64,000 nt of DNA from Setaria digitata (lineage: Eukaryota > Nematoda > Chromadorea > Rhabditida > Setariidae). A program made the position numbers and the translations under genes. Of this stretch, positions 1 to 64,000 are shown piece by piece; the first letter of the stretch is position 1; each line of letters starts with the position of its first letter. The notes under the pieces were generated by a model. The model was given only the letters and a program-made list of their open reading frames with translations. It ran no database searches and was not told the DNA's origin. The DNA is taken from assembly GCA_003640385.1 (NCBI GenBank), contig RCAB01000109.1:1-64000 (forward strand), given 5' to 3'.

Positions 1-1743
1 TTTTTTTGAAAAAACTGAAGTGAGATTTGCAATTGTTTAATTTCATGAAGAAATAAATGGAGTTTATGAAATCAGAATCCGTTGCCTGAATTGGACGATT
101 AGCTAAGCGTTGCTTCTTCATTCCTTCATTTTCATCTGAGTGGTACAAAAAATTTGTGTGGTACATAAAATTTGATGCTATGACTAACAGATTAAAGGTT
201 TAGTATCGGTTTTATCTCCCTCCTTTTTCTCTTTCTTTTTCCCTCTCTCTCACTTCCTACAAGAATCTAAAACTTAGAAGTTTATTTTCACCTTACCTGC
301 TCTTGTTGTTAGTTGCGACCAGTCTTTGTTAGCATGTTTATGATCATATATAATCATGATTATAAAATGATGTCACTGTTAATTGGTCGTTGTTGATGGC
401 ATTCATTTTGCTTATCAAAGGATAGATTTAAAGACCCTCCAGATATTTAAGATCCATCCCATATTTCCTAGTGCTACTGTTTTTTGTTACCAATCACAAT
501 GAAGCCCTTGATACTTTGATGATTTCACTCAATCGTTTTACACGAAAAATTATTCATCTAGGGAACGGATTGAGCTTGTTCTGGAACGCTATCTGTAAAT
601 AACTGTAGCATCACCATTTTATTGGAATATTGATGTTCGGTGTTTTTTATAGGGCACTATTCTTCTGGTACTTTCTCACAAAGCGAACAGCAGCTGAATT
701 CAAGTGATTGCACAAAGTGGAATTCATAAATCTTTTTTAAGTTTAAACTGCTCCAATCTTTTTCTTTTCATCCATTTGTCATATTTTTTGGAATTGCTCC
801 AAACTTCTTTTGTTTTACAAAATGAATTTTATTATTTGCAATCAACAAAACAACTTTCATCGTTAAGCACAAAGCTTTAGATGAATGAAATTTGGTAAAT
901 TTCTGATATTCTGGAAATTTTTAGAAACTTTGAATTCAATCTAAATTCTGATGGTAGTTTAGAACCAGAGATATTTTCTAACTTCCCTCTCTTAACAAAA
1001 ACTTTTTGTTATATTTTCTCAAATCGTTGTTTTGTTTTATTTTTTATTTTTTTATTTGTTTTCCTTCCTTTTCTTCTTGAATTTGGAACATTTAATAAAT
1101 GAAATTATTAAGGATATTTTTACCTCTTATACTCAAGCTTTTGTCTGTTGGCTTTTATAGAGCCCATCTTCGTTAATCTCTACCTCCTATTATTCTAAAA
1201 CACTCAATTCCACAATTTCAATCCTAATTTCTTTTTGTCTTTACTAATACTGTTGGTTACTGCATTACAAGGTCATTATTAATTTTCACACGACAAAATA
1301 AGGAATTGTGTTTTTTTTTCAGTGCCTTAATGAGTTTGACATGCAAAAAACACTACATGTTGGTTATATTCGGTCAACTAACTAATATTTCAATCTATTT
1401 GTTCTTTAAATTACTATTCACTTACGAATGACACTGCAAAACGATGGAAGTTACTTTACGGATCCATAAGAACATTATTTCAAAAATTTTAAGTAATCTC
1501 ATCATTTCTTCTTGATATCATCAAGATCGCTGCTGAAGTTACTTTATTGCTATCATTCACTGGATCTGATGGAAGGAAGACACAGTGTAAATTAAATAAG
1601 TGTTCTGCATCGTTGTAACTGACAGGACTAATTGTTATTAAAAGTCCTAGTTATTGAAATGTTTTCTTTTTTCATTCTTGTCGGGAAAATTTCAAGCTTC
1701 AATATATTCCGGCTGGCAACTAAATTCATTGATTAAACCATCA
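1..1743. other. AT-rich non-coding stretch upstream of the globin gene
   Basis: No coding exon, RNA gene or repeat could be supported here. The sequence is AT-rich with homopolymer T runs, and presumably includes the 5' flank of the globin gene. An open frame continues upstream of the globin start (to about 1654), but it has no ATG before 1744. Confidence 0.5.
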
Positions 1744-3938
1744 ATGGGAAATTTTATTTCTTGGACCAAGGAAAAAAAATCAGCTGTAGAAAAAGTAAAT
1801 GAACAAGTTAGTGGTATGTTACGGAAAGAGCCTAATTTTGATGCATCGAGGCTTCAGGCTGGTAAGAATTCTGGGAAGCATTCTTCAAGTCAGGAGCAAG
1901 TATCATTCTCTGAAGGATCATTTTTTAAGAAAGCAAAATCGAGCAAACTTTACGATAAACAGGACACGATGATTCACAGCGATATTAAAAATATAGATGA
2001 CGAAAATTGGAAATCAAATTCAGAAAATGTACAATATTTCATGCAATCAAAATTGCTGAACAAAGTGAAATGTAAGAGTTCGAAAGGTCAAAAAAAGAGT
2101 ACCTCCAGTGATGCGAAGCGGAATCAATCGCTGTTCCGAATGAGGTATAATTAGCCTTATTTCGTGACAATAAATAAACGGAATCAGAAGAGAAAGTGAT
2201 TGGATACTGGAAGTTTTATTATCGAAGATTTTATCGCTTAAATGGCTTACAGGGAAGGAAAAGCGAACATGCAAGAAGTAATGCTCCCTATTCTGATTGC
2301 GACTTCAAGTTCAAGCAATAGCCAGAGATGACTGACTTTAAGAACAATGTATAAAAACTAGTTCCAATTATCAAGAAATATTAGTGACAAGCTGAGAATA
2401 ATTTCGAATTGAAAATTATTAAAAAATCATTGAAAATTATTACACTTTTCTACGAACAACCGAACTAAGCAATAGAACAATTATAACTAAAATAACACAG
2501 CAATTCAAAGCATATAATTTTAAAATGGCAAAATTACAAAGGCTTGAAATATTTTTCGCACTAACATTTCATTTTCAAGCTGGAAAAGTTTCAAACATTC
2601 TTGACCAATCAACTTTTTTAATTCCACTTTTAATTAAAGTAATCATGAGCTTTTCTTATTAAAGGTTGAGGACTGCTTTTATTTTTGAAATTGCAAAGTA
2701 ATCTTTTATTCCATTATGTTTTCTTTTTCAAAATTGGAAAATTTCTCCAAGTTAGTATGAAATAGACGAAAAATTTTGACCAGTGCTTACTAATTCTTAG
2801 TTCTTCAGACAATCAAGCCTGACCAGACCACGACGGCAATTCCGTAATGGGAAGTATGATTGTCGTGAGGTGCATCCAGTCTCGTCCCAGGGACGTGAAA
2901 TCATTCAAAGTTGTTTCGGCAATCATCATAATGAAATTGGTTACCGTATTTGCATGAGAGTTTTCGAGAAACGTCCTGATTATCAAAGGTTCTTTGTAAT
3001 GTGTTCAGCTTTTGTTGAATAATGTGTTGATAAAACAAAAAGTTCAAGAAAATCAAATTATACGTAAACTAAAAATGAATGAAAAAATAAGTAGAAAATT
3101 GAATGGAAAATAGGAAGAGGAAATTAATGCTACTTAAAAAATAAGTCATAGAGAAAGAGTGGGAGAGAGTGAATAGAATAAATGGAATTAGTTTTAAATT
3201 TTAAAGATTGTAAATTTATTTATTTATTTTTCACTCCAGGTTCGTACACGCTCTCGGCAAAGAAAGATGGCTAATTTCCTCCACTGAACTCCGTGATTAC
3301 CTTAATAATGTTGTCAGCAAAGTAAGTTTGTCATTAAGTAATCTCAGTCCACCTGGGGTATTAAAGAAGCATTACTGCTTTATAAGTAACTTCCTCAAAA
3401 GTGCTATACAACCATTGACTGATGTCAGTTTTACAAATGAAGAATTGTTACGTTGTGGACGTGTAGCATCACACGTACAGTTGAAGAATAAAGAAAAAGT
3501 TGACGGCAAATGAGACTCACGTAAAATTCAGCGTACTTAACAGGTGAATGATGTAGCAGCGGTGGAGGAGATATCACGACAGTATGGTGAGCAGCATGTG
3601 TCATTGAAGAAGTATGGTTTCAAGCCTGACTTCTGGGTTAGCATAGCTGACGCAATGACTGTTGAATGTGTCATATTGGATATGGCTAATCATCAGGTAG
3701 ATAGCTCTAACTACCTTGTCAACAAGCAAATCAGATCCTATTCTGGCGCGTGTAATCTCAAAATTACTTAAACTTATTCAGTCTGTTTTAATTTCAATTT
3801 CAGCCAACAGAAACGGTCTTGGCATGGTCTCAGTTAACATCACTGATGTTTGCCTCAATTCGTGACGGTTACTACGAGGCGTTGCGGTTTCAACGACAAA
3901 CACTAAAAAGTAATAAACGCTCAACAAGTAGCAACTAA
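1744..3938 (+). CDS. N-myristoylated nematode globin (glb family), five exons
   Basis: Predicted exons are 1744-2144, 2809-2988, 3240-3321, 3544-3696 and 3804-3938; all phases agree and give a 316-residue protein. Residues 1-133 form a charged, low-complexity extension that starts MGNFIS, a good N-myristoylation signal (Gly2, Ser6). The globin fold runs from about residue 140 to 305. An A-helix segment (REIIQSCF) is followed by GYRICMRVFEKRP, with Phe195 as the likely CD1 Phe. YGEQH places the proximal (F8) His at 239, and the C-terminal part contains W..L...F.SIRDGYYEALR, typical of Caenorhabditis glb proteins. The distal E7 residue could not be assigned safely. Nematode globins of this class bind haem and are often thought to be redox or gas sensors rather than oxygen carriers; the acyl anchor would put this one at a membrane. 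I chose ATG 1744 because it creates the myristoyl motif. The donor after exon 2 (GTTCTT) is weak but fits the phase. Confidence 0.85.
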
Positions 3939-4980
3939 TCATCGAAGGAGAAACTTGAACAAGTTTGAAAAACCACTCATCTAGGTTGTATGAAATGCTT
4001 TTGTTGCATTTCAATCTTTCTAAAATATAATTCATTGCTTAACTTTTTTCAAATAGACTCGCTTAATTTTGCATATTTTTTTTATTGAAATGTTTTTGAA
4101 GAAATATTGCCAAAGTTGCATTTTCGTGGAAAAGACACTCTCAAAACTCTTCCTTAGCAATGATTTGAAAGGTTGAAATTTTCCACTACAATATACCCCA
4201 AAAAGATCTCTAGTTTATTTAATATTCACAGGTTCTGGATAAAATTAGTAGTCAGTAAAGTAAATAGCACATTGATCACACTAAGGTATATTGATAGACT
4301 ATCGGATAGGAAGTAAGTTCCATTTACTCTATTAATGTCAACGATTATGAAGTCTAACCTATCGAAAACACTTCCGCTTCATCAAATGGCGTCGTTAGTG
4401 ATTCGATTTAAAAGCTTCTCTCTTTCGTACTTTTCTTTATTATCACTTAATTAAACTTAAGTATACCCTAAGAAATTTTCAAAGCCATCTTTGAAAAGGA
4501 AAATACAATTACCTGACAAATTTTTTTTCTAAAATTTCTTAAAACTAATAATATGAACTAGCTTCTGATGACCTAACTTAATTACTAATATATTTGTTTG
4601 CACATATAAAGTAACAAAATTATTCTATATGATTACAAACAATAATTGATTCAAATTCCCCTTTTTTATAACATACTTTCAGACGTAAAAAAAAGATGTT
4701 CCTGGCTACTCTTTCTAATGTAATAGACCAATGCGATATCGAGGAGAGTAATAGTATTTAAAGATAGAATGAAATGCAGTGAGTTCATTCATTTTTTTTG
4801 ATTCCAGTGAAAGTAGAGGAAGTTTGGACAGTGTTGGAACAGTGAAGTTTGGACATTTCAGAACACATTATCATCGTATCACTGCATTCGCGATGCAATT
4901 ATCTCTGATAAGTTTTGAGAAATGAAGCTATTCGTTGTGTTTGTATTCTATCTTTAAATATCACTCTGTGCTTTAGTTTC
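3939..4980. other. Intergenic space between convergent genes
   Basis: About 1 kb of AT-rich DNA lies between the globin stop (+) and the cyclase stop (-), so the two genes converge. It should contain both 3' UTRs. I saw no clear AATAAA for either gene and no further coding exon. Confidence 0.5.
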
Positions 4981-7900
4981 TTACAGTTCAGGAACTGTCT
5001 CTTTTGCTTGTTGTTGCACATTCAGGACGAGTTCGTTTAACCAGTAGGTGTTCACATTTCCTATAACAACGAACTATTTGGTGTAATTAACACTATCAAA
5101 ACACTTTTAAAGAGATAACAAAGAAACAACACAGCTGACCTTTGCCTTTTACTTGGACCACTCCACGTTTTTTAAGTCTGTACTTCGAACGTTGCATTAA
5201 AATTTTTGCAGTACTTTCAGCCACTTGTATCTGATTAGCCACGCAGTTGCTCTGCATTCGAGATGCAAAATTCACCTAGGACAAGTATTAGAAACTTAAA
5301 TTTTAAATTTCATTGTTTTCTGCGGTTTCGGAAACTCAACGATTTCTATAACTCGGAAAAAAGAAGTACCGTATCACCAAATAAACAGTATCTTGGCGAT
5401 CGTAAACCGATAACACCAGCAGCAATCGGTCCGCAATGGAATCCTATACGCACACGTAGGTGCCAATTCGGTGCAGCAACGACTTTGTAAGCCAAAGTTT
5501 TCTGTGAAACAGAGAAGTTTAAGTGGCCGTTTTCTGCCATTCCCAGCTGCATTTCTTGACCAAAAAATGTTTTAATTAACTCATTAAAAAAACAATACCT
5601 CTCGTATTTCGAGAGCAATTTCAGCAATCTCGAAAATATGCTGACCACCATTTTCACTAGGTACTCCTGAAGCTACCATGTACGTTTCACCTGTTGTTTC
5701 AACTTTATAAGCATCATGACGTCTGATTATTTCGTCGAAAGTCATGAAAGCTTCATTCAAAAATGCAATAACCTAAATGATATTATGAAAAGAAAATATG
5801 AATGAAATTTTTCAATTCTTTAATTAATAATATTGATATCACTGCTGTCAAGTAGAAAATGTTCCAAACCTGCCCAGGAGTGCACTGCTCCATTAGATGC
5901 ATGAATTCGACAATCTGACAGAATCCAACAGTGACGGATTCATAATTTCTTGGAATCACTGGTTTGCCTGCTTTGAGCTGTGCGGCTATAGATCTGTTAA
6001 CAATTCCTGCACTATTTTCGATAGCATATTTAATTCAAAGTTTTAAAAAATTTGATTTTGGAAGTAATGGAAAAGTCACTGACGGTGGTAGCATTTCACA
6101 AAGTAAGCGATCTGTTTGCCCTTGCGCTTCGACCAGAAGTGAAGTTCTTTCCGCAACGATACGTTCCAAATTCTGCGCATAATTCTCATTGATTTTAATC
6201 ATTTGATCCACCAAATTGCCTTCCCTTAAATAATCATAAAGTTAAAAACAATTCAAGTTATTAAGGATGAAATTTATAAATACCTCTTGAAAATGAGCAA
6301 AATCACTGCCTTCATTATGTGTTCAACTGCCTTACTCACTTTTCAGCAAAAAACTTTTTAATAAATTAACTAAAAATCTACGAGCTTGAGAAGATTGTTC
6401 CGATGGTTTGATGAATATTTCGAAGTTTAGGTCGTGCTTCTGGTGTTGGATCCCAACACTGACGCATTAATGTAATTAACTACAAAATGCAAAATTTTAA
6501 AATTTATAGATTAGACAGGAACGACTATTTTAAGTAATGGTTTGTACTAAGTTCTTTGACTAATAGTTTGTAGGAAAGGAGTAAAAGTTTTTTCCAATTT
6601 CTTAACTTTTTAAAAAACATTCTAATTGATCAGAAGCAAAAAAAAAAACAGTTCATTTAAAACTAACCGGATCGTCATTATCACTGTCAATTTGTGGTCG
6701 CAGCGACTTGTGAATTACATTATTTAGTACTTCTGCAAATAATTCGCCTCTGCGAGAACAATGACATTTTCTTTTTCATATGATTTGTCAGATTTTCAAA
6801 AATTTCATAAAAAAGCATTTTTTTTTTCTTTATTAAACCTTTCAACGAAAGTCGATCGAATGGTCGAATACGATAAATGATTGAGTATAGCATCATTCCG
6901 AAGCTGTACACATCTCCAACAACGCTACCCTTTGGAAAGTTGAATCCAATTTGTATGCCAGCTAATAGCTCTGGAGCAACTGTTACGTAAACTGCAAACA
7001 GTGAAATTCAAACGACACTTTACTTACGTAATATTGAAGCAACCTAATTTGATCCAGTTAAGTAATCATGGTTTTGTCAAGACCTAATAGTCATGACCTA
7101 TCAGCCTTCACTCTTTCCTCCCTTATCTTTCTTATCTTCCAGAATAACTCACACTGTTGCGGAATCAGTTCTGCAGTACGTATGTAATTCTGATTAATTA
7201 ATTCATTCAAGAGACTTGAAATCCCGAAATTCGTCAATTTAAGAACCCAGTTTGCATCAATCATACATGTTTTTAGTGATAGCATCCCATGATATCCAAT
7301 CGACGATTTGTGTAAATACTGCAGTCCCTGAAAGAACTCTCGTAAATCCTTTGTAGTAAATAAATGCACTACATTAAGTCACTGACTCCAATATTAGCAT
7401 TACACTTTGTTATCAAACTGTCTGTTCCTTTTAGATTTTGCAATGATTTATTTATAATACCTTGAGGATATCTTTGATAAAAGCACTTTTGAACGTATCA
7501 TCAACGTTGAAATTACGATCGTAGATGAAGTCCTCCAACGATGCGCGCTCGATTAGTGCATGAAGTACATAGAAACGATCCAAATCATTGTAGCAGATTC
7601 CGATGAAGTTTGTCAGGTTGTTATGATTCAGTGACTTCAACTCGTAAAGGAACTTTAGTTGTACTTTACTCCACGGAATTCGCTTGTATTGTTTGAAGCA
7701 TATAAATTCAGCCTTCAAAGTACCGACCAATGCATATGAATCCAAATGTCGTCGCTTGTTGCTTAAATTATCGCTAACAGCATGCCCTTTGGACTGAAAA
7801 ACTCAAAATTTGAAACCTAACTTCATGAAGCAAAACTCTTTTAAGCTTCAAACGAAGAGTAGAAATTATAGAATGCAAAGATTCAGTCAGATAAAAGTTA

Positions 7901-10900
7901 TAAGACCCGTTTTGATTCGATCACTTTCAAATTCTCCTTTGGAATCTTCCACATCATTCGATACTTTGCCACGTGCTTTCTGAAAAACGCCGTGCTGATC
8001 TATCACACAAGGTGAATATTACTTTAGTTTGAATATAACACTAGCAATCCAATTCCATCTTCTCGTCTCTTCAAATAATTATCGTTCAAGGGAGAGAAAA
8101 TTGTCAAACATTTAACTTTGCAATAGTTCTCACATACTCTACAGTACACTCAAGGCATACTTACTTCCTTCGATATAAATAAAAGCCAATTGAACCAAGT
8201 ACCAAAGCAACGGTAGAACTGATAACAATCAAGCCAACAACTGGCACTGTAACCACTAATAAGTAATTTTTACATTTAACACATCTTTTAACAGTAACGT
8301 TTTTGTATGTATTCCAGAAATCTTCGTTTTTAATTTCCACTTCCTGCAATGGCACCACTCGTTATTTTAAGACTTGCAACTAAATGTACATGAAACAATA
8401 ACAACAACAGTCTGTAAAATAAGTAAGCATGAAAAAGAAAGAAGTAAGCAAGTAATCACGAAATTAAAGCATTTATTCTCATAGGTACACGGGGCTTGAA
8501 CCATTGACAGTTTCATAACTGTCTCGAATTCATCCTTTTCTGAATTCAACCATTGAAATGCATAATTCTGTAAACGTTTTCCGGCTCCATCCAAAGTCAC
8601 TTTCCCAAATACATCTGTGAGAAGATAAAAATTCTATTCTGATGGCAAAACTGAAACTTAGCAAAGCTTAAAAAACGTTATGATGATCGGATCGGTGATT
8701 TTTCTAGTAACATTAATTGACTTTCTTTCACTCGATATTAATCATTTTAAGACATGAAAGCATGTATGAATGTAATTCAGAAATTAGTTTGTTCTTCTGT
8801 TAATAACCACGATTTCTTCAAGGTAATAAAAGCACAGAAATATGTCACAACCAGTGAATTGTTGGTTTTTCATAAATTGAGCGAATTTCTTCCCATCGAT
8901 AGCTGCTCCATTTCCGATACCAAAGCAGAAACCATAACATGCATCATACATCGTCATATATGTTTCTACCTCTTCCTGTAAAAAAAAAAAACCGTAAAAA
9001 AAAAACTTTGAAAATTTCCAAAGTATCCCTGTCAGAAGTATCAAGCATTAGCAGCAACCGTATGATTAAGAATCAACAACAGATTATCATATTTCAAACT
9101 GGTTTTTTTTTTAATTTTCTTTCCTACAAAAATTGCTATAATTGTGCACCGTATCCTATCCTTTCTTTTCTTCCTACTTCTCCTGATCCTTACTATAAAT
9201 TATACCTGTTTTATCGTAAAATTCATACGCTTGCTGAGCGTATCTCCGATCTCTTTGTATTTTTCAATTACTGGAGCTAGCTGAAATTGTGCATGCTCAT
9301 TGATTATTAATTTCGAAAGTTCCACTTTGGGCAACGGTATGGTTTCAGGTCTAAGCACTGACAATATATGTTTTATTCTGAAGATTCTTCTCTATCCATT
9401 CTCACTATTACTATTTTTGTAAATGACTCACAACAATGATTTTCGCTTTCTTCACAATATGTCTTACTGCACTGGTGCATATTTCACTGATCTGATCGCA
9501 TATCAAAATCACCATGTATTGGTCATTGGTCAACGAGGTTATTTCCAGGGTATAGAAAACCATTTCCGGATCTATGAAATCATTCCCGAAAATGATCACT
9601 GAAGAAATTATATTTATTTGGTTGCAATATTTAATGATTGAAATTTCTTAAAGCTAATTTACTCTGACCGTTGTTGTTCAAAATGTAATGTAATTGAAGG
9701 ACTTGAAAGATTTCAAAAAAAAAAACGATCGAGAAATTACTTTCATGAAAAAGTGGTTGGTGATTATGTCTCACATAATCAGTGGCATTATTTTAGTAAT
9801 AAGAAAACTTAGAAGATTGAGAAGGGGAGAGACTTTTCCAGGAAATCGTTCAGTATAGATTAAAGCTTACTACTTGCGTTTGTCCTAAGACTCATTCCTG
9901 TAACTTTATTTGTTCTTAACATATGTCCATCAATTTCGATATGTTCCTCTATATGAAATGAATTCTGTTGTTCCACCACTTGCTTAATCCCAGAAATGAT
10001 CGAATAATGATCGAAATTGCGTTCATTGGAACTTACTAAAAGCATCTGAAAAGAATCAAGTTATTTAATTCATTCATTTCTTTGTGTTAAATCATCACTG
10101 CAGTGCTGTTCGAAATTAATTAAATACATAGAACAAAGTTAAACTGGAACTAAAATACTACAATCAAAACAAATAAGGTGAACTATGCTCAAAAAGAAAA
10201 AGTGATAATAACTGTTTGTCCTTTAAGAATGGGGTTAAAATCGAAATTGGAAATGAGTTATAAAAAAGATAAAACTAAAGCCAAAAAGTTAGTTGGAATG
10301 TGAAGATAGTTTTATGTTTTTTTTTCCTTTTAAATTAATTCGGTTTTCATTAACTTGTAAAATTCAGCAACTGAGTGCTTCCAAATGATAATTTAAATAA
10401 AAATAACATTCTACCGAAGTAATATTGAGGTAATCGCTAAGGCATTTTATAGCATATGTGAAATCAAGTGCAGATGTAAGACCAAATTGCACAACGGTAG
10501 GATACAGATTCTGATCACTTATGCTGGGATTTGTAACAACAGTTCGTGTCACAACTGGTGAATTCCAAGAACGAGCTAAGCCAGCTATTTCCAAGACCTC
10601 GCTCTGACATCTCGAATCAATGAATGCCTTCAAATTATGTCATGAAGTGGCATCTGAATGTTGCTAGCATCTACAAATAAAACCAATATGTTTCAAAAAT
10701 AACCTCAACATTTTGTTGAAAATGAAAATTGACAGCATTAGCAGTACCCCTTGCTGGGCTATCCATCATGCACATCGCAGCATTTAGTATTCTAAATCAT
10801 TTCTAATTTATTATTCTTTTCAGACATTCTGACAAAATAAATATCACTAAATGTTTCCTTTTATCAAAATTTCAAGTATGTTTCAGAAAAAAAAGAAGTA

Positions 10901-11311
10901 CAAGTTTTCAACTACTTTTCAAATCATTTTTAAAAAATCATCATTTCAAGAAACTTTTTTTAATGTTTGAACAGTTATGCTTCCACAATTCCTTCTTTTT
11001 TTTTTATTACAGCGATGCTTGTTTGAATGAGTTTTGATTTTTTTTTTTTAAATTACAGATGAAAGAAATTTCATCTGTAATTTTAATTATTTGTTAAAGT
11101 GCTAATTGCCGAAATATTATTTAGTAAAAATATGTGGAAGTATGCAAGCATACTGAATGGTGTCGGAAATACATTCCTTGGCATTCTGAGCATCTTTCAA
11201 GGCCATTTTACATACGCGAACAAGGCTTTGATCAGTTTCTATGATTCCAAGTCTAATTCCATTGCACAATAATGCATATGAAATGAATATCATAATCTTT
11301 TCTTCTGTCAT
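4981..11311 (-). CDS. Receptor-type guanylyl cyclase with degenerate metal-binding sites, 22 exons
   Basis: Exons in transcript order: 11311-11154, 10791-10704, 10627-10415, 10045-9871, 9598-9428, 9357-9206, 8975-8852, 8614-8460, 8343-8165, 7979-7907, 7793-7461, 7327-7153, 6979-6839, 6747-6668, 6479-6382, 6334-6284, 6224-6080, 5977-5870, 5772-5599, 5501-5370, 5275-5140, 5060-4981. This gives about 1046 residues, normal for the family. The order is: signal peptide; ANF-receptor-like ligand domain (residues about 17-430); membrane helix (about 439-467); kinase-homology domain (about 497-790, HRD replaced by YHGML, DFG by NFG); coiled linker with CEMLPP; cyclase domain (about 838-1020). Kept are the guanine-specifying Glu898 and Cys970 and the catalytic Asn977/Arg981. 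However, the metal site FSDIVGF reads FCQIVEF (Gln858), and IGDAYM reads TGETYM (Glu902). It would normally make cGMP, but its own activity is doubtful. The exon junction 6080/5977 is imperfect (see findings). ATG 11311 or 11292 could be the start. Confidence 0.88.
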
Positions 11312-14300
11312 TTTTGAAACCAAACTAAGCTTCTGAAATTTAAATTCAATTCAACATTATTTTTCAATTGAACAAATAAATGAACACCAGTAATTCATTT
11401 CTCTGTCGCTCTCATCGACATGTTTTATCAACAGAACTTTTTTGAGTTTCGAGGAATGAGTAACGACAGGTTGCAAATAAATGAATTAAAAAATTAATTG
11501 ATTTTATAAGAAACATACGATTAAACACTCGATTTCATGTCTCAGAAATATTTACTTTAATGAAATGATTATTAAAGATATCACAAAATTTACTATTCAT
11601 TGGAGAAATCACAGATGGACTAACATATCGTTGTTTTGTTGTAACTTTAAAAGTGGCCTTAAACACCTTCAATGAAAATATTCCAGGAAGTAATGAGCGG
11701 TGTTGCATTTCTCGATCCTGTTACCTCCGACAGAATTCAGGCTATTCATTTCTAAAATCATTCTTCATTGCATGCAATTTATCTTTTACACCACTGATTT
11801 AAAATCAGGAGATTCGCTGCTCTTGTTTTTATTCTTCGAATTATTATTGATTTATCTAGCTATTGATTAAAAATAGTAATTAACGATTGAAAATTTGTTT
11901 CCTACCTGTGAAGGTATGAATATAAGATAGCATGTAGTTAATTGGTTTGGATAACAAGGATGACTTAGGGCAGAGACAACTTTGGCTCATTACAATGGAT
12001 GAGAACGAGCCTGGCAATGCAGAAGTAGGCAGTTAAGTGCAATTCAACAAACATTCATATTCCTCATTAATGTCTTCATTAGCTGAAGCCCACACCAAAT
12101 CATTACTGATAATATCATACTAATGATGTCGTCAACTATTCATTGTTATCATTGTAGACTGAAGTTTAGGGAGAATGCGTTCAGCTCATAATAAACACTT
12201 CCGTAAATGATGTATCAGAATTCGTTTTTCTGCTTAAAAATTTCGAGAAAAGACACACTTGAAGATATTATCTTTTTAAGGGTTTAAAGATTAAAGAAAA
12301 GATGACATTCCAGTAAGCAAAAGATACAGTTTCTACAAGAAAGAAGCGAACAATTTATCTAATCATGAGACCTTAGGATGCATAAAGATGCTGGAATAGT
12401 AGAATTTGAAATCTGGACGTAGAAATATAAAATAGTTCATTTTTTAACTCTTCTTAATTTCAGGAGAAAAACTTCAAAGCGAATGGACATCGTCGAATCT
12501 GATTTCATTCTCGGTTTTCATTTATTTTTTTAATCGTTTCCATTTATTGTGTATTTAATCGAAAAAAGAATAACCTGTGCAAAACTTACTAACACTAACG
12601 AAAACCTGCTTGCTTACAATTTCTGAAAGGATGTCCAAAGTGATGGATTGTAGTAATTATGAATTTATTTGCATTTCGGATTTGCGGTTGACCTTGTTAG
12701 GAAAGGAGCAGATTATCATCCTCAGTTAAATCTTTATTAGCTTTTTCGTCCTTTATTAATCCGTAATGCATATCGATGTTTGAGTTGCTTTTTGATCCGT
12801 TTGGGAGAGGAAGTATGGACGGATGACTCGAAGCATTCATTTGAGGACGAGATATCATCAAATGAAACTTTTGCCTCATCAGATGAAATTTTCATTCATA
12901 CCTAAATTCTTCTTCCACTTTTCGAATATGCTTTCACCGGTTACGGTTACAACAATCATTCATTCATCCGAATGTCCTTCCTCAGTAATTACTTTCATTG
13001 TCATTTGTATTCAACTTTCGGCCATTAAAGGAATCGGAAATTGCTCAGTCGTCCATCCACCCATCCATTCAGTACAATTTTCATTGTCAACATCCATCTT
13101 CCCTTCTTCTTTTCCTTTATCAAATAGTTTTCTCATGCTTCAACAGACAGGAAATTAAAAGGAGCAGGAAAATACGTCGTTAAATTTCTTTTTTTTCCTT
13201 TCAAATAATCAACTTCGCCCTGAACAACTTGAAGGTTGCATTCCAAATGTAATTTGAAAAAAGAAAGGGAAAAGTGATAAGATTTATTGATTCAGTTTAG
13301 CTGAACATGATAAATGTACTTGTTCATATCATGCTGTTATTAGTTCATTTGCTCCTGTTGAACTATGTTCTTGGTCAACAAATGAACAATTCGAATTAAG
13401 CAAGTTCTTGACGGATTAAACTTCCTGCCGACCGATTGATCAATCAGTGACTGCAGTAGCAACGAAATGATCTGGATTTCAATCGTTCAAGCTGAACTCT
13501 CACTTCTGAATTTCACTTTTACTCTGTCAGATTGTTTTAAAGGCAATTTCTGTTTAACCTTCAAGTTTCGTTTTTCCCAACATTCAGTGAAACCATAAAT
13601 CACATTCCCGAGAGGAACTGTCGTTCGATTACCATTATCTCATCATATACATTACATTGAGAAGTTAGCTATAATTACAGACTATTCAAACAAGAAATCA
13701 TTCAGAGCTGCGAAGTAGTGATGATTGGTAATGATGATGCTGCTAGTGATAATGGTGATAGTAACATTGGTGATAATGACACAAGTTCAAGGACGTTATC
13801 GAAGAAATACATTAAAATTGCTTCTTTCATATTCTGCTCAATTGTCACTCTTTCCAACTTATCCAATTGATCCAGTCATTTCCAGACGTTGAGAAAATTG
13901 TTTCCCTTTGAAATGATTCGTAAATTATCGAGAAATGGACAGTAAGTTATGATTAGAGCTTAGACACAGCCCTTCCCAAGGCACTTCTTATGTCAACAGC
14001 CTCGTAGATATTTCCATTGCCTTTCTTTTTCTCGATACGATTGTGAGAAATGTCAACAAGGCGGTAGAAACTCGATGCTAAAAGGTTAGCTGACCAGTAG
14101 TGACCTCCAGTCGATGCTTTTATTTGTCCAGGAAGGATCGATTAATATAACGGAATGATGATATACCTGATTAGCTTGTAATCAATTTAAAATAGAACAA
14201 AAAACTCCTCCCTATAATTTCATATCTCTTTAATGATTTAATTAACAAATAAATGTAATATCCCCACTTGTATCCAAAAAGTAATTAATTTGTTTTAATG

Positions 14301-17300
14301 TTATCCATCCGGATCATCAAAGAATCACTTTCAATACTGTGTGCTAATCAAATGTTCGGATTAGTCGGATAACCAATTCATTTTCCGTCCAATAAGGCAA
14401 AATGTGATATTGTTGCTTATGATACAATAACGAATACTTTTTCCCATGAACATTTGTTAAATGACATGCAAATCTGAGTCGAAGTGTAATAGCAACCGTT
14501 GATTTCCCATTACGATAACGCGCAGCTGCACAGGTGTGCATGTGCATTTGCATGCTCGGTGTTTGTTTGTTGGGAGATTTACGATCAACTCTGTCCTCTC
14601 ACCACTTCTCCTATTTCGTAGCTTAAGTTGAAGGCCATTTTGAAGTGCTGCTGTGCATACCTGTCTCCGTCATTTTCAGACAGACTCCTTTCGACTTGAT
14701 TCAAAACTTGGATAACAATTCCAATCATAAAATTATATAAAACAGGGCATTAAATCTATCTGGGCTGATCATAGAAAGGGCTCAAGAAGGTATCATAAGC
14801 GCAGATTTCGGTAAATTTTTTCGAAAGTTTAAAAGAATTGTGATTTTATTAAACATGGAAAATTATTGCTATCATTCTGGCTGACTTAATCCAAATAATG
14901 AAGCTAAGCAAATAATTAATTCACTTATATATGAAGTGAAACATTAAAAAAAAACTTGCATTCCCCGAAATATTTTGAAATGATAAGACCGTTTACTATC
15001 CCTCCATGCAGTAAAGATCGTTATCATGAAGTTAAATCACGATTCATTTTCTTCAACATTTTGTCACTGGCCCTGGCGAATATTATATTGCGGCTCAAAT
15101 GATTTACGGTCCCTCGAACTCCCATTTTCTGATGACCTAAAGATAATGATAGTATTTAAGAGAAATAAAATATTTGTTGAAATATGATTGTTGTATGTAG
15201 CAATAATTATTGGACGTGCACCTTTCCATTAAAGTATACAAAAGACCAAAATAAATGACTGGAATGTTTGAAATCGATTCACACAATTAAAATTGACTAT
15301 AAGTATTTAAAACGAGATCCTGATTTTATGTAATTTTCTTATTGAAATTGTACTGTAGTAATTGCACAAAATGATTTTATTCAAGATTTAAATTGCAGCA
15401 ATTACTTTTTAAGCATGGTTTGACTGTTAAATAAAACTTTCAGTTTGTTTCATTCATGAGAGTATCTATCCATCACACTGAATAATGGTACGTTCTAAAT
15501 TAAAATGATAGATTTTTTTCAGAAGTATGTGATTTAATAAAATGATTCTAGACAGAAGCTTCTTTTTCACAGAACATTTACAGAAATTACCATTTGTATT
15601 ATTACTATTATTTTTTTCCAACAATGTGTTTTTGAATTAATGATTCGATATATTCGTAATTTTGATTAGCAAGTAAATGATTAGACGAGAGATGATAATA
15701 ATGGTGATGATGATTGCATTGGAAATGATTATGGTTGCTGTGAGCGGAAGCATCTGGTTATTCCATGTGCTACTGAGCATGAAGCAGAGTGCGGTCCTGA
15801 ATTTAGCATGGATTCGAGACCACCCGCTGCTCGGGAACAGCACTTCCTGGTAGATAGGATGATGAAGCGATGCGATGTTTGTTGCATCATTCAAATCCAC
15901 TTTCTCCTACTTGCACATCAGCAAAACATCCATCATGTGCACTGAGTCAAGCTTAATGAGCTAATCAATGACATTTATGCTAATTACTTCACAAAATACT
16001 CAAAAGTGCTCACTGACAGTGACACAGATATGTGCTCAATATGCAACCATAGAGGAATAGTTTGACTTCTTCACTTATAATGAAAATTCGACTCGATTCT
16101 ATTCATGTTTCTCATAATTAAGTAATTAACGTACTTCAACAGTTATCACTTACGAGCAATGTTGGAACATTGAGGTATGCAATAAAGTTGAACCATTGCA
16201 AATTTGAATTACAATTTACACATCTCTTTATTTGTATTTATTGAAAAATAGCACACCAAACATATTTAGGCAAAAATTTATTGGTAGTTCAGTGAGCAGG
16301 AATCAAACACCACTGATGGTCATTTGATACTTTTCGTTAATTAATTTCCGACAAATTTGATCAAAGGAAAACGGACAATTTCTAAAATTAACTATGACAG
16401 AGCCAGCAGTAGTATCTCATAACAAAGGTACCGCAAAGTCATTTCATGCAGGGATCGAACACGCACATATGCATTTAGTCTTTGTGTTCAGCAATAGTAA
16501 TTATTCAGGAAACGGTCAGATAATGGACAGCACTAGTGGACATCGCTACAGTTCTAGCCTTTCTTTTTCCACTTCTCAAAAAGACCGCAAATTGCTGGAT
16601 GACAATTTGTTCCTACACTCTACTTCCCTCTTCGATAAATTTGTGCAATTCAATTTCAATAAAATTACGAAAATTGTTAATTTTAAGAAACCTTGAACAA
16701 ATTAAAAGGACATCAGAGGTGCTTCTTCACGGCACAGTTACTTGTTGGAAAATTATGCAATTAATATTTACCAACAATTTCCGAGCTAGAGTAATGCTTA
16801 TATATGAGTGATTAATTTCGCAATTAAAACCTTAAGAGTGTTTATAATTCTCCTTAATTTTTATTAAGTTAGAAGGGATTCTGAAGCATTTTCCTTTTTT
16901 TTTTTTTTTAAATACCATCAAATTCGTTGCGAGTTCCTTCTTTTTCGCCGGTTCATTGGTGCCAGTCTTTTTTCCTCATATTGCTTCGTTCTTCTACGAC
17001 CACTCATAATATTATGGGAAATTCCTTCGCCCAAATTAAATGGTGATATTTAGTAATTGTCATTTGCTCAAAGCAAATTGATTCTGCAAAATTCGAATTT
17101 TTCACATGTGAATAGTTTTTAAATTTTGAAACCATTTTTGCATATGACTATGAAATGAATGATTGGAAATATAATGAAAATACTATTTGAATTATGAACA
17201 GGTGTATTAAAAATACTTGAACAAACAAATGATTGTAGCAAGTATTATTTGAAATATTATATCAGGTACAAAGCAACATGTATTAATTATTACCAATTCA

Positions 17301-17340
17301 GAAAATAGAGAGATGCGACAACTCAGGTATGGCTCCACTC
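11312..17340. other. 6 kb gene-poor AT-rich stretch 5' of the cyclase gene
   Basis: No gene could be supported. Several open frames of 60-100 codons occur (for example 12697-12879 -, 12823-13158 +, 16394-16696 +), but none has recognisable domains, a splice partner or a convincing start, and such lengths are expected by chance. The cyclase promoter should lie in the first few hundred bases. Confidence 0.45.
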
Positions 17341-17346
17341 TGTAAC

Positions 17347-17526
17347 CAGGTGCACTACCAGGTGCAGAACTTTCGGTATCACAAACGCAACAAACATATT
17401 GTCGGAATTTTGCATGAAACTACACAATATTGTTATGGATTAATGAAAATATGAACGATGTAAATAAAATTCGATTCATCATAAAAGCAGTGGAGTGTGA
17501 GGACACACCTGTGCAATGTGCACCTG
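17347..17526. promoter_or_regulatory. Cluster of four CAGGTG/CACCTG E-boxes
   Basis: CAGGTG occurs at 17347-17352 and 17359-17364 (12 bp apart, within a short repeated unit). The reverse form CACCTG occurs at 17506-17511 and 17521-17526 (15 bp apart). The cluster lies 0.73-0.91 kb beyond the stop codon of the HLH gene at 18261-18994. E-boxes are bound by bHLH dimers, the usual partners or targets of Id-like proteins. Function is inferred only from clustering and position. Confidence 0.35.
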
Positions 17527-18260
17527 GAAATAATTGAGTAGAGTGGGGTAACTGTTGCACATTACACCATATGTCAACACTGTCATTTCTCTTGAATCGT
17601 TACAAAAATGGTATTGTTTTTAGGAATAGTTCTTAATGCAACATTATAACTATAAAGAATTTACTGGAATTTCAAAGGAAATTAAGTAATACTTGAAAGC
17701 TTATTTTTATCTCATATTATCTCAGTAATTTGCATCGGTTGAGCAGTTTTAAAATAATTGAGTGGATCAAGTGAACTAAACTGAGTCAGTTTGAACTCAT
17801 TCAAATCAAATTAATCAAATTTAAATAATTTATTTAAATGGGAAAATGCTACAAAAAATTTTTTCTCACTTGATGGTTCAAAAAAAAAAAATTGTTTTAT
17901 AAGCTTCGGTTTACTGCAGATTATTTACAGCTGAAATTTGCCAATTTTAGGTAGATTACTTAAAGTTAGACTTTGGTTAGATTATAAGAATGAAGTCTGG
18001 ATTTTTTAAGAGTAGATTCAGTATAGAAAAGGCATACTGTAAGATATTAGGCAGAAATTTTTTTTAATCATCAAAATAAATTCACGTAGCTTGGAACATT
18101 TTATTTTACACGGTTGTAAATAATGGTGACAGTACGATGACAGTTGTGGAATTAAATTTTAATTTTCTAAGTTTCAGCGTTTCGTATGATTTGTGTGGAA
18201 GAATGTGAATGGACGATATAAATTATGATTAAATTCTAATTACTTAGATGTAAAATATTT

Positions 18261-18994
18261 TCAAGTACATAATTGTTTGCTAGGCCTTAAAGGCCGCCTT
18301 TTATTGGTGCATAAATGAAACCGCGACAGTGCCCTATTCAAGTTAGCAATTTCCATAGCTGATGAATGATTTTCATCTTCTTGGGACTGCAACACTTCCT
18401 AAAATTTATAATCATTTGATTTTATTTATGCTGTCTGTTGAACAAAAAAAAAACTCCATATTTAAATTCAAGTTGTTCTACTCAAATTTAAATTTTTGAT
18501 GGAAAAACATATTCGCTGGATATAATATGATTCAAAGGACAAATTAGCAAACATTGAAAAAGTTTCTAAGATTCTACATGTTCCATGCAGTTTTATTTCA
18601 GTCTAATCTTGCTTCCTAACTGATCTTTAAGTGACCAGTCATACTGATAAATTAATTGGTAAGATGAAACCCTCGTCCGAACCTGTAGTGACATGATATA
18701 ATCCATGATAAGATTGATAAGCTCCAGTTCTGAACATTGTATAACATTATGGTCATAGGGTAGCATGCGACGTAATTTAGCAATTGTCCGCTTGTGTTCA
18801 CGCCGTTGCCACGCCATTTTACGCATGCGACTACTTTGCAGTGGTACTTCGGAAAGCTTAGACTGTTTGCATTTGGATGTTTGCGATGAAGAAGACAGCG
18901 GTGACGTTGAAGATGACATTGCAGGTGGTGGAGACGTGGACGTAGACGTTATTTGCATCGATGGTGACAACGTGGGTAATAGTGATGGCTTCAT
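18261..18994 (-). CDS. Id-like helix-loop-helix protein (paralogue 1), two exons
   Basis: Exon 1 is 18994-18683 (104 codons) and exon 2 is 18398-18261 (45 codons plus stop), joined in phase 0; the protein has 149 residues. Residues 1-55 are Ser/Thr/Pro-rich. The HLH covers about residues 63-104: a basic, helix-forming stretch (QRREHKRTIAKLRRMLP), a loop, and helix 2 (LELINLIMDYIMSLQ). Spacing to helix 1 resembles Id/emc proteins rather than DNA-binding bHLH factors, because the canonical basic block ending ~10 residues before the Leu-Arg of helix 1 is missing. The tail after the intron (EVLQSQEDENHSS...) is short. The expected role is to dimerise with bHLH factors and block or modify their DNA binding. 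This is the most divergent of the three local paralogues, and its loop is unlike the others. It could also be a degenerate bHLH; I am fairly sure of the fold, less of the subfamily. Confidence 0.75.
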
Positions 18995-20081
18995 CGTAAA
19001 TACCTAAATTTAAAACAATTTCATTAAAGTAAGAAATCTTTCTGAATACTACATGGCAACACGCTGATAATAGCATTTTATAATAATTTAAGGGAAGCAG
19101 TCAAAAAAAATAAGCCAAATAATTCTTTTATTGTCGAATATATATTACGTAAGCCATTTAAAACTCATGCTGCATGAACTGAATCAATTTATCAAAATGT
19201 TTTCAACGCCATAAGATCTTGGCTTCTTATTCGATTACGTATGGGATCAAAAATGTTTGAGTAAATAATAAAACATGAAAGATATTTCGAAGCAATTACC
19301 ATCTCTTAATCTAACGCAACTTATTATTCCATATCCGTTTTAATTAAAGAAAAAAAGACAAACGACTAATGAAATAGTTTGACGATTCGGAATACCAGAT
19401 TACCGGATTACGCTTTCCAGAAGGGATGAAGAAACAACCGAACATCAATCGCTACAGTGAGCTGTTTGCTTCCTGTAACGAACTTCTCGAGATGGATCAA
19501 CGCCCCTCAATTCGACCTTTGCATTTCTGTTCTTCAGCAGCCACGCCCGAATTGTCGTGACGAATCCGTCAAGCAACAGTGCAATCACTTAAAATCAAAT
19601 TTTAATGAGTTTATCGACAAATTTTAATTTTCATTCAAGGACTCATTATAAAAGGTGCTGCATAAAATTAATTGAAATATATGAAAGGTATAACTATTTG
19701 GTGACACGAGCAAATGATTGGATTTGCCATATGAGTTTGTAAAAATAAGAATTATGTAAATGCAAAACTAAACCACAGTTTTTTAAACTACTAGAGTTAA
19801 GGAAGGCTTAAAAACTATTCAACTTTTAGTTTGAAAAATTTAATTAAGCTTTATAAAGATGAAAAAGAAATCGTTGAATAAAAAAGAAGAGTTGAATAAA
19901 ATTGATCAGATATAATATTAATGGTGCAGAAGTTAATTTTTCAAACTTATGTATTTGTAAATATGGAAAGGTCGCAGATTAAAAGAGAAATATGATTAGA
20001 AGTAAGGCGAAGGTCAGTGATATAAATGAGGCTGAAATGAGTGCGAGGTCATTTGTGTCCATTATCAAATGCACAGGTATG

Positions 20082-20107
20082 CAGCTGTCAACCGGAAGCA
20101 TCACCTG
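20082..20107. promoter_or_regulatory. E-box pair CAGCTG / CACCTG, 20 bp apart
   Basis: CAGCTG at 20082-20087 and CACCTG at 20102-20107 lie about 1.1 kb upstream of the start codon of the HLH gene at 18994 (-). The same two hexamers in the same order and spacing occur upstream of the second HLH gene (28025 and 28045). Whether this is functional is inference. Confidence 0.3.
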
Positions 20108-23100
20108 GAAGGCTTCGAGTGTTAGTTTGGTTGGCTATCAGTAAATAAAAGCTTGTTGCAAAGTTTGCTTCCTAATAAGGAAATGACTTGGCTGATGCAC
20201 AAATAAAATAAGTTAAACAGATACGGGAGGACTATTAGCATAACATTAATGTTTGTTCTAAGCAAGTCCAGCGCTGTTTCCAACGACCACTTATAGCAAG
20301 AGTAAAACTTTCCAACTTAAGACACATAGTTACTTAAAGCACAACACCTCTCTGTTCGCAAACATTTTATGCAAATTTAAAAAAACAAAAAAGCCACCAA
20401 AAATTAGTCATTTCGATAATTAATGAGAGCACCATGTAGCATGATAGATTGGTGTGTGCACGTGGCATATATTTCTTGTGAACGGTTGAATTCAAAGTAT
20501 AACTGATCCCTAAAAGGAAAGTTTGTGGTGACTTGAAGTACTTGTTGATGAACAAAATGATGGTCGGTACAGGTACTTTGATGTTTGTTTGCTTTTAACA
20601 ATCCAAACTCTTTCCTCTTCCTCTCTCCCTTTCTCTCTTCATTTCTGGATGAGGTAAACACCTGAATACTCGAGATCAATATTAATATTAAGCACTCTTC
20701 CAGATGGTGCCTTACAACCTTTGGTAATACCGACTTCATTCCACTCCATTCCTACACAGAGCCGACCGGTCCTTCTGGTAATTAGCCTACTGAACAAACA
20801 TTTCATTGGCCACATTGCAACAGAAAAACTTTCAGAGCAATCTTTGAAATTCTCAAGGAGTCAATAATTAATTTGAATATTTCCACTTTATAATTAAAAT
20901 ATGTGCAGCAGAAATGTATTAAGGCCAAGAAGTGTGCGCCAGATGGATAGCAGTAGCAGTAACAGGAGCAGAAGCTTCTGGCCAATGTTGTGCAGCTGTT
21001 GGTCTTCCGATACGAGCTGCTTATCATCTGCTCTGCCTATCAAATACTCCAGATGTGCGTGTGTGCCTCACTACTTGTTAAACATCCTGATTTCACGGCT
21101 GTTTATCAGTCATTTATTCCTCTCTTCAAAAAGTTTAAGCTTAGGCCAGCATAGTTTCAATAATCTCAACTTTTTTGTAGCTTGCAGTTAAGTTGAAGGA
21201 AATAGCACTGAGTGAGAAGTGAATGAATCGCGTAAAGTTTGAAGCTATCAGCAATAAGATATGGCGTTGCAGAAAGAAGCTGTTCTCTTTCATTTGATCC
21301 GCTGAAAAGAAGTAATACTTTGGTTTTAAGATTCACGGCTCTCTGCGTGACAGAATACAACAGCGTTGTTTCTGACACATACTGCGAACATGGATGAGAA
21401 TCACCGTACCTACGCCTAAAACAAAACAAAAAATCAGCAAAACTATTTCGTCTGCTGTCCATCCATAAATTGCTTGCAATCCGTAATTGCAAATAAAATG
21501 TCACCGGAATTAAATCAGTTGCTCCAAGAGATATTCTTCCTTGCCTGTCTTATCCCAAATGTCTTTTCGGCATTACACATCTACGTAAAGGAGGCTTTCG
21601 AAGACAGTGGGTGTTATAATTAACGCAGGTGTCCAAATGGGTTAACAGAAGGAGAAGGCTCTTGTTTTTAGGATGACGTCTTTGCGGCTCTGATTCACAC
21701 TAGACACTATAAATGGCCAGGTGCTATCTAGTGCTCAAGCTTAAGCTTTAGTATAATACATATCTTCTAGACCAGCTGTACCAGTTTGCGCACATTCACA
21801 AAGCCACACGTTTTCACTATTCAGTCATTAAACAAGTTAATGTATACTTTAAAAAAGAATAAAAATGTAGTGACAGTTTGTCATTTAACATCTTATCAAT
21901 AAACTTTAATAAAATAATCATCATTTAATACATTTATCATCGATATGAATGCAAAAATACCATTACTAATAATAGTAAATAAGCTGATTAGTGTGTGGAA
22001 GGCGGTTCGAGAGTAAGGATTAATGGATATTGTCGAGAACTGGCTAGTATACTTTCCGATATTCATTCTATCATTCTAATTTGCCAGAATCATTCTATTG
22101 TGTGTTGGTTATTCCGCGGGATGCTGAAGGACAGTGATGCAGTAATCAGTGATTCGGGCTTCTTCATCTCAACAAGTAAATCCACCTGGAACCTTTTGTT
22201 GCCACACATTATCCGTGGCCTATTATTAGAGACAACAGGAGGGATGAACCATATCTCTTCGTGTACTACGGCTACTGTGATTAAGGGCTTTTTTTTCGTC
22301 TTTTTTGAACGTCCGCTATTTATTGATATCAAAGCCGCCCTTTTTATGGGAAATCTATGGCTATATTCAAGGCCAACTTAATATCTCTGCATATATAAAC
22401 ATGTAATTAATAAATTTGGTTCAGGTGGGAACACAGAACACTTCTGGATTAATCTTTATGGAAGAGGCTTAAGTGAAAAATGGATGAAAAAGATGATGGA
22501 ATTTAAGTCATCCTAATTGGGACCGAAAAGAATTTTTCGTTTCTTTCCTAATTCTGCAAAATGGAAATATATTTGATTGGAATATGCCGCTTTAGCTGCT
22601 GGTAGCAAATTTATATTTTTCAAATAATGTGTGAGCTAATTAAAGTGAGAATCCCAATGGTTCCGAAAGCGATAACCTTGGAATCCTTTTGATTAAATTT
22701 TGGTCCGTGCGGTACTCTCTCTTTTCCTTCTTACGGTACTAGTGGAATTAAAATTGGTATACTCTGAACCGGTTTCTTTGCGGGGACTACCGAGAAAGTA
22801 TCACTGTGTATGTCCTTGATCGGTACATTTGTTTATGGGAATATAATTATAGAAGCAGCCCGTAATTGTTCAGCAGATTTAAAATAATTTCTTAAATATT
22901 TTTATAAAACAACAATCTTCGACATGCTACAGTCGCGGTTACGGTAAATGCTTTGATTAACAAAACTTTTCTTGTACTCTCGAATTTGTGGTTTAAAAAT
23001 GGACTCGAACTATGTCATAATGCACTATTATTTGTATGGGCTGAACTAGTTTCAGTCTTATCACTTGTTTATCAAAGATTGATTCATTAATCAGACATCT

Positions 23101-23443
23101 TATATAGAGCTGAAAGACAACTCCTACTTTTTATATTGAATTTTATGAAATCTAAGCATAACTCATTTGAAATAAATACTTTTTCAACCGACTAATTTAA
23201 TCTAAATATTCAAAAATATGTTTTCTTGCGATTTTTTTGAAAAGTTTGAAAGAGATTAACATGAGAATTATGATACAAATGATGTTCATGGTATAATTTC
23301 CTGTTCAGTTCTTATCATTAATCATTTTAAGCTTACATTGTACATTCTCGTTATACTTACATAAAAGATCTTTTTATTCGCTGGTCAATTAATTTTATTT
23401 AGTTGCCAAAAAATGTCCGACCATGATTATTCATTATTGGAAT

Positions 23444-23449
23444 AAAAAA
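23444..23449 (-). terminator. Pol III terminator of tRNA-Val
   Basis: Six consecutive T on the minus strand start 8 bases after the tRNA discriminator base, the usual Pol III stop signal. Confidence 0.7.
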
Positions 23450-23456
23450 CTGGGTC

Positions 23457-23529
23457 GGGTCTTGGCCGGGTTCGAACCGGCGACCTTCTGCGTGTGAAGC
23501 AGACGTGATAGCCACTACACCACAAGACC
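23457..23529 (-). tRNA. tRNA-Val (anticodon CAC)
   Basis: The minus strand folds into a full cloverleaf. The acceptor stem GGTCTTG pairs with CAAGACC. The anticodon stem TCTGC/GCAGA encloses the loop TTCACAC, giving anticodon CAC (reads GTG). The T arm is GCCGG-TTCGAAC-CCGGC. The discriminator base would be C at 23457. The internal A box (TGGTGTAGTGG) and B box (GGTTCGAACCC) fit Pol III consensus, and no intron is present. A run of six T on the transcribed strand (plus positions 23444-23449) just downstream should act as the Pol III terminator. No other tRNA was seen nearby. Confidence 0.95.
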
Positions 23530-26312
23530 TAGTCCTTCCATTTAATTTCTTAGATGATTAATTTAAGTTTAAATTAAAAAAAAATTTTCAGTCAGTGAAA
23601 GCTTTCTTGAAATCGTAAAGAAGTGAGTGATTGGCAAGGTCAACAGTGCCATTGGCTCTAATAAATTATACGAAAAATCGTCAGGCTCTCCATTTTCACC
23701 TTGAACTTTCTGTTATTTTGTTATGCAAATTTTTTGCTCGTCTTATGAAAAAAGGATAAAAAGAAATGCTGAAAGTTTTTTTTTATGCATATATTTAGCA
23801 GTTTAGGACAACAAACACATGAGAAGTGCTCGAATAATTGCAAATTAGGGGAAAATTCTTCATTTCTGTTGCTGAGAGAAGTTTGTAAGCCTACTTTTCC
23901 TCAATTTTTGCTCTTATCCATTCCTGTTATGCATTTCGGATCTTTATTTGTGGGTATTGAAAAGTAAGTCACTGCACAGAGTTCATTCTTGATGAACAAA
24001 AAAGGAAGTTTTAAAAATTTAATTATCGGGTGCAAACGAATGGTTTGATCGAAGTTTTCGTGGATTCATCTGCTTGGATAAATCCTGTAAAAGGGAAACA
24101 GAATCCATAAGGCAGATTTTATGGGGCCCGGTCCTTCACGATTCCACTTTCGGTCTGCTACACTCTAAGATAAGGGTTATTCAAAAAAAGAACTATGGTA
24201 ATAATAATAGTATAATAATGATCGTTATAGAAATGATCATCATGTGCCGAATATAACAAACACATGGCCAAAAAAGCATAACAGATGCCGCATTGGCCGA
24301 ATAGTCCGAATCCTCTTTACTTTACCGCACAAAGCCGCCTATTATTGAAGTACCCTTTTGTAAGTCATCTCATTTATTTGAGAAAAGCACTCAAAAGGGA
24401 GTGGTAACTGAGGAGAATTTCAGGTCGCATTTAGAGTTCAGGAGGATTCGAAGCAAAGCACAGTCACAGAAGTACATCTCTGTCGCAAATATTTGTTGTT
24501 TTGACCCATTTTAGAGTTGACAATTTTAGCTGCGAGTCAAATTTACAGATCTATCAGTTCTCTTCATTACAAGCAATCTTCTAAGGTAAATCTTTTAAAT
24601 TTAAACAAACGAGTATAAATAAAAATTGCCATCTATATGAGAAACATTTTTATATCAAAAAGTGATGAGGTCCTAAAATGAAAAATGAAAAAATGAAAAA
24701 ATGAAAAATGAAATGAAAATGAAATCAAAAATGAAATCAAAAAATGAAATCAAAAATGAAAAAAGTGAGGTCCTAAAAAATGTACTGGATAATTAGCATA
24801 ATTATGAGAGGTGAAAATGAAAGTTGCACAAGCAGCAATGATTTTCAGAATGAGGTGCACTTTTATTCTTTCAAACATTCCATTTCTAATTTCTTTCATC
24901 TTATTGCAATAAATGCTTCATCCCTTTGTGAACTCTGAGACCTCCCATAATTGTCCCGACACACACGGCAATTACTGATTTCTTATCTCAAGCAAACATA
25001 TCCTTTATCACTGTCATGCAGCTTCCTTATCTCAAATATCCTTATATTATAATGAGCATCCTTTCATCGAGCATTTTGTTGAAAGATTGAAATAGTTATA
25101 AATGATCAAATATTTTCGAAAACTTTTCCTATCATAATTCTCTAAATTAATGAAAGTTTCAGGGATTGTGTTACATTATTTTTTTTTCATTTGTGATACT
25201 TAAATTTGGTTTCAAATTTAAATTCTAGAAGTGAATTTAAATTGATACTTGAACTAAACCTACAGATTCAATTCCTCCGCAACACTTACAATGACAAATA
25301 CTTTTTGGATATCTTCTGAAAAAAATTAGTCACTACTTCTAGGCTCTGTTATTCATTCTGGAATGGGCTTGGTCTAGTCTTGGCTTTCCTAGATGAACAG
25401 GAGGCTTCACGGATCTGGTGTCAGATGTATATAAGCAAGGGACATCTGGTTCTGCTACAAAATCAATGGCCATACGAAATATATAATGCCTGCGACAGCT
25501 GCTCTTCCTTTTTGCTTCATCATATAGCTAACGAACTGACCCTCTTAGATATATACACACACAATTTGAGCCTAGTTTTTAGAGGCCACAAACTAACTGG
25601 GCTTAGGTCTGGCCAAACGCAAATGATTACCCAGATATGAAAAGTACCAATGACAAATTACTTTCGTACTTTTTCTTCCTTTTCTGACTCAGCCCATACA
25701 TACCAAAGGGAGTTTGGATTCAAGCGCACGTAACAGACATAGTAATGTTAATTCTTGATGCATAAAATTTGAGAATTTTTAATTCATCAGGGACATGAAA
25801 TGCGGCAAACATTGAACCATTCTAATATTTGCATAAAAATTGTCTGTGGTGTATTAATTAGCTCATCTCCACATAGACGTAAGAGTATAATGTCTCTAAT
25901 ATAATCCAACTCAGAGTGATGCTATAATTTGAATTAATGATAAGGAACCAGACCAACGACAGTGATGTACATTGTTTCGCAGGTCAATCCTTCTGGAACC
26001 TACTTTTGTCACTGAAGAATTCTGTACATGAACGTCAGTGCTGGTCACTTTGTAAGTAGTTTACAGCAATGAAACGGAAAGCAAATACAGCAGAATACTC
26101 AACAGAGAAAACTTTAAACCCCATAATTAGACAGAATATTCGGCCTGAACCTAGAAACTCCAAGCTTACTTAATTCCCTGACATCTCAAGTCATCTCTGG
26201 CATGAACAACTCTACACCTCGAACTCTGTAGGGTTCCCATATGTTCTGAGCAGAAAATCATTAAGCTAAGGACACTTGAAATATATCAATTCATGCTGCT
26301 TACAGCTCGCAT
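23530..26312. other. Gene-poor AT-rich stretch
   Basis: No gene could be supported between the tRNA and the 3' region of the second HLH gene. Short open frames (for example 25380-25640 +) have no recognisable features. A purine-rich minisatellite lies inside (separate entry). Confidence 0.45.
24666..24776. repeat. ATGAAA-type minisatellite with matching flanks
   Basis: An irregular array of ATGAAAA, ATGAAAT and ATGAAATCAAAA units runs through this stretch. The array is bracketed by the same sequence, GAGGTCCTAAAA, at about 24666 and 24764, so the whole block looks like replication-slippage products between two copies of a short direct repeat. Confidence 0.75.
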
Positions 26313-26340
26313 CAGATGTCCAGCAGGTGTACACCAGGTG
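26313..26340. promoter_or_regulatory. Three E-boxes at 11-bp spacing
   Basis: CAGATG at 26313-26318, CAGGTG at 26324-26329 and CAGGTG at 26335-26340 are spaced exactly 11 and 11 bp, so they face the same side of the helix. They lie 782-809 bp beyond the stop of the HLH gene at 27122-27829 (-). This is a plausible bHLH-bound element; function is inferred. Confidence 0.4.
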
Positions 26341-27121
26341 TCAGTCCAATCTTATCGTACTAATTTACCAATTTTCGAAAACACTGAGTACTATCTTGCA
26401 TTATAGAGAAATAAATACTGACAAATTTAAATATTATAGTTTATTGGAAATGAACTGTGGCATTTTAAAAAGTGGTAAAAAATAACTTGTCAGCAACACA
26501 AAACCCGTAATATATTTTCAAGAACTCACAAATATCGCTATTTAGAATTTCGAAATGTCCAAAAGGAGGAAAAAGGTTCGAGAGCTTTTCTTGAACATTT
26601 CCTACAAAAATTACATACAGATGGGATTCGACCTTACCTTCATGCAAGCAGTAATCCTTAGGAATCAAATAAATTTTAAGATTCAAAAAAAATGTCTGAA
26701 GCAGAACAGAGAGCTCCTAAAAATTTAGAAAAATGAATTTACAATGAACACAACGAAAGGAACAACAAGAACGATACACGTCGACAAACCATTCATATTA
26801 AACGACAACATTTTGATCTTGAGACGGAACATGCGATTTAAGTTATATTCTGTGATATAAAAAAGGACTATAACAGCAATAATTACAGCTAATTTATTCA
26901 AAATTTTACGGGAATAACTATCACATAATGACAGAACGTGAAGGAATTCAAGTCCACAAATAGTATGCAGAAGGAATGACAATTCATTGCCGGAAGACGT
27001 AAAAGTAAAACGTGAAGAATATTCCGGATGAATTTAACGCCGAAATTAAATTCATTCAATCTCACCTAATAGAATGACGTAGTAGCACGGCAGGAAATGT
27101 CCAACCACCCACGTTTTTTTT

Positions 27122-27829
27122 TTATTGTGACTCAGATTCAAATTTCGGAATCTGAATATGTGGATTACTTTGTCGGCATTGAAAATCATTCTTGGTCGAG
27201 TATTCTTTGGTAGTGATGGATGTTGTATTAGTTGTGGTGGAGATCTTGGAGAACAAAAGCGATAAATCGGTAATTGATGGATTTTGTTTCAGTGGTATAG
27301 CAGTTGAAACCCGCGTTTCACCAGTACCAGAATCACCATCATTATCATTATCCACAATTTCCTGCAAAAGAACTTCTGAGATAATTTCTGGGAAATCTAC
27401 AGTGGAGAAGACTTGCATTTTTCTCTTGATTAAAGTCCAAAAATAGCCCTACGCAGGAACCTGATTTCCAAACTCTTTCCACAAAGAGTTCATCTTTCCA
27501 TCTTTCCACAACACGCATGATTTAGTGTAATTTCAGCCCCTATCCAAAAACTGTCATGAAACTAAAATTAATTTCAGTAAGGTACAGCTAGTGAGTATAA
27601 TCAGTACCTGTAAATCAGAAATATAATCAATGATGTACTGCAATAGTTCAAGTTGTGTCGTAGCACTTCGAGCATTAGGTACCATTGTTCGTAGTCTGTT
27701 CATTAGCTGATGTCGCTGACGTTGTTCACGTGACGCTTTCCCGATTCGACCCATACGGATTTGCGTGCTACCGTCGGATTCAGAACCGGACGAGACACTT
27801 GATGAAGATGGTGACACAAGCAGTCGCAT
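27122..27829 (-). CDS. Id-like helix-loop-helix protein (paralogue 2), two exons
   Basis: Exon 1 is 27829-27608 (74 codons) and exon 2 is 27361-27122 (79 codons plus stop), joined in phase 0 directly after helix 2; the protein has 153 residues. Residues 1-21 are Ser-rich. The HLH spans about residues 33-74: ASREQRQRHQLMNRLRTMVP, a loop, then helix 2 QLELLQYIIDYISDLQ. Helix 2 is very close to the Id/emc signature (LE-hydrophobic-LQ-x-VIDYI-x-DLQ). The basic residues sit inside helix 1 and do not form a standard E-box-reading basic region, so a dimerising regulator without specific DNA binding is the best guess. The second exon is acidic then Ser/Thr/Asn-rich with no known domain. The intron position matches the other two local HLH genes and, as I recall, that of vertebrate Id genes. 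The gene lies just downstream of a GC-richer promoter-like block with E-boxes. Confidence 0.82.
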
Positions 27830-27839
27830 CTTCCAGTTT

Positions 27840-28520
27840 CGACAAGAAGCGCAGAAAAAAATCCTCTTGCCAATTAAAGGACGTGAGGGCGAGACGGAAG
27901 TTAGCGCCTGGTAGCGCGTCGATTAAGTGCGATCGTTCTGGTGAAACAACCCGAAGGGACACACCCCTGCACCCCAGAGCTCCTCCCCGCGACTCACTAG
28001 TCCCACCCCAAGTTCAGATTAGAACAGCTGGCACTGTGCTGCAGCACCTGCTGTTTCCCGGTGGGCTCGGTCTGCGATGGGAAAGTGTTGTTGGATACAC
28101 GGAGAAGGGACTTTTCCCAGGCTCGAATTAGCATGCAAATGTGTGGTAGGTCGGAGACAATTGTTAAGCGTCTCGCACCGCCGGACACAGGAAACAGTGG
28201 CACCATGCATCTTTGGAAATGGGACGTGAGAAACTCGCCGTGGATCGTTTGCTGCACGTCCTTCTGGAGAAGACTCTTGGCCAAGCCGAACGCTTTGTGA
28301 GTGAAGGATGCTCGAAGAAATACGAACTACTAGCAGTACAGAAAATGCTCTTACTCTGATTTCATTGCGGGAACTTCCTTTACAAAGTATCAGCCAGATG
28401 TTATCAAGGCTCCTGATTTGCTGTGGATATCAGCGACGGATATCAAGAGCTACCGACGAGTTTCAGCGCTGTCGCAGCGGAACAGTTATTCCGGATTAGC
28501 ATGCTCAACAGCTGCTACGG
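27840..28520. promoter_or_regulatory. GC-richer promoter-like block upstream of HLH paralogue 2
   Basis: This stretch is visibly richer in G and C than the rest of the window and includes C-rich boxes (CACCCCTGCACCCC, CCCACCCC) that resemble KLF/Sp1 sites. Its E-boxes are CAGCTG at 28025-28030 and 28509-28514 and CACCTG at 28045-28050. It begins right at the start codon of the minus-strand HLH gene. Several overlapping open frames here follow from the base composition, not from genes. Confidence 0.5.
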
Positions 28521-28760
28521 TTTCGAAAAAGAGGACAAGAGGTAAAGGGCTTTTTGTCGGTATGTTTGGATTAAATGAACAATGAACATTTCTTGGCGCG
28601 GGCAGATGTTATTCGTTCTTGCTTGGCCCTCAGTGCGACATCATCGCTTGCATAACGGTGCGTACAAACAACACAGCTGTTACAATAATATACTTTGCAA
28701 ATGGTCCCGCAACTCTACTCCATCTGTTCCTTCCACAGTTATGTTGTGACTGAGGAAAAG

Positions 28761-28817
28761 CACTTCCTCGATGGGACTGTCGCCTGTCCCATTCTCTGGT
28801 GGCATTTCGAGGAAGTG
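28761..28817. repeat. Nested inverted repeat
   Basis: CACTTCCTCGA (28761-28771) is inverted as TCGAGGAAGTG (28807-28817). Between them, GGGAC (28773-28777) pairs with GTCCC (28786-28790). The outer arms are perfect over 11 bp and contain GGAAGTG, an ETS-type core. It lies about 0.95 kb upstream of HLH paralogue 2. Confidence 0.6.
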
Positions 28818-31800
28818 TCCTAAAGGAATGTCGAAATTATTCTCTCCGAAACATTGAGACAGTAAGATATGGATCCGAAGTCTATCATTGAAACGTTGCT
28901 TGATTGAGAATCACATGTACATATCTTAACTGTAATGACGTTTCAGCACATACTTTCAGTGCTTTGCTTTAAATTAAATGCTGATTTTTTTGGAAACTGT
29001 GAAACAAACAATATGTTGGACAAGAATTATTTTCATAAAAAAATGACAACACCATAACTAGTGAGAGAAACAGTAACCTTTTTGTTTACCTACTACAACT
29101 TCTCCCTTTATTTAATTATGTATTGAACTTTTCATACAAGCTTCGATTCAAATGCAAAATGTTTGCATGACTGAAATATTTTTCAAATTTCTAAAAAATC
29201 TGTGGAAATGCGAGAAAATAAACCAGATGGTCATATTGCAACAACAATATCATTAAGATAGATATAAGTTGAAGGAGGCTCAGATATATTCATTCATATG
29301 TCACCTGAGAAGTCTTTCTTTTTAGCACCTGTTGTAGGTAAGACTACTTCGGGATCTATTTACTTCAGTGATTGTATTTCATGAAGTAAGATTGAGAAAA
29401 TAGGAGCCCCCTGGGGTTTACCGAATCACTCCTTCATTCAGTGCTATATTTGACGAGTGAAGCAGGAGTACTTCAGGTCCTCTTCCTCACATTTGAAGGC
29501 TTCCAGTTGAAACATCAGTTCAAGGAAGGAAAAATAAACGAAAGACCGAAAGTAGCACATTATGGAGCGCACTGCGTACGGCGCAAACGATTATTTGTAC
29601 AACTTAGCATTTGGCCAATAAACAACGATTAGTATTGAGAGTAGTAACTGTTGCAGTGATAAATTGTTGAACATGATGCAAATAATAATGATATTGTGAC
29701 GATTGTGTAGTTCAAGATCTAGAATTTCTGGCTGAAAATTGTGAAACAAAAGTGGAACGATTTATAATTTATACGACTAAGTAATAACAACAAAGTATTG
29801 ATAATTGTCGTGTGCATTGATCGTAATAAAATAATTTACAAAAATAGTCATTGAAAATGTAGATTCCCCCCATCCCTTACCGTTTTTAATTTCAGGAGGT
29901 TTCAAGTGCTCAGTACACTATCGTAATAAGGTGAGAAAGCTATATCGGGGATTTTAGCGCACTTTATTAAAATTAAAATAGTTGCAGAAGTAAACTTATG
30001 AACTTCTGAATACCACAAGAGATGCCTTTGTTAGTCGGAAATTCCTTTCAAGTCTGAAATGGAAAGGGATAAGCCGACAGTGGTAATAATAACAAACGTA
30101 GCAGAGGGTTTGGGTGATGTAACCAACCTGAGGTTTGCGCCCCCAAGGGAACCACACTTCATCCTTTGCCGCCTCACAGCCATTGTTCACCAATTATCGT
30201 TCATTCCACGCAGGTGTTTCATCCTCCTCATCATGCACTAATAATAAAAAGATCCATCTGATCTGATCAGAGGATAACGAATTGTTCAACATTTATACCT
30301 TCCTGTTCCTTCTCTCAAGAAGTCAAACTTGATAGGTTTAGATGGTTTACTGAAATTAGTCTAATCAAGATTATAGAACTTTCCTTAACTGAGTATACTG
30401 ATAATTACAGTTTCTTAATGATTTTGCTGTAATACCGGAGTTGAACGACTCACTACTACAATTCCCTATTATAGATTAGATTTATCTTAAGTTCATTAAA
30501 GGTAAATTAATGAATTATGGAACTAGGCGTAAAACTTCAGAATAGCTAATTAATTCAGGATAAACCAAAGACAATCAAAAAATTAAAAATTCCATTAAAT
30601 AGACAATATGTAAAACTGGTTAGGTTGATGAATATGAGCTTACTATCTAAAGATATTTTGAGGGATAAAACCTGTTTATATTTCCCTACAAAAATAATTT
30701 TTTGGTGAGAAATTTTATGGCGTGCTACAACTAAATTTAAGAGATTATAAAATACAGTAAAATGCTTGAAATATTGAATTACTCATTAAATTTATTGATA
30801 ACTTTCTTTGCCAAATTCGTTAATAATTTCCTATATTCTCATCAGTTTAACAATGCTATCTTTTAAAGTCAGTTTTGTTATCGGTTACCTTTCATATCAG
30901 GTGATCATGCAGCAACTTTTTATATAAAATTATCGTACTGTTAGAAATTTTTCCAGTTAGAAGTGTTTTAGTTATCATATCTCTGTCCAGCAGATCGTTG
31001 ATCGAGCAGGAAAAAGGTCATCTTGAAGAAGATGTTTATAATGAACGGATATTGGTTATTTTTAAAAAATACAACATAAATTTGAAAAAATTTGTAGACA
31101 AGGGGTTTTTGACAGATCGAATTTGAAGTCTAAAAAGTTTTTATATCTAGTGGCTGTAAAGGGACTAAACAAATTTATTTTCAAAATAAGCAAACTAATA
31201 AGAAAACCAATAGAGAGAAGTAATGAGAGGATGAACTGATGAAACAGTAAGGTTAACGAGATAACAAAATCTTTATATTACAGTTGATTTAAACTTGACG
31301 CCACTCACAGTTGTTTTAATGCATTTTCAAATAACATTAGATACAAATATTAATATAAAGTTTGCAGGTGGATTGAAACTTTTTAGCAAATGCTATTATT
31401 TCATGAAGTAGTTGAAGTTTGCAGGCAAAGCTACAATTTGTTTGCTCCCATCTTGTCCGATGAAAAAAAAGACATTATGCAATATTCTATCATACATTCT
31501 GATCAACGAGTATTCTATTAAACACATCACATATCATGTGTCACTTTATGGCACCAGTCATTTGACTATTTGGCAGTCTCTATTAGGGAGTCCAAAAATA
31601 CGTATAATATTAGTAAGACTTCTAAGTGAAAAAGCGATGGTGGGATGTTTGTCCTCATTTTGCCAACGCCTGTCAAAGGTACACAATGCTCGAAAATGGA
31701 TCATTAATTAGTTTGTAGGCCCGCAAGTTTGTTGACATGGGAAAGTAGAAATTAACGAACGATTGGCTCTCTTTGCAAGAAGATTAGTTCACACTGATAC

Positions 31801-32149
31801 AATGTAAATGAAAGAACACTCAACTAATTAATGTATATTTGGTATAAACAAAATAAAACGAAACGAATTCCTTTGCTTTCTCATTCAGTGTTAAACTAAT
31901 CATTCAGTCATTTCTGCATTTTATTTACTTCATTTACGTTTTCATTCCGTAAACAAAAAAGAGAAATACTAAATCAACAACATCACAGATCAATTTCAAT
32001 GTTTTTTATCAGAAAGTAGACACGCTTTTTATTTGTCCTGAGAAAGAACCTTTCTGGAATTGCTCTTTCCAATTTTTACAGTTGAAATCTTCACAGTTTT
32101 TCAAAAATATAATAATAAATATGAGCAGCAAACATAATTTTCAAAAAAA

Positions 32150-32152
<3 letters not shown>

Positions 32153-32188
<36 letters not shown>
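32153..32188. repeat. (TA)n microsatellite
   Basis: Uninterrupted TA dinucleotides run for 36 bases, about 18 units. Simple repeat in intergenic DNA. Confidence 0.95.
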
Positions 32189-32191
<3 letters not shown>

Positions 32192-34905
32192 GTAAGTTCG
32201 AGAATAAATGATATCACTCTGAAGATGCAACGTGAAATTTCCTTTTAGTTTTGTTAGAACGACAAAGCTTTATTTTCAAGTTTGTTTTCTTTTTTTGCTC
32301 ACTTCAAGTGTCTTGAGATTTAATTTGCAAAGCAATTGTTGTTTTCTTCAGTAGAAGCTGATAATTAAGCCATACTTTACCATACATACAATTTACATCT
32401 TAACCTTTGCTTGGATCACCTGTTGGATGACAGCTGATAAAAATATACGATAAATGAAAACATCTGTCACATTTTCATTGTTTAAGGGTACTTCGACTAC
32501 GTCACTTCAGTTAGCTTAAGCTTTCACTTATATTCTTTCTCAAGCTTTGTGAGCAAATAGACCATTCGTATCAGTTGTATTTAGTATACCACTATGACTG
32601 AGTTCAGTTGAGTTAATATATTCACAGTGGTATTTTTTTCTTCAAAAGATTGGTAATTGAAAAATGAAAATATTAATTGAATTCTACAATTATAGCATAA
32701 TTTCAAGGGAAAAAGGGAAATATTGTTGAAAAGAGAACAATTGTTGCTAAGATTTGTGTACAAATGCTGGGATGGGATACAGTTTACTTATTGTATTAGG
32801 GTTATTAAAAAACTTAAATAGAAAAAAGAAATTTGAAGCTGCAAACGTCCATTATTTTTCCACAGACAAACAAAAATACTTATTGCTGCAAATATTAAAG
32901 TGACGGAGGGTATACGATCACCCAATCATGTTTCAACTTCTTACTTCTATTTACTTGCTTGAATAGGAGCTTTCTTGGCATCACATCCTTTTAACTTGAG
33001 AAAATAATTTTCCTAAGCTTTTTCAAATAGTCTCCAAAATCTCCAAGGAAAATCTTCTACCTACGCGTCAAGTGGATCGTCTAATTCATTGCTATTATCA
33101 GTAACCAATGACTTAATATCACTCATATCAGATATGGATGTTATTCAAAAGGAATTGTCTCATTTTAAGCATTTCCCACAGCAATTTAGCAGCAAATCTT
33201 TCTAGTAAAAACAGATTTTTTTTCACATGGCTTCTAAAACGTTGCCGTGCAATGTTTCACCTGAAGTGTCGTTTTAGTATTTTAAATCTTTTGCAATTAA
33301 TTGGCAATGTTTAGAGTTATTTAATTTGCTTACATGAAGCTCTGCGCCATAAGTTATGAGAAACAATGTGGAATATTGGAGTACCATCGTTTTTCCTTTT
33401 TCATCCTAATCTTAAATAATAGATAACACTTCATTTATTTTTGCTGTGCCAAGCCAATTACGAAATCAGTGAGAACGAATGTATTCATTGGCTGCTGCAT
33501 ATAAGTGTTGAAGTAAAATGGTCCATAATAAAGTATAATTTGCCAGGCAACTAAGCTCGCATGTCTAAATTTAGTTATATGTTTTATGGCTCATTTGATT
33601 TGTTCGTTTCCAAGTTCCATTTTGTCCATTTTTTAGTTTCATTAACTAATTAATTTATTCGTTATGTTTTCCAGAATTTGCAAAATGCGAGCATTATTTA
33701 TAAGTATATTTTATGCACTTTCTGCTCCATTTAGCAATTCAGTGCTAAGTTTGATATCTGCTGACGAAATCTACAGGTGTAGCTAAAGGTAGCTGAGTGA
33801 AGAAAGGATACCGACTGATTGACAAGGTGGAGCTTAACGACCGGTTAATTGTCCATCAATTGATATTCTGCCATCGCAACAGATCCACCCATCCTTGCTT
33901 CCTCTTTCTGTTTTCTTGTCACATTACTTCATCTACCTTTTTTTATGGTGACGAGATGTTGGCCGAAATTCCGTTCTTACGAAACTGCTTACATGCCAAT
34001 AAATCTAGGGAACTTATGTTCATAATTAATAACAAATTTAGAAATTTTGGAAATCCCAAATTTTTTTTAACTTCATACTTAATAGCTTAATTTTTACTTG
34101 TATTACTTCATGGAAACTGTCTCATAGACAAATTATAGCCTGATTAAAAAATAAAACTGTGTCTTAATAATAAAGCTTTAGCAAGATGAAACTACACGCA
34201 AAATATTGTACTGGCTGAACCATTTATAATTTAGCTTAGGCTTTCTGTGAAATGATGACCTAGTAAGTAAAAAATTGCGGTCAGTTATTATAAAATCAAT
34301 GACATAATTGAAATTCTATCGTTAATTTCCAGTTTGATGTAAAAGAAGAAACAAATTTAAGTTGAAAACTGCAAAAGTAAATATTCATCTTTAATTAAGG
34401 GTCTTTCACTGATGGCATAAGAGTAATTAGCTACTAGCTGCTGGGCATTTTATCTTATGAGGCCAGAAATCAACTCTGTACTTGATGTATAACTAAATTT
34501 AACTCAAATTAACTCTACGCTTAATATATAACTAGATTTAACTCATTGTTGTTTCATTTATTTCACTATCCACTCTTTTATCCTTGTGTAATAACACTCA
34601 TAAAATTTTAACTTATCTGACTCTTAAAATTTTTGCTCGATAAATTCTTTTGTACAGGTCAGCTATCCATCTCTAAGCTAAATATTAAGCAGTTTTAAAT
34701 TTGATAATTTTCTGAGACTCTATTCACTCTCGAATATGTCCTGATCGAGAATGAGCAGTAAAATAGGTGGAAACAAGTAAATTAGTAAAATAATTATTAG
34801 ATAACTAAATTAAGAGTCAAAAAAGTGCTGCAACTGTGAATGTCTTTAACTGAACATTAAAATCTTTTTTGATTTTCCACTTGTATAATTTGCTGAAGAG
34901 TGTTT

Positions 34906-34961
34906 TTCAGTCAATGGGATAAAAATTCACANGAGTTCAGTCAATGGGATAAAAATTCACA
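34906..34961. repeat. Assembly seam: single N between 26-bp duplicates
   Basis: The 26 bases at 34906-34931 are repeated exactly at 34936-34961, separated by N (34932) and three bases. This is the pattern left when two overlapping contig ends are joined without merging. The duplication is probably not real DNA. Confidence 0.8.
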
Positions 34962-35904
34962 GGTACTGATGATCACCAGAATTATTGTTACTCTCATATC
35001 TGTTTAGGAGATGAACAGCTGAACTGAGTTTTCCGCCAGAAACTTCGTAAATAAAGATGACAATGTTTTAGCATTGGTTTGACTTTTATAAAGGAAATGA
35101 GAAGGAAGAAAATAATAGGTGAAGATGATAAGTCTAATATTTAAGCCTGATCCTATCACTCGCAGACAGACCCATCTCTTCCCCAGTTACACATGCAGCA
35201 GTATGTCTGGCCAAACATTTGCTAAGGAACGATGAATCTCTGGGCAGTTTGCTTAAGGTGTAAATCGCAATAAATATTCTTGAAACGTTCATCGTTGCGA
35301 ATGAATAGTTTTGTCTAAGATTTGGAAACTATTCATTTCGCTTTCGTAATTGATTGATCCCCCTAATTATGCTAATATTTGTCATCAGCGCCATCACTCC
35401 TGTTATTATTACTTTCATAATTATTAGGTCATGGGACAAATTAGGTAAAGTCACAAATGGCTAGTACGTACAGGTGAGAGTTTGTGACGAATTATTTCAC
35501 TCCAAATAACAAGCAGAAAAATTTCCACTTAGTATTTAATTGTCAGTTTGGAAGTGCTAAAGAAATGTTGGATGATGTAAAATTACATCTGTCCAATTAT
35601 GAAACACTCAATAGTACGTCTTTACACCTTTATTCGACGTAATTTTGGCTAATAATAGTTGCTTCTTAATAGTTTAGGATCAAATTTCACAATTGCTACT
35701 TTGATTTATCCTATTTTGACTGCTCCGTGATGGAGTCAGCAGCTCACATGTAAATGAATATGGGATCGAATGATTTTTCAAATAAAATTGGGGAGAAACT
35801 TCTAGGCACATTGTGGTAATTACAGAAGTCTACTTAGATTAATTTCTTTTTAAGAAGGAAAAGATTGTTGGAATGCTTTCGTTGGAAAGATCGTTGACAT
35901 TTAA

Positions 35905-35910
35905 TTTATT
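35905..35910 (-). promoter_or_regulatory. Likely poly(A) signal AATAAA of the orphan gene
   Basis: AATAAA on the minus strand lies about 33 bases after the TAG stop of the 195-residue ORF. Confidence 0.5.
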
Positions 35911-35942
35911 TATGCTTATATCTGTAACTTATCGAACATTAT

Positions 35943-36530
35943 CTAGAGGAAAAAAGGAAAGTTCATCAGCTGTTTTAATGATAAATCAGTAGTTGCTTTA
36001 TAGGGACAGCTGTGGCATCTGAGATTTCCCGTAGACATATGTGTGTTGAGAACAGGTACAAACAGAATGCTCTCTGTTAACCCCAATAATTTCCAAACAG
36101 ATGTCTCTCTGTCTGTGTGATAGAATTTTTTAAGAACATCTGATAGCAGTTTCAAATTTGCAAATTTATGAATGCTTTTAAATAAATCTTTTTGAAATTT
36201 TTTGCTTTTTACGGTAAGAAAGCGATGTGCATTAGCTCTTACTTCTACGTACATTGGTTGTTCGGTGCTGAAATTTACCGCTGAAAATGAAACCTGATCA
36301 TTGTTCTTATCAGCATTTCTTCCAAAGGATACTGAAAGACATCCAGTTGGATTGTTTTCTTTGCTACCTCTCTTGTTGTAGGCTAGTCCCGCTGTTGCGA
36401 GGTGTGAAACAGTTACCCCGCAGAAGACTGTAGAAACCGGAAAACCATTCTGAAAAGTTTGGAACTGATAAGAAGACCATTTAATGTTCCATCTAGAAAC
36501 TACATTGTAAGGCATCTTTTTGAAAAGCAT
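35943..36530 (-). CDS. Orphan single-exon protein of 195 residues
   Basis: The open frame runs 195 codons from ATG 36530 to TAG. At the base composition of the window a stop-free run this long is very unlikely by chance. A 3' splice-like TTTTAG ends two bases before the ATG, which fits a spliced-leader acceptor, and AATAAA lies on the minus strand just downstream (plus 35905-35910). I do not recognise the protein. It starts MLFKKMPYNVV, has no signal peptide or clear membrane helix, is rich in Lys/Asn/Ser, and has a CHSC motif near the C-terminus. It could be a fast-evolving lineage-specific gene or a remnant of a larger gene. No flanking exon was found. Confidence 0.55.
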   Translation of the reverse strand: MLFKKMPYNVVSRWNIKWSSYQFQTFQNGFPVSTVFCGVTVSHLATAGLAYNKRGSKENNPTGCLSVSFGRNADKNNDQVSFSAVNFSTEQPMYVEVRANAHRFLTVKSKKFQKDLFKSIHKFANLKLLSDVLKKFYHTDRETSVWKLLGLTESILFVPVLNTHMSTGNLRCHSCPYKATTDLSLKQLMNFPFFL

Positions 36531-36801
36531 TTCTAAAATTTTGCGTTATTATCGTTTATCTCACTTTACGTGAGTATGTTCATATTACTAGTGGCATATT
36601 GTAGTGATTATGATGATAGTAATGATAATAATATTTTGTTAAAGTTGCATCTGTTATGCAGATTGCGCGCATCGTAAAATATTATTAGGATCTTATAGGA
36701 GAGTTATTTCTTCTGTCTTTTGATAAATAAGGCAGACATCTGTGATACAGATACAGATTTAACTAAGTTTTTTCTGCGAGCAACTCTCAGGACGAAATGA
36801 A

Positions 36802-36822
36802 CAGCTGAGGGAGAAACAGCTG
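36802..36822. promoter_or_regulatory. CAGCTG pair upstream of HLH paralogue 3
   Basis: CAGCTG occurs at 36802-36807 and 36817-36822, about 1.4 kb upstream of the start codon at 38191 (+). A third CAGCTG is at 37768-37773. These are possible bHLH sites, by position only. Confidence 0.25.
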
Positions 36823-38190
36823 TCATCAAATCCTTCTGTTTGTCTCTTAGGGCTGCTTGGATCCTTGTCGTCCTCTCTATAGTACCATTTTCTTTTCGTG
36901 TGGAATAATAAGATTTTTAAAATACAATCTAGCCTGAAGATTGCAGCCTCACCGAATTGACTGCTGCAGAATAAAACTATTTTTATCTCTTATCTTTCCT
37001 CCAAGAAATTATCAAAATTGCGGGAAAGGCTTGTAACAATGATTAATGGTATTCAATCCCAAATCCGGCATCTAAAATATTTGCTTATTTATGGCACAGT
37101 CTTCAGAATCGACAAGCTATCAAAAATACCACTTCTGATGAGGTTGATTTAGACCTTGTAGTAAATGACGTGTGAGAGGAAATAAGACTGGTTCTTTTTC
37201 AACTTTTGTTCTTCCTTCTTCTGATCCTTTAAGGGATCTTTTGCCGAAACAAATAAATTGACGAGAATGAAAGGATTAAGTTACTCGAAAAAGAGGAAAG
37301 TTTCTAATCGGGTGACGATGCCAACTGCAGTTGTTTTGATATATCCAAGTCTCCCATAAAACATCCATTTGCATCTGTTGTTACTAACTCGTCTGAAATT
37401 AGTCTATCATATTTTTCTCAACTTATTTTTAGATTCTTCCTATTTTTGACTTAAATTTCCGAGAAAAGTTCACTCACTTGTCCTAATGAGTAGAGCGTAA
37501 TATTACTGGTGGAGAACTTCGAGAAAATTTCGTGTACATTTCATTTTAACTGCTAGGTTAATACCAAAAGAACTCAAGAATGACGAGCAGAGACTAAGAG
37601 GAAAGATTGAGTTAGTAATACTGAACATTTGAACTACTGATTCTTGAGTGAAAATGAATGGAATAGAAGATACTTTTAATTGTGGCCTTACTAATTTTAG
37701 CCAAGTGGATTTGTTATTGAGCGACTGAGCTACTAGGAGTTATAGAAAGCTAAGACGAAAATTATTTCAGCTGAAGAATCTAACTGTATTTGTCACGTTT
37801 TGAATAATGTTTTCTTCTTGGCCCAGTTGGTTAATGTATTGTATAAAATTCGTTTAACTTTATTTGCTCTTTTGCAGTTTGAAGAAAGTGAGAGCAAAAG
37901 GATTAATTAGCATTCTGTTGCCAAATAATTATTTGCTTTTTTCAAAATAGTCAGTATCAGTGAAGAAATTCTTACAAAACGGTCAATCACAAATTGAATC
38001 ATCTGAATCGAGGCATGTTTTAAGACAGATTTTAAACTTTTGAATTAAGATTTTAGATTTAAATTTGTAGGTGCATTGTTGAATTTGTGCAGTGAACTCA
38101 ACCAATACTGTTCCAGAAAATCTTTCAAATGCTGGGATCTCGATAACTTTTATAGCAGGATCAATATCTAATTAATCAGAATTATCAACA

Positions 38191-38762
38191 ATGGCAACAA
38201 AGCAAACAATCCGGTCAAGAAACACAAAAACTAGCAGACTGTTGAAAAGACGACGTGAACGAAAAAAAGTTCTAGCAGAGCTTCGTAAAATAGTTCCATT
38301 TGTTAATGAGCACACCCCATTGCTTGAATTACTGCAGAAGGTGATTGACTACATTACTGAACTTCAGGTACAGCTAATTTCCTCTTCAGTAGCTTCTTTT
38401 TGTGTTTATGAATCTTCAACTATTATTAAGCAGTTCATAAATTGAATAGAAAGGATCTAAGCAGATCTGCTTTGAAGATGACTTTTTAAAATGGTATTAT
38501 TTTATGATTATTAGTAACTTATTAGTGCCAGCAAGTGTCGGATAAATAAACTGAAATCGAAAGATCAGGGAAAGACCGAGAAAGAAATCAAGTCTTCACT
38601 GATATTTTCTCCTCGGAACTTCAGGAACTACTAAATAATTCCACTGTGTATGCTATCGAAAGTAAAGAAAATCTATCACCATGGAGAATAAATGAATCAG
38701 AATATAAACTAAATGCCAATCCTTACAACTACTGTTCATCACCGTTCACACGATCTATTTGA
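38191..38762 (+). CDS. Id-like helix-loop-helix protein (paralogue 3), two exons
   Basis: Exon 1 is 38191-38367 (59 codons) and exon 2 is 38625-38762 (45 codons plus stop), joined in phase 0; the protein has 104 residues, the smallest of the three. Residues 1-17 are Thr/Ser/Arg-rich. The HLH covers about residues 18-59: LLKRRRERKKVLAELRKIVP, a short loop, and helix 2 LLELLQKVIDYITELQ, which carries the VIDYI core typical of Id/emc. The basic cluster falls within helix 1, nearer the Leu-Arg pair than in a DNA-binding bHLH factor. The 45-residue tail has no domain; exon 2 is the same length (138 nt) as in paralogue 1. A 3' splice-like AATCAG 11 bases before the ATG could be a spliced-leader acceptor. 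The likely role is dimerisation with bHLH proteins. It lies on the opposite strand to the other two paralogues. Confidence 0.8.
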
Positions 38763-41700
38763 ATTTCTCTGACTGTATACTAATTAAAAACTCACTCTGG
38801 TTTGTATATTTTCAGATTTACTAATTTGATCTAACATATAATTTTGCTATATGTTTTTGCTTTGTAATATAAAAATTAAAGGCAAAAAGTACTCTCATAA
38901 ATGTCCATTTATTCTGTGCAAATTTCGAGATAAATATAATCATAATTGAATATTTTGTTCATAATTGTTGATAAGTTATCATCCAACAGTGTTCTCAGTG
39001 ATTACTAGTAAATTATTAGTATTAGCATTAGTAAAACAGATCATTAGACATACTTTTTAAAATAACATTCGGGTTCTAGTTAACGAAACCCTAAGCACTT
39101 TGACCCTTTATCTGTTCAACTCTTGTTTTATATGATGCAATTAACCTTTTAATAAAACTTTTATAATGAATCAACAAATAATTTGGTCTTTTCATGTACA
39201 ATAATTCTCTCTTGTTTTGATCTGTTCGATTTTGTTTCATCTCCACTTCTCATTTCTTTGAATAAACTAATCAGATGATGAATTATCGCTAATTATCTTG
39301 CTCGGAATATTATCAATGATATGAGTGTTGTGGGCCATGAATAATCTCAGAAGTTTGGCTTCTGTGGACTTTTTCCAAAATCCTCATTATTAACCTATTC
39401 CTTTTCACCACGGATTCTGTAATAGCATTTCCTTCTGAACCCATTCCAAGAAATTTTGGAACCATGACGACATTGTTACTTTTGCGCAAATGAGGTGGAA
39501 AGAAAGGGAAAACAAGCAAATCTGGCAATATGATGTAACAGCAGAACATATGTCGTCATTCAAACAATCTGAAATGTGACGGCATCTGAAACAACAGCAT
39601 TCTGAAACAGATGTTTACCTGCATCTGTTTCTTATAATTATTACCTTTTAAATTCTACAACTCCACTGACTTCTGTTTTGTTCCTTTCCAAATGCTTTGC
39701 AAACAAATTCATTCCAGTTATCAAATTCAAGCTGATATTTGTATTTGCAGCTCAACTTATGATGTTTATCCTTTGTGAATTAATATTATTTAATTAAACA
39801 ATTAATCTGTCCGAATAAATTTAAAGTGTTTGAACAGCTATTTTAAGACTTAGCAAATTAATTTTGAACCTGTAAGGTTTCAAGTGAGTATACTTATAAA
39901 AAATGGTGCACAGTGAAAATCACTTCCTTAACACTATTTAAATTCATTCGTTTAAATGACTGGAGGTGTGAAGGTGTGAATCACCTGCACATTATACTTC
40001 ATAAGATCTTTCGGAAGTTTCTCGGTATGAAATCTTATTTCAAAGGCTTGTTCACCGATTTTTCAATCTGTGAAGTAAGTAGGAGAATTCGGTCAAGTGA
40101 TGGCCAGCGGGAATTTATGGAAAAAGTAGCAGAATCAGCAAAACAAACATTCTCGAGGAATTTCATTCTAAACGAATAACTGTGCCGTAATTTGCTTGTT
40201 AAAAGCGTACGAGTGCGAAAGATCCATCGTCAGTACGGCGCCAGCAATGTCCGCACGAAAATTCCTTAAGTCAATAGAAAACTACAACTTCGGCCTTTCT
40301 TCTTCATTGCTAAGTTTGAAGACAAACAAACAGATCAGTGGGATAAGAGTGGTGGGAAAGTGACTGGAAAAATAGCAAAATAAGGAAATGAAATTGAATT
40401 TTCGAACATTTCGCTGAGAGTTGAGGCGATTGACGAGACGAATTGAATTTCGACAAATGTGAAAGTCAACTCAAAAAACTTTTCCGACCATTTCTTAATT
40501 CATTTATATTTATCAGTTTAGCTATAAAAGGTAAAAATTCTAGGAATTATTAAACTTTTCTTATTTTTCTTCTTCATGAGGTGAAAGGTTTCATTTATGT
40601 TTTACATTAGTATATTCTACATTTTTTCAATTCTATCATTCGTGCATTGAATTTCGGAACCTTTTTCAGGAGATATCTTTTATCAGATAGAAGTTATGGT
40701 TGAAATTTAAACCGAAATAAATTAATGAAGAGATAGAGTAAGTAATATTTCGAATAAAAGAAAACAGTAAACAAACATGCAACAATTTGAAAGGCTCAAA
40801 AGAAGATTTAAGAAGGAAAATCAAAAAGGATAGATGGAACAGAAGATGGGAGGTTTTAATTAAGGAAGGAATTAACTCTGCTTCAACTTTTATATTAATA
40901 ATTAAGGAGGGATCAAAGGTCATAAGAGAATTCGAGAATAGGGAAAGTTAAAATTCCTTCTTCCCCTTTTTATAATATGAATTTGAAATTTCAAAGTGGA
41001 AAAAAGATCACTAAAAAAGGCATCCGCAACGGACAGGCAGGCATCTGTTCTCATTATTTCAAACTAAATACGAATTTGTGTAAGCCATATGGTTGAATGT
41101 TGCATTTGCATTGTGTATGTCCACCGATGTACCTGTTGAACACGTGTTCCAAATCAGCTTCCGTTTCTCCCTAACCTCGAACTAATCGAATCAACACCAT
41201 CTCAAGAAGTTTGGTGTACAAGGATTACTTTCAAAACTGACTGTTAAGAATGACAAGTTTTCTGAGATCCATTTGATTTGACTGAATCAAACTCCTACGA
41301 GAGGGTGTTTATCTTTAGTTCACATCACCAAGTAACCTCTAAGTTAGTGATTAATTGTTTTGGCAGAACAATAAAATGTCTTCTAGATTAACTGAAAGAT
41401 TTTGCGACATATTCTTGGCTTTTCAATCTCGATTACGATATTTTACATATCCATACAAAAATTCGCAGAGATAAATAAGATAACAGGGCCACAACTTGCT
41501 TTTTTTTGGTTTGGAAACCAATAAATATATGAATGATAGAAATAACTAATATCAAAATGTATATTATGAACAACAGATATATGAATGATAGTGATAGTGA
41601 TGCAAAGCATTTTTATAAATTTTTTTCTTCTTCCAAAATACATTCGAAAACCGACATGATAATAGTGAGAATAAAAGTAGTGGCAATAATATTGGTTTTA

Positions 41701-44700
41701 CCTCTTAATTATCAACTTCTCATTAGCATTTCAAATCAGAGTTGAAACTTCAGAAACATCCTAGAAAATCGAGAGGATCTTAGTAATGAAGCATTGAAAA
41801 TTTCTCTTTTTCAATATCTTAGCGAGACTTTCTTTGCAATTAACTGATGAGGGAAAATGATAACACACATCAAGGAATCAGTTTTCAACCTAATAAGTAA
41901 TTCAAGAACAATCTTTCTTATTCATTTACACTGCAAATTTTTTGCATTCATCTTTTATTTGACGGAAAAACTCAAAATTAAAACAAAGTTTTACAAACAA
42001 ATTTCTGTTACAATAATAAATTTACATACAACACCATGTAAATAATAAAATCCCAATAAGATTAAAAATGTAAAAAAGCTTGATAATTCAAAGTATTAAT
42101 TACATAAGATCAAAAAACGATAACCTAATCAGATTTGCTATAAGGGTACACTATTATATATTTTGACTTGAAAAGCAGAATGTGAATTTTAAAAATATTA
42201 ATTCGTTATATGTGTAAGTAACAGCAGAATCCGCTTGTTATTGAAGTGAATATCATATTAAAAATTGAATATTTCTAAACCAAATAAAATTTTTTTGAAA
42301 ATCTTTGTCAATTAGAAAACGAAAAAAAATATTTACTAATCAGTTAGTAACAATTACAAGTAATTATTATGTCATGACGCACTTTTGATATCATATTTAA
42401 TATGAAATTGCCTATTAATTATATTAATTACTAACAAAGTGCAAAAAATTTCTCGAAAATTCCTCTTCGGATTAAAAAATAAGGATTAAACTGAGAGCAG
42501 AAATGGATAAATGATATTAGCAGTGGTAGCGGAATCAGAGTACTAGAATCTCGAGTCTTAACAAACTCTCAATGAGCAAAAGTATATAAAACTCATTTCT
42601 TCAGTTATACTATTTCCGGAAAAACACTCAATAACTTCTGTACTTGAGATCCGAGATGTATTTCCACAGCAACATCTTTCCTCACAATAAAAATTAAAAC
42701 CGTTGATGATAGCTATGCTTCATGGGAATGATAATTGCGATAATTTTGCTAATGATAATGACATTAGTGATGTTGATCAAGAAGATAACGTGGATTGTCT
42801 GTAACTACCATCCGACAACAAAAATATCTTTCACTTTGAATACCGCCATCAGCTGGCAGTTTCAAAGCAAATCAAATGAATTGAGTAATTGAGTTTCAGA
42901 AATATTTCAGTTACCTCTCTGTACATTTTACGATGACATCACTGATATTTTCAGTGCAATGAAGGTATTACCTGTTCAGTCACTGCAATATTTTCATAAT
43001 AAACATCATGTTAATTACAAATAAAACGATTACTCTGTGATGATTATGAAAGTCAATTTCATTACGATAATTTTAGACTTTAGTACAGTAATCCCAGTTA
43101 AGTTTCATTAATAGCTGTAATTTAATGGCTATTGTTTCTTAGAACTTCAATGGCAGTTCCAACTCCAGCATCTTCATTTATATAACAAAAAATGGTTATT
43201 AACGCCCTCTTACGAAAGATCGTTAATTTGCAAGTCATTTATAAAAAAAGGCATTGAATCGTGCCACATATCTGAAATGATTATTTCATCTATTGAAATT
43301 TGACACTATCAAAAGCATAATACGAATAAATAAAGTTAAAGCTTATATTCAGTTTCTCTCACTTTCATTAATTACTGATTCATATGTGATATGAAAATCA
43401 GAAGAAAAACAGTGTAGTCTCAGTGTAGCATCAATTTTGCTAAATTCATGCTTTATAGTAGAATCTCTTGTTTTTTTACTTCAGTCATTACTTTTTAAAA
43501 GTATTTACTTGCAACAATTTTCACTACAATATTCAAAATGAACTTTTTGAATTCCAAAACTTCAAAAAATTGATAAATCCTTCCTTCTTTCTGTTTGTAA
43601 AAATTATCGTTCCATAAACTCATCTTCTTATTCTAGCTGAGAGCAGTGTTAATTTTTCATTTTTTTCTTTTTTGTAGCAATTTTATTAAAAAAGACAAAG
43701 TTATACTACTTCTTATTAGTATTTAACTCCAATTTTTCTTCACAATAATCAGAATTAATGAATAATCAGAAATGATATTAGTGTATCATCATACAAAAAT
43801 TCTTGAACCCTAAGCAATGAATATAGAATTTTATTAAAAAAATCGTTATTCTAGACGTGTTTTAAATGTTCAGGAATACGACACAAAATAAATATCTTTG
43901 TCTGATCAAATAGGAGCTCTAGAAAGCCAATTATTTGAATGTGATTAATGAGGCATGAGTGTAACAGTAGTTAAAAGAATTTTGCACATTTGGAGATATA
44001 CACTACTATAAATTTTTGTCACTTGCTATCACAAAGTTCCAAAAAATTAAAATTACAAAAGAAAAATTTGCAAATAATTCCTTTTAACTGTAAAGATATC
44101 GATTGCTAAAAGATGTTTTGTTTGTTAAGAATTTTAACAGTGATTCTTCGAGACAGCATTATGCACTGATTCTTTGTTGTTGTGAAGCAGAATCAAACAA
44201 GTTCTTCCTGATTCCGATACCATTTGATTTGCCTATCTTATCAAAATTTCAGAACTGATATAATAAAACACGAATGTATTGCTATTGCTATTTCATCATC
44301 AATTTCTATCACTATGGACAAATAATTTGGACGAGAAATTTTCTAGGTAAACTGCTATGGGAGCAAGGATAAGGAAGAATAAAGTAAATTTTAGCTCTCT
44401 GAAACAGTTACTGTGGTGATCTCTGCCAGTGCCATGCATGATAACGCAGCATGCAAATGCGTGCACTGAGCGTGCAACACAGAGCCTAAATGTTCAAGTA
44501 ATTACTCAGACAGATGAAATAATAACACATTTAGGTAGAAACACCACTTTAAGCATGCATTTGCGAATGATTAATGGTGAAGTGCAAAATCTTCACCTAT
44601 AGCCATTTCTCATCATCCCACAAATTCCAGATGAACCGAGAACTGATAAGGTTCAATTACTGGGCTTAGGCTTAGTCATTAGATTCTCATATTATCTTAA

Positions 44701-45815
44701 TCGCCACTCTAAAATGTAAATAATCATAATGTAGTTACTATAATACATGAAGCCCTAAACTTCAAATTCAAATAGTTCTTTTATCACCAACCTGCGGTCC
44801 TTTCTTTTCTAATCACATACTTTAGATGGTTCTAGCTATAAAACAAAAAACTCAACTATCAATTAGTTGCAGTTTATTTGTCCTAGACATTTATTGATTA
44901 AAAGTATCGAAATATTAATCAGTTCATCGGAATTTCTGATCAGGATGATAATATTCCTTGAGCATCGGCGATTCTGAAAGCCAGGAAAGTGATGCAGGAA
45001 TTGTTCAGGAATCTTGTTTCTCAGTGTTCACCATTAACTCATTCTCTCCAAACTCAGCTTTCCTCGGGAGGAGCATTTGGAACAGTAGAACTGTAACTGC
45101 CTACATAACGGTAAAAGAAGAACCCGAGAGATCAGGACTTCTTGCTTACATCATACCGTGTTCTTTACTCACTGGATTATTTCCCGAGATCAGTATTTCA
45201 CGGTCGGCACTACTTTCTCTTCACATTCAAACATCACGTCATTCTTCGCTGTGAGTGGTGACGTGGAGATCAACACGTAGCTTCAGCAGTACGCTGAAGA
45301 GTTAAAAATCCCTTGCTTCTAGCCTTCCTTTCCTATATACTTCACTTTTTCCTGTGTTGAATTTCATCGTCTCATGCATCAGCCGACCGTTTTCCAATCA
45401 GGATTCTTGAGCGTAAAGTGTGATGGCATTCTGGCACGTCAGTCGATACGTTTGATAGGAAAGTGAGGGAAGAGATGAAGAGGAATTTTCGTTTGTTACT
45501 ACTTCCTCTTCACGTGAGGCTGAAACACTGTCTGTTGATTCAAATGTTAGCAAGTGCTTAAATGTATTGTTGTATAGATACGACACGTTTCTCCAGCTCT
45601 GATAAGCTCATTTGAAACTGCCATTTGCGACTGGGATGAATTCAGAGTTGGCAAACGAAGCCACCCACCGTGATGAATTCAGTGCTTGCATTAATAGCGG
45701 TATATAATTCACCTTTCTTCTTTATGAATCTTCGTTACTTTCAACTTTGCTTTCCTTCTGAAAAGTAATTCCGTCATCCTCATAACATGCTGGATTTTGT
45801 TTTTGTAATCATTAG
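38763..45815. other. 7 kb gene-poor AT-rich stretch
   Basis: No gene could be supported. It contains a perfect palindrome with E-boxes (39583-39631, separate entry). Around 44950-45700, upstream of the LOTUS gene, the base composition is more balanced and may be promoter DNA. Open frames at 39913-40179 (+), 44958-45254 (+) and 45398-45586 (-) have no splice partner or domain. Confidence 0.45.
39583..39631. promoter_or_regulatory. Three CAGATG/CATCTG E-boxes with a perfect 10-bp inverted repeat
   Basis: CATCTG at 39583-39588, CAGATG at 39608-39613 and CATCTG at 39622-39627. The last two are the cores of a perfect inverted repeat: GAAACAGATG (39604-39613) and CATCTGTTTC (39622-39631) around an 8-bp spacer. 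The cluster begins 821 bp beyond the stop of HLH paralogue 3, similar to the distances of the E-box clusters behind paralogues 1 and 2. Confidence 0.4.
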
Positions 45816-45842
45816 TTGTTTCCCGACCAAGACTCCTGTGCG

Positions 45843-48800
45843 ATGATAATTGCAGAATCAGAAGATTCAGATGAATTTGTGGATGCAATCAATAAAACAT
45901 TCGAGGAAAGTGACTCTGACGTTTATGGTGATGATGTTCAATTTGTTTCTGGTGAAAATGACGATTATGTGGATGAAGAAACAATTGGGATAGATGCTAA
46001 ATTCCATGAACTTGGTTTAATGCTTAATTCTACACTAGCAAGCGATTATGACGGCGCTAACGCAGCACGCTTGAATGCTCATTTTTTGTGAGTTATTATT
46101 CAATGTTCACTTAATCAGAGATGATCTCAAGCAGTCTTTCCAAGAATAAAGCATGGCGTGAGTAGCTAATTTCTATTGTTTAAATATGTTTTGCATTTTC
46201 TGCTACGAACTGCATTCATTCTTTTTTTTTTTTCTCTTTTATTAATACTGGATTTCTTNTGAACTGCATTCTCCTACCAACCATTCATTCTTTTTTTTTT
46301 TCTCTTTTATTAATACTGGATTTCTTTACAGCTAGAAGTTCAGAAATAATTTTCAACTTTGAATATGTGTGTATCTTTTGGACGGCTCAATGATTTTGCT
46401 GCAAATAGGTTATACTTGGATTTTGGAGATGGAGAATGTTTTATGAATGGAATTTACATTCACATACACACACACAGCACATATACTGAACAGGCTTCAT
46501 TTCTTTCCTCTCCTCAATGCTTTTTTTCTTTTAAATCTTTATCTTTAGCAATGACTGGGCAGTCTTATTGGAAAAGCAGGCAATTGAACTTGGTTTCCCT
46601 GATCTTGAAGAACTGTTGAAGTCTGAATACATGAAGGATTTTGTCGAGCAAAAATCATCAGTTAACGGTGTCGCCGTTTACAGAGCAGTTTCTAAACTAG
46701 CTAATGAACATATTCTTCGACGAGTAGCTGACTGCAAATTGAGTGAGAATCAGAAGTGAATTTTTATCGTGCTGTATAAGAAATCGAATAATATTGCACT
46801 GAGAAATATATTTCTGTGAACTTATTAATAAATGTGACTTTTCGAGATCTCCTGGGAATAAGTTTTAGGACGGACATTTCTTGTGAATGCTTTTTTTGAA
46901 TATATGAATAAGCAGGAATTAGTATAAACTGCTTCCCCGTATTATAAGTTTTGTAATTTTCAGAGCTGAGAAGCGAAGAATACAGAGATTGATGGAGCTG
47001 AAAAACCCAGAAAATGCTGGAACTTTCCTCGAGGTTATACCTTTCAGTTCTTTATGTTTGTTTCCTCCTTTTTTCATTGACAGTGTGAGGACGAATAGTA
47101 AGTTCAAGTTTACTTGGAATTCTTATCCTCTGAGAACATGGCTCAGAGTATCAAGGAGGTTTTATATTACATTTGCTGAAACTCGATGTAGATATCATTA
47201 ACGAAGTTTTCAAATTTCTGTTCAACTTTTTCCACTTTTTCTTTTTTTTTTTTTTTAAATCTCGGCAGTGCATTTAGGGAAAACGTCGAATTCTGCAAAT
47301 TTTATTTGATCTAAAAGCATATGAGAAAGAAGTTGATTATCAAACGATTCGGGACGAGTACATGAAACGTTATAATGTTAGCTTGAATGCTTCAGTAAGT
47401 ATTAATTTCGTTTTTACTAAGCAGTGGTTTATTAACATTTTCGTTATTCTGTCTTGTCATCCTTCCCTTGCTTTTCTGATTTTTATCTTAATTGCCTTTC
47501 AGAAATCTAGTGGATTATTTCAGGAACATCAACGGTTATTCATGAATAGATCGGCTTTGAAAAATTTCTGGCGTGCTTTTTATCGAGAAGTTATTTTAAC
47601 AAATAGCTGTCCCATTCATGTAAAACTCAGAAGTTCAGATGTAAAAAGTAGAAACTTTTTTTTTAATTTTTATTTACATTAAAATTAAGAATCAGGTGTT
47701 CTTACCGTTCTCTTGATGTGCTGCTTAGATGTTAGTTTTAAAAGACTGCTTAAATAAACGTCTTCATTGAATATTGAATTTCGATGTTAAATTAGTGATT
47801 GAAATTTTGTAGGTATATACATTTAAGCATGATTACGCATATTCTTTTTTTTTTTTGCATGATGGTTAATATTTTCAGTTCCAGAAGAAATAACAGAAGA
47901 TCTACATTTGTTAGCTGAAATCGATAAGATTGAACTCCCGACGTTTGCTTTGGAACACCAACTATCTATATCAGAAAACATAGCTAAAGGAAGTAGGATT
48001 TATTCACTCTTTGTTCTCCAAGTTCTTGTTTTCTGGTTGCTGATAAGTTACAATGTTTGTGCACTGCAAAAGCAATTGCTAGAATTTGGATAAGTTTAAA
48101 AGAGTGGATTATCAGCTAATTATAGTGCTTGTAAATTTAAGAAGATAGGTCTGTTTTTCAAATATGATTCCTGTTCAGAACTTGATTGTTGCCATTTCTC
48201 TTTTTATTTTAATATATGTTTGTTTGATTAATTTTTTTTTCCATACTTAGAGACCACCTTGCTATTGCAACATTGAGATTTGTTAGTTTACTAAGAAAAG
48301 CTTTTGTCAGAGCGCACATTGATCTTAATTTTATCCAGGAAGGATGGAATATTCTGAAGATCTAGTCGCCCCTGCTGGATATGCTTGTACTTTGAAGGTA
48401 ATAGCTCAAAAATCCTTTATATATCTGAAGAAATCGTCAAAAGTCTCAAATTTTACTGATGCATATCAATTCTTGAAGTGCTTAACTAATTTAACACTTT
48501 AATTCAGTGTTAAATTTACTTGAATTTAATTTAATGTTAAATTTACTAGCTCCTAGACTCTTTTTATAGACATTCATTCTAAAGAAAAAAATCATCATCA
48601 TCGCCAATATTATATATAGTATTTATCAATCCATATTAAGTATAATTGTTAAATGCGTTATGTATGGGTGTTGTCTATTTTTGAAATTATTTTGACACCT
48701 CCTCTTTTTAGAATAGGGAAATTAAGAAAAGTTACCATTTTAATTCAAGTTTGGAATTGAAGAACGTTTACAACTATATGTATATTCTTTTGTGTAGTGG

Positions 48801-51800
48801 TTTTCAAATGTTTCACAGACATAAAGAGATTGTCAAACTTCAGAGTTTTAAGATTTCGAATTCTTTTTAAGGCTTCGTACTTTTCTATCTTTTTCGTTCT
48901 GTTATCGCTGGTTGATTCAGAATTTCATTCACTGCTGATCATCTGCATATTAGGAAGCAGGAAGAACTGGCTCTTGAGAACTGTTGGTGTTAGTGCTCTG
49001 AAACTCTATCACTCTCCCGCAACTATTCATTTTACTTAAAGCAGGAGTAGGGGGATTTTAAAGAAAATCATGAGAATGTTGGTATTGTGAATGGTTTTAA
49101 TTTTCAGTCCAATCTTTTTTTGTTTTTTTTTTTAGTGGAAAGACAATTTGAAGCGGGCTTTTCAAATTTTTGTTAATTTATATAATTGATTAGAGGAGTT
49201 TAAGAAATTTGTTAGTTGTCCATTGTTTCGGGATACGACAAGTTATTATAATGTAATTTCAATTATTTTTTTAGATGATAGATAGAGTCAAGTCATGTTG
49301 AATTATGCAACTTTTCAGTTTTGTCTTATTGTATTCAGAAGCCAAGTATGAAATCAAAGCCTACTATGGATTGGGGTGAAGAAGTGGAGGGGAGTGAGGA
49401 AAAGAAATTAAACGATGTGAGCCATACTTTTGATATCGAGCATGTCAACTCTCCTGTCAACGCAATGCATGTTAATGTGCGTAAAACCAGGGATATATCA
49501 ACTGGAGGGAGTGGAATTATGAGTCCGCGGGAAAATGGCATTAATGAGAAAGAGGTTTGTGAAGTCGGAATCTTCTCGAAATGCGCAAATAAGCTATTTT
49601 GGGCGTACTGAGTTTCCAGAAATTAGTTCAGGTGCCACAAGGTGATACTAAGTTCAGCTGTTTTAGCTCTGCCAAGCTGTACTCATGTTCTACTTTTAGA
49701 TCATTTTGAATCATTGCCTATTTTCTTGGTTTGGTTATCTTTCCAGTAATATATTATTTTTTTATTAAAGGCTTTGTAATTTACATATTTTTTGGTGTGT
49801 TACGACGTTGGCAGCCGTCACTGCTTTTGTGTTATCATTGACACGGTTCTTCCATGTTCTTCCAAGGGTTTATGCCATAGATGAAACATATTTTTTGGTA
49901 ATTTTAGAAATCTAGTAGCTAAAAGTGAGGCCTATATAAAGGTTGCCTATTTCACAGCTTCATGAATTTTTCTTGTAGAAACCATTCGATTTGGATGAGG
50001 ATAAATATACAGGTGATGAAGAATCTTCGGACAGTACTGATCCAGAAGCGAAAGTTTTTGGAAAACGTCGTAAAAAGAGACTCAAAGGAAATATAAATAC
50101 ATTCAATATTTCTTCGACATCTCCAAAGTCTCAATCTTTGGTAGATGGTTGTTGCAATTTTATAAAACTATCATTTGTTCATTCAACCATTATATGATTA
50201 CTGACGAATACCAATCTGCACTAGTTACCTATTAAGAACATGCTTGCTCTTGTCTGCATATTCTTTTTTTTTTTTCTGCAAGAGAATGGTGAGTGTTCTG
50301 AAATTAGGCAGGAACATAATTCTGGTCAGTATGATTGATCATCGTCCCCTCTTCTTCCTTTTGTGTAAAAACTTTTAAGCAAAAATAGCTTGGTAAGTTA
50401 TGGAGATGTGAATAAGAATTGTGAGGGATAAGTAATTCTTAATTTCTTTTGAAGAATTATGTTACTTCGCCAGATTGCTTATTATTTCACATCTTTTTAG
50501 CTGCAAACACCGTATGTTAATGGTGTTGAAAATCACCGTATCCACTCAGAAGAAGAAACTAATTTCGGCGGACAATCTACACGATTGATGGAGGGTGGAG
50601 GAAACAAAGTTAGGGTTTACTTTTTGTTAACAATTTAATCTGTCCTGAATGATACTGAAATCACTCCAAGTGAGTGTATGAAATTACACAGTTTTCCAGT
50701 TCAAGAGCCAATGATGTTTCGATATAATGTACTTTTTCAACAATTTTTTTAAAATTTCCAAACATTAATTTCGTTTTCAGTGCACTTTGCTTTTATATGG
50801 TAACCGTTAATCATATGCTTACACCATTTTTCGCCAAATCCTGTGTCTTTTTTCTTCATTTTCTAAACACCAATATCCGCTTGGGTTAACTCCATAACAT
50901 GCAACTTTGTTTCCATACAAAAGTTTTTCATAACTTCAGATAGTGGTTGCCTTACAAATATATCTTGAGGCTTATATAAAAATCGGTAATTGATTTAAGT
51001 TTCAGAATTACCAGACTAATTTTCATTCCTTGAAATTAACTGTAGACTTTTTAGCATTCTGTAAAACGTTTACCAATTGCGGAACGTTCTTTGCATCAGT
51101 CAGTAAATCGTTCCAATCCGGCAGAGTTTAATGAGCTACAATCTCTCTCTGCTAGTCCTAGCAGCATGACTTCTTCAAAAGTGATTCAGGTTAGTTATTG
51201 CTTCCTTTATAGTACAACAGTATGAGTTTCAATTTGCAACTCGATAACCGAGCTACCTGTCCCTTTTCGTTATTCAAACAGTTTTTTAATCCAATTTTTA
51301 TTGCAAACCTGAAATATGATTACCTGTTGGGTGTTCTACTTAGTATTTGCTTTTACTGCAATAATATGGGTTAGACTGCTTCCTTCATCATGGTTTTTGC
51401 TGCAGTTGCTTATCCTGTCGACTTCCAAACTGAAAACCCCACTTGTCAATTAATGAATTAATTAATTTAACGAATTTCATATCGACTGCTGTTAATTTGA
51501 ATATGATTTGGAAATGAAACTTTTCTATTATATTGCTCTTTTTGGCGTGGGTATAGTAGATAAAACTTTCATGCTTCAGATGTATAGTCTCCTCAGTTGC
51601 ACTTAATAAGCAGTGCAAGTACAGTAAGAAATATCAGAGGATTTTCAAGATAACTTTCGTTTATCTTTAATGTACGCAGGGATGATGTACAATAGTAATG
51701 AGAAGTAATTACTGAGCAAGTTGAATTAGGAAATATGATAGTAGAAAGATGTTTCGCCCAAGATGTGTTGAACTTTCATTTATTTTCGGCTTCAACATGG

Positions 51801-53376
51801 AAGCAAAAGTCAAAAAAGCAGTGTTTTATTTAGAAACCAATAGTAGTTATGTTCACGATTGTAATAAGCTCTCCTAATGTCGATGGTTGCATTTGCTTGT
51901 TTGACCTTGTCTTTCGTTGTCACACAGTGATTTCCAAAGTTATTCCCTGAAATAAGTTAACGAGTGAAATGGTTCTTCAGTGCTCTAATGGTAGACTACT
52001 TTTCAAATGGGTTGTTCACCTGTCGAAGACCGAAGCTGTTGGGAATTTAATTTGCATGCTAAGCATGTATGTATCGTGCATTTTGATGATGTAAACTGTT
52101 GGTGTTCTTTTCCTCCTTTCTGCTTCCCACTTTGTTCTTGCAAAGGAATCGAGTTTAAAGGCATTCTGATTTATACTGTGTGAGAAGATACGGAGTTTGT
52201 CTAGTCAAAATTAAAAGTAAATTTTTGAAAAATTTTATTGGTTGAAGGTTGGCTGTTAGCTTGTCCTGTTTACTGACGCTGATTCCTCCCATGATTCTGA
52301 GGTTAGAACATCTCTCTAAGTTTTTTCTTGAAGCTGATAAAATAAAGAGAGTACAGCACTTCTCAAATTACGTTAATAATGGTTTTTTGAGCCCTGTGCA
52401 TACCTAATCGCGCACTCTTTCTGTTAACGCTGGGCATGAAATGCGTGCAGTGCATGATTTGAATAAATTTCAGCTAATTGCAAGAAACTATAAAATATCT
52501 TTTCGAGCATCTGTATTTAACTTCCGTTTTATGCTCTGTTGAGTCGTCATGAGCAGTCGCTTGCTTTTATCCAGTCTACATCAAGTATGTGCCTCTTTCA
52601 AGTTTTCTTTTCTTCGCTTCAAAATTTGTAGTTATGTATGTTGTTATTTCGCATTTCTCTCCTTCTCCTTCTTCGAAAGTGACTTTTCTTTGAATATCAA
52701 CGTAAAAAACAGTTATGTTGATTTAAAAATTGATTCAAAAAAAATTTAGTACTCTTTCAATTATTAATATATTTGAGAACAATTCATCTAACAGACATTA
52801 TATGCCCAATTTAGATTTGACGGATGTAATTATTACACTACTTTCATGTACGACCAGGTATATGTCATTATGAATAACTGTCTAATCTACTAGAAATTTT
52901 TCCTTGCTTAATTCTTATCGGATCGAAAAAGAAATATTTTTGTTAGTACGATTTTTATTTAACATACTGGAATTTGAAAACTGCATATGCATTGCAGGAA
53001 CTGAGAAAACTGCCATATGGGTCGTACAGTGTTCCTAATTCTGCCGCAGGTCAATCAACTTCATATGAAGGTCAGATTTTGCATTTTCAAGTGAGTAAGG
53101 CTAAATTTTGATTTGGCTGACATCGAAATTTATAGTTGGTCGAAATTTTCTGTCGTTTATTAGCACTGGTTGATTCTGATGTGACTTCTGTCTTAAGCAA
53201 AATCTGAAATAGTCCTGACGCAGTTTAAATGCATGAGTTTCATACGATATCAGTATTCATGAATAAAACACGTTGTCGTTAATGGCGTTGATCACCTTAT
53301 ATTCATTTTGGAGTCGAAGTGCTTTTTACGACAGCAGATATTGACCATTAAAAAATATTACGAGAAAACAGAGCTC

Positions 53377-53409
<33 letters not shown>

Positions 53410-55869
53410 AACTCAATTCAAATATTAGATTTGTACTTCTTTGACACTTTAATATAACAGTAAAGGTAAGCTAAAAACAATTGTAGAACCAAACGCAACA
53501 TATTCAACAGCCCCATCTAGTATTCCAACTGATGAGGTGATCAAATCCCTAGTGATGAAATCCCTAGTCACTCCTATTAAATGTTGTAGCAAAATCAGCC
53601 ACATGTGAATCTGCTTTTCGACTAACTTATCAGTGAGGAAACAGACTGATAAAATTATACGAATGATATGCTGAATCTTATGACCTTTGCTGACTTTAGC
53701 AGGATTCTTTATTGGAGTTGTCGCTATTTTTATGTTTTATCGTTTTCAGGTGTCAAAATTTGAATTTAAAAAAGATTAGGTATATGAATTTAAGTGTTTG
53801 CTTTTATTCTATAATATTTCATTTCCTGTCGAAGAAAACCAAGCACAAGTTTTGAATGTAATCATAGGTTATTATCACCCAAAAAATTTGGATACAACAA
53901 TGCAACCGATACAGTCAGATCAGCCATCTCAAGTTCAGTATGTTTCAGCGTCTTTTGAAATTAGGCTTAGAAAACATATTTGTGAGCAAATTTTTGGGAA
54001 AGAAAATATAAATTAAAAGAAAAAAAAGGAAAGATTATCACTGGTTTGGAAAATGTTTTCTAAAAAATTCATATTTTTAGACAGCGCTCTCCAGATAACC
54101 ATGCTGTATTCAGGACCATTTCATCTGTTGAATTTCTCCCTCATTCTCGTAATAAAATTGCACAGGTCAACTTTCAGAATTAAATTTTTTGCCCTTATTT
54201 ATCTCTATGTTAATGTTAATCTCAAAGCATTATTCTTTTCTGGTTCCTTTCCCATTCTTTCTCCATATTTTTGCCTAACTTCTCCTTTATCTCGTTGTTC
54301 TTCTAAGTGTTTTTATATTTAGTTCCTTTTTATAACGAATTCTTTTTCAATCTAATTTCTTAACTAACAATTCACTTTGATATCTGTTGCAGTTATCCGA
54401 AGGAACACAAACTGACGAAAATTGGTTGGAAAATTTGCTTCGTGAACTAGAGTGTAGCAATGTGGTAATCATTATTACATCGGTGATCACTTATGGGGAG
54501 GGATTGGCAGAGTTCCGATTCAGTTGATTGTACAGATGTTTGAATTTGCCGGTTGCCTTTGCGGTTCCTTCAATTATATTTAAATTCTAGAACCATGGAG
54601 GGGTTCAACCACATAATATAAATATTTGCATGTGGAGTCATTCTAAATACAATTTTCAATTAATTATCGTTCTGACATTAAAGATTGTTCTTGTTCATAT
54701 ATGGAAGGCTTGTTTTAACTTGCATATGACTACTATAGTAATAGAGGAATCCGAGTAAGCTTGGTTCATTTCTTGTAATTTTCTTCGAAGACGACCATAA
54801 ACTTGAATTTTGATTTTATTTTCAGAAAAAAAGTCCGTTGCAAAAGCTAGCTGAAGTGATAGACTTAGTAGTGGATATACGATCACCAAACCCAGTTTTA
54901 GTGAGGATTTATGTATTTCTATAATTGTATTCTTTTCTTTATTTTAAAAATGATTTTATTCTTACTCCTTTTAGAAATGGGGAAACCTTTTCCGGTTCAA
55001 GATTCATATCACTCGAACCTGGTTGTTATGGGCTTTTATTGCGGTATATAACATTTGTTTTTTCCACATCATTCTAAAATCACCGTCTTGGAAGTCGAAG
55101 ATATGAAAGGAAAGTGAGAAATATGTTTTATTTGCTTAAATGTTGCTTGTGTTTCAGCTCTCAGCTCTTCCACAAATTGTTGGTTCTTTTTATGGTGCTC
55201 TAGTGGATCCAGAAAAGGATCAGAATTATCGGAAGACATGGAGAGCAATTGTAACAAACCATTGCAGTCCCGAAATTCTTATTGCACCGCTACCAAATGG
55301 TGAGGTCAGTTGTTGTTCTAGTTTTATAAGAAAAGAACAAAAAAAAAGAAGAGAATAAAAAACTGGTTTCTATTTTATCGTGCTTTTTTGTATACATTTA
55401 AATTTTGTGCTCACTCTTTCTCGATGAATAAAGCTGTTCTAGTGTTTTTAGAATAATACCAAATTTTATCCGTAGGAAGTGCTGATCAAGAGATAAATTA
55501 TTGCTGAAATTGGCTGAGTTCGCAGAAGATTTCAAGGATGAGTGATATGTGCTGCAAATATTTAACGCTGCCTACACTTAGTTCCTTACTTTTTGGATGC
55601 CGATTCATTCTTATTTTTCTTTTAATATACTTTCTCAGATTTAAGTAAATAACTGCGTTAAGTGTTAGGAAATTTAGGATCAGTAATTTTCGACTACAGT
55701 TATTCTTATAAGTGATGCATTATTATTCATTTCATAGCTGTGATAGAAATTTTAACGAATTATATCGTTCAGGGTTAACAAATTTTATCCTCGGTTAGCT
55801 CCAAACCTTATTTCCTTTTTGATGCAGCTTCAGAAAATTTTTCATGGCCAGTTTTATTTACGCAAGTAA
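45843..55869 (+). CDS. LOTUS (OST-HTH) domain protein, about 20 exons
   Basis: Predicted exons: 45843-46087, 46549-46755, 46964-47033, 47278-47394, 47503-47647, 47879-47992, 48339-48397, 49339-49554, 49979-50140, 50501-50608, 51055-51189, 52795-52857, 52998-53070, 53868-53949, 54081-54165, 54393-54464, 54826-54900, 54975-55043, 55158-55304, 55828-55869; about 761 residues. After an acidic start, LOTUS 1 covers about residues 52-150, with the hallmark LGFPDLEELLKS (96-107) and a Tyr-Arg-Ala strand. LOTUS 2 covers about 175-262 (RRILQILFDLK ... DEYMKRYNVSL). The rest is long, charged and probably disordered. LOTUS proteins of the TDRD5/TDRD7, Oskar and nematode MIP/EGGD or LOTR-1 types work in germ granules, where the domain can bind Vasa helicase or RNA. 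Two LOTUS domains with a disordered tail best fit the MIP/EGGD type; no clear Tudor domain was found. A 3' splice site (ATTAG) at 45815 may be trans-spliced. The last exons (54826 onward) are uncertain, and one intron holds an assembly seam. Confidence 0.75.
46207..46327. repeat. Assembly seam: single N between duplicated sequence
   Basis: The sequence CATTCATTC, a T run, TCTCTTTTATTAATACTGG and ATTTCTT before N (46259) recurs after it, up to about 46327; GAACTGCATTC also occurs on both sides. This lies in the first intron of the LOTUS gene and looks like unmerged contig ends, so the intron length given here is unreliable. Confidence 0.75.
53377..53405. repeat. Poly(A) run of 29 bases
   Basis: An uninterrupted A tract lies in an intron of the LOTUS gene. 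I saw no upstream retroposon body or target-site duplication, so it is best treated as a simple repeat. Confidence 0.85.
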
Positions 55870-58800
55870 TGATTCAAGATTCTGAAGGATATGTTTGAAA
55901 CTATTTTATTTATTATTTAAAAATAGTTCTTTTCCTAGTGAACTTGTGTGTTCGTGCTTCAGTTTTTGCTTTTGCACTTTTTTGTAAAAGTAGGTACAGA
56001 GTGATACTGGATTTGTCTCTTCTTTTATTTAAAATTTTATAAATTTGCTTTTCATTTTTGCTAATTTCGAGACAAGTTCATATGTTTTATCTTCCAGAAA
56101 TTGCTCAAGAGTAGTAACAAATTCGTGTAGCGTTTTCCTTCTTAGGTCATCTTGCTTTCCGTTTTCATTTCACTTGTAGCAGGTATGTATGAAATATTTT
56201 TTGGCAGACTCGATTAAAAATGTGTTTTGCTTACAACCCTTTTATCCTCAAACATCGTTTGACCTCAAAAAAGTCTTACTGAAAAGTTTCTCGTCTCTTA
56301 AAAAAAAAAAAAAAAAACAAAAAAATTTATATTTGAGTTTCTTTCATTTTGCTTATTCGAGGAGAGAGTTTTATGATCGTAGAATTTCTCTATTATTTAT
56401 TATTTTGTATATTTACAATTTGTTCAAACTTCAAGACCAAATATTTCCCAGCTGTATTTTGTCTTATCAATAACAACTGATTGGCGTCGATTTTCTTATA
56501 TATTCAAGAAATCTTTCATATTTGACAATAACGTTAAATTTTGAATTTTAAGTCTTGCTTGATTGATTTTTGATTATCTTCAGTGAAATATCGTTTGAAA
56601 TAAAGACTTGAATTTGAGCCAGAAAATTGTATCTAACTCAGATCAATTTAAAATAACAGAACTTTACTGAAAATATCACGTGTTACTGCAGAGATGGATA
56701 TATCAGTTTATTTTCCACTTCAACTGCGTTCCTTCTTCAGGAAATGGTCTCTTGAATCTGACATCTTTCGGAATTGTCTTATTGATTTTGAACTTTCTGA
56801 AAAATATAATTAAATATATAAATAATGAAACGCTCCAAAGTGATGGTTTCTTGTTTGTTATCCTTTAGTATCGTGACTGTTCTGTTTGTGACTAAGAGTC
56901 GCAAATATACGTCAGATGGGTCGTTACGGTTGGGCCCACATAAAATAAGTAGTGTAACTTAGATGAAATTTGAGTGATAGAGGTCAAAGTGACGATGACA
57001 TTGATAAAGCATTCATATGAACTGAATGTGCAACATGTTTGGTGTTGTATGCTTTCATAATTTACATGCTAAGCACAAAAGTAAATTAATGGGACAGTGC
57101 AAAAAGCTTGGAAGATAGAGTTCAGTGAATTCGCTGTTGGACGATGCATGTGTATTGGAGAAAGAACTTCGGAATTGCATCGACAACAGCAGAGTAGCCT
57201 TGTTTGTGGAGGTTCTCGTAGTTTTGGTTTTAATAAAATCAGTTATTCAATGTCTGCTCCAGTCGGAAAAATAAGCTAATTTAGAAGTAGAATTTATGTT
57301 TTTAGAATTTCTGATTCGTGGGTAAACTGAAGAAAAGGAACTGTAGTTTGATCACACATTAGAAGATCATTTACTTTTTTTTCACTGCAATCCAAAATTG
57401 TGAACTTGAAAATGTGTTTTTGCTTTGCTTTTACCCCAAACGAAGAAGTATTTTACGTAGAATGATAATTTTTAAAGGAAAAAGGGAAGAGGAAAGGGAA
57501 TTCTGAAAAACGGGATGTAAATATGGTGGAAAACAAATTGTTGGAAAGAGTTGTTTGGTGGGTTATCGGAAATTAACTAAAGAGTTCATAATCTGGTAAC
57601 TGCTAGTTTCTAATTTTACTAAATAAATAATATTAGGGAGAAAAGTTTGACGGAAATTTTACTTTCCTCATTTACCATAAACAATTTATGACTAAGGAGG
57701 TGAATTGCACATTGGCTCAGAAACAGAAAGGTAAAGTTTTTCTTTAATTTTACCGTTAAATTCATTTACACCTAACTGTGCTGAACTTGGAATGCAGTTC
57801 ACATACACCTTAGAAAACCTTCTGTTTGATTAAATCAGCTATCATTTTCTTGCTTCAAAGTGCAGTGCAGTTGGACCCCTTTTTCTGAATTATAAATTAG
57901 GAAATTCCGGTTAGTGTTAGTTCTGTCGATTTCACATATAAGCATGGTTTACTTATTTAGTTAGTTACTAGCTGTAATTTTGCTCCTTGAGAAGCCTTAT
58001 AACTGTGTGATATAAACTAATGTTGTTTTAGACCTTTCTTCCTTTCTGGAAATGCCTCGGATGGAAATATATCATAAAGTGATATTTCATTGAGCTGAAG
58101 AGATGTCAACTGCTTCTTACCTACCTATGCTATCATAAAACTGAGATGATGTCCGTTACTTTTTAGAAAGGTGGATTCATACATTCCTCTTCCTATAAAC
58201 TTGTATCAGCTTTCATGAGAACGTCTAAAAAAATTTGTTAAAATCAGTGATAGGAATAATTTTTCTTCTTTAATTATCAAATTCGACTTTCGAATACTTT
58301 TTTTATCTTCATTTACTACAACTGTATTAGTGGAAACTTCATTCTTATTCATGCTAGCTACTTTTTACTACATCTTTACTGTCACATTATGATACCGAAA
58401 AAAGAAAATACATACAGCAACTTGAAAATAAACCAAAACTAATATTAAGCATTCTCGATTACACTTTTTTTCATCAAATAGCAATATGTTAGTCATTTAG
58501 AACCATTGGTGGAAGACTTAATTGATTCCCAAACATATACCCACAAAATAGTAATCGAAAAAGTAAATATAAGACTTGATATATTTGCGTTCTAATAGTT
58601 CTTTGCTTAGTTGACATACTTTTCCATCAAGTATTTCACTCAAATTTGTACATGAAAACATGCTAAGTTTGATGATAATGGTAGTGACAGCAACGGCGAC
58701 AAATTTGATAACGACGAGATGAACAAAATTTCGCTAATTAGAAACTTGATATTTTGATCGTCTGCAATGTTTGCTGTTGTACACATATCGGTATTTGTAG

Positions 58801-59033
58801 AGAAATTCGAAAATAAGAGAAAAAAAAATAAAAGTGATGGTTTCAGTCATAGGAATGAAATATCAGGCCAAAATAGAAACAGCCAAGAGAAATTAAATTA
58901 TTTTTTATGTAGCTGATAAATAAAAATCTGCTACAAGAACTTGGTTCTTCAGCTCACGTGAAAAACATCTTACTAGACAGATGAGATAATTGATCCACTA
59001 ATGATAATATTATTTCCAGAACTGATTTGAGTG
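55870..59033. other. Intergenic space between the LOTUS gene and the Cys-rich cluster
   Basis: About 3.2 kb of AT-rich DNA with no supported gene or repeat apart from short homopolymers. Small open frames (56189-56473 +, 57097-57279 +) have no features of real proteins. Confidence 0.45.
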
Positions 59034-59849
59034 ATGTTATCTCTCCTTGTAGACAAACTTAATTCACTTTATCATCAACTACTTTTGGCATTTCTTCTAC
59101 TATTAGCAGCATCAACAGTCTGCTATGCTGTACCAATGAACAATTATGATCCATTCCTGATGAGTAATCCAAACAGGGAACTCAGTTTCGTTTCCAACGA
59201 TTTAATGATGAGCGGTATCAGTATCAGTAATATCACTGCCTTGGCTCGCTCCAAGCGTAGTTGTTGCGGTTGCTGTTGTTGTTGTTGTTGCTGGTGTGTT
59301 TCATACTTTACTTTGTAATTGAAATTCAAGAATCAATCTGTTAGTAATATATTGTTTTACTGTACAAAAATATCACTTTAAAATTGAAATTCACAATTTT
59401 GATAGCAATATTGTTTATTACTGCTAACGATTAGTGACTATTACTGTGTGACCCAAGTCAAAGCTTATTGCCCCATTCTTTAGGCTAGAATCTAAAGATT
59501 TTAAAGTAGTCAAATACAACTCTCAGCGAAACACAGTGCGGTTCAGGAAATATTTTTATCAAAAATTTTTGATTATGATTTTTAACAATAAAATGTTGAG
59601 ATGATGAAGCTATAATAAAGTCCCAAGAATTACTATTATTATATTGTACTTTGTTATCAAATTTTATATCATTTTATTTTCAGTTGCTGCTGCTGCGGTA
59701 AAAAGAGAAAAAGGTCGACTATTGATGGGCGAGAGATCGGTCAAGGGTCATTGTCAAGACGGCGTCGTGCTCTTCACGATCTCGAAAGATGGAATTATAT
59801 GCAAAATACACAAAGAAATGTTCACAAAGCTCTTTTGGCACTGATTTAA
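59034..59849 (+). CDS. Secreted poly-cysteine protein, two exons
   Basis: Exon 1 is 59034-59293 and exon 2 is 59684-59849, phase 2; 141 residues. A hydrophobic stretch (QLLLAFLLLLAAS, about residues 15-28) followed by CYA is a signal peptide or signal anchor. A spacer of about 45 residues ends in RSKRS, a likely basic processing site. It is followed by an almost pure cysteine tract interrupted by a single Gly and Trp and continuing across the splice junction, then GKKRKRS and a basic C-terminal tail. Such a tract suggests metal binding or heavy disulfide cross-linking, for example in a cuticle or secretory product; that is inference. A splice acceptor (TTTCCAG) 14 bases before the ATG fits spliced-leader trans-splicing. 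I do not recognise the family. Two further Cys-rich coding regions follow on the same strand. Confidence 0.7.
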
Positions 59850-60990
59850 ATTTATTAAACTGAACGTCGTTCAATTTACATTCAAATTTATTTTTTCTTT
59901 ATTGAAGATAATTAAACTTTCAAAAGAAAAGTAATTTTGTTAGCAAGAACTAAATTTTTCAAGTCCTTTGGTTGAAGTACAAAACTTTCTTGTCTATAAA
60001 GTTCATTAACACTTTTCGGTCGACAATAATCATATTCTCCATTTAATGATGTTTATTTAATGCACTTTATTGCTTAGAGGTGTGAAAACAAAATATGCTT
60101 TTATTTTCTTTTTAAATTTTTGTCTTTCTGTACAGTTGCTTCCTGAGACTGAACGCACTCTTTTTTGATGTAATTAATTTTCTGAAGTGTAAAATGTTTT
60201 ATAAAGGCTGAAAAAATAAATTGCGCAACATATCAGCAGAGGTGATGTGCAAGTTGCTTATCCTGATTAATTTACGAACTGAATTATTGAAATAACAATA
60301 CCGACTGATTGGTTTATTATCTATTTGATTAGAATTGCAGCAAACTTATTAATGGATCGTTTAAAACTATTAAGAGGAAAAGCTTCTTAATTTCTTGTTC
60401 GGCTATTTTAAAGAAACGGTTAAATGGATTCTTGCAAGTTAAGGAAGACAATTTTTCAAATAAAATGTAACTGATACTGATATGTATATTTGTTTGAGAA
60501 ATTCCGGAAAAAAACATTTATTTATTCGTATTGCTTTGGTTAAAATATAAGAAGCAGATCATGAAATTACTAATGGAAATACGAAGATTTCACAGTTCCT
60601 TTTATCTATGCAGCAACCTAGTTTTCGGCCTATTCATGACAATTTACTTCAATTAAATAGTATTTTAGTAAACGAAAGATTAGGGATTAATTATTCTTGT
60701 TTCAGATACTGACAAGCAAGTTTAATTAATAACAATAACAATAATGATAATTTCATATTATTATAAAATATATATCTTTTAAGTTAACTGATAAAATATT
60801 AATGTAAATGGACACTCAGCATCAATCGTGTAAAGACGAGGTTAACATTGCAAAATGGCAGTGTAGAAATCCAGATTTTCAATCATCTGCCAGCAGAAGT
60901 TACAATATTTTTTATTCAGGTTTTTTGAAATAAATCTGGCGCAACTAGCATTTATCATACATCACCAATATGCACATATTTGATGAAAAA

Positions 60991-61116
60991 GTTAAGAGAA
61001 ATAGAGACGAAAAGCAAGCAGTTAATGGATTTTTGCTGATATTCACAATTTAATTTGATGAACTTGTTCCTCACAATGATTAAGTTAAGAGAAATAAAGA
61101 CGAAAAACAAGCAGTT
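60991..61116. repeat. 33-bp direct repeat, 93 bp apart
   Basis: The copy at 60991-61023 (GTTAAGAGAAAT...) recurs at 61084-61116 with two mismatches. This is a local duplication of unknown meaning. Confidence 0.7.
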
Positions 61117-61150
61117 TCTGTTTACCTCACTGAAGATAAACAGAAGCTAC

Positions 61151-61180
61151 ACCAAAAACAACAACAACAGCAACAACAAC
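61151..61180. repeat. (CAA)n trinucleotide repeat
   Basis: About ten CAA/CAG units in a row in non-coding DNA. Confidence 0.75.
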
Positions 61181-61547
61181 AGTACTAATTATACTGATAT
61201 TAATAATAGAAGTTAAAAGATGAGTGCTAAATCCAGATTTACATATTATTTATTTCGATTAATGGCACATACAAAGCATGCTAAGTGGCGATAATTAAAA
61301 AGGTAAATGTAACCCAAGGACTGGCTTACTTCAAAACACATTAAGAAAAAAGGATAGCTGAATGAAACGCAATCAAAGTATCCCATATAAAAAGAATCAA
61401 CAAAAAGAATTGAAGTCATTCATGCTAGCTTTCTACTTCACACCCCAATCTTGACTTCTCAGTTCACTGAAATGTTTCTATGGCTAAATAATTCTATTTG
61501 ATTTTCAGGAGGAATACTCGATAGCAACACATCTGCAGATATTCAGA

Positions 61548-62018
61548 ATGCATCTTTGGTTTCCAGTCTTCCTTTGCTTAACTTCTTCTTTCCCTACCAT
61601 ACAGCTGACAAAGGCTAAAGCAACCACTGCAAGCAGATCCAAAAGCGAGTTGATGGCTGTCTTAAATGCAGAAATAGATGGCGACAACGTAGGTGCTTCG
61701 GATGACGCTGGTAGATTTGTGGATGCACCGCATGAACTTCAACATGATTCGCTGATGCCAACTTCTGATTCGAAATCAAAGCACGAAATGGAAACAGAGC
61801 GCAACGTGGACGGAGCTGGAAGAATGAGACGAAGTTGTGGAGGTGGGGGAAGTTGCGGTGGTTGTGGCGGTTGCGGTAGCTGTGGTGGTTGCGGTTGCGG
61901 ATGTAGCTGCTGCTCTTGCTATCAGAAGTCGTGTTGCAGCACATGCACAACTTGTACCACAACTACAACGTCCGTTACTCTTTCACCAAGTTCTCAAAAC
62001 TATGAGATATATCATTAA
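61548..62018 (+). CDS. Secreted Gly/Cys-rich protein, single exon
   Basis: An open frame of 156 codons. The N-terminus (MHLWFPVFLCLTSSFPTIQL) is a good signal peptide. An acidic spacer of about 70 residues leads to GRMRRSC, a probable basic cleavage site. After that comes a Gly-Gly-Cys repeat region (about residues 95-120), then a Cys/Ser part and a Thr-rich end. A splice acceptor (TATTCAG) ends one base before the ATG, so the message is probably trans-spliced. Order of parts (signal, spacer, basic site, Cys block) matches the poly-Cys gene at 59034-59849. The composition recalls structural or metal-binding proteins, but I cannot name a family. A donor inside the Gly/Cys block could join it to the next Cys-rich exon (see findings). 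Confidence 0.75.
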   Translation: MHLWFPVFLCLTSSFPTIQLTKAKATTASRSKSELMAVLNAEIDGDNVGASDDAGRFVDAPHELQHDSLMPTSDSKSKHEMETERNVDGAGRMRRSCGGGGSCGGCGGCGSCGGCGCGCSCCSCYQKSCCSTCTTCTTTTTSVTLSPSSQNYEIYH

Positions 62019-62246
62019 TAAGATGGCGCTAATATTTTTGAGATGAAGCGTGCCTTCAACAAATCACTAATTCAGAAGCATCTTGAGGTGTAGTAGGGAA
62101 ATTTAAGCAACTAGATTCATAGAATGCAAACTAAAATTATCTCAGGGTTCAGGTATCTGAGGATAAGACATTATAGCAGGTTTCAGCCTAGCACATTTCA
62201 GCTGATGTACTTTCATAATGTCTTTTACTCTTTTCAAACTGCGCAG

Positions 62247-62708
62247 AGACAAAAAAAGAAGAAAGATTTGTAAAAATATTCCAGGACGAAATAATTCGCA
62301 AGAGTTCCAGGTGTTGCAAAACATGCTGCCAACAGTGTTGTCAGTCATGTTGTGGATGCGGCAATTGTGGCGGCGGAGGTTGCGGTAGTGACGGATGTGG
62401 CGGTCGTGGACGCAAAAAGCGAGATATTATGGAGCTTTTAGAGGGACGCTTGCTACGTGGAAAGCGCTCACCGGTGTGTTATTTTGCCAATATTAAAAAA
62501 TCACAGTGATGAGAAAATTATGTGCATATTGTGTTTTATTTTATTCTTTATAAATCAGATATACTTTTGTCTTAAACAATTTTTTTCCGAAATTTCGAAT
62601 AATTTTTACCATAACGGTCAACGATTTCAGGAGACTAGGCGCAGACGTATTGTGGATGGTATGCCAATTAAGAAAAAAGTTAAGGTACTGACTCACATTG
62701 GTTTTTAA
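62247..62708 (+). CDS. Cys/Gly-rich coding exons lacking a visible 5' exon (partial)
   Basis: Exon 62247-62473 (or 62285-62473) joins in phase 0 to 62631-62708, which ends in TAA. The encoded part contains RKSSRCCKTCCQQCCQSCC, then a Gly/Cys block (CGCGNCGGGGCGSDGCGG), and a very basic tail with three possible processing sites (GRKKR, RGKRS, RRRR). No start codon or signal peptide exon fits directly upstream. The two acceptors (GCGCAG at 62246 and TTCCAG at 62284) require different upstream phases. Either the first exon is the neighbouring 61548-62018 region through alternative splicing, or a short exon was missed. The content clearly belongs with the other two Cys-rich genes here. Confidence 0.55.
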
Positions 62709-62970
62709 TATTCGAAAATTTATAATTTCCTTAAAAGCAGTCAACAATTCCATTCATATATACCTGAGCGATTATTACTTCATTTTAATAGAGGTCAGAT
62801 CACTTCTATAATATTAATTTAGTAAACACAAATTATTTATAAAATTAGTCATAGTCAAGTGCAGTATTTCTTATTCAAAATTCAGAAAGACACATATACT
62901 ACTTAAGTTCCATTTCTTTTGAAACTAATTCATGGTGCGTAATTGGAGGAATTTAAAGCGCAAACGAATA

Positions 62971-63288
62971 TCAGGCTACACATTGCAGAATTACTGCTGC
63001 TGAATCATTGCTGTATGACTGAAGTTGGTTATGACCCAAGCATATGTAACTCAGGGAATTTCCATTTTCGCAAACGAAACTTAATTTGGTAACTTTATTG
63101 ATTCGATTTCCTAGAAGTTTGATAATCGTAACATTCTCCAGAACTCCAATGCAGTCCAAATAAAGCAAGTTTTTATTTCGAACATCTGAAACATTAAGGA
63201 TTTCCACCGTTTAAACTTATACATCTTGGTGACTGTAAGTTGCATGACATTTGCAATGGAACCTCTGGAACTTTTAAATGTTGGATAT
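62971..63288 (-). pseudogene. Leucine-rich-repeat fragment with frameshift
   Basis: On the minus strand, 63288 to about 63212 reads DIQHLKVPEVPLQMSCNL then CISLN in one frame. From about 63207 to the stop at 62971 the sequence continues one base out of phase as VEILNVSDVRNKNLLYLDC and later IKLLGNRINKVTKL and ICLGHNQLQ. The second part has the spacing of leucine-rich repeats (LxxLxLxxNxI). A GT-AG intron that would restore the frame would be only 22 bases, too short. It is therefore a decaying gene, a sequencing error, or part of a gene extending beyond this window. A TTTCTTAG acceptor precedes the first part. Confidence 0.4.
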
Positions 63289-64000
63289 CTAAGAAAATAA
63301 CATAAAATATACCAGAGAGAGCCAATCAATCTTTCCTAAAACAACCAGATTTGTACACTTCAAAAGAAAAAGGTACCACTCAGTCTCCAACTTACCTAAG
63401 TTTTCATGGAAAACTTAAGTCTAATTGAAGGACTTATACAACAGAACTGAGGGATCATTTTCCGCATACAAAACTCGCTACTACAAAATGGAAACATTAT
63501 TCACTCACATCCAGTTCCCTACTGTGACCAATTCTCATCCTCTCCTCTTTTCCCCACCGTTTTCATAATACTTACATTCCCACAGAATACAAACGCTTCA
63601 ATGAACATAATTCTCAAACTTGTAGCTGCAAAACAGCATAATGATAAATTTATCTTGATATTTTATGCAATAAAAAATGCTCTTTATTAGAATTAGAATA
63701 ACTATGTTTTACTAACAAAAAAACTCATCCATGTGAACTCAATAAATCATTAATGAATCGGCAGTAAACATATGTTGTTAAGGAAAGGGAAGAGTTAAGA
63801 GACTAAAACCATAAATACAATTATTATATAGATCTTTTTAAGCAGCCAGGAAAAGTACGACTAAAAAATTAAGAAGGAATAAAATGATGGAATTTCGTTT
63901 TGACAGCCACAAACGGCAACACATTTGACTGCGTGAAACCGCTCTAGCACAAAAACTTACGAACTACATATAGGTTGTAAAATTTATACAAACATGATTG
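63289..64000. other. Right edge, no supported gene
   Basis: No exon could be assigned. Upstream exons of the LRR fragment might be here or beyond the window, but no frame looked convincing. Confidence 0.4.

What the first reader, a model, noticed from the sequence alone, without database searches (positions are those of the whole stretch)
18261..38762. Three Id/emc-like HLH genes clustered in 20 kb of a nematode genome
Seen: three two-exon genes (18261-18994 -, 27122-27829 -, 38191-38762 +) encode proteins of 104-153 residues. Each has one HLH and an identical phase-0 intron right after helix 2 (..LQ|E..). Known: this architecture and the (V/I)IDYIxxLQ helix 2 are hallmarks of Id/extramacrochaetae proteins. 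To my knowledge Caenorhabditis elegans has no clear Id gene, so a local family of three diverged members would be notable. Inferred: an ancient tandem duplication followed by inversion of one copy. Their sequences differ greatly outside helix 2.
Basis: partly seen in the sequence, partly recalled or inferred. Interest (0 to 1): 0.82.

Follow-up and report, generated by a model that had tools for sequence, protein, structure and literature searches.

The report
Three Id-like HLH genes in filariae
A filarial worm, probably Setaria digitata, carries a conserved cluster of three small genes whose proteins look like Id-type brakes on gene-switching proteins; related filarial worms share the genes, but the tie to true Id genes is likely rather than proven.

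Summary
All three genes lie exactly at the stated coordinates (149, 153, 104 aa), each with one HLH and a phase-0 GT-AG intron after ..LQ. In own-genome searches each finds the other two and no other HLH gene (E 1e-4 to 0.23). They form one clade in a tree (100/95). None of 20 other HLH sites read in this genome has GT at that codon boundary. Relatives of G1, G2 and G3 occur in 10, 10 and 6 named filarial species. G2 matches a Setaria digitata protein at 100% over 128 aa.

The Id reading is partly supported. Id proteins are the best PDB matches of G2 and G3, not of G1. A 59-column tree joins all three to Id (97/92), but 40-column trees and AU tests do not settle it. None of 40 sequences has Glu in the E-box-contact column, yet a basic patch remains. 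The intron as an Id hallmark was not shown. Brugia's G2 is already named 'id3 protein, putative'; I saw no description of the conserved triplet. Most likely role: non-DNA-binding partners that tie up the worm's E protein.

The parts
18683..18994 (-). G1 coding exon 1 (Ser-rich N-terminus, basic patch, helix 1, loop, helix 2)
   Evidence: orthologue alignment
18399..18682 (-). G1 intron, phase 0, GT..AG, after ..SLQ
18261..18398 (-). G1 coding exon 2 (conserved tail with LNRALS.FHL and KR(R/Q)PLR)
19401..19550 (-). possible upstream (here perhaps non-coding) exon region of G1; resembles the N-terminus of the Onchocerca flexuosa model P0028 but with stops and gaps here
   Evidence: tblastn E 0.008, 36% (E for a 10-kb search)
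27608..27829 (-). G2 coding exon 1 (MRLL start, Ser-rich stretch, strongly conserved HLH)
   Evidence: orthologue alignments
27362..27607 (-). G2 intron, phase 0, GT..AG, after ..DLQ
27122..27361 (-). G2 coding exon 2 (acidic linker, then KQNP(S/T)ITDLSLLFSKI block)
38191..38367 (+). G3 coding exon 1 (basic extension, helix 1, loop, helix 2)
   Evidence: Pfam HLH 22.9 bits, cut-off 20.7; model of the Litomosoides orthologue
38368..38624 (+). G3 intron, phase 0, GT..AG, after ..ELQ
38625..38762 (+). G3 coding exon 2
38664..38672 (+). KEN tripeptide (KENLSP here) in G3; present in 7 of 7 G3 proteins that have exon 2

Best explanation
G1, G2 and G3 are three paralogues from local duplication of one HLH gene with an intron right after helix 2. 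The duplication predates the split of Setaria from the other filariae compared here. Shown by sequence: one HLH each, no Glu in the column that contacts the E-box, common origin, retention in many filariae. Inferred: the proteins dimerise through the HLH with the worm's E protein (an HLH-2/Daughterless homologue at G000:C217) or its partners and, lacking a canonical basic region, form dimers that cannot bind E-boxes, as Id/Emc proteins do. Inferred more weakly: the tails set stability, for example a KEN degron in G3 where vertebrate Id1, Id2 and Id4 use a D-box. Descent from the ancestral Id/emc gene is the likeliest origin.
Against: A basic patch, net +3 to +7 over 14 residues, precedes helix 1 in 40 of 40; Id proteins, as recalled, lack it. 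The G2/G3 loop is two residues shorter than in Id. G1 gave no Pfam hit and its best PDB match is TAL1. With 40 core columns Id plus G1-G3 is not recovered for all rows (AU p 0.47) nor for G1 alone (0.35), and is only 60/86 and 71/89 for G2 and G3 alone; Id itself is not one clade in those four trees. AU tests reject none of six other groupings (p 0.15 to 0.39). The Id2 fragment's best genome hit is another gene. Most reference HLH letters were recalled. Dimerisation was not tested. Foldseek gave no significant match for either model.
Confidence: 0.6

Rival explanations
1. Id-like by convergence: the three derive from a group A bHLH gene that lost its basic region in the nematode line, then duplicated. 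They would still act as dominant-negative partners but would not be Id orthologues.
For: AU tests do not reject G1-G3 with group A to the exclusion of Id (p 0.39), with ASCL1 (0.31) or with MYOD1 (0.15); a basic patch is still present; G1 hits TAL1 first; the Id2 fragment hits a group A gene first.
Against: The best 59-column tree places all three with Id (97/92); G2 and G3 hit Id first.
Confidence: 0.25
2. Atypical DNA-binding bHLH proteins: the basic helix before helix 1 contacts DNA in a shifted or non-E-box way, so they are repressors or activators in their own right.
For: Positive patch in all three families; AlphaFold extends helix 1 through it in the Litomosoides G3 orthologue (residues 3-35, low confidence).
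Against: No Glu in the E9 column in 40 of 40 sequences; the Glu of the patch in G1 and G3 lies six residues off the canonical register, so it should face away from the groove (inference).
Confidence: 0.12
3. Group E (Hes/REF-1-like) repressors that lost their usual motifs.
For: AU test does not reject G1-G3 with HES (p 0.36).
Against: No WRPW in the 40 sequences (some are incomplete models); no Orange-domain match among the three window proteins or five relatives; the best tree places HES with group B rows, away from them.
Confidence: 0.03

Closest known systems
Id/extramacrochaetae (HLH group D; human ID1-4, fly Emc)
   Same: Short protein, single HLH, no Glu at the E-box contact column, helix 2 ELLQ.(V/I)IDYI..LQ in G2 and G3; best PDB matches for G2 and G3.
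   Different: Basic patch before helix 1; loop two residues shorter in G2/G3; no strict RxxLxxxN D-box seen in the three window proteins, KEN in G3 instead; intron directly after helix 2 (recalled vertebrate introns lie further downstream); clustered triplet.
Brugia malayi Bm9420 ('id3 protein, putative')
   Same: Orthologue of G2, 68% identity over 88% of G2; the database name already says Id.
   Different: Only the database name was seen. One paper search on five locus names (one of them a guess) listed a single paper on IGF and insulin, not opened.
Group A bHLH (TAL1, MyoD/Myf5, Achaete-scute)
   Same: HLH fold and weak matches; the Dirofilaria G1 record is named 'Achaete-scute'.
   Different: They keep the ERxR basic motif; the window genes do not.

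Membership tests
Id/Emc (group D) | Helix-loop-helix domain | tested here: met
   G3 over the Pfam cut-off (22.9 against 20.7 bits); G2 below it (18.2); G1 no hit; two G1 orthologues 14.9 and 16.0 bits, below it. For G1 the case rests on its likeness to G2/G3 and on a low-confidence model of an orthologue.
Id/Emc (group D) | No canonical DNA-binding basic region | tested here: inconclusive
   E9 column Glu in 0 of 40, but 40 of 40 have a net charge of +3 to +7 in the 14 residues before helix 1.
Id/Emc (group D) | Helix-2 signature E(I/L)LQ.(V/I)IDYI..LQ | tested here: met
   G2 and G3 carry it; G1 departs (ELINLIMDYIMSLQ).
Id/Emc (group D) | Phylogenetic grouping with Id | tested here: inconclusive
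   97/92 with 59 columns, G1-G3 nested beside ID3; lost or weak with 40 columns; alternatives not rejected.
Id/Emc (group D) | Id finds these genes first in the genome (reciprocal best hit; supportive, not defining) | tested here: not met
   The 40-aa Id2 fragment hits C334 first (4.5e-4), then G2 (0.044), C446 (0.086), G3 (0.094); weak test, short query.
Id/Emc (group D) | Binds E proteins and blocks their DNA binding | not testable with these tools
   An E-protein gene is present; no binding data.
Id/Emc (group D) | Intron position as in Id genes | not tested
   No Id gene structure was available; position recalled only. A review mentions that intron 1 inclusion or exclusion alters the Id1/Id3 C-terminus.
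Group A/B bHLH | E9 (of ERxR) in the basic region | tested here: not met
   0 of 40 with Glu.
Group E (Hes/Hey) | WRPW and Orange domain | tested here: not met
   No WRPW in 40 of 40; no Orange hit for the three window proteins.

The most novel reading that the evidence does not exclude
Filarial worms kept and triplicated a true Id/emc gene into a conserved cluster of E-protein antagonists with different tails (G3 with a KEN degron), in a phylum whose model species is thought to lack a clear Id gene (recalled, not tested). Control of nematode E proteins by Id-type sequestration would then be ancestral and testable.
Probability: 0.4. Interest if true: 0.6.

Novelty: new variant of a known kind. 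Interest (0 to 1): 0.42.

Why it matters
If right, filariae have a dedicated set of antagonists for the E protein that drives neuronal and gonadal fate in worms, and the view that nematodes do without Id proteins needs revising. The cluster gives a defined gene set for dating the gain or loss of Id in nematodes. If the genes are convergent, they show a basic region being dismantled while the dimerisation helices stay nearly frozen: in G2, 23 of the 26 positions from M49 to Q74 are invariant in ten filarial proteins.

Full report
What is there. rebuilt the three genes from the raw window: G1 18994-18683/18398-18261 (-), 149 aa; G2 27829-27608/27361-27122 (-), 153 aa; G3 38191-38367/38625-38762 (+), 104 aa. 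All introns are GT..AG, phase 0, directly after ..LQ and before Glu.

Whose genome. G2 is 100% identical over 128 aa to a Setaria digitata UniRef entry; the other named matches are filariae at 63-78% identity. The window is contig C12:1-64000 of a 75.5-Mb assembly. Setaria digitata, or a very close species, is the likely source. The UniRef entry starts at an internal Met (residue 26 of the model here); of the other 12 G2 sequences, 10 start with MR(L/F) at the place used here and 2 run further upstream through it, which supports the longer start.

Common origin. Searched against the whole genome at E up to 10, each protein finds itself and the other two: G3 to G2 1.3e-4, G3 to G1 0.008, G2 to G3 4.6e-4, G2 to G1 0.23, G1 to G3 0.002, G1 to G2 0.07; the one further hit, L013 (0.03), shows no HLH on translation. 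Pairwise scores 98, 94 and 105 exceed the best of 1000 shuffles each (58, 56, 50). In the tree of 46 HLH domains (59 columns) the 14 G1-G3 rows form one clade, 100/95, and with 40 core columns 99/97. Of 19 other HLH sites in this genome read, plus the E protein, none has GT at the same codon boundary; a candidate donor (CAG|GT) lies one codon later in L001, one codon earlier in L003 and two codons later in the E protein. The shared intron therefore marks the triplet as duplicates; the reversed strand of G3 fits a later inversion.

Conservation. Relatives: G1 in 10 named filarial species, G2 in 10 including Setaria digitata, G3 in 6, plus unnamed sequences. Reported contig lengths suggest that all three share one contig in Loa loa (202,631 bases) and Cercopithifilaria johnstoni (211,328), and that pairs do so in Acanthocheilonema viteae, Litomosoides sigmodontis, Onchocerca flexuosa and (chromosome-sized) Dirofilaria immitis; in Litomosoides G1 is on a different, short contig (16,852). 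This is inferred from equal lengths, because contig names were not shown. In G2, 23 of 26 positions from M49 to Q74 are invariant in ten proteins while the flanks vary. G3 keeps a KEN tripeptide in 7 of 7 proteins that have exon 2. G1 keeps a tail block with KR(R/Q)PLR in 11 of 11 aligned proteins.

What kind of HLH. For: G2 and G3 profiles hit Id3 and Id1 ahead of any other PDB protein (best E 8e-4; Myf5 lies among the G3 hits at 0.004, ahead of Id2). The 59-column tree puts G1-G3 with Id/emc at 97/92, nested beside ID3 at 94/80. No sequence of 40 has Glu in the E9 column, counted without gaps from helix 1. Against: G1 hits TAL1 (0.067) before Id2 (0.12). A basic patch of net +3 to +7 precedes helix 1 in all 40, and the low-confidence model of the Litomosoides G3 orthologue runs helix 1 through it. 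The G2/G3 loop is two residues shorter than in Id or in G1. With 40 columns, Id plus G1-G3 is not recovered (AU p 0.47); G1 alone with Id is not recovered (p 0.35); G2 alone and G3 alone group with Id at 60/86 and 71/89; Id itself is not one clade in any of the four trees (p 0.10-0.30), so these columns are simply few. Six other groupings are not rejected (p 0.15-0.39). The Id2 fragment hits an ordinary group A gene first. I therefore call the genes Id-like and leave Id membership open.

Mechanism. Shown: HLH dimerisation motif, no canonical E-box contact, an E-protein gene in the genome (C217, 65% identity to a recalled human E47 fragment). Inferred: heterodimers with the E protein that cannot bind E-boxes. 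Inferred and weaker: different tails give different stability, as KEN in G3; vertebrate Id1, Id2 and Id4 use a C-terminal D-box for APC/C-Cdh1 (PMC5267474, passages).

What is known. The Brugia malayi G2 orthologue is named 'id3 protein, putative', one Dirofilaria G1 model 'Achaete-scute', and a Dirofilaria G2 model 'DNA-directed RNA polymerase subunit beta'. No passage that I read describes filarial Id genes or the triplet (searches; open-licence papers only). The claim that C. elegans has no Id was not tested; PMC11703107 states that C. elegans has members of groups A to F (passage), while PMC1828162 calls its bHLH set much derived (passage).

Verdict. Real and conserved, so far annotated only piecemeal: a filarial three-gene cluster of Id-like HLH proteins. 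Interesting to people who study bHLH evolution and nematode development, not startling.

Noticed in passing
window 19401-19550 (-): Region upstream of G1 resembles the N-terminal extension of Onchocerca flexuosa model P0028 (E 0.008) but with stops and gaps: perhaps an upstream, here non-coding, exon joined at the acceptor-like AG just before 19003.
   Followed up: partly
window 28019-28131 (-): Upstream of G2 the frame reads SLGKV..PC..Q..AAQCQLF, similar by eye to the N-terminal extension of the Dirofilaria model P0018: perhaps a conserved leader or upstream exon.
   Followed up: no
P0018 and P0025 (Dirofilaria immitis): Likely misnamed database entries: the G2 orthologue as 'DNA-directed RNA polymerase subunit beta' and the G1 orthologue as 'Achaete-scute'.
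   Followed up: no
window 47278-47679 (+): Open frame with a strong DUF7516 match (E 1.4e-22).
   Followed up: no
window 7452-7799 (-): Exon with a weak protein-kinase match (PF07714, 18.1 bits, below cut-off), perhaps a receptor guanylyl cyclase kinase-homology region (recalled likeness).
   Followed up: no
window 61488-62018 (+): Open frame with a Cys/Gly-rich stretch (CGGCG..), no Pfam match at E up to 0.1.
   Followed up: no
window 23457-23529 (-): tRNA-Val (CAC) gene between G1 and G2.
   Followed up: no
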